Shown: piece after piece, positions 1-64,000 of the stretch | How the letters are laid out: the number at the start of each line of letters is the position of its first letter | How positions within the stretch are numbered: position 1 is the first letter of the stretch | Source of the DNA: Isoetes taiwanensis | Lineage: Eukaryota; Streptophyta; Lycopodiopsida; Isoetales; Isoetaceae | Direction of reading: 5' to 3' | DNA: 64,000 nucleotides | NCBI GenBank assembly: GCA_021234155.1 | Contig: JAJEKV010000052.1 | Location: forward strand, 4,569,606-4,633,605 | The notes under the pieces: model-generated | The model's database searches: none | What the model was told of the DNA's origin: nothing | Seen by the model: the letters and a program-made list of their open reading frames with translations, nothing else | Made by a program: the position numbers and the translations under genes

Positions 1-99
1 CCAGCAAGGCCCCAAAATGCTCTCAATTATCAGCCATACTCCTCAACCCCATGAGAAGGCAGAGTATATTGGCAAGATTTTGAGCTTCAACGATTCTAA

Positions 100-690
100 A
101 CCTTTACTGCCAGAACAGAATTTCCTTCAAAAGGAAAACCCACTTTGGTCCTTGATCTGGATCACACGCTGGTTCAATCCGGATTCCAAGACATGGGCAG
201 CCACGATTCTGTTCTTGATGTGGTTCGAAATGGTTCAATGGCAAAAATTTACCTGTGCAAAAGGCCCGGGCTTGATCAGTTTTTGCAGTCTGCGGCTCAA
301 TACTATGAGCTGGTTGTGTTTACTGCTGCAGAACGGTATTATGCAGAGGCTGCAATCAATGAAATTGATCCTCTTGGTTTAATTTGTTACAGATTGTTCA
401 GGGATTCGTGCACAAACGGTTCTTCTGTCAAGGACCTGTCTAAACTTGGCCGAGATATGCAGAGGGTCCTCATTGTTGATGATAATCCTTGCTCCTTCAT
501 GCTCAATCCTTCCAATGGCCTGCAAATCAGTCCGTTTTATTCCGATGACAGGGACGAAGATCGAGAACTATTCCAGCTTTCTCAGCTTCTGTGTAGTGCT
601 GCAGTGTGTAGTGATGTTATTAGCGCCGTAACATTGTGGAATAACTCGGCCAGCATTCATAGCTTTGCATACAGAGGATTTGGCTTCTAG
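100..690 (+). pseudogene. SCP/FCP1-like CTD phosphatase domain, partial
   Basis: This is an HAD-superfamily phosphatase of the small CTD phosphatase (NLI-interacting factor) type, a family that removes phosphate from serines of the RNA polymerase II tail. The nucleophile motif is DLDHTL (family DxDxT, usually DLDETL). It is followed by VVFTAAERYYAEAA, then YRLFRDSC, then KDLSKLGRDMQRVLIVDDNP and DDRDEDRELFQLSQLL, which is the family order through to the normal C-terminus. The stop is TAG at 688-690. There is no ATG before the motif in this frame and a stop lies at 97-99. The plausible upstream residues (LPEQNFLQ) are in another frame, so either an exon boundary or a frameshift lies near 100-130. 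The lack of introns across the domain suggests a processed or partial copy. The family call is confident; function is doubtful. Confidence 0.75.
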
Positions 691-781
691 CTAGTAGCAC
701 ATTTTACAGAGGGCTTATTATAAACTGATCTACCTAGTTTTGACCCTTAACCCCCACAAACAGGACTGTATTTGACAATAT

Positions 782-885
782 GGGAATTGTGTATTGGCTA
801 AGAACTGCTGCATTGTTTAATGATACCAGACTGCGCTGGGAATTGTGTATTGGCTAAGAATTGCTGCATTGTTTAATGATACCAG
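782..885. repeat. Two-copy tandem repeat, 56 bp period
   Basis: A 48 bp unit beginning GGGAATTGTGTATTGGC occurs at 782-829 and again at 838-885 with one mismatch. It lies just downstream of the phosphatase-like fragment. Confidence 0.9.
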
Positions 886-944
886 GGACTACGCGGCTGT
901 CCAAGCTTTTGCATGAAATAATGCCATCCAGCAAATGTGATGAT

Positions 945-1093
945 AAGGCTGGGTTCACATGCAACCATCGCCAGAGAGGGGCCCTGTTTTGCCCTGTGCT
1001 AATCGGCGATGGCGATGGCAGGCGATGGTCCATGTAAAAAGGTGAGCCTTTTTACATGATGGTGATGGCGCCTTCATTGCATGTGAACCGGCT
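945..1093. mobile_element. Small inverted-repeat (MITE-like) element with central hairpin
   Basis: The ends are imperfect inverted repeats: GGTTCACATGCAA near 952-964 and its complement TTGCATGTGAACC near 1078-1090. In the centre, 1031-1058 is a perfect 12 bp stem (CATGTAAAAAGG) with a 4 nt loop TGAG. There is no coding capacity. The family and target duplication could not be assigned. Confidence 0.5.
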
Positions 1094-1607
1094 CTAAACA
1101 GTGTTTCTATCTCTTGGACTTGTTTATGGTGGATGGTGCAAGTTTTCTTGTAAACAATGGCTTCCAATTCTTCCATGATCTATGGTCTGTGGCTTACCTT
1201 TCAAATGCCTTCCAATGATACCAGCATTTTTATGCTCGACAAATTTAGAAAATCATTGTGAAAGATTGTTTTTATTTTCGAGAAAATAACACACTACTAC
1301 AGAAACATATGCAGTCATCGCACATTTTCACAAATTTGCCTTTTTTTTTTTGTTTGTTTACTACAAAAATATGCACATTGAAGTCTTAATGTCCATTCAT
1401 ACAGGCTGAGTCATTGTTGTCCATGGGTGTGAGTTTATAGTGGCTTGGGTCTCTGCAAAGAGGCTCAAATAACGGTTCCACCAATCCTTTAGAAGTGGAT
1501 TACACAACTTTGTCAATGTCATTCACGAATTTGCTATTTTATTGGTTTGGCATTGAAAAAAATGTCATTGCTTTGCAATAGAAGCCTGCATTATGGGAGA
1601 CTTGGTG

Positions 1608-1651
1608 TTTTATGGGTTTTGGCTAAGCCAATTAGCCAAAACCCCATAAAA
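1608..1651. repeat. Near-perfect 44 bp hairpin
   Basis: The left arm 1608-1626 (TTTTATGGGTTTTGGCTAA) and the right arm 1632-1651 pair with a single extra base and a 5 nt loop. The arms carry the core TTTTGGCTAA / TTAGCCAAAA. It may be the footprint of a small foldback transposon. Confidence 0.7.
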
Positions 1652-1889
1652 ATGAGAAGCACTATGTCAATCCAATTAGACACCGTTCTGCATTTTATTT
1701 GGAAGCACTATGTAAATCAAATTATTATGTATCTTATGTTACCAATGATCAAAATGGGTTATTTTATGATGTTATTGGAAACTTTCATGTATGGTATTAC
1801 TGTGAGTTCAATTCCCACATTAATAACCTCAATTGCAGCTAGTATCACAATTGGATTTCAAATAATTTGTATTTCTATCCCATACAGCC

Positions 1890-2120
1890 AGGAGTATGCA
1901 GCAGCATTTGGACGCTCTTAGTGGGTTCTGTGACACAACAGGAATGACGGTGAACCTGCAGAAAACTAAGCTCCTGGCAGTCCTCTCCTCGCAACATGAT
2001 ATCCCAGATCTCTATTACAGAGGACAGAAGGTGGATGTTGTAAGGACCTTCAAGTATCCGGGAATCGACTTTTTTGCTAGCATGTTATGGGATGACCGTG
2101 TGGAAAAAGACGGTCGGTAG
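1890..2120 (+). pseudogene. LINE reverse transcriptase C-terminal fragment
   Basis: The segment reads LSGFCDTTGMTVNLQKTKLL and then VRTFKYPGIDF, the conserved post-catalytic RT motifs of LINE reverse transcriptases (usual forms GMxVNxxKTK and xxFKYLGxxF). The catalytic YADD box is not present upstream, so only the end of the RT domain is retained. It is interrupted by a stop at 2118-2120. Confidence 0.75.
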
Positions 2121-2288
2121 CGGGATGGAAAACCAGCTATATGCTATCACGCGAATAGCCGCTATAGAATAGACCTATGTGATGGGCACGTAGAGCACAC
2201 ACTCGCTCGTTGAGCACTTTCGTTGAACCAAAGATTGTTGTATGGGTAGAGGTCCGGGGTCCAAAGAATTAGCAAGAACACACGGGAT

Positions 2289-3066
2289 AAGCTAGAGAGG
2301 GTGCAAAAGGCCTTCTTAACATACAGTCTAGGTATCAAGGACACGGTGCCTTATCAGATTTTGCTATATGAGACTGGGTTCTGGCCCCTGCAACATTCCG
2401 CTATGCGCAGACATCTTGCATATTTCCACAAGGTCACCAGCATGGATGCACAACGTCTTCCCCCGAGGGCTTTGTTATTGGCACAAGAGCCACAACGACT
2501 GAAGAGGGTATGGCGGGAGGGACCGCCGTGGGGGTGGTTCGCGAACGTGGTCTATAGACTACCGGCCAGATTGTGGCTATGCGATGCCCGAGGACGGGCC
2601 GCACACGAATGAAGCTTTGCCACCACTCGTGGATGCAACCACTTTCGTGCAAAGCCTAAAACAGAGCACTACCACCGCGCAAGTTAATCCAACAACGGAA
2701 CATGGCCCACACCGGTGCCCGAAAGCGCGCTATATCTATGAAGAAACGGAGAGCTATTGCCTCCGTGAGGGCGGGTCCCATCATCTCGAGAATTGAAACA
2801 GTCGTTGGACTACGGATGAGGGGCGAGAAACACGGCATGAGAGAATATGCCGGTGTTGCCACATGCGGACGATAGAGGATGAGCACCATGCTCGCAAAGA
2901 GTGTCCCAGAGCATATCGCATATCCGAGCAACACATGCCGATCTTAGATCTTAGATGCTCGAGGCACCGCATCAATTCTTTGGCATCGCCAATGGTTGCA
3001 CGTCTCGCATCCTACATTTTGCAAGTCTCTACCGTTAGAGAATCCCTTACAGGACAAGGGATCTAA
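2289..3066 (+). pseudogene. LINE ORF2 C-terminal region with zinc-knuckle-like motif
   Basis: The first part (2301-2612) reads FLTYSLGIKDTVPYQILLYE, the region that follows RT in plant LINEs (compare the usual LLGVKxxTPxxxVLxELG). After frameshifts, 2845-2935 encodes CRCCHMRTIEDEHHARKECP, which matches the C-terminal CxxC...H...C knuckle. The pieces are in at least two frames, so this is a decayed coding region. Confidence 0.7.
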
Positions 3067-3251
3067 GAGCCTACTACCAGGGTTTTTCCTCCCATGTGGG
3101 GGTTTTTTCATCCCAGTAGTAGGGACACATTGTATAGTAGCATTTGTCTTTTTGGTGTGGTTTTATCTGCTTTGTGTACTGCATGTACCGTCTCATAGGT
3201 CAAGTTTGGCCTCCGCGGACGTTAAAATATACTTCCTTCCTTCCTTCCTTC

Positions 3252-4117
3252 TATTTAGTTATTTTTTGAATTTGTATATTCCTTTGATTGGCCCAAACAA
3301 CCCAAATATTTTTAACCGGATAAGACAAATCATTTATTAAACAACTACTATACAATCCCCCATAAAACCCCTTTTTGTTTGGGTTCTTATTTACATGAGA
3401 GGTGCCTCAGAGCAGCAAGAGCCCCATCTTCACGTACAACACATGTATAAAAATATAACCATTATATATACAAGAAATTTATCGCGGCTGCCAAGGCCAT
3501 CGTGAACATTTCTCTTTCCAACTGACTTACTATTGTTTGAATTGTGGTAGTTAGGCCTAACATAAATATGGATGTTCGAAATCCATTTTAGTTTGAGCAA
3601 TTGCAAAAGAAGCCATTGACATTAATTAGATACTTTTAAATTAATCGTTCCTTATGTTAGCTAATTATGCTAGTTATCGGGGGCACGAGTTTGGGAGTAT
3701 GTTGTGCAAGACCATAGGTTGCCTCATCCATACATAGGTCAAAATGTAATGCCATCAAAAAGTTGTATCTCAAATTTATAGGTTCTATTTATTAGCACCT
3801 CATATGCTCCTAGAACTTCTCGGAGTGGTTTGGTCCTAGATTGAAGTTATCAAAGCTGCTACTCATTCAATAAAGAGGGGAATCAACTTCATCAATGATA
3901 ACCCAATCATTGATATATCTAGAAATAAAGCCATTCATGGAGATAATGTCCAAAGCAATCAAGTTGATGTTTCTATGGATCACTCTCCAAGTGAACAGAA
4001 TCCACAGCATGCCTTTATTCCAGGCATTTCAACCCTGTTCGACCACTGCCTTTATTCGACCACTGTCATGTTCGACCACTGCCTTTATTCCAGGCATTTC
4101 AACCCTGTGTTCCTCCA
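3252..4117. repeat. Intergenic, with short shuffled repeats at 4005-4145
   Basis: No gene was recognised. At 4016-4145 the phrases CAGGCATTTCAACCCTGT, TTCGACCACTGCCTTTATTC and CCCTGTGTTCCTCCAT each occur two or more times in alternating order, like a small shuffled minisatellite. Confidence 0.5.
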
Positions 4118-4738
4118 TTAGACCCCCTGTGTTCCTCCATCAGACGGATAATACAACCCGGATTGCTGATGCGTAACATTATATGGACCGTTGTTGGTCT
4201 GCCCATATATTCGATTTGCCAAGTACTCATTTCTGGCCATATTTGCCCACCCAAATACTGGATGTGCCCATAATGCTTTAGGCATTAGCTTAAGCATATC
4301 AAGAAGGCTTCCTCCTGTAACTCCAACCGAACCAAACAAGATTAACAATGTCGAGACATACAAAATGTCAATTTATAATACCCACTAATTTATAACACCC
4401 ACTAACTAAGGCCATCGTCTAAAGCTATGATCAAAAGAACATTGAGGTTCCATACTTCCAAAGGCTGAAATATGCTCTGAAAACAAATTCGCGGTCGATG
4501 TGTGCTTGAAGCCCAAAAATATTTTGAAAAAGGATTTGAACTTCGTGATTCCATCTGTGAATGATTCAGAAAAATGCAAAAAAATCTTGAAAAGGGCAAA
4601 GAATCTGGCAGTCCTTAAGAACTGCCTAATTGCACGAATTGCTTTTGTGAACTGTTTTTGTGGATCACGAATGAAACTTTGCACAACTCCTGATCCCTTT
4701 TTACCTGCCACATTACCTGCCCTTCTGAAGAACCACAA
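4118..4738 (-). other. Possible antisense exon remnants, unassigned
   Basis: Two minus-strand frames look protein-like. Residues from 4363 down to 4150 include GGSLLDMLKLMPKALWAHP, preceded by a possible acceptor (TTACAG). From 4738 down to 4406 the frame reads GSGVVQSFIRDPQKQFTKAI. I do not recognise either. They could be neighbouring exons of one lost gene or chance frames; no start or intact splice pair was established. Confidence 0.25.
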
Positions 4739-4739
4739 T

Positions 4740-6550
4740 CCTGCAACGAAGGCATAAATTTTCTTTGTAGTTCTACAAAGTCATAGGTTTGGCTTGCAGG
4801 AGATGTCGAGAATTAAATGGGTTCTTGTGTGGCCTAAAATGGCCTTTGCTTTCTGCATAGAGTTAAAGTGCCGTAGATTTATTGCCTCCATTAGGTTGGT
4901 AAAAGTGAAATGCCCATGCAAGAACAGAACAAAATTGGCACTAGTTAGATGCAACTGTGAGTAGCAAAACTAGCTTGTGGCTGCTGAATCAGTTCTCCAC
5001 AAACTGTCAACAAAATAAGCTACAGTGGCCGATTTTCAAAGGCTGCAAAGCATGGCATAGAGAAATCTAGTAACGAAAGCAATGGCGAAACCCTCGGAAT
5101 CAGAAGGGGCAGCTATGGCACATAAGGTCTTCCTTTATTGCTTTGCTGGCGCACCTGCAATTTTTACATCTTTTTTATTTTCTCCATTTTTTGCCCCCCA
5201 AAACACAGAATATGCCAAAGCATCTTGCCAATAAGAATTCATGAGTTAGATATACTTGAAATCTTAAGGTATGCAGCTATTTTAGATATATTATATACCC
5301 CAACTTGTAGGAGCATACCCCACAAATGAGGATCGTTATGCGCAGTTTGGATCTTGGCATAACTTGCGAATATGCCCATCTAACAGCTCTCGAGGCCCAG
5401 AGAAGCTCAGAGATAGGTTGCTATTTCTTTTGAAAATTTCAGCCCCTAACCTCTTCTCCAGTCAATGGTAGTTACTGGGTTTTGAGCTTGGATAGAGAAC
5501 GTCTTCATGATTTGGAATGCATTTTCATTAGTTTAGATGAATATAAATGCAACTTTATAAGCAATTTACCTCGTTTAACCAAATATGGTTGCAGATACAT
5601 CTCAAGGGCCAAAAACCGATGCCACATCAAAAAGCTCGCAGCCAATGGGGAGCCAAGCTTATACAAAGTTGTTTAATCGAGCCTCGAAATGCCTTTCCAG
5701 GTGTCATAGCACATAGCTTCGGTAATACCCATGCCTCCTGGTGTGGATGTTAGATTTTATAGAAGTAATAATGACCGTTGCTCCTGCCCTCAATTCCCGC
5801 CCAACTGTCTTCCTCAACAAAATTTGGACGAAGATCGATCTGCCACAGTTTCTTCATACTCGATACACAATGTATTCCACTGCTTCCACCAAGGCCTGGG
5901 CCCTTTGTTGTTCGAAGGTAGCACTCCAGTGCAGCTCAGAGAAAAGGGAGTGTGGTTCTAGAGGTTCCACGAAGCTCCAAGCTTATTGAGCTTCCATTGC
6001 CTACCATGTCCAAGCTATATTGCAGGCCTCTGGATGTCACTTTTGTTTTACTAGCACGGAGTAAGTTGTTGCAGGAAATGTTTACAGCATTGAAGGAGAT
6101 GGGAAGAGTTTATGGGTATATGAAGATTAATTTAGGATTTAATTTATTCTTTTGCATTGTTCAAGAGCGTCGATAATGTTAAGAAGGCCTTAAAGATGTT
6201 TATAGTTAAACAACATTAGGAAAAATAAGGGATCTCCAAAAGGCCCTAAGAAAATAGAGAAAATTACATCAGCTTTTTGCTCTAGCCAATCAAAGATGAG
6301 TGTCTTTGTTCTTAATCTATACATATCTGCCATGACATGTTAGCTTTGGTTAGTGATAAGCTCACAGGATAAGGTTTTGATGGATCTGGCCGCTCAAGTT
6401 TTTCCTAAAATTAACTTTTTTGTTCTTGTCCGTGTTCTTGCCATTCATGCAGTATAGGCAATCAATCTAAAGGAAGATCTGAAGCAAGAACAATAGTCCT
6501 CTATTGGCTGCTGGGTCACTCTTCGTCCTAGATCCACAGGTACTCATGCA
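4740..6550. other. Region without recognisable gene
   Basis: Several short frames exist (for example 5952-6176 on the plus strand, with a run of plausible residues around LLARSKLLQEMFTALKEMGR), but none matches a family I know and none has supporting splice sites. It may hold an eroded gene. Confidence 0.3.
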
Positions 6551-7174
6551 GTGAAAAGAGCCAGACTAAAGGATGTGAATGCCCACTGGAAGGCCCCTGT
6601 AAAAAGAATTGTATTTGGTTCAGGAGGCACTAAGGTGAAGAAGGTGATTGTGGAGCATGGCTACATTAGCACTGATTTTGCCAATAAGAAAGTTTCTAGA
6701 AGCCAATCTTTTGAAGCCAATACCATTTGTTCTTCAGATTACACTGACAAAGTTTCTGCCTGCAGCATTACTAGTGTGCTTGAAGTGTATCATCACAAGC
6801 TTGGTCAATTGATATTTCCAGATTCTGCATTTACTTTGAGAGCTCGAAGTATTTTCTTTCACAAATATCATTATACGGTCTCTCCTACAGGCATTGGTAA
6901 GCTGGCCGAGATTGGAGAGCCAGATTTGAAGCAAATTAGTGCTGCTTTTTGTGACAGGAGCCTTCTAACAACATATCAAGAATGTATTGCTGAACTTTTT
7001 AGAACACTGATAGAAAGAGCTGGGGTGAGATGTGCATTCAAGGTATTTCTACCAATTGATGCCATTGCTTTCTTTTTCAAGCACGAGTCCATTAGTGTGG
7101 CACCAGTAAGATACAGGTCAACATATGTTTTATTTTTGGATGCATTTGTTCCTGTGGTTGGAGTGCATCTGTAG
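6551..7174 (+). CDS. Unidentified 207-codon open frame without ATG
   Basis: This frame is open for over 600 bases in AT-rich DNA but contains no ATG, so it is not a stand-alone gene. It may be an internal exon: the upstream border TACTCATGCAG resembles a splice acceptor, and a GTAAGA donor-like site lies at about 7105. The protein is mixed alpha/beta in look, with a basic start (KRARLKDVNAHWKAPVKR) and no motif I recognise. It sits immediately upstream of the solo LTR. It may equally be a chance frame. Confidence 0.3.
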   Translation: MKRARLKDVNAHWKAPVKRIVFGSGGTKVKKVIVEHGYISTDFANKKVSRSQSFEANTICSSDYTDKVSACSITSVLEVYHHKLGQLIFPDSAFTLRARSIFFHKYHYTVSPTGIGKLAEIGEPDLKQISAAFCDRSLLTTYQECIAELFRTLIERAGVRCAFKVFLPIDAIAFFFKHESISVAPVRYRSTYVLFLDAFVPVVGVHL

Positions 7175-7352
7175 ATGATTCATATGTGTGTGCATTTTTT
7201 ATATATATGTGCATTTTATGGGCATAGTTCTACATTCTCTCTCTGGATGTTTGGGTACATTTAGATACATTTTGATACATTTATGTATAGTGATGTACAT
7301 TTAGGTATATAAAATGTACTATAGTTGTAGGTGGATTGACCTCTTATGTATG

Positions 7353-9885
7353 TGTAACGAACCTAGTGACTTTGGGGGTATGATTTTTAGCAAGCTTATC
7401 TTATCTAAATATTCTGTAGTCCTATATTAGCATTTCGAATTTGGTGAGCACCATAAAAGCGGGGCTACCAAAATCATAGCAGGTGCTGCGAATATCTGCA
7501 CATCCCAATTTGCCTGATTAAGGGAAGCCGTGCAAAATCCGGCACCCTAGCATGCCGAATGGGCATCTGGCGGGATGCTCTGGCAGCAGGATAGTTGCCA
7601 GGTGGAGATTTGATCTTATATAAGAGGAGGAAGAGCTGGGCCAATTGCGGGGAGGAATAGAGAAGAGAATCGGAAGCCGGATGCAAAGCGGCATAGATGG
7701 ATTTGAAGCGAAAGCGAAAGGCTGAGAAGGAAGCTTGAAGCAAGGAGATGATGATCAAATCGATTGTGCGTAAGCCATCCGAAAAACTAAGGTGGGGATC
7801 TAATTGTGCATGGGGATCCGATGCGTGCTTGGGGATTTCTTGTGTTTATGTCTTGGGCCTTATGAAGAGGAACCCGTGGTTATAGTATTTGGCTTTCGTG
7901 TTCATCCTTGTATTTTATTGTAGAGGCCAAGCCCAATTTTTGATATCCCTTGAAGCCCAAAATTGCCATGATCTAATCCGATTACGATTTTGTGATCCTC
8001 TCTCGGCATTGGATGAATCGATTCTTGCTTTGAATTTTGTCTCTATGATTTCTCGAGAGGTAGAATCTAGCGGTATTGGCAAGCGCCAGAGTCTCGGAAC
8101 CCAAAGATAGCTCCGGATCTGGCGGGGCCGATCCGCTGAATCGTGGCTTTTGTTGGACTTTTAATGGGGATACCAGGGTCCCAGTATCCCCATGCATTGA
8201 TATTATTGATATTAGCTATTATCTAAGGTTTCAACCATACAATAATATATCTTCAGGTCTTAGAATCTTTGACAATGCTTCACTAGGACAATAGAGTCCA
8301 TTTTAAGAGATTTAGTCTTGCATGCCCCGCTAGGGGGATGAGAATCTAAGGCCATGCTTGAATATATATATGAGTTCCAAAGTATTGACCTATACTTGTT
8401 GGTGGCGGAAGTTATAAAACCATGCATAAGAAATATGATCTTCTAGAGTGGGTCATGATTAGACTGTGCCAATCCTTAGTTTAGATCACAATATGGAATC
8501 AATAGTTAGGGGTATAAATGATAAAACATCAAGTGTGTAATGCTGAAGGAGGAGAAGCGCTTGCGGGCGTTATAGGTACTCCTGGACATAGTTCGGCCAT
8601 GGGGTCATGTGTGTCCATGTGCATTATAGTGAGCCTAGATGGCTAGTATTGGAGTTGCATATTGTGAACCTCTTAAATAGTATGATTATAAGTTGGGACC
8701 ATAACTTCATAAACTGGTATGTGGCCTATTTATTGGGACCTTTAAAGAATAAAGAAGAGTTTGATAACCATACCATAGAAGGTATACCTTGTTAGAGTAG
8801 CATGTGGATTCTATGATGCTAGAATAGATGGCGCATGTTGTGATCTCTTTTGCTATGGATATGGTAAGGACCATCTTGTGGTATTAGATGTCATGATGAC
8901 TTAGAATGAATGTCATTATCTCTAGATGTTAGTTTGACTAAGATATTACATGAACGTTATGGCTGCTTAGATGTTAAGGGAGTTCCTGTTCTTGCTTTGA
9001 GATATGCGATGATGTGTTGTCACTTGGATATGAAATATCTTGGTATGAACCTTATTGTGTTGCATTGCTCTATGGTTGTTCTTGGAAGTAAGATGCATGA
9101 GGATTCTATGATATCTCGTATTGTATCAACCTGTAAGGTTATTGGTGATATTCTATCTTGTAAGGTCATGATGGATGATGTTGCATCTTGCATTGCAAAC
9201 GGACCATCTTCGGAGGGGTGGAATGGCCGTGAGACTCCGCATCCGTTCTAGATGGCTAGACGGATGGCATGTTGCATTTGCGGCCCACCTTCGGAGGGGT
9301 GGGGTGGCCGTGTAGACTCCGCATCCGGCCTGATGGCCTGTTGGATGAGTTTAGCCCTGTACGTACAGATGGAGAGAGTGGTCTCCTTGGGGTCGCAACC
9401 CAAGGATTACGCTTGGCATATGTGCATACATATAGATTGATGTGAATGTAAACATGCTTGTAGCCTGAGTTCTAACTAATGCAGGGGCGTAGTGGAGCAG
9501 GTAAAATTGTTGTTGTTCTTATATTTGATGGTTATGGTAGATTACCTGGTGGTTGATGTTGTGTATGCTCCCGAAATGTTCCCTCCCCACTTAGTCCTTG
9601 TGGACTAACCCCTTTATGTTGTTTGTGTATGTTTAAGACGGTCCAGTGATGGGGTTGCTGTGGAGAAGGTTTTCTTATTCATCTCGATGACCTTGGTGGA
9701 GGAGACGTCGGATCGACTAGTGGTGCTAGTGGAAGCTATTGGGTAGATGAGCTTGGGCTCGTATGTAAATACCCGATTTAAGGAAGCATAGACATTTAAC
9801 AAGTATATATAAGTCTTATGAATATTTAACTTTGATGTTAACGTGTTGGTGCAACGGCCTAGGCCAAGGGGCTAGGTCCGTTTCA
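7353..9885 (+). mobile_element. Solo LTR of a gypsy-type element, 2.53 kb, with TSD GTATG
   Basis: The segment begins TGTAACGAACCTAG and ends CTAGGTCCGTTTCA. It is flanked by the identical 5 bp GTATG at 7348-7352 and 9886-9890, a textbook LTR-integration duplication. It lacks coding capacity. Internal blocks (for example CCACTTAGTCCTTGTGGACTA near 9588) match, in inverse orientation, the LTR at 26911-29447, so both belong to related families with unusually long LTRs of about 2.5 kb. The internal region was lost by LTR-LTR recombination. Confidence 0.85.
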
Positions 9886-9890
9886 GTATG

Positions 9891-11095
9891 TTTTATATAT
9901 TTTGTGCACATTTGATGCAGATGAATAGAAAATCTCCAGGTAAACCTGTGCTACTGCTAATAAGCATTGACACAACCTCCGTTATATCTCTGTTAAATCC
10001 AATCTCTTAAGGATTTCTTGTTTACTTTCCCCTCAAGCCCAAGTCTACTTCAGACAAAAGAAAAATGGTCAATTTAGAGATGGCAAGCCATCCTCTAATA
10101 ACATAATGAATTTACAATATTAGGGACTTCCTCTTAGTAAAGTTGTGGGATTCATGCACTCACTTACATGATGAAGAGCATCACATAATATGCAGATCAT
10201 AAACTTTGTTGCCAACATTTGGTAAGTAATTTGGCAATAGGGCAATTCTTAATGGCATGCAATTTATTAACAACTTTTTACCTCAAATTCCTTGAGGAAC
10301 GTTTGTGATAAAAAAATGCAAATCGTACCACGGGAGAAAACGAATATGCCATTAACAAAATTGTATGCACAACTTTTTCCTAGCAAGTGACTCTTGTCCT
10401 ATAGGCCAATTGGCCTCCGTGGATGATAAAAAATCTATTCTATTCTATTCTTCACAATATACAATATCACAAACTTTCAATCAATTTGAATATCCCGGCT
10501 GAAACTGTACCTCTTAAAGATATTGATAATGCCCATGTAGCCATATTCATCAAGTGCAAGCTTGCCTTGGAGAAGAAAAATTGTATCACAAATGAAAAAA
10601 TGTAAAGGATTTTGCATCAAAACCAAGGCAAGAAGCAGAATGAATTATTATCTATGGTGGATTTGATGCCCGAAGAGTTTCTACTTTGTGTCTTTAAGCA
10701 ATGTAAGCAACATCTCTAGAGCATCAACTTTGACTAGGAGAAGACCCTATAATTGACCTGCTACAACATGAGATGTAAAAAAACATGGAAAAAATGTGGT
10801 AAAAATACTATGAAAAATAGACTAGAGAAAGGAAGAGAGAAAGGAGCTCATCTAGATGCTTGGCAATGGCAACACAACATTGCATATATGTGGATGCAAG
10901 ACTTTATGGGTAGGCCTCTGTTGCACCATGGTGGCAGCATTGCTTATTCCTTGTTTTAGATCATGCTAAAATATCAAATAAGCAAAGTAGGAAACATGAT
11001 CATTGGGCTATACGTTTAGGTGCCCTAATCAAATTGCACCCATAAAACGAACAATGGAGCCTGGAAGTTTAGAGAAATAGGGAAAAAAATGACAC
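9891..11095. other. No gene recognised
   Basis: Apart from the LINE stub near 10385-10450 this stretch holds only short unsupported open frames. No RNA gene or repeat array was seen. Confidence 0.5.
10385..10450 (+). mobile_element. LINE 3'-end stub
   Basis: CTATAGGCCAATTGGCCTCC followed by GTGGATGATAAAA and a (TCTAT)n run at 10433-10450 matches the pre-tail motif and simple-repeat tail of the LINE ending at 3250. It is probably a very short 5'-truncated insertion. Confidence 0.5.
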
Positions 11096-11103
11096 GACTT
11101 GTA

Positions 11104-11323
11104 TGGGGGGATGGAAGCTGGGAAGCTGATTCCAGGGGTCCTGCGACCGGCGGGAGCCGGGATCGGGTCCTGGGATCAGCGACCCAGCTTCATCCCCCCA
11201 CAACATGGCAACTGGAGAGAAGGGATTTAGCGGCTGATTACCTGTTCATGACCTGCTGAGCGGAATTGGAGCGTCGTTTTCCATTTCAGAGACGGAATGA
11301 GCTCCCCAGTTGCCATGTTGTGC
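11104..11323. repeat. Two adjacent inverted repeats (foldback)
   Basis: GGGGGGATGGAAGCTGGG (about 11105) pairs with CCCAGCTTCATCCCCCC (about 11182-11198). Directly after it, ACAACATGGCAACTGG (about 11200-11215) pairs with CCAGTTGCCATGTTGT (about 11307-11322). The segment is markedly more GC-rich than its flanks, as in some MITEs, and has no coding potential. Confidence 0.6.
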
Positions 11324-11539
11324 TTGTGCCTAGGTCGTAATCAATCCATTTCTATAGCCAAATCCGCGGCCCTTTTTCCCTCATATTTCTCCATATGCCC
11401 TTTCTTTCCTCGCCCACCTTTGGAGCGCACACGCCGCATGCACAACTTTCTCATTGCCTTTTTCCAATTATCAGATAATTGAAAAATCATGGTGATGATA
11501 CTTTTTCATAATTAGTTGACACATCAAATTGACATCAAA

Positions 11540-12410
11540 AAAACTTACAATGCGATCAAGATAGTGTCCAAGACATGCCATGAGATTCGTTTATTCATAA
11601 TAATATAAGAAAATGGAAAGAGTTTATTTAGACATATTTCGCAATGTGATAAAGATAGTATCAAGACATGTTTCACTTGATGACATAAAGAAGGACACTA
11701 GGTGGTCACTAAGCAACTTTAAAAACTAACTTCTTATTGGCATCATCCTAGTTGGTGATCAACAAGCAACTTCAAAAACTAATTCTATTCTAACCATTTG
11801 AGTATGATATAGAATACAAGACACAAGCAATATAACAAATGTCGGTGCCTCAATTACATGGACTTCAGATATTTCTTTCACTAAAATCCCCTCATATTCC
11901 ATCGTACAGATTCACACTACGTAGAAATTTAATGGCATCTCATGTTTCTTGACAAATAATGGACACCATTGCTATTTTGTACATGAATGTAAATGGTACA
12001 CCTAGTTCACATAATTCATAAAATATGAGGAGATGAGAAAAGACTACCATTTACATTTGTTAGACACGTTTCTCTGGATGGTATAAAGTAATAAAAGAAA
12101 AAAACTAAGTTTGTATTGTCTTCTTCTGGACATTAATGTTCCATCACCATCGCCATCATTAAATTGTAATAGGTGGTCCATCTTCTACTCTATTCTAATA
12201 TTATGACAAATAACAAATAAAACACATGCAACATATCGAATAGTCGGTACCTCAATCACATACTGAAATGAAGCACGATGGCTCTTTATTAAAAACAAGT
12301 AGGCAACGGAACAAGTAGGCAACGGAAGAAGAAGTTAGGATTTCTAGGTGGGCTCTTTATTAAAAACAAGTAGGCAACAGAAGAAGTTTAGATTTCTAGG
12401 TGACTGAGTT
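11540..12410. repeat. Degenerate direct repeats and a short tandem duplication
   Basis: Phrases around GATAAAGATAGTATCAAGACATG and GTCGGTACCTCAATCACAT recur with mismatches between about 11540-11860 and 12060-12265. At 12281-12402 the unit GGCTCTTTATTAAAAACAAG ... GATTTCTAGGTG occurs twice. No gene was recognised. Confidence 0.55.
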
Positions 12411-12742
12411 GGCCAAGTCAACTACTGGGCCACCCATTAGAGGAACATGCCAACCTATAGAGCAGTGTAAAATCGTGTGGTCTATCATCTAGGACATTCT
12501 AGAATGAGCGGCGTATATTTTGGCCATGGTCATGATTGAATCATTGGATATTCACAACATATCCATGGGCATATCCATGATTTATTCGATGTCATGTTTG
12601 AACCACAAAAAATACACCGCGTTTTTCACAGACAATCATTTGTTTCACTTTTTGTATGGTTCAATCATGATGATGGCCAATATTTACATGGTTTGCATTA
12701 TGGAATAAACGTGGAGACCACTCTGGCATATGCTAATGGTGT

Positions 12743-13111
12743 TTGCAAAATCTAAAATCTAATAGGGCCCCCAATTCCATAGGTACCACATATTTCTATT
12801 GTATAACACACGAGGGTATGTATAAAGGCTACAAGTGGGAGCATATTTTAGATCCAGCAAGATCCCAAAATGCTCTCAATTCTCATTCATGGTCCTCAAC
12901 AGGTGAAAATAGAGTTATCCTGGTTTTGGTGATGCGCAGTCATGCTGACTACGCCAAACCCTTAGCCATTTTTTCCCTCAGATTTTTTAGCATGGAGATC
13001 TCAGTCGATCTAGCTCCAAAAGTGACTTTGATCATGATCGGAATGAGAGGGATTAAAGGAGTTGATACCTGCAAATTAAAAATCTCCTTCAATGCCTCCG
13101 GATTCAACTAG
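12743..13111 (+). other. Unidentified open frame; contains a repeat shared with window start
   Basis: The frame is 122 codons with no recognised domain. Bases 12855-12896 match bases 1-45 closely (CCAGCAAGATCCCAAAATGC against CCAGCAAGGCCCCAAAATGC, continuing), the sequence that precedes the phosphatase-like fragment. This suggests a dispersed repeat or a second eroded copy of the same upstream exon. Confidence 0.3.
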
Positions 13112-13457
13112 TTCAAAGAGGGCAAAAAACTATCCTCAAAATGCGCAGTAACTGTGTTATTGTGCCCGTTGGACGGAATCTTTCTTTTTTTTATTCTGTC
13201 GAATTGAATACCCTGCAAGGGCGTTTTCATATGACTATCTTATTTTTAGAAGTTTTTAGAAGTGTCCACTAGGAGGATGCCATTTAAGCGGAAGAGGGTG
13301 AAGTTATTTTCACACTATATAAAATAAGACAAGTCTTATTTAGGGTCAGATAGGTTTAGATAGGGGACTTCCCCCCCATAAAATAAGATGCTAATTATTG
13401 ACCAATTATATCCAAAATAGTAAGTTGTCTTATTTTGTGAGGTTTTCATACTAGTGT

Positions 13458-15050
13458 TGTGACGTTTCAACATAATATACGATCCGAATACGTATATTAT
13501 ACTACCACGTCACACGTACGTGTCATAAATGACATGTACTTGGAAGCCGTAAAGGGTTGCACCTAGGGGGCAAGAGTTGCACATAGGGCGGGCAACCTCG
13601 AATGTTGTGCATGTTTAATAAACATACACAACTATAAACCCCATGGACCCCATTGCCAAATGGCTAAACCCCATTTGGCCAATGTCTAACCTAACCCTAA
13701 GGGTTTCTATATAAGGGCTTTCCCCTTAAACCCTAAACCTTTCTTCTTTGCATTTAGGGTTTTCCTTGAGCTCCTTTCCTTTTCTCGCATTTAGAGTTCT
13801 CTTGAGCCATTTCGGCCAAGCCAAGACCCCAATTCGCATTGCCAGGCTCTGAAAATCCGCCTTTGCACAACAGATCTTCGAGTAGCAGCAGTCTTCAACA
13901 GGATCAGAGGCATGGATGCATTCCGAGGATCTGGAGCAGGTCAAGTACCAGGTAATTAGTCATTCTGTTGTGCAAAGCCGCCTTTTGGCTAGGCAATAAG
14001 CTCGTTTAGCATGTTAATTCAGCCTTGGAGGCCTTACAGATCCCGAGATCATAAGCCCTAACAAAGGAACCTAATTCTGGATGTTTAGGTAGATAGATTA
14101 GATGTTATTCTTCATTTCAGTTCTATGATGATGTTGGTATATTTCACTCTGTGACCTCCATGTATTGGGAAGGGGGGTAGAGGCCTAAAGCCTGTGTAGC
14201 AGATGATCCTAGATAGCCTACTAGTTCCCAATTATATGCGGCCCGTGCACAGGATCCCGCCTGGTTGTGGGTGGCGGGGCTAGACCGGTTGACAAGGAGG
14301 AACTTGTCCTATCACGGATTGACCCCTCTGGTGTGTAAAGCCTACCGGGGGTCTATGCGGGCTAGGCTTAATGGCTTGTCACTGAGTGTGGGCAAGGCAT
14401 GAGCTCGACGCCTCTTGGGTGATGCGTCACCTTCAATGAGGTTCAAGTCGAATACGGGGAGTGGCCCTCTAGCCGCCTGTGATGGGCATGGATGCCTCTG
14501 GAGGGGAGGTGACTCTTCTCCTGCCTCCGCGGGACTGGGGAGATGCAACCCAGCAGTAGCCCCCGACAGGCTACGGTCAGGTCCCAATACCTTTCAACCT
14601 ACTCTGTAAAGTGTGCACGGGAGGGGCAGATGGAGTGGACTACCCTCAGCCATGTTCTTAAATGCCAGCCAAATCCATTTGCCATGAATTCTGTCTGCAA
14701 TGACTTCTGGAGGCCCAATCTGTCAGTCAACCCCCTTGAGTCTGAGCCCTGGGTAGGATTCTGCTTTGTTGTTATTGTTCATATTGATGTTGTTGTATAT
14801 GTGATGATTATGATGTGTTCACTCTTCGAGGTGATTGTATTGATGTATTGTTATTATGTGCTCATGTTTAGCTTCCGCAGCTAGGTCGACCCGAAGGGAG
14901 ACGGGTGAATGACACATCCACTCTTCCCTTGCTGGCTCATTCCACTGGGAGTGGAGTCAGGTGGATGGCCCCTGCCAGTTTGGCTGTCAGGGGGAATGTT
15001 CCGCCTTCTGATACGATGTGTGCATCATATAAGAAGTAGGGGACGTCACA
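13458..15050 (+). repeat. 5' LTR of Gypsy-H
   Basis: It starts TGTGACGTTTC and ends GGACGTCACA, so the termini are TGTGACG / CGTCACA inverted repeats. It is immediately followed (one base) by the tRNA primer site. It contains a TATA box (13708) and a long GC-rich downstream part. The length is 1593 bp. The 3' partner is missing from the window, so the target duplication and insertion age cannot be read. Confidence 0.8.
13708..13716 (+). promoter_or_regulatory. LTR TATA box
   Basis: TATATAAGG lies about 250 bp into the LTR, followed by CCTTAAACCCTAAACC. This is a normal place for the U3/R boundary and the genomic RNA start (expected near 13740). Confidence 0.6.
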
Positions 15051-15051
15051 G

Positions 15052-15064
15052 TGGTATCAGAGCA
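15052..15064 (+). promoter_or_regulatory. Primer binding site, initiator Met tRNA
   Basis: TGGTATCAGAGCA one base after the LTR complements the 3' end of plant initiator methionine tRNA, the usual primer for plant LTR retrotransposons. It fixes the LTR end at 15050. Confidence 0.9.
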
Positions 15065-15268
15065 TGATCTTGGTAGACCAACATCGAGCACTGACCATTT
15101 CCCGTAAGACTAACAATAGACTTCCAGTCTTGGGAATAAGCACCCAAGCATGAACCTCGAAAATTGGAGAAAATTTTTTCCAATCTCTAGTGCCGCAATA
15201 GGTTAATGCTAAGTTAATAGTAAGTTTTAGCAAAAACCCAACCAAATTTGGCCAAAAAGAGGTGACCC

Positions 15269-15331
15269 CTCATAGAGTGCGCCCAGACCAAATCCGCTAG
15301 TCTCGGATTTGCTCCCCGCGCACTGTGTGAG
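15269..15331 (+). promoter_or_regulatory. Nested double hairpin module, copy 1
   Basis: The outer arms are CTCATAGAGTGCGC and GCGCACTGTGTGAG; inside them a second stem CAAATCCG / CGGATTTG has a 7 nt loop. It is preceded by CCAAAAAGAGGTGACCC, which is shared with copy 2. It lies in the Gypsy-H leader upstream of ORF1. Confidence 0.8.
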
Positions 15332-15481
15332 TGGTGGACCCATGTTGACCTAGATAGATGCACAAATTAGGTAATCTAATAGTGCAGTTAAACTTATCCC
15401 TTAGATTTCAGCTAGTTTTGCATGTTAAAACGCTAAGAAACTCTTTATAAATTGAAAATTGGACCCAAAAAGAGGTGACTC

Positions 15482-15544
15482 CTCACAGAGTGCGCCCAGA
15501 CCAAATCCGCCATTCTCGGATTGGCCTCTCGCGCACTGTGTGAG
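15482..15544 (+). promoter_or_regulatory. Nested double hairpin module, copy 2
   Basis: The outer arms are CTCACAGAGTGCGC / GCGCACTGTGTGAG and the inner stem begins CAAATCCG. The right inner arm is slightly changed (CGGATTGG). It lies 213 bp after copy 1 and about 115 bp upstream of the ORF1 TATA box. Confidence 0.8.
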
Positions 15545-15659
15545 TGGTGGATGCTTTTTGGCTAAACCAACCTAATGTATTCATCATAATTACACTAATA
15601 TCTTCTAGAATGGCATAATATGGAATTGCAGCCTGTCCAAACCCTAAAATCCCCCTACC

Positions 15660-15692
15660 TATAAGTAGACAATTAGGGTTCCTCATTTACAC
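15660..15692 (+). promoter_or_regulatory. Putative internal promoter of ORF1 (TATA and start region)
   Basis: CTATAAGTAGAC is followed by TTAGGGTTCCTCATTTACAC. The same arrangement, CTATAAATAGGAC then CCTCATTTGCAC, precedes ORF2, so the block looks duplicated as a promoter. It would give a short leader of roughly 80 nt before the ATG at 15772. Confidence 0.5.
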
Positions 15693-16121
15693 TTACCTGC
15701 TCCAGCAAACAGCTCCTCGTCCCAGAAGACGATTTTTAGGCGCCAAGAAGCCGATTCCCTCGATTCAAAACATGGCCCAAACCAAACAGACCGCCGGAAT
15801 CATAGTGCCTGAAGATTACGTCAGCGCCCAGAGCGAGCCGCCCAATAGAAGGCGAGACAGGCTCAGGAGCGAGCCAGGCGGGAATAGGACGTAGAAGCCA
15901 ATCCAGATGCCCAAGAGGAGATCCGGGAGCATCAGGAGGAGGAGCGCCCTCAAAACACTGAGCAACAAGAGGATCCTGGGAGCCAGAGCGAGCCAGGCCA
16001 CGAAGAAGAGGGAGCTGAAGAGGAACTGCAGAGGGAGCTGAAGTGGGAGCTGAAGAGGTTGGAGAAGAAGGAGCTGAAAAGGAAAAGGAATGAAGAACAA
16101 TTGGAGGGCAAGAAGACGAAG

Positions 16122-16226
16122 GAGGAGCGCAGGAGAGAAAAAGAGGAGCGCAGAAAGCAGAAGGAGGAGCGTAGAAAGAAAAAGGAGGAGCGCAGGAAAC
16201 GAAAAGAGGAGCGCCGGAAGAGAAAG
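16122..16226 (+). repeat. Coding minisatellite, 5 x 21 bp (KEERRK heptads)
   Basis: Units starting GAGGAGCGC begin at 16122, 16143, 16164, 16185 and 16206. Each encodes seven residues of the EERRKxK type. Charge alternation suggests a single stable helix or coiled coil inside ORF1. Confidence 0.85.
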
Positions 16227-16520
16227 GAGGACAAGGGGAAAGACCCCGAGTTGCCAAAGGAGACCCGGCGCAAGTTGAAGACGACGCCGGCAAAAGGAGT
16301 CGTCATATGGGAGCAGGAGCCTGACAAGCCGCCCTCCTCCTCTGACACTGAGTCAGATGAGGAGATAAGGGTCCCTATCCCAGCTGAAGGCTCGGGACCC
16401 TCGAATGCAGGTAACTTAGAGGAGGAGCCTACAGCAGAGGTACCCCCATACCCAAGATGGCCTTCACCCAAGCACCCGACAACAGATAAGAAGAAGCCGA
16501 AGCCTGCGCGAGAGTCGTAT

Positions 16521-17066
16521 CATTAGGGTTTTTTTGAGATTAAAAAGGGGCCTTTAAAACATGCCAACTAAGCCAAATGAAGATAAATGAACTACCAATC
16601 AGAAATCAAAGCCTCCCCAGTCAGCAAAACTGTTATAACTAACTCACTGGATCACATTTTCTAGCATAACTATTGATAGAAAAGTCCAAATGAGCTCTCG
16701 TTTAGTGCAGTGGATAGATCTCGTTGAGATCTTTCCAAACTTAGGTGCTTTGCATATATTTTAACCACTTATGATTGTCAAAACTCCAAAAAATATGGTT
16801 TTTACCATTTTTTACTATCCTACGGGGCTAAAAAATATGCAAAACTATCCAAGGTTGGAAAGATCTCAATGAGATCTATCTATTGCACCAAACAAGAGCT
16901 CATTTGGACTTTTCTATCAACACTTATGCTAGAAAATGTAATCCAGTGAGTGAGTTATAACTGTTTTGCTGACTGGATTACCAGTTCTGTTTTCTGATTG
17001 GTAGTTCATATAGCTTAGTCAGCAGTTCTTAGAAGGCCCTTTTATGATCTCAAAAAATCCCTAATG
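16521..17066. mobile_element. Foldback MITE inserted in ORF1
   Basis: The termini CATTAGGGTTTTTTTGAGAT and its near complement ATCTCAAAAAATCCCTAATG form inverted repeats. Complementarity continues inward for about 230 bp on each side (for example AGTCCAAATGAGCTC at about 16692 against GAGCTCATTTGGACTTTTCT at about 16900), leaving a loop of under 100 bp. The flanks are GTAT and GTAC, possibly a decayed target duplication. No coding capacity. It splits ORF1 between the acidic linker and the region leading into the histone fold. Confidence 0.8.
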
Positions 17067-17696
17067 GTACTCAAGCACGAGCTTGAGTACAGGAAGAAGT
17101 TAAAAGAGTACAACCAGTACATGAAGATGTACGAGGAGGACTCGAAATACTAGGAGGAGCACAGGGTCGCGTATGTAGAAGGAGGCAGGCCAACTAAGAA
17201 GAATACTTTGAGGCCGCCCCTGGAAAGACCAGCACCTCCAAGGAAGCCTATCAGGAGAAAGGCGGACAGGTATTTTGCCAGAGCTGCTCGGGAGATCCGG
17301 CACTTCCAGATGAGCTATGGATTGATGATCCCAAGAGCCGCTTTCGCGAGACTCACTCGCAAAATTTTGCAGGAATTCGACAATACCAAGAGAGTAACAG
17401 ACGACATGTTACTCGCGCTACAGGAGGCGGCCGAGCAGAAGATAGTCCAGCATTCTGAAGACTCTATAGCATGTGCCCTACATGCAAAAAGAGTAACATG
17501 CATGCCTAAGGATATGAAGCTGGCCAAATATATTAAGAAGGAAGACTAATAGTCTATTGGAAATAATTTTTGTAAACATAAATTTATGTTTTTGCCATGT
17601 TAATATGTGAAATCATAGTTATCTAGGTTGTATTAATAACTTCTGCAATTGGAATCACCAAATTTGGAGCAAAACTCAGTGTTTTTGGCCCCACCC

Positions 17697-17759
17697 CTTA
17701 CAGAGTGCGCCCAGACCAAATCCGCCATTTTCGGATTTGCTCCTCGCGCACTGTGCGAG
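17697..17759 (+). promoter_or_regulatory. Nested double hairpin module, copy 3
   Basis: The outer arms are CTTACAGAGTGCGC / GCGCACTGTGCGAG and the inner stem is CAAATCCG / CGGATTTG. It lies about 150 bp after the ORF1 stop and is the first of three copies upstream of ORF2. Confidence 0.8.
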
Positions 17760-17899
17760 TGGTCGAGCACTGATCTTTGCCAATACTTGGCCAAATGAAG
17801 AAAGTAAGGGCACCATCCAACTTAACTCATTGTGATTAGTAGGATTTGACCCTTAGATTGTAGAAATTGGCCAATCTAGACCCAAACAGAGCCCCGCCC

Positions 17900-17958
17900 C
17901 TCACAGAGCCCAGACCAAATCCGCCATTCTCGGATTTGCTCCTCGCGCACTGTGTGAG
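17900..17958 (+). promoter_or_regulatory. Nested double hairpin module, copy 4
   Basis: This copy has a 4 nt deletion (TGCG) in the left outer arm, while the inner stem CAAATCCG / CGGATTTG is intact. The spacer between copies 3, 4 and 5 is also repeated (ATGAAGAAAGTAAGGGCAC), so the array has a period of about 200 bp. Confidence 0.8.
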
Positions 17959-18099
17959 TGGTCGACCCCTAATCTATACCAAAACTTGTCTAAATGAAGA
18001 AAGTAAGGGCACAATCCGACCTATCTCGATGAGATGAGTAGGATTTCACCTTTACTTTGCATGTTTGGCATCATCCTCGACCCAAACAAGGCCCCACCC

Positions 18100-18162
18100 C
18101 TCACAGAGTGCGCCCAGACCAAATCCGTCATTCTCGGATTTGCTCCTCGCGCACTGTGTGAG
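18100..18162 (+). promoter_or_regulatory. Nested double hairpin module, copy 5
   Basis: The outer arms are CTCACAGAGTGCGC / GCGCACTGTGTGAG and the inner stem is CAAATCCG / CGGATTTG. It ends about 165 bp upstream of the ORF2 TATA box. Confidence 0.8.
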
Positions 18163-18327
18163 TGGTCACACCATATTTGTCCTAACTTTCTCCAAATTAG
18201 ATGAAATTTGTTGCAATAGGATCCTTAGAATGCACTCTTTAACCTAGTTTGCCTATGAATTGCATAGCAGCACCTTAGAATCATAGGGATTCCCCAACTT
18301 TGAAATTTCTAAAATTAGGGTTTTGTC

Positions 18328-18357
18328 TATAAATAGGACCACAATCCTCATTTGCAC
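18328..18357 (+). promoter_or_regulatory. Putative internal promoter of ORF2
   Basis: TATAAATAG, a consensus plant TATA box, is followed by CCTCATTTGCAC, the same spacing and sequence block as upstream of ORF1. The predicted leader is about 90 nt before the ATG at 18447. Confidence 0.55.
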
Positions 18358-18446
18358 CCTACTCATTTGCTCCTCACTCCAAGGCAATTTTCCAGCTCCC
18401 AAAGGCGCTTCCCCATCTGTTTGACATCCCCAGCTGCTCAAGCATC

Positions 18447-19961
18447 ATGGCAACCTCTGCATTTAGGCGATGGTACAGCGCCACAGCTCATGTGGCCGAG
18501 GCAGACATCAACTCCATCTTTGCCGTCTTCTAGAAGGAGGTTGATGTGGAGGCTACCATCAATGCCACCCCTTTCTACCAAGACATCATGACTGAGTTCC
18601 ATGCTAAGATAGAACCTTTTCTAGTAGAGCTCCCACCTTGCATAGGATACTTTGCTCCAAGCATGGCCCTCAAGACAGCCCTGCAAGACATCCCCAACAT
18701 AGACAAGTACCTAGAAAACAAGGCTAGCCGCTTGCCTAACTACACGTCCATATCTGTGAATAGGAGGAGATATTCCTCTTACACAGCAGCCGTAGCCATT
18801 TTCCTATCTCATCGAGCCCAAACCCAGATAGGAGAACCATCTATGCAACCCTTACACGTCGAACCTATGGCCATGGCAGCAGCTGAAGAAGAGCAGATGC
18901 GCCTTGCATACGAGGAGGCAGAGGAAGAAGAAGAGGAAGGACGCGAGTCAGACACAGAAGACATCACCGACATAGACCGGGTACAAGAAAGGTAGCAAGC
19001 AGAGCAGCAGCTCCAGAGCTTCGAAGAAGGGCTGAGAGCCACAAGAACAGCCCCACCACTTGGGCAAGGCATCACAAGCTTGACCCCGGTAATTATCCAA
19101 GGATAGGCGTACTTAAGCCTCCACGACATCAAGAACCTCCCAGAGTGCAGAGACAGGGGCTATAGAATATATGAACTTCTGCATCTCCTGCGGCAACAAC
19201 CGGACCTCGATGACTTCATCGATCGGGAAACACAGGACTTTCCCATTAGCATAAGGGAAGCCCGGACATACATTGGTCAAACATCAACGGGCATAGAAGC
19301 CTACACCGGCATCAGGCAAATGATGGCTGAGCAGGAGTTGCCCTCAGAAGAGGAGTTCTTAGCAATTCAGGAGCACATGGGAATCAGAGGGAAATCAACG
19401 ACCGCGCTCCTACCCAGCACCTCGGCATCAGCCCCAGCACTAGTTGAAGGCAGCATCAACCTAGCATCTTCCATGTCCCGTGATTACAGAGAGATAGTAG
19501 AAGTACCAGTTGACGAGTACTCCGGAAGACATAGAGCAGCATTCAGATCCAGCGAAGAGGCAGGGCATGACAAAGCCCTTAGGTTCTACCTCCCCTTGCT
19601 CATTGATGGAAGGATAGCGGTTATACACCGCCAATTTAGCCTACGTAGTGAAGGAGTTTTCATGCTCATTGCTCTCTCAGGATTCAGAAGTCATGCTCAT
19701 ATGGCCCCAAACATCGATCATGTCATCCTTGTCAAGAGAACAATAGCATTAAGCATCTTCGACTTCGCGGTCCCCTATAGAAGACAGGGCAAATTGGCAG
19801 TCACTGCAGCCTATACATCAGAGAGGAGGATTGAAGACTTGGTGACCGCACTTCAAGGAGGCATGGCCACAAATATCTTGAGGAACTTAGGGCGAACAAT
19901 CGGCACGGCCCAAGTGAAGAACTTTTTGGAGGACAACCCGGATTACATGAAAAGATTCTAA
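18447..19961 (+). pseudogene. Gypsy-H ORF2, unknown protein
   Basis: One frame of about 504 codons runs from ATG 18447 to TAA 19959-19961, interrupted only by three TAG codons (18531, 18993, 19104). Without those it would be a single protein. There is an N-terminal part of mixed character (about residues 30-130), a Glu-rich acidic stretch (EEAEEEEEEGRESDTED), and a C-terminal half that looks like a folded alpha/beta domain (LRFYLPLLIDGRIAVIHRQF ... YRRQGKLAVTAAYTSERRIE). I do not recognise the fold. Position between ORF1 and gag, with its own hairpins and TATA, suggests an accessory retrotransposon protein. Envelope-like features (signal peptide, membrane helix) are absent. Confidence 0.6.
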
Positions 19962-20008
19962 GAATAGAATTAAAAATGTGTCAATTTCCATGACTAATAT
20001 CTTGAATG

Positions 20009-20017
20009 TATAAATAG
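20009..20017 (+). promoter_or_regulatory. Possible TATA box upstream of gag
   Basis: TATAAATAG lies between the ORF2 stop and the gag start, in AT-rich DNA. It matches the ORF2 TATA exactly, but here no hairpin copies precede it, so support is weaker. Confidence 0.35.
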
Positions 20018-20150
20018 TATTATATCCATGAATATAAACAATGATCTTAAGTATGTTTTCTTGACATATAATTTGCCCCCACAATTGCATCATCAAACAA
20101 ACCAGTGCAACAACCGAAACAAGGAACTAATCATCAGAGTTCAATCTAAT

Positions 20151-21935
20151 ATGCAGCTAGAGTACCTAAGAACATTGAGGAACAAGGACAATGTGAGCAA
20201 GAGCGCACTCCACCAAGGCAATTCCGACCAAGAAATCTGTACCAAGAGTTTGATGCACCAACACCAGAAGAGGAGCTATCCCAGATTAAGTCAGACATTC
20301 ATGAGATAAGAGCATTACTGGCAAGAGCAAGCAACAGGAGGACAGGACCAGAATGTGCAACTGCCAGAAACCCAAGGCGACCGAACAGTTCATCCAAGGA
20401 AGAGAAGCCGGAGAAGGAGATCACCTAGCACGGAGTCCTCCGACTCTAGTTCAGACTCTGATTCCGGATCGGAAGAGCAGGAGGAAGAGAGACAGGACTG
20501 CCAGGAGGGTCCAAACCGTGATAGAGGCAGGACACAATCTGACTATCAGAAGAAGGTCGACTCGGCGCTCAGCAATGTATGGAAAGCAAGAAAGCTGGAG
20601 CAATTTTCAGGGGATAGCAGGTCCGGAGTGGAAGCAGAAGCATGGTTGGACGAAATGAGGGAGTATGGAAATGCCTATGGCATGAAGGAGAAGGACAACG
20701 GTAGAGTAGCGACAGCCAACCTGAAGGGAGCAGCCAGGATTTGGTGGAAAGGCTACGCCAAAGTACATGGACTAAGCAGGGACAGTTGCAGGTTCAAGAA
20801 GTTTGCTAGGGCATTCAAGCGTCATTATGTGCCAAGAGAATACAAGTGTCACATGATGCAGCAGTTTTACAGGTTGCAGCAGGGCAATAAATCAGTTCAG
20901 AAGTACACGGAAGAATTCATGAGACTAAGGCTCTATGTGCCGAAGTTGAGTGAAAGGCACACAGTAGAGGGTTACATTGAAGGATTGAACAAGGAGATCT
21001 GGAAGCTAGTAAGAGCAATAAACCCTAGGATGGTGTCAGAAGCAGAATCCAAAGCAGTCAGCCTGCAAGGAACCGGACCCCAAGAATATGGACCAAGACA
21101 GTAGTATTACCAGGATAAGGGAAAGGGCACAGGAAGTTATAGCCCAAGAGCAGCAAGCCCAGCAGCTAGCAGGCCTCAATACAACGCTAATTATGGGAAG
21201 CAGGGCAATGCAAACAGTGGCAAGCAAGATAAGAAGCGGGTGACCTTCAAAGAGCAAGGAGGGGGTTCCAACTACTCAAAGGCAGTGAAACAGTTTTTGC
21301 AATTCATTCTCAAAGAGAAGAAGCAGGAATGCATAGAAAAGCATTTCCAGCCAGGGCATAGGACAAACAGCTACCCCTTGGTGATGAACGCGGCATTAGC
21401 GGAGATGGGATGGGAGACACCCACGGACGTTGACGAGGACGAGGCCACAGACTACATCCAGGGTGAGTGCCACGTCTTTGCTGCCATTGACACCGAGAAC
21501 GCTGAGAGTCAGTATCAAGTTATTTCAACAACCGGGAAGGCTAAATCCAAGTCTTTCATAGTGTTGATAGATACGGGAAGCACCCATAATTTTGCTTCGC
21601 CAAGGATGGTACAGATGTTGAAGCTGAAGCCTTTGAAGTCCAAGCCTAGGCCAGTTGTCTTGGCTAGTGGAGCAGTCCGACACACAGCAGGGAAGAGGAT
21701 CAATTTCAACGTAGACTTGCCAGGTATCAATGTTGCATTGGGAGCTGAAGTGATGAACATCGGCAAGTACGACTTGATCATAGGCATGGAATACCTTGGA
21801 CCAGCGAGAGCCGTAATTGATTGTGGGAAGCGGAAAGTAACCTTAACAACGCCAGAGAGCAAGGTCATTGAGATAACAGGGAAAGAAGTCACCCCAATCA
21901 TGCAATGCATGTCTAGTGAGAAGTTACTTAAATGC
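20151..21935 (+). pseudogene. gag-pro: Gypsy-H gag and aspartic protease (5' part of gag-pol)
   Basis: The N-terminal gag (20151-20400) is coding-like in a shifted frame (LYQEFDAPTPEEELSQIKSD), so there is a frameshift near 20390. From 20355 the frame gives an Arg/Ser-rich stretch and then the Retrotrans_gag domain (EQFSGD, AWLDEM, ARIWWKGY, FKRHYVP, YTEEFMRL). A single TAG at 21102-21104 interrupts a Gln-rich linker. No CCHC zinc knuckle is visible, which is unusual for chromoviruses. The retroviral-type protease follows with the active site DTGSTHNF at about 21571 and DLIIGMEYL near 21775. The frame ends at the Copia-1 insertion (21935) and resumes at 51709. Confidence 0.85.
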
Positions 21936-22768
21936 TGATGAATTTAGAGGCAAAGAGTATGATTTTGCAAGTGTAATAACAAAATGCCTAGCAAGATTTT
22001 CAAAATTCAAGATCTACATAAACACATGTAGTACAAGTGAGGATTTAGTGGAGAGCCACAATATGGTCTCTCATCTCCACTATTGTAAACTCAATAATAT
22101 GGGAAACAAGTTTTAATGGTCAATAAACCATTAGCCTTAAATCTTCACAAAGATATAATGAGTTTACTGTTCATCGGGCATTGACTCGATTACTGTAGCT
22201 CAATTGACTTGAGCATTTCACGTTCTACTCAGCCGGATCTGCTTCATAACTCCGTCCGTCCATATGTTCTCACAGGTTCCATATTCATAGTTGTAAATCC
22301 GGCGGTTAAGGGACAGCTCCACTTTCCTATCTGGGTCTATCTCCATGTCTGCATATATCCCACAGGATAAACGTAAGGAAAAAGGCTGGTTCACAATATC
22401 CCACATGAACGTTGATAAAAATCGGCCTTGGAACCATTGAGGCTTATTCTTCGAATTAATTTGCTTTCTTCTTCAACCTTAACCATGGTTGCACTATTTG
22501 GTTCTCAACCTCCAATGAACAATTTTGCTAGCACTTAACAGAGAATTTATCATCACTGCTGTACCCTAGGTAATTAGATAATTCTCAAGTTTTTTCTGGC
22601 CCACTGCCACTGCTTCTCATGGGCAGACACATTGAATTGTTTAAGTCTTCATGCAGTATAGGTCACAACATTCTGCAACATTCTGCAACTTGTGAGTTCA
22701 CTTGGATCACTGACTGCTCACTTGCATTCTAAAAGCAATCACTGCCACTGCTTCTCATGATTGCAATA
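21936..22768 (-). repeat. Copia-1 3' LTR, distal part
   Basis: On the plus strand this starts TGATGAATTTAGAGGC and is nearly identical to 50865-51695. It has an extra 16 bp block near 22276-22292 relative to the 5' LTR. It breaks off at GCAATA (22768), where the Helitron begins; the missing end of the LTR lies at 42293-42319. Confidence 0.9.
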
Positions 22769-22790
22769 TCTTTCTTTATACTAAAGGGAT
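22769..22790 (+). other. Helitron 5' terminus
   Basis: The sequence starts TCTTTCTTTATACTAAAGGG directly after the Copia-1 LTR base 22768. It resembles the 5' ends of plant Helitrons (TC followed by an ACTATAAAGGG-like run). Confidence 0.75.
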
Positions 22791-22859
22791 TTTGAGTGTT
22801 TGTCATCAATTTTCATTTTGAGCCGTCTGATTTTTTTTTAAGATCGAAGGGCTAGGATT

Positions 22860-25631
22860 CCATATTGGGCAGGGCGCCCAATCAACAATTGCTTTTGGGA
22901 AAGTTTTTCATCGTACATTTTGTTTTGTTTGGGAGCCATTCTGTGCAGTCTTTTCTCCATCTCTGCCGTTCGAGATGCGTGTTTTGCTTAAGCTTGTCTA
23001 GAGGACGTTCCCTTGTTAACCTGTTTGGTGATCTTTCACAGCAATCCTGAGTGCTTGGGAATCCCCTTATCAATCGGTTGAGGCCCAGAGCATAATAACT
23101 TAAATTACATGTGTTTGGGGATAAATTCTGCTACCTATGCCCTTTTGCTCAGGAACTGTGGCAACGAACATGAGCTACTTGAGGGTACATGCCCGAATAC
23201 TAACAGATGGTTTTGGAGAAGAGCGGTATCTGCCCTGGGGAATCTGCTTATTGAAATGTTATGCTCTGATCTGATCTATAAAAAAAAGAAAGAGGAAGGG
23301 GAGGGATTTTTTTGCCGGATTGGAGCAGAGGGGGTCAGAAATTTTTTCACGAATAAGGTGAGGGTTTTTTAATCTTCTATTTTTCTCATGCTTTTGTTCT
23401 TACCATTTTGTGCTCCAGTTATTTCTGCTTTCGACTCCATCTGTGCTTGAACCATCTATTAGCTTCTTAGATCAACATTCTTTTTCTTTTTTTCTTCTGA
23501 CTTTTCTGACCTGCAGCCACCGGATTTCTCAGTTCTTAAGCAAAATATTTTGCACAAGCGGCCAATATTTTGATGAAGTGCATATGTGTCTCCTCCTCTG
23601 GAATTGGGACGGTTTAGGTGAGATGAGACCACAAGTGATTGAGTCTATAATGCCGCGTCTCATCTCTCTGATTGCATGGCTGAAACGTAAGCATCCTTTT
23701 TCTTCTTTCTTTCTTTTTTGTATTTGCATGTCTACAAATTTTTAGTTCTGAGAGCTCAATTGTTCATCTGCCCCAGATCTTGATGGGCTCTCAAACTTGC
23801 AAGCATTCTGTTGATAACGAAGAAGCTGGTATTAGGTCTGTTTTGCAGAAACCAGACAGAGTCACGGTGAACCCATCCAATGTTATTCAATTCTCATGGA
23901 AGCCTAGGTAATGTTCTTTGGATGTTGGATATTTACTAATCTATATACAATATACAAGCCTTATTTTGTGGGCGGGCAGAGACAGACAGGGATGTGGATG
24001 TGCACATAGATGTTTAACAAACCTGCCTACAGATCTCACCCCGTCCCTGCAAAGGTACAAATCCTGGCAACTGCAAATGTTTTAGAACCTTCATTATCCT
24101 TGTTGTTTGTTCACCCAATTATCATTCTGCTTCTGTATATTCAATACCATTGCTAAAGCTGTTACATATTTCTTCACTGAGTTGTTCAGAATCTCTAAAG
24201 ATCCAATGCCCCTGGAAACAATGCTATTTCTACAATATACAGTGTCCAGGTAAGTCTAAATGTGACACAAAGTTATGCCATTGGGAAGAGACAATGTAGG
24301 CCGATAGATAGCAATGTTCAAATAGGATATGGTCTTTGTATGATTGGTAATGAATTGGTTAAAGCCAGGTTGCCTGGAAAAGAATCAGGTCAAAATACCA
24401 GAAAAGGCAATTGGAAGGGTCTTCACTCTGTTTCTCTATGGAGGACTTGAAACCTGTAAAAAAGGGAGAATAGGACTTGATCCCATGTTACATTTGTTTA
24501 CAGCAGCTAATCGATTTCTAATTGAGTTCTCTGAATATTTGTGCACGCTGCTGAAGTTTCAATAATCTAGCTAAAATTCTGGCCTTCATCCTTTACGCGA
24601 TAGGCACTTGCCGATTTGGCACATGCCTCCTTGAGAATTACAGCATTTCTGTGTACGGCCGCACCATAAGTAGCATGAATCCCAATTTGCTTATTCTTCT
24701 ATCTCAAGTTGTGTCAGTTGGCCCCATGCTATGTCTTTATGTTTGGCCCCATGCTCATAATTATGGCTTTAATTTGCTAGGTGCAGGTGGACATTAGATG
24801 TGGTTTAGCTATTGATGTGCTAACTGGCCTATTGGAAAATGGAGAACTAGGACGTTAATTCTTTGTCCTGTTTAATTGGCTAAGTCGTTAAGACTCAAAC
24901 ATGTAAACATTATGTTTGCTATTTGCTTTGCAGTTCAGTGTATACAAGCAAATAAGAAACTATATGCAGTCACAGTCACAGAGGAAGATTGAAAAAGAGG
25001 AAGATTGAAAAACTGACGTAAGTAACATATGTCTCTTATCTTTTATGGAAATTTATCAAAATTGGACAATGTAGTATGATATAGCAATTCCACCATTTTG
25101 TTAATATTGACCTGACTTAGGCATGAGATTTATCATGTCACGATTCAGAGCAGCTAAGGGGAAAAGACATCCCAATGCTAATAGCAAGAAGATCAGTTTA
25201 TTTTATGTTCCACCTTGACTTTTACATCCATGGTCTTCTTTTTGATCCATTTAATGTTAATGCATTTTTTTTTTACCTCTTGATGGGTCTTGATATCTTG
25301 CAACTATATGTTAATTTGTATTATAATGTCGTTATTGTAGTGCTTTTGCTTCCTATGAGGAGTTATTTGACACGTTGCTGCTTTGTGTGGATGCCTTGCA
25401 AATTCTTCGAACTCTCAGCAAGTTCTCCTGCATTTAGGACTGTTAATTGGGTCATCTCCTACACAAAAGAAAGACCATGATCTGCTTTAGCTTCTCAATT
25501 ACTGGATTGCGACAAAAGTTAAAGGAGTATTCTACTATATTTCAGTCGGTGCTAATGTGATATTAAAGTGTCTTTGGTTATTATCTTCCAATTGTCTGCT
25601 CTATCTAGCTCTATCTAACAGATGTACATGG
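22860..25631. other. Helitron interior, probably captured host sequence
   Basis: Exon-like pieces with good splice signals occur (for example a frame ending WLKR|GTAAGC at about 23689, and CAGTGTCCAG|GTAAG at about 24252), mixed with intron-like T-rich DNA. I could not assign them beyond the exon at 23849. This pattern fits Helitron gene-fragment capture. Confidence 0.35.
23849..23907 (+). pseudogene. Possible captured exon, prolyl 4-hydroxylase-like
   Basis: A 59 bp exon is bounded by CTGTTTTGCAG and GTAATG. It encodes KPDRVTVNPSNVIQFSWKPR, which resembles the RVTQLSWRPRAF segment at the start of the plant prolyl 4-hydroxylase domain. No following catalytic exons (His, Asp, His) were found, so only a fragment was captured by the Helitron. 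The match is short and the family call tentative. Confidence 0.35.
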
Positions 25632-25774
25632 ACCAAAATGATCCAAAGGCCAAGTCATAAATTTTAGCAAAGAAACTCTGAGTTCCCTTACCATCAAAGG
25701 TTTGAGCAACATTATCGAACCCAAAATGATCCAAAGGCCAAGTCATAAATTTTAGCAAAGAAACTCTGAGTTCC
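25632..25774. repeat. Direct duplication next to foldback insertion
   Basis: The roughly 56 bp segment CCAAAATGATCCAAAGGCC ... GAGTTCCCT occurs at about 25633-25690 and again at 25720-25776. The second copy abuts the first Gypsy-F LTR start, so the duplication probably arose with the insertion or a repair event. Confidence 0.8.
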
Positions 25775-26114
25775 CTGTAACGGACCTAGGATTTTGAGGT
25801 ATATTGTGGAATTATTTTATTAAAGGATGCAAAGGAATAATAATCGAAATATTATGCATGCATAGTATATATATTGTATATGTGGTTTTTAATACTGTAA
25901 CGGACCTAGGATTTTGAGGTATATTGTGGAATTATTTTATTAAAGGATGCAAAGGAATAATAATCGAAATATTATGCATGCAGAGTATATATATCGTATA
26001 TGTAGAGATTATACGGATAAATATACTAGTGATTAATAATAAATACAAGTACATCATGAAGTATTGGGAAGGTGATAGATTGCGATCAATTCTTGTCAAG
26101 GAGGTGGTGTGAGC

Positions 26115-26445
26115 AATACTTGGGGGCGTGTTGAGTTACCCTCACACTTGAAAGTACATAACGTTTTCCATGTGAGTAACTTGAGGAAGTATGTTTTTGA
26201 TCCTTCCCATATCTTTGGGGGACGATGATTTAGTAAGCGAGGGAGAATTTTACATACCCCACCGCAACGTATTTTTTGCGAGAGGAAACCCGTCGCTTAA
26301 GGAGGCGAACAATACGGAGATTTTTGGTTCAATGGGCGGGTTGTCCTGAGGAAGATGCCACATGGGAAGATGCCAATTGGATTCTTCGTGAGTTTCCGGA
26401 GATGCGCCCATGAGGACATGGGTTGAATTTTTGGAGGAGAGACCG
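26115..26445 (+). pseudogene. Gypsy-F integrase C-terminus/chromodomain fragment (left arm)
   Basis: The decayed plus-strand copy of the segment at 33981-34295 begins GAGTTACCCTCACACTTGAA (VHNVFHVSNL region) and ends at the CATGAGGACATGGG block after the chromodomain-like stretch (QWAGCPEEDATWE). Extra bases shift the frame at about 26215 and 26270. Confidence 0.7.
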
Positions 26446-26910
26446 AACGGACCTAGGATTTTTGAGGTATATTGTGGAATTATTTTATTAAAGGATGCAA
26501 AGGAATAATAATCGAAATATTATGCATCACGTATATATATATCGTATATGTAAAGATTATACGGATAAATATACTAGTGATTAATAATAAATACAAGTAC
26601 ATCATGAAGTATTGGGAAGGTGATAGATTGCAGTCGAATTGCTGAAGGAGCAGGGTGTGAGCAATACTTGGGAGCGTGTTGGAGTGCAGAGGGAGCAAGC
26701 GGGATTCCAGGTGGGGATCAAGACTTACACCTGGGGTTTTCTAGTGTAGCATTTATGTGCTTGTTTAATTTGTGGTTATGCATCTAGGATGGGAATAGAA
26801 TTGGATTGTATGAGCATGGTTGTTAACATGAACGCACAGCATGAATAGTGTTTCTTTAATAATGAAATAACTGGGTTTGCATGGCTGGCAACGAACTTAA
26901 TATTTTATCA

Positions 26911-29447
26911 TGTGACGGGCCTGGCCAGTTAACCTCTCGGTAACTGGAGATCCCATCGATCTCTATCGTTGGATCTACTTAACCTTAGGAACTCAAGAAT
27001 TGATACATGCATATCTAGGTAAAGAATTTAATCTTTATGCTCTAAGGTCCCAAATAAATTTATTATTGCCATTACTCAGCAAAACTTCACACAACTCCCA
27101 AAGCTTTAAAATAATATCACTTCAATCCATATATAATAACAATAATAGTCAAGTTAATTGAACAACAATCCACACGCATCTACCCTCGCTTTTACGAGCT
27201 TGGCTACTCTGAGGCGTCTTTAGCCCTCCGCTACACCATTAACCACGGGGTTAGTCACACGGACTAAGTGGGGATCGGGAATCTAGGTCATATCTAGCAT
27301 TAATCATCACAAAGCATCAACTTTAAACAATAACGTAGCCTTACCATAACCTCGCCCCTGCAATCCAAGTAATTAATCCAACAAGCACAACACATAATTA
27401 TGCCAAACATAGCCATTGCAACTTGATTCCAACATTAAAAACCACATATACAAAAGCCAAGCAACCAAAGCATCAACATTGCAACCAATATTCCTCTGGG
27501 TCTGAGCAAGGTCAACTTCGCCGTCGAGGCCCGGTTGACATAGAGGGGGTAACCACGTGTGTACACACCCATCCACGCAAGGTCCAAAGATTGGAGGACC
27601 ACTTAACTGTGCACGACGTTGTACCATACGGTATCAACGCCCGATGTTCAAATAGTAACATTAACATTTTTACTGTGCAAAAACCGCGAGTCTAGACCAT
27701 CGCACCTAGACTCCGGCCCCAGAGGTCTATATCAAAGAATTACATCACAGATAATTACGTAATTCACCATCATTATGACCCATGCCTTAACAAGCTTACA
27801 TCAAGTTAATTCCATACACACTCTATGTAACAAGGACCATGACTCAATAATTATGATAACCTCAATAATGCAAAATAAAAGATAAACGTCTACATTTTTC
27901 CAAGATTCACTAACAACAAGATTACTATCTACATTTAAGACTTTAATAATGTTTAACCTATAGCATTCAATTGTCGTCATGTTTCTATTAAAACTACTAT
28001 CTATCTATCTATCTATTACCAACTTCCTCCATACATAACACTTGTACCTTGTTTTTTTCCTCTCTTCATTTAATTAATTCCAAAGGTTAAATATATAGCT
28101 AGCTAACTTGTAAGACTACTCATGTCGTAAATTACGTATATCCATTAGCATTAACTCCTCCTTACTTAGGCCTCAATCTCACACAAATTCCTCACCCAAC
28201 TCATGGTTCCAGCTAACCCTTGCCATATTAAATTAACCTATGACCTTAGCTTAAATTATTAACCTCACTTTATTATTATCTTAGCCTACCAAAAACTAAC
28301 TATTAACATCTTTGTTGGTTTATTTTTTTTGAACCTAACGTGCGTTTAACAGGAAACGCACTCTCGGACTGCAGCTCGTGGATCCGGCCTCCAGGCCATC
28401 GGACCCAGCCCAAACCCGCTTGGATGCAGCCGATTCTGGCTCCTACAAGGATTTCCATGCCAAATTGTAATGCTTGTTTGTGGCGAACAAGATGATTCTA
28501 ACCGATTTACTTCACGCCGAGGAAATCCGACCGGCGGTTTCGGACCTGGCATCCGGGCCATCAATTCGGCTTGGAAAAAGCATGAAGCTTTTCGATTTTG
28601 CCGGCAAAGAGGCTTCCAAGCCATTTCGGCCGGTTCGCCCTAATCCGGCGATTTCAATCAATTTTGGGCACCAAGACCCGGATTTTTACAGGCAAATTCA
28701 ACTCCAATCATCCTAATTCTGTGTTATCTCTCCATTTCGGCCTCCTTAAGGCCCAAATCGCCCATTCCAGGGCGATTCACATGCTTTTTGCAAAGATGCC
28801 AAATCGGCAAAAGATCATCCGACGCCTTTTGCCTTTGCATGCAAGGAAACTTGCTGGTTCTTGCTTCATCAATTTAGATTTCAATCCATTCTTCCAAATT
28901 CTAACCAATCTAAACCATTCCAGCTTCTTCTATCATAGATTACACTCACACCTCTTACTATTACCATGATGGAAATTTCATAAAAATATTAAGTTCGTTG
29001 CCAGCCATGCAAACCCAGTTATTTCATTATTAAAGAAACACTATTCATGCTGTGCGTTCATGTTAACAACCATGCTCATACAATCCAATTCTATTCCCAT
29101 CCTAGATGCATAACCACAAATTAAACAAGCACATAAATGCTACACTAGAAAACCCCAGGTGTAAGTCTTGATCCCCACCTGGAATCCCGCTTGCTCCCTC
29201 TGCACTCCAACACGCTCCCAAGTATTGCTCACACCCTGCTCCTTGACGAGAATTCGAACGCAATCTATCACCTTCCCAATACTTCATGATGTACTTGTAT
29301 TTATTATTAATCACTAGTATATTTATCCGTATAATCTTTACATATACGATATATATACTCTGCATGTATAATATTTCGATTATTATTCCTTTGCATCCTT
29401 TAATAAAATAATTCCACAATATACCTCAAAATCCTAGGTCCGTTACA
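26911..29447 (-). repeat. Full LTR of Gypsy-F family, 2.54 kb
   Basis: On the minus strand it starts TGTAACGGACCTAGG (29447) and ends GGCCAGGCCCGTCACA (26911). The same end sequence precedes the PBS at 30832. It shares blocks with the solo LTR at 7353-9885. Small open frames in it look incidental. Confidence 0.8.
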
Positions 29448-30800
29448 GTCTCTCCTCCAAAAATTCAACCCATGTCCTCATGGGCGCATCTCCGGAAACT
29501 CACGAAGAATCCAATTGGCATCTTCCCATGTGGCATCTTCCTCAGGACAACCCGCCCATTGAACCAAAAATCTCCGTATTGTTAAGCCTCCTTAGCGGGG
29601 GTTTCCTCTCTCGCAAAATACGTTAAATGGGGGTACAGAAAATTCTCCCTTCCTACTAAATCATCGTCCCCGGCATATGGGAAGGATCAAAAACATACTT
29701 CCTCAAGTTACTCACATGGAAAACGTTATGTACTTTTCAAGTGTGAGGGTAACTCAACACAGTAAGCCACCTTGCCAATACGTTCCAAAATCTCATACGG
29801 ACCCGCATACCTAGGGGCCCCATTTACCGCACTTTTTAAATGCCGATGAACTCTGCTTGGGATTAATCCTCAAAACACATAATCCCTTTTTGAAATTCAA
29901 GTGGTCTACGTCTCTTATTTGCATACGTTTCTTTTTCTATTTTGTGCCATAAATTCCAAGGCGAAGTCTCCTTAGTTGAGCATCCATGTCCTCCGCTACT
30001 TCATTAGTCGCTTCAACATTGCATTGAGGATCTCTCAATTAAGAGGACAACGGCACTCCTTACCATACATTGCTTCAAAAGGACTCATTTTGATGGAATC
30101 TTGATAAGTGTTGTTGTATGCAAACTCGGCCAAGTACAAGTAAGAATCCCATACCTTTGGTTGACTAGGCACATACATTCTGAGCATATCCTCCAAGACT
30201 TGATTAACTCGCTCCACTTGGCCATCGGCTTGAGGACGATAAGATGTACTGGCATATAACTTAGTCCCAATATTTTGAAACAACCCTTGCCAAAATTGGC
30301 TCATAAACTTTGTATCCCGATCTGATGAAATAGTGGCTGGCATCCCATGCAACCTAAAAATCTCCTTAACGAATAACTTAGCAATATCCATTGCCGTAGC
30401 AGTAGTCTTCGTAGGCATAAAATGGGCCTGCTTGGTTAGTCGGTCAACCACAACATAGATTGCATCATAACCCAACGTGTCCCGGAAGCTCAACAATGAA
30501 GTCCATGGAAATACTCTCCCACTTAGAAGATGGAATTACCAAAGGTTGTAATTCTCCAGGCTCCCTAAACCTTGATGCTTTTACCTTTTGACAAGATAAA
30601 CACCTAGCCACATACTCCTTAACCATCTTCTTCTGTCCGGGCCAAAAGAAATTCTGGCGCATTTTCCTCAAAGTCTTATGTACCCCTGGGTGGCCCGCTA
30701 AAGGACTATCATGTGCTTCATATAACAACCTCAATCTCAACTCCTGATCATTAGGAATACACATACGGCCATTATAATAACCCACAGGTCCCAAGATCGA
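29448..30800 (-). pseudogene. Gypsy-F integrase and chromodomain region
   Basis: The minus-strand frame 30794-30465 carries the HHCC zinc domain (HDSPLAGHPGVHKTL ... CLSCQKVK) and the first catalytic Asp (SMDFIVELP). The frame 30496-30035 carries the second (SSDRDTKFMSQFW) and the catalytic Glu (RPQADGQVERVNQVLED). Further down (30030-29460) the C-terminal domain and chromodomain decay through indels. A small frame break near 30480 separates the two halves. Confidence 0.85.
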
Positions 30801-30810
30801 AACTTGACTC

Positions 30811-30847
30811 TAGGTTAACTGGCCAGGCCCGTCACAGTTGGTATCAG
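30811..30847 (+). promoter_or_regulatory. Gypsy-F LTR end and Met-tRNA primer site
   Basis: GGTTAACTGGCCAGGCCCGT ends in CACA, then TTGGTATCAGAGCAAGG. Only about 25 bp of LTR remains in this orientation before a switch to minus-strand sequence, marking a rearrangement breakpoint near 30810. Confidence 0.8.
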
Positions 30848-30923
30848 AGCAAGGTTCTGGTTAGTGGATTGTGAGATTTTTTATTATTGATGATATTTGC
30901 TATGATTTCAGATTCTTGTAGAG

Positions 30924-32160
30924 ATGAGTTCCCCAGGAGGATCCCCAAGAGGAGTTGAACAGGCTGGTGGAGCTGGGCCTAGTGGAACCCCTGATGTAGC
31001 CGGTATCTTGCGCCTATTCGAAAGTGTTGCGGCCAGAGGCGTCGCAACAAAAAGACAAAGCAAACAAAGGCGGTGGAGAAAGGTGCTGAAGGACACTAAG
31101 AGAGAAGTATTTACTGGAGAAAATGTTACAGGGGATGATGCGGATTCATGGCTTCGTGGGGTTGAGTTTTATTTTAAACTCATCAATCTTCAAGACTTCT
31201 GTTAAAGCTGTATTGGCTCAGGCAATGTTGGGTGGATTTGCTAGAGTATGGTGGGAGAATTATTTGCGGGACATAAATAAGGTTGCAGGGCAGGCAACTT
31301 GGCAAGAGTTTAAGACTGCTTTTGAAGGACACTTTATGCCTCCCGGATACAAAGTAGACAAGATGAATGAGTTCTTGGACCTGACACAGAAAGGGACGGT
31401 GGCTGAATATAACGAGAAGTTCAGAAGGTTGCAGTATCATTGTCCTTTTGAGGATAAGGAGAAGCTTTGCGCTCGATTTGTGAAGGGTTTGCAGGTTGAT
31501 ATTAAGAGCACAATGTCAGGTGTGTCCTATAAGGATTTGGAGGAGGTATTCCGGATTGCTAAGAATCGTGAAGCTGATCTAGTGGAGAAGGCAACCTTGG
31601 AGAATGCTAAGAAGAGACAAGCTCCTTCCACATGGCAGACTGGTGGATCTACGAGTAGAGGTAGATTCCCTAGCAGGGGTGGCATGGCTGCACAGGCTGT
31701 TAGTATGCAGGAGGGTGGTCAAAGCCGAGGATCTCGACCTATGTATGCACCTTTGAATGATGAAACCAGGGAAAAGTGTATTAATGAGAATCGATGCTTC
31801 AGGTGCAGAGAAGTTGGTCATTATGGACGAGATTGTCCGAGAAGGTGGATGGATAGCACCGCCGCCGTCACGCATGTTCTCAACGTGGAGGGCAAACAAA
31901 ACCGATGGTCCGTCGAACTCTAGTGATACTTATGGGACCGGGGCCAAGGCAGAGGAAATGGAGGCCGAGGTAACCGTGGTGGTCGTGGAGGTTTTTGGGA
32001 TAATAATAGGGGTGGCAGAGGACAAGCTAGGGGAGATAACAGGATTATAGCACAAGCTAACCCTGCAGTTGAGGTTAGGGCTGCTAGAATCATGGACCCT
32101 CCCCGTGGAAAGAATGTGCATGTATCTTTGCAGCGGGACCAGGGTCGTGTAGATAATCAA
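30924..32160 (+). pseudogene. gag: Gypsy-F gag
   Basis: ATG 30924 (MSSPGGSPRG) opens a gag with the Retrotrans_gag core (ARVWWENYLRD, FEGHFMPPGY, YNEKFRRLQYHC), an Arg/Gly-rich spacer and one CCHC knuckle CFRCREVGHYGRDC. Frameshifts near 31190 and 31870 break it; after the second, an RG-rich stretch continues in another frame. Typical of plant chromoviruses. Confidence 0.85.
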
Positions 32161-33440
32161 GTTTGTGGTCATCGAGTTCCGTGTATTATTCATGGAGTTC
32201 TGTTCTCTTTCTTATTGATTGTGGTAGTACACATTGCTTTATTTCCCCAAGGCTGGCAAAGAAATTAGATTTGAATATGATTAGTCGGGACCCTAGATAT
32301 GTGGAGTTGGCTGATGGCAAAATTAAGACTTCCTATGCTAAGGTAGACAATCTTGAATTCCAAGTAGGAGATCTTGAGTCCCATACTAGTTTTGAAGTAT
32401 TGAGCCTAGGGAAGTATGATGCTATTCTAGGAATGTCATGGTTAAGGCCACATAAAGCTTGCATTGATTGCGGAAAGCAAACAGTTACATGCCAAAGTCC
32501 TAATGGAGATAAGTTTGTGCTGGAAGGATTGCCTTCGTCATTAGTGGTTACACCTTTGTCCCGGAAAAGTTTTAAGAAGCAGATTAAGAATGGTTGCATA
32601 AGAATGGGATGTGCATTGTTGTTAGATTCATTCTTGGATGCTAGAGTTACTGAGAACAACCTATTGCCCCCGAGATCCGTAAAGTGTTGGATGAGTTTTT
32701 ACGATGTGTTTCCTAAAGAATTAACGGAATTGCCTCCACATAGAATGGTAGATCATGAGATAGAACTTGTTCCTGGGGCTGAACCCACATCAAGGCCACC
32801 ATACAGATTTCACGCATTAGAGATGGCTGAATTGAAGAAACAGTTAGCGGAATTATTGGAACAAGGGTTTATACGGCCGAGTGTTTCTCCATTTGGTGCG
32901 CCAGTTTTGTTTGTTAAAAAGAAGGATGGGACATTAAGGTTGTGTATTGATTACCGCATGCTTAACCAGATTACAGTGAAGAATAGATATGCATTGCCTA
33001 GGGTTGATGAGCTATTTGACCAGTTGGGACAAGCTAAGTACTTCACAAAAATTGATCTACGATCTGGATATCATCAGATCCGGATCAAGGACACAGATAT
33101 TTATAAGACTGCATTTAGGACACGCTACGGACATTACGAGTTTGTTGTAATGCCCTTTGGGTTGACAAATGCTCCCGCCACCTTTATGCGTCTAATGAAT
33201 GAGATATTCCGATCTTTCTTGGATAAGTTTATATTGGTTTTCTTTGATGATATTTTGGTATATTCCAGGACATTAGAGGAGCATGTGGAACATGTAAAGC
33301 AGACATTAGCTATTTTGCGGCAAGAAAGGTTGTATGGTAAGCTATCTAAGTGTTCTTTTGCACAAACTAGATTGGTATACCTTGGGCATGTTATTTCAGA
33401 GAAGGGATTGGAGCCAGATCCGACAGCAGCAAGCCGTGTT
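32161..33440 (+). pseudogene. pol: Gypsy-F protease and reverse transcriptase
   Basis: The protease active site is [10 protein letters not shown] (DCGS in place of DTGS/DSGS) with DAILGMSWL. The RT is well preserved: [58 protein letters not shown] and the catalytic FFDDILVYS. The frame breaks off at about 33425 inside the connection region ([14 protein letters not shown]) and runs into unrelated sequence, so RNase H is missing here. Confidence 0.9.
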
Positions 33441-33980
33441 TGCATTCTCTGTAAATGCACGTTCAGGGTTAGGTTAGGAAATATAAAAAGCTAACATTTG
33501 TTAGTAGGTTAGTTAATAAAATATTAAGTTCGTTGCCAGCCATGCAAACCCAGTTATTTCATTATTAAAGAAACACTATTCATGCTGTGCGTTCATGTTA
33601 ACAACCATGCTCATACAATCCAATTCTATTCCCATCCTAGATGCATAACCACAAATTAAACAAGCACATAAATGCTACACTAGAAAACCCCAGGTGTAAG
33701 TCTTGATCCCCACCTGGAATCCCGCTTGCTCCCTCTGCACTCCAACACGCTCCCAAGTATTGCTCACACCCTGCTCCTTCAGCAATTCGACTGCAATCTA
33801 TCACCTTCCCAATACTTCATGATGTACTTGTATTTATTATTAATCACTAGTATATTTATCCGTATAATCTTTACATATACGATATATATACTCTGCATGC
33901 ATAATATTTCGATTATTATTCCTTTGCATCCTTTAATAAAATAATTCCACAATATACCTCAAAATCCTAGGTCCGTTACA

Positions 33981-34295
33981 GTCTCTCCTCCAAAAATTCA
34001 ACCCATGTCCTCATGGGCGCATCTCCGGAAACTCACGAAGAATCCAATTGGCATCTTCCCATGTGGCATCTTCCTCAGGACAACCCGCCCATTGAACCAA
34101 AAATCTCCGTATTGTTCGCCTCCTTAAGCGACGGGTTTCCTCTCGCAAAATACGTTCTGGTCGGGGGTACAGAAAATTCTCCCTGCTTACTAAATCATCG
34201 TCCCCCAGCATATGGGAAGGATCAAAAACATACTTCCTCAAGTTACTCACATGGAAAACGTTATGTACTTTCAAGTGTGAGGGTAACTCCAACAC
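33981..34295 (-). pseudogene. Gypsy-F integrase C-terminus and chromodomain (right arm)
   Basis: The open minus-strand frame (94 codons) reads LKVHNVFHVSNLRKYVFDP, then after a linker the chromodomain-like RRFLVQWAGCPEEDATWE and WILREFPEM. It is the better-preserved partner of the left-arm copy at 26115-26445. It is flanked on both sides by LTR-start sequence. Confidence 0.85.
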
Positions 34296-34527
34296 GCTCC
34301 CAAGTATTGCTCACACCCTGCTCCTTCAGCAATTCGACTGCAATCTATCACCTTCCCAATACTTCATGATGTACTTGTATTTATTATTAATCACTAGTAT
34401 ATTTATCCGTATAATCTTTACATATACGATATATATACTCTGCATGCATAATATTTCGATTATTATTCCTTTGCATCCTTTAATAAAATAATTCCACAAT
34501 ATACCTCAAAATCCTAGGTCCGTTACA

Positions 34528-35457
34528 AAAGGGGGTTTAAGGGGGATTTTAATTTAAATAATGGTTGTGTTAATTAATGTCAATGGTAAGTTATGTGTTA
34601 GTTATTAATGTCAATGGTTGTTATGTGTTGGGGGATTTAATTTTTATATGTTGGATGTTAATGGTTTGTGTTGCAAAGAATTTTTTTTGGCCCCTTCGGG
34701 GCCTTAGGGACATCACCTCCCCCCCCGGTGTGACAAAAATTTTAAAATTCAAACCAGAAAAAAACTAGAATTAATTTGAGGCTTTCATCACCTGTAGCTT
34801 TTGAATTTCACCATAATAAAACAAATAGACATAAGTAAAAGTTACCATAAAGATAGAGCAGATTGATCCCATTATTCTGAAAGTCATAAAGTTTGCAACA
34901 CAAAGAAAACCCCCCTGTTATTATGCTAAATATTGTTACTTCCGCTACAACTATTTCTCTTTCACAGTGACACCATTGTTTATCAATCCATATGATTTTG
35001 GATGCTCCATCTCTAGCTTAAAGGTAATGCATGATTGACCTTATGGTTTGATTAAAGTTCCAAACATACAATATTAATGCATTCTTGTGGCCACTGTTTG
35101 ACTGATCTGCATGACATGGAAAAGGGCGTGGAATAATTCGCATCTTGTGTGCATAAGAATCCGTTTGTTGATTGAAGCTAAAGGCTGGCTGCTATGAACA
35201 ATCCAGCAGCCAGGAATATCCAAGAGTTGGAAGCAAACAGAGGGCCTAAACTTGAATCTGCAGCAAATCTTAGGAAGGAAACAAAGGGGGTTTTGCAGCA
35301 CTACATTGTAGAATCAGGAAACCAATACCTTGTAAAAAAAAACATTATACTAACTGAAGAAACATTAAAAAACGAATACCTTTGTAAGTGTGAGCAAAAA
35401 ATCCATCTCGTGGTAGTAAAATCCACTCCGGCAATAAGAATCCAAGAGGGCAAGTAC
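34528..35457. other. Helitron interior, no gene recognised
   Basis: AT-rich DNA with a CCTTCGGGGCC block near 34692. Around 34900-34945 it carries a piece (AAAGAAAACCCCCCTGTTAT) related, in inverse orientation, to a dispersed repeat also seen at 35690-35815 and 55073-55200. Confidence 0.5.
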
Positions 35458-35612
35458 ACATGCATATACACACATGCACACACATGCACACATGCACTTG
35501 CACTTGCACTTGCACTTGCAGATGCATCTACATGCACATGCACATGCACATGAACATGCACATGCACATGCACGTGCACATGCACATGCATACACATGCG
35601 CAGTGTTCATGC
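35458..35612. repeat. Compound microsatellite (CACATG)n / (ACTTGC)n
   Basis: Runs of CACATGCA, ACTTGC and CATGCACATG hexamers span about 155 bp. Long open frames on both strands here are artefacts of the hexamer repeat (two-residue repeats). Confidence 0.9.
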
Positions 35613-35689
35613 ACAAACACATGCAGAGAAAGACAACAACCCTCGGATTGTTCCAACCAACGAAAATCAACGGCCCATAAAGGGTGCAC

Positions 35690-35815
35690 TCTAGAAATAC
35701 TATTTAGTACACCTCAACGAATACAACAACGAAATCATAGAAAGCCATATGAAAAAACGTATAAAAATCTAAAAGTAACCCCCTGTTATTGTGCTACATA
35801 TTCGTCTAAATGGTG
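35690..35815 (-). repeat. Dispersed repeat, copy shared with 55073-55200
   Basis: The reverse complement reads GAATATGTAGCACAATAACA then GGGGGTTACTTTT, matching 55073 onward (GAATATGTAGCATTATAACA, GGGGGTTTTCTTT) and continuing to CTAGAGTGC. Family unknown. Confidence 0.7.
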
Positions 35816-36645
35816 AGCATGCAAGGTTCAAACCTTCATCACTAAAAATTTGCATTAAATAATTTTGTGATTTTATAATGAAAGTACAAAAGTACATGCA
35901 TATGCCAAGACTTCAACTCAACTTGCAATCAAGCAGTAAGCTTGTCGGCCCTAGGCTTCGGTCGGGGTTCATGGAGGCTTGCTGCATTACATACAGTTTG
36001 GCTGCATTCATGCAATGTTGGCATCATTGACAACTTGATTATGTCTTTTGCATTATGGCAGTATGAAATTCTAAGGCTGGTGTGCTTTTTGCACTATGAT
36101 GTCCATCTGAAGGATGAAGTTCTAAGGTTGGTGTACATTAGGATGCAAAATTTCTAGATAGTTATTTGATATATGGTGAGCATGCAAGGTTCAATCACTA
36201 AAAATTTGCATTAAATAATTTTGTGATTTTATAACGAAAGTACAAAAGTACATGCATATGCCAAGACTTCAACTCAACTTGCAATCAAGCAGTAAGCTTG
36301 TCGGCCCTAGGCTTCGGTCGGGGTTCATGGAGGCTTGCTGCATTACATACAGTTTGGCTGCATTGCCCTTAGCAAAATTCAAATTATGTTGACCTAGAGT
36401 CCATAGTTTGGTGGCTAGGGGTATGTAGCCATTCTGTCAAATTGAATTTTGGATACGCTTTTGGAACCCTCATCACTAAAAGTTTACATTAAATAATTTT
36501 GTGATTTTATAATGCAAGTACAGACATATGCCAAGACTTCATCTCAACTTGCAATCAAGCAGTAAGCTTGTTGACCCTAGGCTTCGGTTGGGGTTAATGG
36601 AGGCTTGTTGTGTTACATACAGTTTGGCTGCATTGCTCTTATCAA
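35811..36645. repeat. Three direct repeats of about 190 bp
   Basis: The unit GGTGAGCATGCAAGGTTCA ... CATACAGTTTGGCTGCATT occurs at about 35811-36012 and 36174-36362. A more diverged, 5'-shortened copy lies at 36467-36645. The spacers differ. No coding signal. Confidence 0.85.
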
Positions 36646-36915
36646 ATTCAAACTGTATTGACCTACGGTCCATAGTTTCGTGCTGCTGGGGGCATGTAGC
36701 CATTTTGTCAGATTGCTTTGAATTTTGAATACACTTTTGGAGAGTTGAAGTGGTTATTCCCTCAAAAGTTGACGGTGCTTGCTTCTATAAGGTCTCTTGC
36801 AAGTTTTGTGAAGAAGGAATTACAATAACTTTAACTTTTCCATTGTCAAAAGCTTTAGGGACTTCTAGGAATTAAGTTAGCAGTGCCCATGTATCGCTCA
36901 AATGAATTGTATTTT

Positions 36916-37133
36916 CTAACTTATAAATTGATCTTATAGATTGAATTCTATCTTCATTGTGCCACAATGTACTTTTTTTATTGTGATTCTCTATTGTAGT
37001 TAAGTTCAATGTGTATTTTTTCATTCAAATTCTTAACCAACTTATAAACTGAAATCTATCTTCATTGTGCCAAAATGTACTGTTTTTTGTTGTAATTCTC
37101 TATTGTAGTTAAGGTCCATGTGCATTTTTTTAT
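36916..37133. repeat. Two-copy tandem repeat, about 120 bp
   Basis: AACTTATAAATTGATC ... TCTTCATTGTGCCACAATGT ... CTCTATTGTAGTTAAG is duplicated with mismatches at about 36916-37010 and 37036-37133, just upstream of the Helitron Rep gene. Confidence 0.75.
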
Positions 37134-37240
37134 ACAAATGCATTGTGGTGTTGTAGATCGACAAAGGTCAATCCATTCAATAACAACTCCAACATGAACG
37201 ACTACATTGAGTGATAAATTGCATTATATATATCCATCCA

Positions 37241-40200
37241 ATGGGAGCTGCACATGATGACAGATTAATTCGAAATAGGGAATCTCAGAGGAGACATAGA
37301 CAAAATGAGGATGATGAGCATCATCAAGCTAGGTTGACATATATGAGAAATTATATGCAACAACATAGGGGAAGTGAATCAGAAGATGAAAGGGAACACC
37401 GCCTCTTTTGTAGAAGAGAATCACAAAGGCGATATAGAACAGACAGAATTCCAAGCACACGAGGTTTGGCAACATGTAGATTGGCCCAAATAGAGCCGCA
37501 TTATTGTGGTCCATTACAATTGTCATGTAATTTTTGTGGAGCCATGGGATTCGTCCAAATGAAAGAAAATGTTCAATGTTGTTCTAAGGGTAAGGTGCAG
37601 TTGCCAGAGCTTATGGAAATGCCTGTATTGATTAGGCAACTACTCACACGGCAACATAATAAAAGCAAGGATTTCCATTCAAACATAAGAAATTACAATA
37701 GCGCGCTAGCATTTGCATCACTCGGTGCAAATATCGAGCAATTCCATGGACAAGGACCATATTGCTTCAAGATCCATGGACAAGGACCATATTGCTTCAA
37801 GATCCATGGACAAATTTACCCTTGAGGGAAACCCTTCAACTTATGCCCAATTATATATCATGGACTCCGACTCTGCAATGGCAGATAGGCAAGAGAACCC
37901 TCAAAATGCACAATGTGACTTCCAACTAATGTCTGAATTAGACAGAATCATAAGAGAAGTCAATCCATACGCACAAGCATATAAGATGCTGGGTGAGGTG
38001 TATCAAGAAGCAGAATTAGCTAACCGGCAGGCTGACGTGAGAATGTACATACACACAGATAGAACACAAGATAACCGAAGGTACAATGCTGCACGTAGCA
38101 ACGAAGTTGCACTTATCTTCGCAGACCCGAATGAGGAACCTCCAACCGACAGGGATATATGCATTCATGCTAGAACTGGTAGCTTGCAACATATACAGGT
38201 CACTAGCCCTAATTGTGACCCAATGACGTATCCATTGTTGTTTCCTCTTGGAGAACAAGGCTGGAGTCTAGTGCTCGAGACGGAAAATCCATCAACAAGC
38301 AGAAGAACAAGAATCACATTGTTGCAATTTTATGCATATAGGCTTGCAATTCGTCTAGACCGAAGGAACAATAGTATCCAATTCAATCCCCTACTATGTG
38401 CTGGTAAATTGACGCAACAATACATTGTGGATGCGTATGCAAAGGTGGAAGGAAACAACTTGAAGTGGATTAGGCATAATCAGAAGAATCTAAGAGTGGA
38501 ATTGTACCAAGGGCTAATAGAATATATAAGTCAAAGATCTTTAGAGCAAGGCATTCCCTCTGGTAAGATGGTGGTACTGCCTTCAAGTTTTCAAGGATCT
38601 ATACGAGCCTTGCAACAGAACTATCAAGATGCAATGGCATTAGTCAGATGTCATGGTAAACCCGACTTATTCATCACGTATACATGCAATCCAGGATGGG
38701 CCGAAATCCAAATGAACCTATGTCCCCACCAAACAGCAAGCGATAGGCCTGACCTTGTCGCTAGAGTTTTCCATCTAAAGCTAAGGGACTTCTTAAAAGA
38801 TATAACTGAAAAACAAGTGTTTGGAAAAGCTAAGGCATGGACATACACTATTGAATTTCAAAAAAGGGGTTTGCCACATTGCCACATGTTGCTCATACTC
38901 GATGAGAAAATTCAGACAATTGAGCAAATAGATCAAACAATTAGTGCAGAAATACCAGATCCTGCATCCAATCCATATCTACATGAGCTTGTCATGAACC
39001 ACGTGATACATGGGCCTTGTGGACAAGACAGATTAAATATGCCGTGTATGCAAATGCTATCAGGTTCAGAAAGTGCTAAATGCACAAAATCCTTTCCAAA
39101 AGATTTCAACGAGGAAACAAGTCTTAATGAGAATGGATATCCACAATATAAGAGGAGGTACACAGGCATAAGTTACACCCATCCCAAACGTCCAAACATT
39201 AGTGTGGACAATAGTTGGGTAGTTCCTCATAATCCTTACCTCCTTGCAAAGTACGGAGCTCACATAAACGTAGAGAACTGCCAAGGAATTAGCAACATAA
39301 AATATATATACAAATATATACACAAGGGTTATGATTGTGCAAGTATTGGCCTAACACCCACAGATGACAGATCATTAGATTGGGATGAGGTCCAGACGTA
39401 CTTGGATAGTAGATACATATCAGCACCTGAAGGAATATGGAGGTTGAACAAGTACGAGATGCATGCAAACTCACACACAATCATACGCCTTCCAGTGCAT
39501 TTGCCATTTCAACAACGCTTGCAATACATGGCAGGACAAGAACACCAGGCTATCCAACAGGCAACAAGAGAGGGAACAATGTTGACTACATGGTTTAAAC
39601 TTAATGCAGAAAAAGAACATGCAAGATCATACACATATGCAGAAATACCCTACCATTATAAATATGAAAAAGAGAGAGGTGATAACATCAAGAAGTGGAT
39701 ACCTAGACAAAATACAACAAAGATCGTGACTAGGATGTACAATGTCAAGCCTCAGGAGGGAGAAAGATTCTACCTTCGACTATTGTTACTCCATGCAAAA
39801 GGGGCGACAAGCTATGGGGACTTATTGTATGTCAACGGAAAACAATGCACAACGTTCAAAGAAGCTGCAAAAGAAGCTGGCCTGCTCCTTGATGACCGTG
39901 AATGGGAACTAGGGCTTGAGGAGGCAGCTAGCTACCAAATGCCATCACAGCTCTGACAGATGTTTGCATTCATATGTGTATACAATGAGCCCTATGATCC
40001 ATTAGCACTATGGCAAAAATTCAAGCAAGATCTATGTGAGGATTACATTAGACAAATGCCACAAATATTAGCAGAAAATAAAGCACTTGCTGACATCAAC
40101 CAGATTTTAGAAGCAAATAACATGTCTTGTCAAAACATTGGTCTACCAACTCCTGATCCTTGTTTAGAATTCTTTGATGATGCTATGACAATTGACATTG

Positions 40201-40300
40201 AGCAAGAGCATATTGAAGCAACAGAGCAATACAAAAAGCTAAACAGTGAGCAACTACAAATTGTAAACACCATCGTACAACTTGTACAGAACCCTGCCAC
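37241..40300 (+). pseudogene. Helitron Rep (HUH endonuclease) part of RepHel
   Basis: Rep nicks and religates DNA during rolling-circle transposition. ATG 37241 starts an N-terminal region with a Cys-rich part (LSCNFCGAMG, NVQCCSKG). A 30 bp tandem duplication (GPYCFKIHGQ twice) and a frameshift follow near 37815. From about 37825 the Helitron_like_N and Rep domains run to 39956, including the HUH-type motif GLPHCHMLLI (38868) and the two-tyrosine motif YIYKYIHKGY (39307). A TGA at 39954-39956 (CGA to TGA likely) precedes the in-frame continuation (39957-40290: FICVYNEPYDPLALW, LNSEQLQIVNTIV). It cannot make an intact protein as it stands. Confidence 0.9.
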
Positions 40301-41629
40301 AGCATCGATGGACCAGGTGGTACAGGAAAAACTTTCTCCTTGAACACGCTCATAAGCATACTGAGGTCGATGAACCAAGGAGTTGTCACAGTAGCTTGGA
40401 CAGGCATAGCAAGCCTCTTATTAAAGGGTGCACGAACTGTGCACTCAACTTTTAAATTGCCTCTTAGTCTCCACCCAGAATCAACATCCGCTTTGCGACC
40501 AGTTAGCCGAGAAGCAGACTTGCTTCGTAAAGCAAAAGTTCTAATATGGGATGAAATAGGAATGACTCATACAGATGCTTTTACAGCAGTGGACAAAGTT
40601 TTGAAGGAGATAAGGCAAAATGAGGAGCCATTTGGTGGAATCATAGTGGTTGCTGCAGAAGACTTTAGGCAATTGCTACCTGTTGTCAAGAGAGCAAGCA
40701 AAGCACAGATAATTTCAAAGTGTGTGAAGAAGAACCCCTTATGGATGCAATTTACTTTCCACAAGCTCATACAAAACATGCATGTAGCACCACATGAAAG
40801 GAGCTGGTCATCGTACCTATTGCGTCTAGGAAATGGCGAGATCATGAATGATGACGGCCTTGCAAATAATATAGTACATATTCCACGTGGTTGTATCGCT
40901 CAAAATGATATCATTGATGAAATATATGGTACATACATATCACAAGAACAATTTCCAATTATGCACAAAAAGGCAATACTCTGCCCAAAAAATGATGACA
41001 CATTGCGAATTAACGACATCGTCATCGAGCGCATGGAAGGAGAAAAAGTTATCTACACAAGCATTGATGCTTTCAATTTGGATGATGACCGTGATGAGTT
41101 AAGGGACTTTCCCATTGAATGCCTACACAAGCTTACGGAGTCTGGCATGCCTCCTCACGAGCTAAACATAAAAAAAGGAGCAATCATCATGTTGTTGCGC
41201 AACTTGTCCCCAAAGGATGGCCTGTGCAATGGAACGAGATTGCAAGTTGATAATGCTTTAACACACTCCATATATGAACATATAATTACAGGAAGTCATA
41301 AAGGGAAACAAGTATTTTTGCCAAGGATAAACTTGACACCATCAGATACGCAAATACCATACACAAGGCGTCAGTTCCCTATTAGAGTTGCATTTTCAAT
41401 GACAATTTCGAAGTCGCAAGGGCAATCGTTAGATCGCGTCGGAATCTACTTATGCATGCCAGTCTTTTCACACGGGCAACTATATGTCGCACTATCCAGG
41501 TGCACATCCGAGAGCGGCATTAGAATGTGTGTAGAAAATACAAGCAAGCAAGGGAAATTGACTGGAAATGAAGAGACCTACACCCTAAACACTGTCTATA
41601 AGGAGGTGCTTCAAGATGAGATTGCATAG
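40280..41629 (+). pseudogene. Helitron PIF1-type helicase part of RepHel
   Basis: Unwinds DNA for Helitron transposition. The Walker A motif DGPGGTGKT (40299-40325) is in the helicase frame but shifted relative to the upstream frame, so a frameshift lies near 40290. Walker B is LIWDEIGMTH (40543), then AAEDFRQLLPV (usually GGDFRQ), FSMTISKSQGQS and YVALSRC near the C-terminus. The stop is TAG at 41627. The helicase motifs are otherwise complete. Confidence 0.9.
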
Positions 41630-42264
41630 CTTGAAAGAGTAAGCACTATCTACCAACTTAACATTGTTTATTTGATTTACTAAATGATTATGAAAATGAC
41701 ACAGGTACATATGGACTCTCATCTAGAAGCATCAAGCTCTAAAAATATTGAACGAAACGACGACTCACCATCAGTAAGCACCTAACCAACAATCAAATAA
41801 ACAACTTATAAATATGCAGGAACCATTGTAAATGTCATTTTGATAAATACGCACGAACCATTGCAAATGTCATTTTGTAGGAACATGTGGTTGTCAAAAT
41901 ACCGACCTGTACAAAATCTTCGACAATAATTGTTAGTACTGATCATAGTTAAAAGTATGCAACATGCTATAACAAGGTTCCGACAGAAGCTACACTCTCC
42001 AAAGAGTTGAACTAACGATACGCAAAGTTAAAGAATTCCAAAGAGAAGTAGATATGTCATCCTTACACAAGAGCATGTAAAATTTATGACGAAATCCAAT
42101 GTGGTTATGAATGACATACAATTGCTACAAATATTTGCATTCATTCCAAATTTTACTTTATGAAATCATCATTTCATACATATGTTTCTCTTAGCAAATG
42201 GATAAGACTAAATTTTACAGCATATCATGACAAAGATGCCTTGTAGACAAACAATTCCCTTATC
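41630..42264. other. Helitron 3' untranslated part
   Basis: No gene. A short direct repeat (GAACCATTGTAAATGTCATTT, with one change) occurs at 41819 and 41856. Confidence 0.5.
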
Positions 42265-42292
42265 GCCCAGCAACGCTGGGCACTTTTTCTAT
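42265..42292 (+). other. Helitron 3' terminal hairpin and end
   Basis: The stem GCCCAGC (42265-42271), loop AAC and GCTGGGC (42275-42281), followed by ACTTTTTCTAT, form the 3' subterminal hairpin and terminus. The next bases TAGAC resume the Copia-1 LTR. Confidence 0.85.
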
Positions 42293-42319
42293 TAGACTTA
42301 TAAAGCTGAAAACTTATCA
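42293..42319 (-). repeat. Copia-1 3' LTR, proximal end
   Basis: Plus-strand TAGACTTATAAAGCTG ... CTTATCA is the LTR start in element orientation (TGATAAG). It is preceded (element sense) by the polypurine tract GAAGGAGGAG, the complement of 42320-42329. Confidence 0.9.
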
Positions 42320-44587
42320 CTCCTCCTTCAGCTTATAAGTCTGTAAATTAGACACATTCAATTCACCCTTAAAGTACACATATTTATTTTCTGGCAGTGC
42401 CTTAGTAAAAATGTCTGCAACCTGTTTATTGGTTTCAATATACTTCATATTGATTATCTTCTTGTCAGCAAGATCACGTATGAAATGCATGCTCAATTCT
42501 ATATGTTTGGTCCTGTCATGATGCACAGGGTTCTTCACAATTGCTATGCAGCTCTGACTATCTGTCCATATGTCAGTAGGCTCCATTTGTTCACAATACA
42601 ATTCATTTAGTAATCTTCTTAGCCATACCACCTCTTTGGACACCAATGCAGCTGCTGCATATTCTGCTTCAGCTGAACTCATGGCTACTGCAGCTTGTCT
42701 TTTGCATCTCCAAGACACTCCTCCTCCTCCAAGAAATATTGCATACCCTGAAGTAGATCTTCTTGTATGCAAGTCACCTCCCCAATCTGCATCACTATAA
42801 CATTTCATAATTAGATTTTCTGAGTTAAAGCAAATACCATGTGCTTGAGTGCCTTTGAGATATTTCAAGACTCGTTTGGCTGCCTCCCAGTGTTCTCTGG
42901 TTGCATTGTGATTTCTCCTGCTCAGTATATTGACTGCATAAGCTATGTCAGGTCGAGTATTATTTGCTAAGTATAGTAAACATCCAATTAATGCTCTGTA
43001 AGGAATGTTTTCCATATCTGCAATATCTTCTTCAGTTTGATTTTGTATTTGAGTTAACCTGTGTCCTGGAGTCATTGGAATTTTTGTTGGCTTAGCTTCT
43101 GACAGGTTGAATCTATTTAGCATATTCTGTATATGATTCTCTTGATGCAGCCTTAGCCATTTTTGCTCTCTATTTCTCACCACCTCTATACCTAGGAATT
43201 TTTTTAGTTCACCTAGGTCTGTCATTTGAAACCTTGACTTTAGAGTATTCTTGCATAAGTTTAAGATTTTGGTTGAGCTAGCCACCATAATGCAATCATC
43301 CACATATAATGCAATTATGCAGTATTCTTCTCCTTGCTTAAATCTATACAAGTTGCCATCATTCTGCAACTTCTCAAATTCCTGTTCTTGCAAGAATTGG
43401 TTCATACAGAGATACCATTCTCTTGGTGATTGCTTTAATCCATATACAGCCCTATGTAATTTCCATATCATGTTTTTCCCTTGCTCAAAACCAGGTGCTT
43501 GTTTCATAAATGCCTCCTCCTCAAGTGTTGCATTTAAAAATGCTGTTTTGACATCCATATGGTGCAATTCTAAATTTAGAGCATTTGCCATGGCCAATAA
43601 AATTCTGATACTTGTGAGCTTTACAATGGGTGAGTAGGTTTTATCATAATCTCTGCCTTTTTTCTGAGTGAATCCTTGAGCTACTAATCTTGCCTTGTAT
43701 TTCTTGCTCCCATCTGGATTACTCTTAATTTTGTAAAGCCATTTACTCCCTATGATATTCTGCTTTCCATCAGATTTTACTAATTCATATGTTTTGGTGT
43801 CCTCAAATGATTTAAGTTCATCTCTCATAGCAGCCATCCATTTTTCTTTGTCTGTACTCTCCAAGACCTCTTCAAAAGTTTGTGGTATAACTTCATCTTC
43901 TAGAATTGCCAGAATTTGTTCATGCTCTACTGCTTCAATACGTCTGCTTTTGCCTTGTTCAGTTCTGCCATAAGGTTTATCCTCTAACTTTGCTTCTTCA
44001 ATTAATTTTTCTGCTTGTGTTTTCCTTTTCCTTCTCATCTTGATTGGCTCATGCATTTCTTGTCTTGGTTCCTGTATTACCTCAGGGACTTGGTGTTCAA
44101 CTTCTGCTGCAGGTACTTGAATCTCTTCTTCCATTGTCTTTTCCAGTGTATGATGCTCATTTTCTTCATTATGAACAGCCTGCTCAATCTCTTCTGAATC
44201 TTCTAGCTCATCAGTTTCAAATTTAGCCATTTGCTCAGTAATTTTGGGTACAATTTTAATCCCTTTTCTGTACCTGTGCTTATACAATACAACCTCATTG
44301 AAAAGAACATCTCGACTAATTATTATAGTCTTTGTTTCTGGATTATATACTCTATATCCCTTAGCTTCATTGTCATAACCCACCAGGAAACCAATCTCAG
44401 CTCTATTGTCCAATTTTTTCCTTAATTCTGAAGGGACATGAGTATATACCAAACAATCATAGACTTTATATTTCAAGTAGTCTATTTTTCCTTTAGCATT
44501 CCATACTATGTTTGGTATATTTCCATGAAGAGTGGAGGTGGGCAGTATGTTCTGAATTTCTATGGCAGTTTGCAAAGCTTCCACCCA
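42317..44587 (-). CDS. pol: Copia-1 reverse transcriptase and RNase H (3' part of pol)
   Basis: This copies element RNA into DNA. From the CACTA break at 44587 the frame starts WVEALQTAIEIQNILPTSTL (end of the integrase domain), then an acidic linker, then RT with LVAQGFTQKKGRDYDKTYSP, MDVKTAFLNA and the catalytic LYVDDCIMVA. RNase H follows with SGYAIFLGGG, SSAEAEYAA and DIWTDSQSCIAI, ending in KALPENKY near the C-terminus. No internal stops. The residues before WVEAL in this open frame (to 44671) come from the CACTA insertion and are not copia. Confidence 0.9.
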   Translation of the reverse strand, partial: WVEALQTAIEIQNILPTSTLHGNIPNIVWNAKGKIDYLKYKVYDCLVYTHVPSELRKKLDNRAEIGFLVGYDNEAKGYRVYNPETKTIIISRDVLFNEVVLYKHRYRKGIKIVPKITEQMAKFETDELEDSEEIEQAVHNEENEHHTLEKTMEEEIQVPAAEVEHQVPEVIQEPRQEMHEPIKMRRKRKTQAEKLIEEAKLEDKPYGRTEQGKSRRIEAVEHEQILAILEDEVIPQTFEEVLESTDKEKWMAAMRDELKSFEDTKTYELVKSDGKQNIIGSKWLYKIKSNPDGSKKYKARLVAQGFTQKKGRDYDKTYSPIVKLTSIRILLAMANALNLELHHMDVKTAFLNATLEEEAFMKQAPGFEQGKNMIWKLHRAVYGLKQSPREWYLCMNQFLQEQEFEKLQNDGNLYRFKQGEEYCIIALYVDDCIMVASSTKILNLCKNTLKSRFQMTDLGELKKFLGIEVVRNREQKWLRLHQENHIQNMLNRFNLSEAKPTKIPMTPGHRLTQIQNQTEEDIADMENIPYRALIGCLLYLANNTRPDIAYAVNILSRRNHNATREHWEAAKRVLKYLKGTQAHGICFNSENLIMKCYSDADWGGDLHTRRSTSGYAIFLGGGGVSWRCKRQAAVAMSSAEAEYAAAALVSKEVVWLRRLLNELYCEQMEPTDIWTDSQSCIAIVKNPVHHDRTKHIELSMHFIRDLADKKIINMKYIETNKQVADIFTKALPENKYVYFKGELNVSNLQTYKLKEE

Positions 44588-47500
44588 AAGATGGAAAAAT
44601 GAGGATAGATGGAGAAATGAGGATGCCCGCAGATGGAGAGTCTTGGAAGAATGTCGAAGAAAAGTGGCCACAATTTAAAACAGAGCTTCGCAACATTAGG
44701 CTTGGGCTAGGGCTTGATGGAATATGTCCATGGGGAACTATGTCATCATCACATAGCGTATGGCCGATAGTTGTTGTAAACTACAATATTTCACCATGGA
44801 TGGCTATCAAACCTGGTCATATCATGTTGACATTAATTGTTCCAGGTAATTATGTTATGGTCATATCTTGCTGTATGAACATGTAACAAAGTGGAAAAAC
44901 GTTTCTTGCAGGAAAATACCAAGTAAAAAATATGGATGTTTACATGGAAACTTTGGTAGAGGAACTAGAAATATTGTGGAAGGGGATTCACATGTATGAC
45001 ATTGCAAGAGAGCCACATGATTTCACACTACATGGGATGCTATGTTTCACAATTCATGATTATCCAGGCTTTTCTGTGGGATCAGGCAAGTATATCACTA
45101 CAAAATTATATAAGCTAAAAATTCTAGTTGCTTGTAAACCATGATCCTAAAATCAAGTGCTTACTTTGTGATGTAACAGGTCTACAGACAAGTGGAGCAT
45201 ATGGATGTCCCTCATGCGGAACTAGCCTAACATCATACAGATCCAAACATCTCAAGAAGCAAATTTACATTAGCCACAAAAAATATCTGCCTGAAGGGCA
45301 CCATGCACGTGGGCGTGAGGTGACAAACCCACCAAAGCGATGGACAACTAGGGATTGGCTCTATGCATGGAAAGATGCAAATCCAAATTTGGATTACTTG
45401 GCTAATATTGGAGAAGGCAATAGCACACTCCCCCCTGGTATGAAACGTTTATCTATATTTTATAGATTGGAGTACTGGGTAGACTTGGAAGTCGTACACT
45501 TGCTTGATCCAATGCATATGTTCAAAAATATTGCACATTCTTTATGGAAGCATTTAACTGGTGAGTGGGAGATATTAGGAGCCCGAGAAGACCTTAAAGA
45601 AAGAAAAATAAAAAGAGAATATTGGCCAATTGAGAGGGCTGGAAGACTCAAATGGAAAAAGGGTCCTTGGGTGTTAGAGAAACAACAGCTTGCCACAGTG
45701 CATAGGAGAATACAAAATATTCGCACACCGACTGGACATGGTGCTTCTCTACAAAAAGCATTTACAAAAGATGGAAAACTCAGTGGTCTCAAGACACATG
45801 ACTGGCATAAGTTTCTGCAGGTATTTTATCATGAGTTTTGTTGCATGACTATTGAAAATATTTTCATGTATTAAACCGTTGTTTATTGTGGATGTAGCAT
45901 GTGCTTCCTTGTGCCATTGGAAGCTATCTGACACCAGCTATAAGAATATTACATATCGTTTAGGCAAATTTGTGAGATGGGTGTCTTTGAAGGAAATTGA
46001 TATCTCTGACATTCCAAAGATGGAGGAGGAGGCCATTTTACTATTATGTGATATTGAGAAAGAGTTTCCTACGAGCTTCTTAGATTTACAAGTATTATAT
46101 TGTCCTTTCCTTAAATCTTTCTCACTATGATTCTTTTTCTTATATTATGTATAGATCTGATGATATTAATGCAATGATATTATTGGCATAGGTGCACCTA
46201 TTAATTCATATTCCAAATGAGATCAAATTAGCAGGTCCTGCTCCTGCACGATGGATGTTCTTTCTCGAGCGATATATGAAAGTGCTCAAGGGATTTGTCC
46301 GCCAAATGGCTAGGCCAGAAGGGTGTATAGCAGAGGGCCATCTCATACAAGAAACACTTTATTTCCTGAATGATGTGACGATTGCATGCAATCCAGATGG
46401 CCTTAAAATGTGGGAGGAAAAAGAGCCCGATGAGATTATATCAGAAGTTCTACAAAGCAAAGGTGTGGAAAGGAATCTAAATGATGAGATGTTTCGTGCC
46501 ATAAATACATTTGTCTTGAATAATACAACGAGTCTGCAATCTTGGCGAGACATGTATGAAATTGCAAAGGAAGAAGCACGAAGAAATAGCTCACATAGGC
46601 GTGGTTCAATAATTGAAGAATGCACCTTGCCAGACACAATGAGCAATGATTGGTTATTAGCTCGTATGGATGAAGCAAGAGATGGTGGACAAACTGTTCC
46701 AGATGATGATTATGAGCTTGCCATTGGATGCAATAGAAAGGTATGTAATTTAAATGTTTTTATCCAATAAACTATATAATTCACTAAAATGCTTTCATAT
46801 TAGGCACGATTTCATACATCCATGTGGGCATATAGGCAACACTTTCGTATTAGTAAGGTTGATAAATGGAGAATCACCTTTGACTCTGGAATCATGGCAC
46901 AATTTGAACAAAGGAGTCAAGCAAGCAGTAGGGATCGTAACCCCATTGATGGTGAATTATATTATGTTGGAACTATATCAGATATCATTGAGTTAAACTA
47001 TCGAACCTTTTGTGTAAATGTATTGAAAGCACAGTGGTTCAAGGTTGTGTACAGAGGTCGGGGAAAAACAATTAGGACACATGCTTCTAGATTTGTGGAG
47101 ATTGATTCCACAAAAGTGCTACCCGACATGGACGAGCCATTTATTTTCCCAAATCAGGTTGAGCAAGTCTTTTTTCATCCAAATCATGACAACAATAATT
47201 GGTGGATTGTGATACATTCCCACCCTAGGTCGCGTCATGTGATTGGAATTCCCACATCTGCAAACAATATCGAGCCAATATCTGATGAGGATGATGGACA
47301 ATCAAGTCATGTAGCAGAAGATGTCATGTCTGCAGCAGAACATGAACTTGATGTGCTAGATACTGATACTATGGAAGGTGATGTCACATTTACAGGAGAT
47401 GGTGAGGAGACAGATAATGAGTTACCTCAGGCATCTTATTTCCATGAAAACATCGATGATGAAGATGCTAGCTTCATTTTGCGATCTCCAATGATCTCCC

Positions 47501-47700
47501 CTCCACGAGAAGAGGTTAGAAATATTGTGCAAATAAGTCACGGTGGCATTGATGATGAGGACTATATTGAGGATGAAGAACTTTCAAGTATTGATTCACA
47601 TTTTCATCCAGACAGGAGTTTACATCTACATCTGGATGATGATGAGTTAGACGACATTGAGCATGACATCAATGACCAATCTAATCTTAATGCTTTGTAA
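44588..47700 (+). pseudogene. CACTA TNP2-type transposase, 5'-truncated, six exons
   Basis: Inferred exons are 44588-44845, 44912-45085, 45180-45820, 45898-46091, 46192-46740 and 46804-47700, all with GT/GC-AG borders (the second intron uses a GC donor). Exons 1-3 carry Transposase_21: MRMPADGESWKNVEEKWPQF, LGLGLDGICPWG, then AYGCPSCGTSL and HLLDPMHMFKNIAHSLWKHL. Exons 4-5 carry DUF4218-like sequence (VHLLIHIPNEIKLAGPAPAR, PEGCIAEGHL). Exon 6 carries a DUF4216-like segment (WFKVVYRGRGKTIRTH, FIFPNQVEQVFF) and an acidic tail. Exon 4 has a frameshift after about 45950. N-terminal catalytic parts are missing. Confidence 0.8.
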
Positions 47701-47885
47701 AAATTGGTTTTAGATATTTTATGAATAGCTTGACATGTATGTTGAATGATGACTATATTGAAGACGAAGAAGTTCCAAGAATTGCCTCACGTTTTAATTT
47801 GCGTACAAATTTGTGCTTGCATTTGGATGATGATGAGTTGGACGATATTGAGCATGATATTGAAGACCAGTTCAACGCTTTATGA
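47559..47885. repeat. Tandem duplication of the transposase C-terminus
   Basis: The last about 140 bp of exon 6 (GATGATGAGGACTATATTGA ... GATGATGATGAGTTAGACGA) recur diverged at about 47745-47885, including a second in-frame-like acidic end. Confidence 0.75.
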
Positions 47886-48239
47886 CATTATGTTGAATAT
47901 TATGTAAAAGTCTGCTCTAAATTGCTTTTCTTGTAGTTTATTTAGTTGTATCACACCTAAGAATACATATGCATATGTGTATAATTTGGGATCTTGTAAA
48001 TGATAGGCCAGCAATGCTCCTAAGTCGGAAGGTGTCCCTACTTATCTTCTTGAACTGCCCTTTTAAGACGAGATGCTTTTCATTTTCCAAAGCTTCTGCA
48101 AGATCATTCGTAGAATGCACTAATAGTTTGTAATAAGGTGTGCATAGTATGGTGTGCATTGAGGTTGAAGTCAAGGTCTAATAGGGTATGCATAGTATGG
48201 TGTGCCAGTCTAATTGAATACTATAAAATGTTTATTTGC

Positions 48240-48788
48240 AATGTTGTTTTCCTCATACTAGCTAGTGGCACATTTGTGTCAGACTTAGCCCCTTTTGCGT
48301 CAAGGTGTCTATGCATTTCTAATTCACAATGTCACTATATTGACACTTCTTTGATGCACGTAAATGCCACAATATATAATAGAAAATTGATATAAAATTG
48401 CCGATGTGTCTGACACTATAAAATGACACAAACGTTTTACAAAAGGTGACAAGAAGCTATCATAAAATGTGACACAAAAACATTACAAAATTGACTCAAA
48501 ACTTTAGAACTAGCGATGTTATAGTGGACATAAACTTATTGTTATTCTTGACTTAAATTATGTCACAATCCTTTCACAATACATGATGTAATCGTCATTG
48601 CAAATGCTAACGAAAAATTAATAAAATTTTGACACAAATATGTGACAAAAATGATGTTGTTGTTGACACAACTATACTGACACAAGTATTGACGCAATCA
48701 AATTAATTTGTGTCACTTTCAAGCTTCTGACACAAATCTGACGAACCTTAAAATGTAGTGACGCAGGGCTTGACACAAAAAGCCTATC
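48240..48788. repeat. CACTA subterminal repeat array
   Basis: TGACAC, GTGTCA, TGACACAAA and near variants occur many times on both strands in about 500 bp before the terminus (for example 48338, 48414, 48468, 48660, 48678, 48728, 48770). They are probably transposase binding sites. Confidence 0.65.
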
Positions 48789-48799
48789 CTCTTGTAGTG

Positions 48800-50841
48800 T
48801 TTGGTAAGCCACTTTCCTTCAACATGGACCTAATTGCATCCATAATTGTTCTGTTTTTCCTTTCTGACACCCCATTTTGTTGAGGAGTGTATCTGCATGT
48901 TAATTGCCTTTTAATGCCATGTGTAATGCAATAGGTTCTGAATTTTATTGACAAATACTCTCCACCACGGTCTGATCTAATGCATTTTAGCTTGTGGCCT
49001 GTTTCCCTTTCCATTTCTGCCACATATTGCTTGAATGCATTTAAGGCTTGTGATTTCTTTTCTAAACAATATGCCTTACACTTTCTACTGTAGTCATCAG
49101 TAAAGGTTATGAAATACCTTTTGTTACCTCTTCCTCTCACATTTAATGGGCCACATAAGTCTGAGTGCACTAATTCCAATGTTTGCTGAGTTTTAGATTG
49201 TCTTTTAGCAAATGGCAGCCTGTGGAATTTTCCTAGAGCACATCCTTCACAGATGTGATTAACTTCGCTGTCACAATAATCAATGAGGCCTTGTTTATGC
49301 AGACTTTCTAGTTTCTTGTAATCTGTGTGTGCTAATCTATTGTGCCATAATTCTGCACCAACTTCAGAAATTGCATTTACATCATAATGCACAAGATTAC
49401 TTAGTTCAAATAAGTTGCCAACTCTTTTAGCATAAAACTTCAATTCATTTTTGAGAAAGACATTACATTGTTCAGCCTCAAATGTCACCCTATATCCCAA
49501 ATCACATAACTGGCTTACTGAAATCAAGTTTTTGATTATTGCTGGAACACACAATACATCTTCAATATTTACAATATTTCCATTTAAGTCTTTTAACTGC
49601 AAAAGTCCACTTCCTTGAATATCTTGCAATGCCCCATTTCCAACTTGTATTTTTCTTGATTTTGCAGTGGAGAATTTCTTCAAAATTTCAGCATCCTTAA
49701 CTACTGATCTTTCAGCTCCAGAATCAACTATCAAATGATCAGCATTATTAGCACATGAATTTTCATTGATAACTGCAAAATTACTTAATACCTCATCTTC
49801 ATCTTGTGTTTCAGTCTTAGCCTTAACCTCTTGTTCTTCTTGTGCAATGTATGCTTTCTCATAGCCTCCACCCCTACCTCTGCCTGCTCTTCCTCTGCTG
49901 GAATCACCCCTTCCTCTGAAGGATTTACCATAATTTTTCGGTGTGGGGCACTTGGAGGCTGCATGTCCTCTTTCCCCACAATTGTAGCAATTAAAATCTT
50001 TCTTTAATTTAGGGCATTCACTTTTATAGTGCCCTGCCTCATGACAGTGATAGCAAATTATTTTGCCTTTCCTTTTCATTACTAATATTTCAGGTGTTTC
50101 TTCATTTTGGCTTTGTCTCAATACTTTCTTTTGCTCCCATTCAGTTCTAAGCATGACTTCTGCCTCCTCCCTACTTTTGCTTGTATTTCTAATAAACAAT
50201 GCCAATGTTTCATTCTCTCCTATTGCTCTTGAAATTTGTAACACCTGACTTCTTTCAGATATTACAACCCCAGCCCCTTCTAGGTCAGCAATTAAGTTAT
50301 CAAACTTATTGAAAAACTCAGATACATCTTCATCTTCACTAAGATTTAGATTTCTTAGTTCATTTTCCAATAAATCTATTTGAGATGATGTTTTCTCCTC
50401 ATAGTGCTTAAGGAGAAATTTCCACATCTCCCTAGGACTGAGAAACCTTAATTTCAAACGTATAGCAGGACTTACCTTGCAAGTTATGATTCCTTGTGCT
50501 TCCTTGACTTTAGCCTGCAGTGATTTGCCTCCTCCTGTACTGGTAACTCCTCCAGTACGTGCAGCACTGGTGCTTGAGCCTGCACCTGCAGCTCCAGAAC
50601 TTGCACCAGCAGCTCCAGTGCTTGCCCCTGCAGATTGACCACCTGCAGCTCCAGTAACTGAACCTGTGGAGGCTGTTCTAGTTAGCACTTCTGCTGCCAC
50701 TGAGCTATTAGGATCAACTACCTCCCAAAGCTCCTCCACATCCAGTACATGCATTATGGCATCCTTCCATATTTGGAATCCTGGACCACCTTTGTATACA
50801 TCTATGGTGTTGAGCAAACTTGCTCCAAATCTGCTAGACAT
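48800..50841 (-). CDS. gag-pol: Copia-1 gag, protease and integrase (5' part of gag-pol)
   Basis: ATG at 50841 (MSSRFGASLLNTIDVYKG) lies 10 bases after the PBS. The gag domain (UBN2/DUF4219 type) has an Ala/Gly/Ser-rich insert, then two CCHC knuckles CYHCHEAGHYKSEC and CYNCGERGHAASKC. The protease site is LIVDSGAERSVV. GAG-pre-integrase HxxxH/CxxC is seen as HNRLAHTDYKKL ... CEGCALGKFH. Integrase has HSDLCGPL, FTDDYSRK, RSDRGGEYLS and YTPQQNGVSERKNRTI. No internal stops. The frame is cut by the CACTA element after KESGLPN and continues at 44587. Confidence 0.9.
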
Positions 50842-50850
50842 GATTGAGAT

Positions 50851-50863
50851 GGCTCTGATACCA
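50851..50863 (-). promoter_or_regulatory. Copia-1 primer binding site
   Basis: The minus strand reads TGGTATCAGAGCC one base after the LTR end, complementary to initiator Met tRNA. Confidence 0.9.
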
Positions 50864-50864
50864 C

Positions 50865-51703
50865 TGATGAATTTAGAGGCAAAGAGTATGATTTTGCAAG
50901 TGTAATAACAAAATGCCTAGCAAGATTTTCAAAATTCAAGATCTACATAAACACATGTAGTACAAGTGAAGATTTAGTGGAGAGCCACAATATGGTCTCT
51001 CATCTCCACTATTGTAAACTCAATAATATGGGAAACAAGTTTTAATGGTCAATAAACCATTAGCCTTAAATCTTCACAAAGATATAATGAGTTTACTGTT
51101 CATCGGGCATTGACCCGATTACTGTAGCTCAATTGACTTGAGCATTTCACGTTCTACTCAGCCGGATCTGCTTCATAACTCCGTCCGTCCATATGTTCTC
51201 ACAAGTTGTAAATCCGGCGGTTAAGGGACAGCTCCACTTTCCTATCTGGGTCTATCTCCATGTCTGCATATATCCCACAGGATAAACGTAAGGAAAAAGG
51301 CTGGTTCACAATATCCCACAGGAACGTTGATAAAAATCGGCCTTGGACCCATTGAGGCTTATTCTTCGAATTAATTTGCTTTCTTCTTCAACCTTAACCA
51401 TGGTTGCACTATTTGGTTCTCAACCTCCAATGAACAATTTTGCTAGCCGAGAATTTATCATCACTGCTGTACCCTAGGTAATTAGATAATTCTCAAGTTT
51501 TTTCTGGTCCACTGCCACTGCTTCTCATGGGCAGACACATTGAATTGTTTAAGTCTTCATGCAGTATAGGTCACAACATTCTGCAACATTCTGCAACTTG
51601 TGAGTTCACTTGGATCACTGACTGCTCACTTGCATTCTAAAAGCAATCACTGCCACTGCTTCTCATGATTGCAATATAGACTTATAAAGCTGAAAACTTA
51701 TCA
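50865..51703 (-). repeat. Copia-1 5' LTR
   Basis: 839 bp, TGATAAGTTTTC ... ATTCATCA on the minus strand. It matches the split 3' LTR except for short indels (for example 16 bp and a CTTAACA-type block) and scattered substitutions. It is bordered by target duplication AATGC at 51704-51708. Confidence 0.9.
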
Positions 51704-51708
51704 AATGC

Positions 51709-54340
51709 ATAAGGAAGGAGCAAGTGGCCTATCTCCTTAAACTTGAGGTTGACGACCAAGAGACAGAAGAAGAGAAAGAGGCCAAAGCATTGAGCAAACT
51801 CCCAAAGCCTATAGCAAAGTTGGTGAAGTAATTTCATGACTTGTTTCCCGATGAGATTAAGCAACTTCCACCTTACAGAGGAGCCAAGTGTGAAATAGCA
51901 CTTGAGCCAGGGACTAAGCCAACAAGCAAGGCGCCCTACAGAATGTCGACCCAAGAGTTGATGGAATTGAAGAAGCAACTGCAAGAATTGCTAGACCTAG
52001 GGTTCATAAGACCTAGTGTCTCTCCTTTTGGATACCATAAAAAACAAGTATGCTTTGCCTAGATCAGATGATCTAATGGACCAATTGCAAGGGGTGAAGA
52101 TTTTTTCCAAGATAGATTTGAGATCAGGTTATCACCAGATCAGAATCAAAGAAGAGGACATCCATAAGACTGCATTCAGAATGAGATATGGTCACTACGA
52201 ATTCACAGTGCTCCAGCAGCTTTCATGAGGCTCATGAACGATGTTTTCCGTGAATTCCTAGACTCTTTCATCATAGTTTTCTTTGATGATATTCTAGTTT
52301 ACAGCAAGTCCCTAGAGAAGCATGTCCAGCACTTAAGAAAGGTGCTTGAAAAGCTAAGAAGGCATCAACTCTTTGCGAAGCTATCCAAGTGCCACTTCGC
52401 AACAGAAAGGGTGGAGTACTTGGAGCATGTGATCATAGCAGAAGGGATTTTTACGGACCCTGCGAAGATCGAAGTAGTCATTGATTGGCCGCCACCGAAG
52501 AACACCCATGAAGTGAGAAGCTTCCTCGGCCTAGCAGGATATTACAGGAAATTCGTAAAGAACTTTGCAAAAGTAGCAGCGCCGCTGACGAACCTCACCA
52601 AAGCGGGAAAGATAAAGGATTGGGCAAGTCATTGGCAAAAGAAGGCCCATACAGCATTTGAGACCTTGAAAAAAGCTTTGACAACAGCGCCAGTCCTAGT
52701 CTTGCCAGATCCATCCAAAGATAAGCTTGTGGCGACAGACGCTAGCAGGATAGCAACAGGTGTGGTGCTACCCGACGCATGATCAGGAGCTTCTGGCTAT
52801 AGTAAGAGCTTTAAGAATTTGGAGGCACTATCGGTTGGGAAGAAAGTTCCAGCTGGATACGGCTCATCAAAGCCTCCAATACATTTTTACACAACCACTC
52901 CTCAATTTGAGACAAAGGAGGTGGATGGAATTCCTCGAAGAATATGACTTCGAGATAATCTATAAGCCAAACAAGCTCAACGTAGTCGCAGATGCGCTTT
53001 CTAGAAAGCCATTGAAGACAAGGACGCATTGTAATGCCATATCAACGCTCACAAATGAGTATGGCAAGAAGATCGAAGAAACCTTGCCAACAGATCCCGA
53101 CTGTAAAGAAGTTTGGGCAAGTCTTTGTAAGGAGGCCAGGACTGATAAGGAAAGGGAGATATTCAGGCACTATAAGAAAGAGGGTAACTTGCTATACCAC
53201 AAGAACAAGTTATGTGTACCAGAATCTTCAGGAGTAAGGAAGCTAATCCTCCATGATACACACAATAGTCCCATAGCAGGGCATGCAGGGTTTATGAAGA
53301 CATATTTCAAGATTAGAAGCAGCTACTTCTGGCCCGGCATGAAGAAGCAGATAGCAAGGTACATTCGTGAGTTCCAGATATGCCAGCAAACAAAGGCGGA
53401 GCAACTCCGAATCCCAGGAGCCTTGGTGTCGTTGCCAGTGCCAAATGCTAAGTGGGAAGTCATAAGCATGGACTTCATTACAGGGCTCCCAAGAACAGCA
53501 AGAGGCAAGGATGCCCTGATGGTGGTGGTCGATAAGTTGTCAAAGATGGCACACTTTGTGCCGTGCAGGACAACTGACACAGCATTGGATACTGCCGTCA
53601 TATTTACTAAGGAGATTTTTAGACTCCACGGCATGCCGAGGGAGATAATCTCGGATAGGGACTCTAAATTCATGAGTGCTTTTTGGCAGGACCTATTTAC
53701 CACCATCCAGATGAAGCTCTCCATGAGCACGGCATACCACCCGCAGACGGATGGTCAGACGGAGCGAACCAATAGGATCATTGAAGATATGTTAAGAAGC
53801 TATGTTTGGAACAAGCAATCTAAGTGGGATGATTTCATCCATTTAGTAGAGTTCGCCTACAACAGTACCAAGCAGGAGTCATCGCAGATGTCTCCTTTTA
53901 TCATCAATTATGGGTATCAGTATCTTACCCCAGATACTTGGCACAATCCAGTGTCCAAGGTAGAAGTCTCCCAGCAAGTGCTTTCGGATATGCCGCAGTT
54001 GGTGGAGGAGGTGAGAGGATACCTCCTAGCAGCAAGAAGTAGGCAGAAAAGCATCGCCAACAAGCACAGGACAGTAAGGGAATTTCAGGTGGGAGACAAT
54101 ATATGGTTGAAGATCAAGGTGAAGCAGGCCAAGCTCTGCATCGGCAATTGCAAGAAGCTTGCTCCAAGATGGGCTGGACCTTTCAGGATAAGCAAAAGAG
54201 TAGGTACCCAATCCTACAAGTTGGACCTGCCAGCACATCTAAAAATCCATATGGTCTTCCATGTAAGTCTCCTAAAGAGGCACACTCCTAATGCAGAGGA
54301 AGTATTGGAGACAACTGAGTTATTGGAAATGACGGACGAC
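51709..54340 (+). pseudogene. pol: Gypsy-H RT, RNase H and integrase (3' part of gag-pol)
   Basis: The frame resumes after Copia-1 (IRKEQVAYLLKLEVDD), has TAA at 51829-51831, then the RT start [20 protein letters not shown]. Three small deletions remove conserved RT/RNase H blocks at about 52033 (joins SPFG to [10 protein letters not shown]), 52210 (joins YEFTV to APAAFMRLM) and 52770 (joins ATGVVL to YPTHDQELLA). The catalytic FFDDILVYS is present. RNase H ends ADALSRKP. Integrase has HNSPIAGHAGF but EFQICQQTK, where the first zinc Cys is lost. Catalytic Asp, Asp and Glu are in SMDFITGLP, SDRDSKFM and HPQTDGQTERTNR. The C-terminal domain PRWAGPFRISKRVG and FHVSLLKRH follows. Confidence 0.9.
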
Positions 54341-54570
54341 TAGCTTGAAATCGTCCCAGAGGTTCTTCTTGACAGGGCTTATAAGAAGACAAGAAGATCC
54401 CAATTTCTCCAATACCTAGTGAAATGGATGCACTTACCTGTGGAAGACGCTACGTGGGTACTACAATCAGATTTGGAGAAGCAGTACCCCCAATTCATGG
54501 AGCAATGCAAGGGTCGGCTCATCACCGAAGTAGTCGACATCGACTCGATAGGTGAGTGGAAGGTAGATTA
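54341..54570 (+). pseudogene. Gypsy-H chromodomain
   Basis: After a TAG at 54341-54343 the same frame encodes LEIVPEVLLDRAYKK ... QYLVKWMHLPVEDATWV ... DLEKQYPQFMEQ, a chromodomain-like module as found at the integrase C-terminus of chromoviruses, where it directs integration to heterochromatin (often by reading H3K9 methylation). The TAG separates it from integrase in the present copy. Confidence 0.85.
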
Positions 54571-55429
54571 AAAAGTCTACTTCCGGCCCACGGAAGTAGA
54601 CGACCTTGAGAGATAAGAGGTCATTCAGGTATGCATTGATAGGAAAGCACCTCTAGTCAATGCCTACTACGCGGAGGACTCTATCCTTCACGCCCAAATA
54701 CGAGAAGAACACTATCCTCCACGCCAAAGGCAACTAAAGGTGTAGGCATGAGTGAGCATCCTAGGCATGATAGGGCGCTGTCTCCACGGCACCGATGGAA
54801 GAAACATAATCTTCCTACGCTGGGAGATATGCCTTGTATTCATGTAATTGTATTTAATGGGTGGTTCCCTAACAACCAACCCTTATAATAATTAAACGTA
54901 TACTGACGTAGTGTTGAACCTGCAGGCCAGTAGAAGAGTCGAGCGGCAGGGAGATCGCACTATGAAGACTCGCAACACATAATTTTGTCATAATGTGTTG
55001 TGAGGATACGATAAGGAGCATTAATTAGGGAAATTTTGAACTATAATAATGGTATAAGTCGTAAAATTTTGTGAATATGTAGCATTATAACAGGGGGTTT
55101 TCTTTGTGATTTTATACGCTTTTTGGCATGGTTTCATATGATTTCATGGGCGTATTGCACCAGGCATACTAATTAGTACATCTAGAGTGCGCATTATATT
55201 TGCATACGCTTGAATTAATTTTGATGCCTATTTTCAATAGTCTAGACCCATATATATGATATATTTTTCTATTATGTTCTATTTTTCTTATTACATTTTA
55301 TTTTGCTCGACATGCAAAGCTCGAGCAGCTCATTTTAGGGTTCCTATTTCCTCAAAAAAATTTTAGCACACCAGCCCTACCGGGCCTACAGCCTTTCCTC
55401 AAATTCTAGCCTATCCACGTGTAATTTCC
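54571..55429. other. Gypsy-H 3' region and dispersed repeat; no 3' LTR seen
   Basis: Coding-like sequence fades with TAA codons at about 54569 and 54615, and reads last at about 54740 (HYPPRQRQLKV). No copy of the LTR start TGTGACGTTTC was found. From 55073 to 55200 lies a dispersed repeat shared, inverted, with 35690-35815 and about 34905-34945. Confidence 0.5.
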
Positions 55430-57842
55430 ATGTCAGCAAAATCTGGTGTGGCTTATTTTGCATCATCGGATCTCTGCTTTCTCAAATCTAAGGCCACGGA
55501 AATTAGAAAATCGGAAAAAAATTGGATACGGAGATGGAAAGGGTCAAAGAATAACTTCTTGTTGCATCGGGCTTGTGCTCTTCCTTTGTTGTGCCCTGCA
55601 TCGAACTTTGTGAAGGAGACGACCGAGGTGCCGTTACAGGTGAAGTAGACTCCGGATGAAATTCGATCTTGCTTTTGTTGGATTTTTTCCATGATACCCT
55701 AATGCAGGAGTTCTTCTCTGTGCAGTCAATGGAGCTTACAACTTTGTAGAACCGGCAAGCGCATCAGGCAAATATCTTACCTTTCAGGCAAATATCAACC
55801 TTTCTTCGACTTAGACACAGGTATTCTGTATGAGGTTTTCTGAGATGCATAGAAGAAAACTCCGGATGAAATTCTATCTTGCCTTTGTTGAATTTTTTCC
55901 ATGATCCAGCGCCTCCTTGTGCTTAACACTGCTCTAGACGTTACAAATGTGCATATTTGCTATATATCCGTTCTGCCATTTTCTTCGCAGTTAGAAATCT
56001 ATCAAAGCTCTTTTGACATTATTTCAACCTTTCTTCGATTCATACTTTTTTCTGCCATGATTTTTCCGAAGAATCTGCAGTGTAGCACATTCTGCTCTAA
56101 GAAGTACATGACTAATCAGAGAACAGAGAATGCGATGTGAGATGTAGCAAGTTTACCTGATTCACAATAGCTTAACACATTGATGTGAAGATGCAAAGGC
56201 AGCTTGTAAAGGCATTGCATCCGCATCAAACAAACAACGTTCTGAATGCTCTTAGCATGCCTTGTCAACATCAAATTATAGCAGACATCCAATATGACAC
56301 CTTATAAAACCACGTCGTATATGTGAACAACTGCCTCGTATACGTGAACAACTGCCTCGCATAGCAAGGAAAGATCGTATGTTGGAGAATCTATATGCAG
56401 ATGGATATCTCATTGTTTTTTTTTTTTGAAAATATGCTGCTCCTTAATAAGGTTCATGTTATCAGAGACTCTAGCTGGTTACCTTCTTTGAGAAAAACGG
56501 GCGTCATGTGGACCCTGAGAAGTAGAAAGTTGAATGCAACTTATATCAGAATCTGTTCATAGAATGCGCTTGAAGGCAGCTAGTCCAACTACACCAAGAC
56601 TTAGTCTTGTATTTCCACAATGAACAGTGTTCAGTTTTAAACGGCAAAGCACACACTCAACCAGCAAGTGTTATTAGGCCTTAGCTTCTATATTAGAATT
56701 TTCCTGGAAATTGTTGCTTATATGTGCCATATTGTCAGCCCTCGTGCCATGAGATCATTTATGCCAGCCAAGGTTGGCATGGCTATCACACGATAATTGG
56801 TTCGACATGTCAGATAAGCCTGCTTCTTGTATACTGCTTCATCAATGAAGTAGATAACGTATATAGCTGGCTGAATATTCTGATCTGCGCGTGTGCTTTT
56901 GTTGGACAGTGTATATAAATTGCAAAATTCTAGAATACAAGATACTAAAGCATGGGATTGATATTATTATCTCATATTCTGAAATTGCTTTTGTGCAACA
57001 GTAGAGGATCTTGATTGACGAGGTGTGGACACCATGGGCGTCATTTTGTTGCATTGAGCAAGCATCTTTGTGGGCCTGCAACAGGTATTTTGTTCTACGT
57101 TTTCTTTGCTTTACTAGCACTTCATTTAATTGGTCACTATGCGAGTTGTTATAGGACAAACATTCTTCCATCTTCTTTTAATTCCTCTAAAATGTATCCT
57201 TTTGTATCTCTAAATCTTGTGTGCTAAAAACATTTCACCTAACCATGTTTCCCTTGACACAGTTTTCCATGTTTTTCTTGCCACAGTTTTGGCCACGGAT
57301 CATTTGGATTTGCCCTTATTTCTATTTTGCACTCCCGTTTTCCGTTCTGAATGCTCTTAGCATGCCTTGTCAACATCAAATTATAGCAGACATCCAATAG
57401 GACACCTTATAAAACCACGTCGTATATGTGAACAACTGCCTCGCATAGCAAGGAAAGATCGTATGTTGGAGAATCTATATGCAGGTGGACATCTCATTGT
57501 TTTTTTTGAAAATATACTGCTCCTTAATAAGGTTCATGTTATCAGAGACTCTAGCTGGTTACCTTCTCTGAGAAAAACAGGCGTCATGTGGACCCTGAGA
57601 AGTAGAAAGTTGAATGCAACTTATATCAGAATCTGTTCATAGAATGCGCTTGAAGGCAGCTAGTCCAACTACACCAAGACTTAGTCTTGTATTTCCACAA
57701 TGAACAGTATTCAGTTTTAAACGGCAAAGCACACACTCAACCAACAAGTGTTATTAGGCCTTAGCTTCTATATTAGAATTTTCCTGGAAATTGTTGCTTA
57801 TATGTGCCATATTGTCAGCCCTCGTGCCAGATCATTTATGCC
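55430..57842. other. Non-coding region with direct duplications
   Basis: A 45-50 bp unit (ACTCCGGATGAAATTC ... TTTTTTCCATGAT) recurs at 55648-55695 and 55859-55905. A larger unit recurs at 56238-56765 and 57343-57842 (see the repeat entry). No exon could be assigned. Confidence 0.5.
56238..57842. repeat. Direct segmental duplication, about 500 bp units
   Basis: 56238-56765 (CGTTCTGAATGCTCTTAGC ... ATCATTTATGCC) is repeated at 57343-57842 with few differences. The first copy has an extra 21 bp internal repeat (GTATACGTGAACAACTGCCTC) and a longer T run. The second copy ends directly against the first readable purple acid phosphatase exon. Confidence 0.9.
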
Positions 57843-57844
57843 AT

Positions 57845-59434
57845 ATTGAACCATCTGTTGATCTTCCACCTGATAGTGAATATTTATGGATTCCTCCAGG
57901 TTATAATGCAACTCAACAGGTGAGGAAACAATTATTTTATTATGCTCGCATCACTTGATATTTTGAATAGGATTAAATGTTGACATTTCAGGTGCATCTC
58001 ACACAAGGAAACTATGAAGGCGACTCAGTTATTGTGTCATGGGTTATTACTGCCAAGGCTGGAAGTAGCGAGGTCTATTATGGACAAGTGCAAGGCCAAC
58101 ACGATTTTGTCTCAAATGGCTCAGTCATAACCTACAATTTTTATAATTATACATCAGGGTTCCTTCACCATTGCTTAATTCATGATCTTAAGGCACGTTG
58201 TTCATCTGCTGCTTTTATGTAGATGTTCTTTTTTATGCACCCATGTAATTTTTAATAGTCTCTGCTTTCTTTGTGTCTTTTTCATTCATCTACTAATGAT
58301 AGTCTTTACTTCTCAAGCTTGCATTTTCGAAGTACTGTTCCTATTATTTGAATTTTTTTCTGCGTGTGCCTCTGGGATGAATTTAAAAAAATGCAAGTAC
58401 TTAAATATCCTTCAACAGAGCCTGCTTTGAAAGCTCGTGAATCTAATCTGAACTTAATTTCTTTGCAATATGAGACAAAATATTATTACAAGCTTGGCTT
58501 TGGAGAATATGCTCGTGAGTTTTGGATTTTTAATCCACCAAAAGTAGGCCCAGATTTTGCATATATATTTGGCATCATTGGTAAGAACATTTGCCACATG
58601 TTTGGATCTAGCTATTTCTAGAAAACGCATTCATGATGTCTTGATATACAAACTATATATGGAACGGATAAAAAAATTGATATGATGCAGGAGACCACGG
58701 GCAAACATATGACTCAATGAAAACATTACAGCATTATCTGAGGAGCAATGGTCAGGCTGTGCTATTTGTTGGTGACCTATCCTATGTAGACCATTATCCA
58801 TTTGACAACAATGAAAGATGGGACACATGGGGACGATTTATTGAATCAAGTGCAGCTTATCAATCTTGGTTGTGGACTAGTAATCATGAACTTGATTATC
58901 GGCTTGATATTGTAAGTAGATATTTGAGGTACCTTCTTAGAGACATGTTTGATGTGTCCATTCAATCAAGGAGAAACAATTCCATTCAAACCATATATGC
59001 ACAAATATCACACGCTATGTAATGATTCAGGGAGTACATCACCTCTTTGGTATTCAATCCATAGAGCATCAGCACATGTTATCATACTATCATCATCTTT
59101 GCTTTTGGTAAGTAAAAGTTTTTGTGTAGCATTTTCTTAAAAAGCACAAATTTGTTACACAAATCCCAATGGCACTATCCATGCCTATATCCTAACAGAT
59201 TTATGGCTCTTTTGCAGAAAAATATTCACCCCAGTGGAGATGGTTATATAATGATCTTAAAATGGTCAACAGGAGAAAAACAACATGGTTGATAGTACTC
59301 ATGTCGCATGGTACAATAGTAATAATTACCACTATATGGAAGGGGCGCCAGTGTGCTTACAATTTGAACGTTGATTTATGCAATTTAAAGTGGGCATTGT
59401 CTTTACTGGCCATGTCCATGCTTATGAAAGAATT
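57845..59434 (+). pseudogene. Purple acid phosphatase, decaying partial gene
   Basis: Purple acid phosphatases hydrolyse phosphate esters with a two-metal centre, usually secreted. Inferred exons are 57845-57919 (WIPPGYNATQQ), 57992-about 58192 (VHLTQGNYEGDSVIVSW, FYNYTSGF), about 58469-58580 (ETKYYYKLGFG), 58691-58911, about 58971-59107 ([23 protein letters not shown]) and 59218-59434. Metal motifs are [22 protein letters not shown] (Gly of GNHE lost) and GHVHAYER. The acceptor of the third exon reads TTTGCAA (AG lost), and the last exon needs frame changes near 59270 and 59375. The N-terminus and the C-terminal exons are absent, so this is a pseudogene or fragment. Confidence 0.8.
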
Positions 59435-60111
59435 GTAAGTTTTGTTCTCCTTGCTTAGCTTTTAGAACAATTAATTTCGTTCATTTTGAAAAGGATATTG
59501 AAGGCCAATGCATATACTATTAAACCAAGAAATATTGCTTCCTTAGATCAAACACGAAGGAAAAAGCACAAAATACAGAGTTAATCTTCAATATACAAAA
59601 AGCACTGTCGACATTCCTACAGATTGTGAATCATGATGGGCACTTCATTTCTTAGCACCACACTTATCATTGTACTTGATCACATTCTAGTGGTTTAATA
59701 TATTCCTATATTCTTCAAAAAAAAAAAAAATATACAAAAAGCACTATGCCAAACACCATTATCTAATAACCCCAATCCTAAATTCCTAACAAATTTGGTC
59801 TGGAAATAACTTTATACTTGAGATATTTCAAATGCAGTCCAAAATTAAAGAATATCATAGAAAGATAGAACAAACCATCAACAATATTCAAAAAATAATA
59901 TCCAAGCATATGCTAATATGTGACAACTATTAGGTACCACGTCTCACTAAGATAATTAATCACAATCTAAAATTCTTTCATAAAATATTGATACTCACAA
60001 TTTCAAAGCTTATTGCTTGATATTATATTATTATTATCTTGTTTATATGTGTACCCTCAACTTGCTACTACGCCTTACCTTGCTAAAGCCTTCTGGTGTG
60101 CCTTTTGCTAG
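59435..60111. other. AT-rich region, no gene recognised
   Basis: Contains an A13 run near 59719 and repeated AAAAAGCACTRT phrases. The 3' exons expected of the phosphatase gene were not found here. Confidence 0.5.
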
Positions 60112-60765
60112 TTTTTTTTTTTTTTTGATTGCAAGACTAAGTTTATATTAAAATAAGCATAAAATATTTACAATGGGAAGGGAAAGGGGCCCCCTTAGGG
60201 GCATGAGCAAAATGCTCTATTACTGAGCCATCCTTAGCTCTCTTACATGCTATTCGAGTGACGGCATCTTATGCTATTGTTCAACTGTCGGTATCATTTC
60301 CCCACGAGACCTTGAAATAGAGGAGGAACCCTTCAACATAACCAATCCTGTCAAAGGATTTGTCATATGCTGAACCCATCTTCCTGGCCATTAGTGCCAC
60401 GGCTTGATTAAAGGAATTCTGAATTTTGGCTATTGAGATTCCTTGGCCTCCATAAGGCAACACATATGAGAGAGTAGCCAACTGTGTCGTGCTGCAGCAT
60501 GCCAATTCCTGGCCATTGGAGTTCAGTCTGATCAAGGTGTAGAATTGGGGCAGCCCAATCCCAGAAGCCTCTGATCTTAGGACAGAAGAACATGTGGCTG
60601 ACGGTTTCCATGCCGCCGCATTGAAGGGGGCAGCTAGTACCTTGTGCAATCTTCCTCTGTAACAGCCAAGTCATGGTGGCCAGCCCATTTCGCCAACAAA
60701 GCCACATAAAGATCTGTATTTTCTTTGTGCAGTAGGAAGACCAACATCGTTTGAGCTGCATAGCA
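60112..60765 (-). mobile_element. LINE 3' end with zf-RVT domain, 5'-truncated
   Basis: A T14 run at 60112-60126 is the poly(A) tail of a minus-strand insertion. Upstream (element sense), the frames at 60761-60408 encode the reverse-transcriptase zinc-binding domain: WSSYCTKKIQIFMWLCWRN, then QGTSCPLQCGGMETVSHMFF and CPKIRGFWDW, i.e. the CxxC...HxxxxC pattern of plant L1-type LINEs. RT itself is absent. It lies between the phosphatase and GH127 fragments. Confidence 0.85.
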
Positions 60766-60875
60766 AGGTCAAAAATTAGTTCTCTGGCTTATGGTTTCTG
60801 CTGTAAGGGATCTCGATTGTTGGTTCCAGAAGCATTTCGAAAATCAATTGGCTTCCCTGATTAATCCGTTGAAAC

Positions 60876-60957
60876 ATACATTTGCCATGACAGAAAAACT
60901 GCCGGAATGGATTTGCATACATTTGCCGTCACAGAAAAGCTGCCGGAATGGATTTGT
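60876..60957. repeat. 41 bp tandem duplication
   Basis: CATACATTTGCCATGACAGA ... GGAATGGATTTG occurs twice in a row with three mismatches. Confidence 0.85.
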
Positions 60958-61089
60958 TGTTTGCAACCTTTTGTGCAGACCAGGTAATACTCATCTTTTT
61001 TGTTGATGAAGTTGGATCATGCTTTGGCAGATGCCCTTAACCGAGGGATTCCTGAACTGCAAAGAGAAGATTTTTTGAGCAGCTCTCAG

Positions 61090-61345
61090 GTTGAAAACGT
61101 TATAAGGAACTACACTATAGAACGGCATTGGCTGTCTCTTAATGAAGAAACAGGAGGCATGAATGACATTTTATATCGCCTGTATGCTATTACAGTATGT
61201 TATTCTGAAGGATTTTTCTGTTTAGTTAGGACACACTTGAGAAATATGTTCAGGGATCCTGTTTTACCATCAGGGGAATGCTGGACATTTAAAGTTGGCA
61301 CATCTTTTTGATAAACCGTGCTTTCTTGGCCCGTTAGCTGTTCAG
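61090..61345 (+). CDS. GH127 (DUF1680) beta-L-arabinofuranosidase-like, two exons only
   Basis: The family releases arabinose from hydroxyproline-rich glycoproteins, normally as a secreted enzyme of over 800 residues in plants. Exon 61090-61194 (acceptor CTCAG, donor GTATGT) encodes VENVIRNYTIERHW and LNEETGGMNDILYRLYAIT. Exon 61274-61345 (acceptor CATCAG, donor GTACTT) encodes LKLAHLFDKPCFLGPLAVQ. Both are exact in phase and free of stops (35 and 24 codons). The exons before (substrate-binding) and after (ADDISGFHANTHIP and the EExC region) were not found, so this is likely a fragment, unless very long introns carry the rest beyond the window. Confidence 0.8.
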
Positions 61346-62279
61346 GTACTTATAACTGGATTTCCTTGGTATTTCATATGTATCAACTTGCATATAGCAA
61401 CTGTGGTTGGATTGAGCCTTACATGTGGCTCGACTACTCTTTGGTACAGGGATTTCCTTCTTTATTTGTCTTGCCTCTGTGTCTAATGGATTACTTGCCC
61501 CATTTTAAGTGCTTTTAGAGACCCCTCAAACAGATTTGACCCTGGTGAGGTTTGGGGGAGGCTTTGGGCAGTACACATAAACTTGCTCTTCCTGCTTAAT
61601 GGCAGCCTGACAATTATATGGCATCACATGATGAAATAAATTGATGCTAAAAGATCAAACAAGGCACGGTCTTATGTTATGTTTGGGCAAGCCTGATAAG
61701 CAACATAATAGTGTGATTTATATCTGGCTGAGAGCTACACATAAAAGATAGCACAGTTAGATCAGTGTCATGTAGCTACCCTTCTCACTTTCTTTGACAT
61801 TTTTAAACAGAGTTAGGGGACGGCATGTAGTTTACCACAGTGAAAAAGTTTTTAAGCAGCAAATTTGTTCCACAACCATGGATGTCATAGAGTGTTGTTC
61901 TTTGATAATCCACTTTTTGCTTGACATTGGCCTTTATGTTACATACTTGGGGCATGTAGTCTTTCACATCCTTGGCCTTAGAGGCCTATGAAAACTTAGC
62001 CCTTTGGTCTAGGTGCTTATTAAATGGCTTTATTCAATTCAATAATACAGCTGCTCTTAATTATCACATTTTAGATTTAGGGGACAGTGTATCTCTGAGC
62101 ATAGGACACCATTTATGATTATGGGTGGAAAATGCATTAATTATTTTATCCTGAGCGGGAAGATCGAGAAAATTTGGAAGAATACGTACTGTTTAGCTTT
62201 CTCTCAAGAAAATTTACTGCACAAGAAAATCGAAACACCCGGGACATTTGTTACTGTAGTCCGCCTCATTTGACCTTGT
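61346..62279. other. Intron-like or intergenic, no gene recognised
   Basis: T-rich, intron-like DNA after the GH127 exon. TTTATTCAATTCAATAATA at about 62030 resembles a LINE simple-repeat tail. No further GH127 exon could be read. Confidence 0.45.
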
Positions 62280-62560
62280 ATGATCATGGCACCAAAATGA
62301 GGTCCTGGGCGCCCTCCTGGTTCCAGAAATATACGGGGAAGGGGCTCACCTTTTGCACCAAGACGAATGCCTCAATCTGGCCAGACCAGGAATTCACAGG
62401 CTGCAAATATTATCAAAAGATGCTTGTTACGAAATGCCACAATGCATGATATGAATGTGGAAAATGCTGAGCCGATCTATGACAATCCGGCCATAGTAAG
62501 AGTGAATGCAGGTCCTGAGGATACGAATAACCCAGGAGGCGATCTAAATGAGGTCATTTT
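62280..62560 (+). other. Possible exon of unknown protein
   Basis: A plus-strand frame (62367-62551) reads SQAANIIKRCLLRNATMHD and ENAEPIYDNPAIVRVNAGPE before a possible donor; upstream in the same direction GRPPGSRN recalls an AT-hook. I do not recognise the protein, and start and acceptor are not established. Confidence 0.25.
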
Positions 62561-62599
62561 TCATTTATGGCTGTTAAATTCGTTTTGTGGGCATCCAGT

Positions 62600-63770
62600 T
62601 TATAGCCAAATGGACAGAAAACCCTGAGTACAGCTTGTTTTAAAGCATAAAATAGGTTTTCATTTCCCTAGTTAAGCCAACTTGATGAAGACATTCGCTG
62701 AAAGGCTTCGAACTATATCATACTTATAGGCTTCTTTATGATAAAGGTTTTGGCAGCTTGATGGTATGACTTTACAAACCTCATTTATCAGTTTTACAGT
62801 TTGAATATGTAGTCCTTCTGCCTATAAACACCAAGGTAAACGACCACTCCTGGTTTATGTAGTTATCAGGCTAAAATTGATGGATCACAACTAATGCCAC
62901 TGGATATCATGGCAATGACGCTGATTTCAGTATCTCCACTCCCATTTGATACCTGCAAAATGGTTTTTAAAAGGATGTGGCTGGAAAACTTACTTGTTTT
63001 ATTACTTTTTATCGTTTTACTGCTCTAAACTCTTAGGAAACGGATAAAAACATGGTTTGTCTTCGCTTACCTGCTAGCTGCTTCATGCTTACCCTGTTTA
63101 GGCTAACGTGTGATTGGTTTGGCTGCAGGTAACACGGCAAACCTACCTTTGTTGTTTTTGGGCTCTACAAATTGGTGGAATTTTTCTGAAAAATGGAGCA
63201 GATCGGATTTTCTGCACCTCTAAACTCTTTATTAAGTTGCTGTTTACTGTAAACTCTTTCCTCTTCATAGTATAGTAGTCTGGCTTTTTGGAATACTTTA
63301 AAATCACATTGTTCCAGGCTTTTATACTTGGCCAGTATGTCTTGTATGTGGCTGAACCATCTAGACTACTATATGTGTCTAGTAGGACTATGGAATGTAT
63401 CAAAAAAATAAAAAAAAAGCTAAAAACATTTTTGAAAAACATTGTCTCAATTTGAAATAGGCATGGCTGTCATACTAATGTAAGTTCACAATACACTATT
63501 TCATATTTCTAGCATATACAACTAATTCTTAATATTGTCTCTTTAAAATACTAGCATTTGCTACCCTTTACTCCTGTTCAAACAGGATTTGGCCAGGCCA
63601 GAACTGAGTACACCACATATGCATGATATGGACGATTGTACTTAGGCTTTTGCTTTGCTAAATTAAGATCTTAATTTTTTCCTTTTCATGGTTGCAATCT
63701 TTTGAGGCTGCTTGTACAGTTTATGTTCTCTCATATCTATACATGGTATGTTTTATTGCTGGGGTATTTT
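62600..63770. other. No gene recognised
   Basis: AT-rich sequence without convincing open frames, RNA genes or inverted repeats. Confidence 0.5.
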
Positions 63771-63773
63771 CTA

Positions 63774-63984
63774 CAGACAAAGTAGTACAACTATACAAAG
63801 GGAACATTTACTTTGAGGTTTGATTTTTCAACCTCCTTGTCAGTGGTACCATTGTACGTTGTACTTGGTTCCTTTTTATCTACGGAATATTCATAGACAG
63901 GATAATACAACTCTACAGAGGGGACATGTACTTTGAGGTTTGAATTCTCAACCTCCTTGTTTATGGTACCAATGTTGGTTGTAC
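63774..63984. repeat. Two-copy tandem repeat with exact 120 bp period
   Basis: 63774-63864 and 63894-63984 align without gaps (ACTTTGAGGTTTGA, TCAACCTCCTTGT, ATGGTACCA-like blocks). The array may continue beyond the window edge. Confidence 0.85.
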
Positions 63985-64000
63985 ATTAATCCACAGAGTC

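What the first reader, a model, noticed from the sequence alone, without database searches (positions are those of the whole stretch)
15772..17549. A retrotransposon ORF that looks like histone H3 from tail to fold
Seen: between the LTR/PBS and gag of a Ty3/gypsy element, an ORF starts MAQTKQTAG (H3: MARTKQTAR) and ends in a full-length H3 fold with REIR, ALQEAAE, HAKRVT and MPKD in the right order and spacing. A long charged heptad region replaces the normal tail-to-fold stretch. The Arg-to-Gln change at position 3 is one transition (CGA to CAA). Known: H3 residues 1-10 are the platform for H3K4 readers. Inference: the element captured a host H3 gene and may have used it to enter, mimic or disrupt nucleosomes, or to mark its own DNA or particles. 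The same element carries a chromodomain, so it may both write a histone mimic and read histone marks. I know of no described LTR retrotransposon encoding a histone; I could not search.
Basis: partly seen in the sequence, partly recalled or inferred. Interest (0 to 1): 0.95.

Follow-up and report, generated by a model that had tools for sequence, protein, structure and literature searches.

The report
Retrotransposons that encode histone H3 mimics
A family of "jumping genes" in a plant genome (probably the quillwort Isoetes taiwanensis) carries and preserves its own version of histone H3, the DNA-packaging protein, including the tip that cells use to mark active genes; what it does is not yet known.

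Summary
Confirmed and extended. The window holds a decayed Ty3/gypsy chromodomain element whose first ORF (15772-17549) begins MAQTKQTAG and ends in a histone-H3 fold (Pfam Histone 2e-20). It is no local accident. In the window's own genome 150 of 150 scored places match. In 28 of 28 copies read, the H3 tip lies ahead of the fold (T3, K4, T6 in 28 of 28; exact MARTKQTAR in 17 of 28; silent codon changes). Three copies with both LTRs and 5-bp target duplications carry it inside. H3-part dN/dS is about 0.1, like gag and protease, although noncoding parts differ less than silent sites. H3-H3' bundle residues are invariant in 26 of 26 rows; entry/exit-DNA residues are replaced. Two further families (B, C) in this genome also carry H3 ORFs; trees favour at least two captures. 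Fungal hAT transposons carrying H3 are the nearest precedent; seven paper searches listed no LTR retrotransposon encoding a histone. Function is inferred: most likely an H3-H4-type chromatin adaptor presenting an H3K4-type tip. Decoy and packaging roles remain open.

The parts
13458..15050 (+). 5' LTR (starts TGTGACG)
   Evidence: 85.5% to the 5' LTR of copy L028, the only match in the window
15052..15063 (+). primer binding site TGGTATCAGAGC
   Evidence: sequence; same motif next to the LTR in 13 of 20 copies; match to initiator-Met tRNA is recalled
15252..15347 (+). hairpin repeat 1
15465..15560 (+). hairpin repeat 2
15660..15667 (+). TATA-like box ahead of ORF1 (TATAAGTA)
   Evidence: the stretches upstream of ORF1 and ORF2 are alike (score 48; best of 500 shuffles 40; 0 of 325 other window pieces reach it)
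15772..15894 (+). ORF1 start: H3 tip MAQTKQTAG; this frame ends at TAG
15888..16526 (+). ORF1 middle: acidic and E/K/R-rich spacer (next frame)
16522..17068 (+). MITE-like insert with inverted ends interrupting ORF1 (limits approximate)
17069..17549 (+). ORF1 end with TAG at 17151; open piece 17154-17549
17268..17546 (+). histone H3 fold
   Evidence: PF00125 2.1e-20; PDB H3.3 4.1e-20; predicted helices 37-54, 61-75, 83-115, 118-129 of the 131-aa piece, mean pLDDT 70.8
17680..17775 (+). hairpin repeat 3
17879..17974 (+). hairpin repeat 4
18083..18178 (+). hairpin repeat 5
18328..18335 (+). TATA-like box ahead of ORF2 (TATAAATA)
18447..19961 (+). ORF2, no known family, three in-frame TAG
20310..21104 (+). 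gag (PF03732)
   Evidence: 1.6e-16
21105..21938 (+). protease (PF08284)
   Evidence: 9e-13
21935..51677 (.). nested insertion: copia-type element on the minus strand with 96.8% direct repeats at its ends, holding further elements
52168..52782 (+). reverse transcriptase / RNase H piece
   Evidence: PF00078 5e-16
52754..54343 (+). RNase H and integrase
   Evidence: PF00665, PF17921, PF17917
54344..54571 (+). chromodomain
   Evidence: PF00385 6.3e-10
54572..55077 (+). 3' part of the internal region; the 3' LTR is missing here
   Evidence: 54286-55077 is 89.6% to copy L031; no LTR match downstream

Best explanation
SHOWN: a lineage of chromodomain Ty3/gypsy elements carries, between its primer binding site and gag, a gene for a protein of about 400 residues made of an H3 tail tip (MARTKQTAR), a long charged spacer and a C-terminal H3 fold, and the gene is kept by purifying selection, as gag and protease are. 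INFERRED: the protein works in the nucleus as an H3-variant-like chromatin adaptor. Its fold pairs with host H4 into an (H3-H4)2-type particle (bundle and loop DNA contacts kept, contacts to DNA at the nucleosome ends lost) on the element's own DNA or at its target site. The tip, held away on a long arm, offers the H3K4-type epitope to readers and writers of active chromatin, favouring transcription or integration and countering silencing, alongside the chromodomain of the integrase.
For: Tip with at least 7 of 9 matches in 28 of 28 copies; T3, K4, T6 in 28 of 28; exact MARTKQTAR in 17 of 28; silent codon variation. H3-part dN/dS: median 0.083 over 175 of 325 pairs of 26 rows (150 pairs left out as saturated or dS 0.03 or less); against the window 0.104 over the 19 of 27 copies with finite dS (medians over all 27: pN 0.095, pS 0.571), beside gag 0.063 (15 copies) and protease 0.095 (13 copies). 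D106, C110, H113, R116, D123, L126, I130, R69, K115 identical in 26 of 26 rows, T118 in 24 of 26; H39, Y41, G44 kept in 0 of 26 as aligned. Three of three copies followed to both ends carry ORF1 between LTRs, each with a 5-bp target duplication read by eye. Two copies picked by integrase and absent from the H3 lists both have MARTKQTARK, spacer and fold (2 fetched of 82 listed). Family B fold: dN/dS 0.027-0.062 in 12 of 21 pairs (0, 0.088 and 0.324 in three close pairs, 6 saturated).
Against: No expression, localisation or binding data. Noncoding parts of the element differ from the window by only 0.18-0.20 (median p-distance; LTR 17, leader 26, inter-ORF 27 copies) while dS is about 0.9 for most coding pieces; measured against that yardstick the constraint on the H3 part would be milder. 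Family B has only MANTK, MANIK or MAITK at its start, so the tip is not kept throughout the lineage, and residue K9 varies within family A. Some ORF2-bearing copies show no fold: 4 of 9 examined (L043 is a deletion between hairpin repeats; L046, L050, L051 not found in the stretch held). Both integrase-picked family C copies have a break in ORF1. Fetched family A copies were chosen by H3 similarity (L002-L008) or long open frame (L009-L028). The structure model is only fair (pLDDT 70.8, pTM 0.41) and superposes poorly on solved H3 as a whole (TM 0.42-0.44 by query length, rmsd 11-19 A in the rows listed).
Confidence: 0.5

Rival explanations
1. Soluble decoy: the protein is not built into chromatin; its tip and fold titrate H3K4 readers or writers, histone chaperones or H4 away from host chromatin, weakening silencing.
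For: Exact tip kept in 17 of 28 copies on a very long arm; entry/exit-DNA contacts lost.
Against: Loop DNA-contact residues R69, K115, R116 (26 of 26) and T118 (24 of 26) are kept, which a decoy does not need.
Confidence: 0.22
2. Packaging: the fold and basic stretches compact the element's cDNA or RNA in the particle or pre-integration complex; the tip only carries a leftover H3 start.
For: Basic spacer parts (pI about 10); coding place next to gag; Gag itself was not seen to carry another DNA-binding fold in the pieces scanned.
Against: A leftover start should decay; T3, K4, T6 do not vary in 28 copies.
Confidence: 0.12
3. Centromere route: the A/C fold comes from a CENH3 and uses CENH3 loading to bring the element to centromeres.
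For: Best tree puts family A with plant CENH3 and rejects canonical H3 (AU p 0.0068); REIRHFQ, LLIP and KDM residues are CENH3-like.
Against: Support for A+CENH3 is only 50 (39, 98 and 57 with other taxon sets; 63); once family C is added the best tree puts A+C with P0010/P0013 and A+C+CENH3 is merely allowed (AU p 0.28). Of 24 listed H3/CENH3-diagnostic columns the window matches CENH3 in 4, H3 in 4 and neither in 16. No CENH3-type loop extension or Trp. Centromere positions not tested.
Confidence: 0.08
4. Passenger: ORF1 is a captured gene whose constraint is overstated by the measures used, without a role for the element.
For: Copies without ORF1 exist (L043); noncoding parts differ less than silent sites; copies were partly chosen for open frames.
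Against: dN/dS near that of gag and protease; three families keep the fold; invariant interface residues.
Confidence: 0.05
5. Independent host H3 pseudogene that fell into one copy.
For: None beyond the broken frame here.
Confidence: 0.01

Closest known systems
hAT DNA transposons carrying a histone H3-like gene in fungi: Pyrenophora tritici-repentis (PMC3538342, passages seen) and Pseudocercospora, Cercospora, Sphaerulina (PMC6710886, abstract and section list seen)
   Same: A mobile element that carries and amplifies an H3-derived gene; the P. tritici-repentis H3L has tail insertions, matches neither H3 nor CenH3 fully and has ESTs.
   Different: DNA transposons, not LTR retrotransposons; copies very similar in P. 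tritici-repentis and RIP-inactivated in P. fijiensis. Here a chromodomain Ty3/gypsy, a long spacer, three divergent families and long-term constraint.
Plant LTR retrotransposons with additional ORFs (review PMC7264820: first of three parts read, term search of the main text, 'histone' 0 times) and orchid Ty3/gypsy elements with an m6A demethylase domain (PMC9289625: passages seen)
   Same: A host-derived domain captured and retained by a plant Ty3/gypsy element.
   Different: Another protein; reviewed aORFs are mostly between pol and the 3' LTR, here between primer binding site and gag. The domains named in the orchid passages seen include no histone; 'histone' occurs there twice in other senses.
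Viral mimics of the H3 tail such as influenza NS1 (recalled; only a search listing seen)
   Same: Short copy of the H3 tail in a parasite protein.
   Different: Here the tip is joined to a whole H3 fold.
Core histones of giant viruses and bracoviruses (recalled, not searched)
   Same: Viral or mobile genomes encoding core-histone folds.
   Different: Not retroelements; no tip-spacer-fold H3.
Chromoviruses, including CRM and Tcn1-like clades (PMC3059260, PMC2864245: starts of abstracts in listings)
   Same: Ty3/gypsy with a chromodomain.
   Different: No H3 ORF in what I saw; which clade this element belongs to was not tested.

Membership tests
Core histone H3 | Histone fold above the curated threshold, best relatives H3 | tested here: met
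   PF00125: window 2.1e-20, L014 3.5e-23, family B 2.2e-41, family C 1.8e-29; PDB H3.3 4.1e-20
Core histone H3 | Tail tip ARTKQTAR at the N-terminus | tested here: met
   family A: 28 of 28 with 7-9 of 9 matches, 17 exact; family C 2 of 2 exact; not met in family B (MANTK, MANIK, MAITK)
Core histone H3 | Short tail and conserved entry/exit-DNA segment (H39, Y41, G44) | tested here: not met
   fold starts some 250-310 residues after the tip; 0 of 26 rows keep H39, Y41 or G44: an H3-derived protein, not an ordinary H3. Family B keeps H39 and G44 (7 of 7)
Core histone H3 | Incorporation into nucleosomes | not testable with these tools
   needs biochemistry
CENH3 | Phylogenetic place with plant CENH3 | tested here: inconclusive
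   allowed, not required
CENH3 | Longer loop 1 and Trp at the start of helix 2 | tested here: not met
   canonical length in window and shown copies; residue 84 is V, L or I in 26 of 26 rows
CENH3 | Centromeric localisation | not testable with these tools
   no centromere map
Ty3/gypsy chromodomain LTR retrotransposon | Two LTRs, target duplication, primer site, gag-PR-RT-RH-INT order, chromodomain | tested here: met
   three copies (L014+L029, L019+L030, L028+L031); in the window itself the 3' LTR is missing
hAT-borne H3L | Carrier is a hAT DNA transposon with terminal inverted repeats | tested here: not met
   carrier is an LTR element

The most novel reading that the evidence does not exclude
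A retrotransposon that brings its own nucleosome histone: the element-encoded H3 replaces or joins host H3 on the element's DNA or at its integration site, giving it a self-made, H3K4-type chromatin identity that host readers and its own chromodomain then act on. This arose at least twice: from canonical H3 in family B and from a divergent, CENH3-leaning H3 in families A and C.
Probability: 0.3. Interest if true: 0.97.

Novelty: new variant of a known kind. Interest (0 to 1): 0.92.

Why it matters
Host chromatin normally acts on transposons; here a transposon lineage seems to make its own histone and to have kept tip and interfaces through long evolution. It is a natural experiment on which parts of H3 suffice (tip, H3-H3' bundle, DNA loops) and which do not (entry/exit contacts), and possibly a way for a mobile element to write chromatin and not only read it. 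It also warns that counts of H3 genes, H3-tail antibodies and H3K4 ChIP in such plants may pick up element-encoded protein. Filed as a new variant because H3 carried by a mobile element is known from fungal hAT transposons; a selected, retrotransposon-encoded H3 with tip, spacer and fold is, as far as the searches named here go, undescribed.

Tried and rejected
Retropseudogene insertion: rejected (no shared flanking word of 8 bp or more, no A-run of 6 or more; other copies). Neutral decay of an ordinary H3: simulated drift to the same divergence leaves no stop in 6-8% of runs, so weak alone; but ORF1 keeps slow sites more than others (Fisher p 1.2e-5 to 5.7e-4 for four assumed ancestors). Relatives elsewhere: viral contigs and genome contigs gave no relative; the protein database gave 8 and 66 histone proteins, at most 53% identical apart from short stretches (60% over 27%, 58% over 25%), so no clear copy in another species at that sensitivity. 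Rfam, 12000-60000: none. ORF2: no Pfam or PDB match; single-sequence model useless (pLDDT 34). Host CENH3 was not found: the list held family B copies and ordinary H3 among the ten places that I read. Hairpins: 0 of 26 pairs show changes on both sides, so no covariation support. The first tree run timed out; the script stopped at its last printing step, after the scores. First-look candidate numbers (9163, 8255, 6603, 39529) are loose and not copy numbers.

Choices that bias: of the 150 places scored I read the window and 27 others, L002-L008 as best matches, L009-L028 for long open frames. L003 and L008 were dropped from the codon set (short open pieces). For the tree three family A copies (L012, L021, L027) were left out. 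Database CENH3s were found with the window's own H3 as query. Family B rests on ten short stretches, of which seven are B; only L032 (8 kb) shows element context.

Full report
What is in the window. The element runs from a 5' LTR (13458-15050) and primer binding site (15052) through two hairpin repeats, a TATA-like box and ORF1 (15772-17549), three more hairpins, a second TATA-like box and ORF2 (18447-19961), gag and protease (20310-21938), to RT/RNase H, integrase and a chromodomain (52168-54571), interrupted by a nested copia-type element (21935-51677). ORF1 starts MAQTKQTAG and ends in a full H3 fold. A model from 32 rows has the H3 order of helices (37-54, 61-75, 83-115, 118-129) at mean pLDDT 70.8; its best solved matches are nucleosomal H3 chains, but whole-model superposition is poor (rmsd 11-19 A in the rows listed). 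In this copy ORF1 is broken by a frame change, an insert with inverted ends and one stop. The six stops inside ORF1's last part, ORF2, gag-PR and just before the chromodomain are all TAG, which fits decay at methylated CHG sites (inference); the head of pol, where the frame is unclear, has other stops too.

ORF1 belongs to the element. Searching the window's genome (G000, 1,658,258,908 bp, 1110 contigs) with the H3 piece gave 9163 loose candidates; the 150 scored all matched at E 2.9e-60 or better, 74-91% identical apart from the window itself. I read 27 others (L002-L028). Of the 20 fetched with 10 kb, an ORF2 match lies downstream in 20, gag in 15, and the exact primer-site motif upstream in 13; a full-length LTR match upstream in 13, a partial one in 4, a 52-bp match in 1, none in 2. 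For three copies I fetched the next 7 kb: RT, integrase, chromodomain and a second LTR are there (LTRs 94.2, 97.4, 94.6% alike; K2P 0.058, 0.014, 0.042), with 5-bp target duplications ACATC, TTGAG and TTCAT read by eye. The stretches upstream of ORF1 and ORF2 resemble each other (score 48; best of 500 shuffles 40; 0 of 325 other pieces) and the same hairpin precedes both.

Checks that do not start from H3. From ORF2: of the places ranked 2-61 of 150 scored, 24 of 60 have a top-150 H3 place within 4 kb upstream and 0 of 60 downstream. Of the other 36 I examined 9: five have the fold or part of it (L044, L045, L047, L048, L049), four do not show it in the stretch held. In L043 the leader runs straight into the last hairpin region, a deletion between repeats that removes ORF1; L046, L050 and L051 are unexplained. 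From integrase (82 scored of 39,529 candidates) I fetched two copies of an 87% group absent from the H3 lists: both have MARTKQTARK, spacer and H3 fold (family C), with a stop between tip and fold in L052 and a frame break in L053.

Selection. Pairwise dN/dS of the H3 part among 26 rows: median 0.083 in 175 of 325 pairs (the rest saturated or dS 0.03 or less); fold alone 0.074 in 153 pairs. Against the window: H3 0.104 (19 of 27 copies with finite dS), gag 0.063 (15), protease 0.095 (13), ORF2 0.151 (22) and 0.194 (17), charged middle 0.173 (22 of 27); median dS 0.85-0.98 except 0.44 for the first ORF2 piece. Choosing copies by protein similarity should not create this, since neutral copies alike in protein would also be alike at silent sites. 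Against it stands an unexplained result of the same call: LTR tail, leader and inter-ORF DNA differ by only 0.18-0.20, well below dS; either these parts are constrained too, or silent distances are inflated. Even then dN of 0.10 is about half the noncoding distance. The tip keeps T3, K4 and T6 in 28 of 28 copies with silent codon changes, while two copies have a stop at codon 3. In the window the tip is 1382 bases from the H3 piece because of the insert; elsewhere 741-871.

Anatomy. One open copy (L014) gives 396 residues: basic tip, acidic stretch, a 75% E/K/R segment, a Ser/Pro/Lys-rich spacer, a Tyr/Lys/Glu-rich stretch and the fold. In 26 rows (25 copies and the window) D106, C110, H113, R116, D123, L126, I130, R69 and K115 do not vary; H39, Y41, G44 are replaced; 87-90 read D-M-L-L and K79 is D in all. 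That these positions form the H3-H3' bundle, loop DNA contacts and entry/exit contacts is recalled knowledge of the nucleosome.

Other families and origin. A search with a Ceratopteris CENH3-like protein (8255 loose candidates, 150 scored) led to a second family (B): in L032 an ORF1 of 425 residues with another N-terminal part (MANTK...) and an H3 fold, primer site upstream and gag downstream. The fold of seven B pieces is 80-88% identical to H3.3. Three of the ten stretches are ordinary host H3 genes (L037-L039). With A, B, C and host genes in one tree: A+C 100, B 100 beside canonical H3, A+B+C as one clade rejected (AU p 0.0018), A+B+C with canonical H3 AU p 0.031 (SH 0.062), A+C with CENH3 allowed (p 0.28), best tree A+C with P0010 and P0013. 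Earlier sets: A with canonical H3 AU p 0.0068, A+B p 0.045 and A+B+canonical p 0.20, the window alone with canonical H3 p 0.17. At least two captures are favoured; with 90 columns and long branches I hold this at about 70%.

Host. Assembly size and piece number fit Isoetes taiwanensis (1658.30 Mb; 204 scaffolds + 909 contigs; PMC8566536, passages seen). 'Histone' occurs 0 times in the main texts of that paper and of the I. sinensis genome paper (PMC10541799, passages seen).

Prior knowledge. Fungal hAT transposons carry H3-like genes (PMC3538342, PMC6710886). The plant aORF review does not contain the word histone (PMC7264820); the orchid survey names other domains (PMC9289625). Searches for a histone in an LTR element listed no such report that I could recognise; the library holds open-licence papers only and most listed papers were not opened.

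Mechanism. Presence, conservation and architecture are shown. That the protein is nuclear, binds H4 and DNA, or offers its tip to H3K4 readers is inference from conserved residues. About 0.95 for an element-encoded, conserved H3-derived protein; about 0.5 for the whole statement with the adaptor mechanism. Decoy and packaging are live rivals.

Noticed in passing
L043 (G000:C1061:7670061-7670516): Copy in which ORF1 is missing by a deletion between the hairpin repeats that flank it; the repeats may be recombination points giving H3-less derivatives.
   Followed up: partly
window 15252-15560 and 17680-18178: Five hairpin repeats (folding energy -21.5 to -39.6 kcal/mol) ahead of ORF1 and ORF2; no Rfam match, no covariation; role unknown.
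   Followed up: partly
window 18447-19961: ORF2: a second additional ORF between ORF1 and gag, found in 20 of 20 copies, with no recognisable family.
   Followed up: partly
L032-L035: Family B ORF1 has a fast-evolving N-terminal region of another kind (MANTK..., pN up to 0.27) joined to a near-canonical H3 fold.
   Followed up: partly
coding pieces and LTR/leader of the family A copies: Noncoding parts of the element differ by about 0.18-0.20 while silent sites differ by about 0.9; unexplained.
   Followed up: no
proteins P0002-P0008: Unnamed JGI and ENA proteins of 306-412 aa with a long N-terminal part and a C-terminal H3 fold: long-tailed H3 variants or further captured H3s.
   Followed up: no
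window 37710-41629: Helitron-type protein (PF14214 3.7e-61) and a helicase-like ORF inside the nested insertion.
   Followed up: no
window 45128-47700: CACTA-type transposase piece (PF02992 7.5e-7) and neighbouring ORFs.
   Followed up: no
window 100-690: NLI-interacting-factor-like phosphatase piece (PF03031 2.7e-50), probably a host gene.
   Followed up: no
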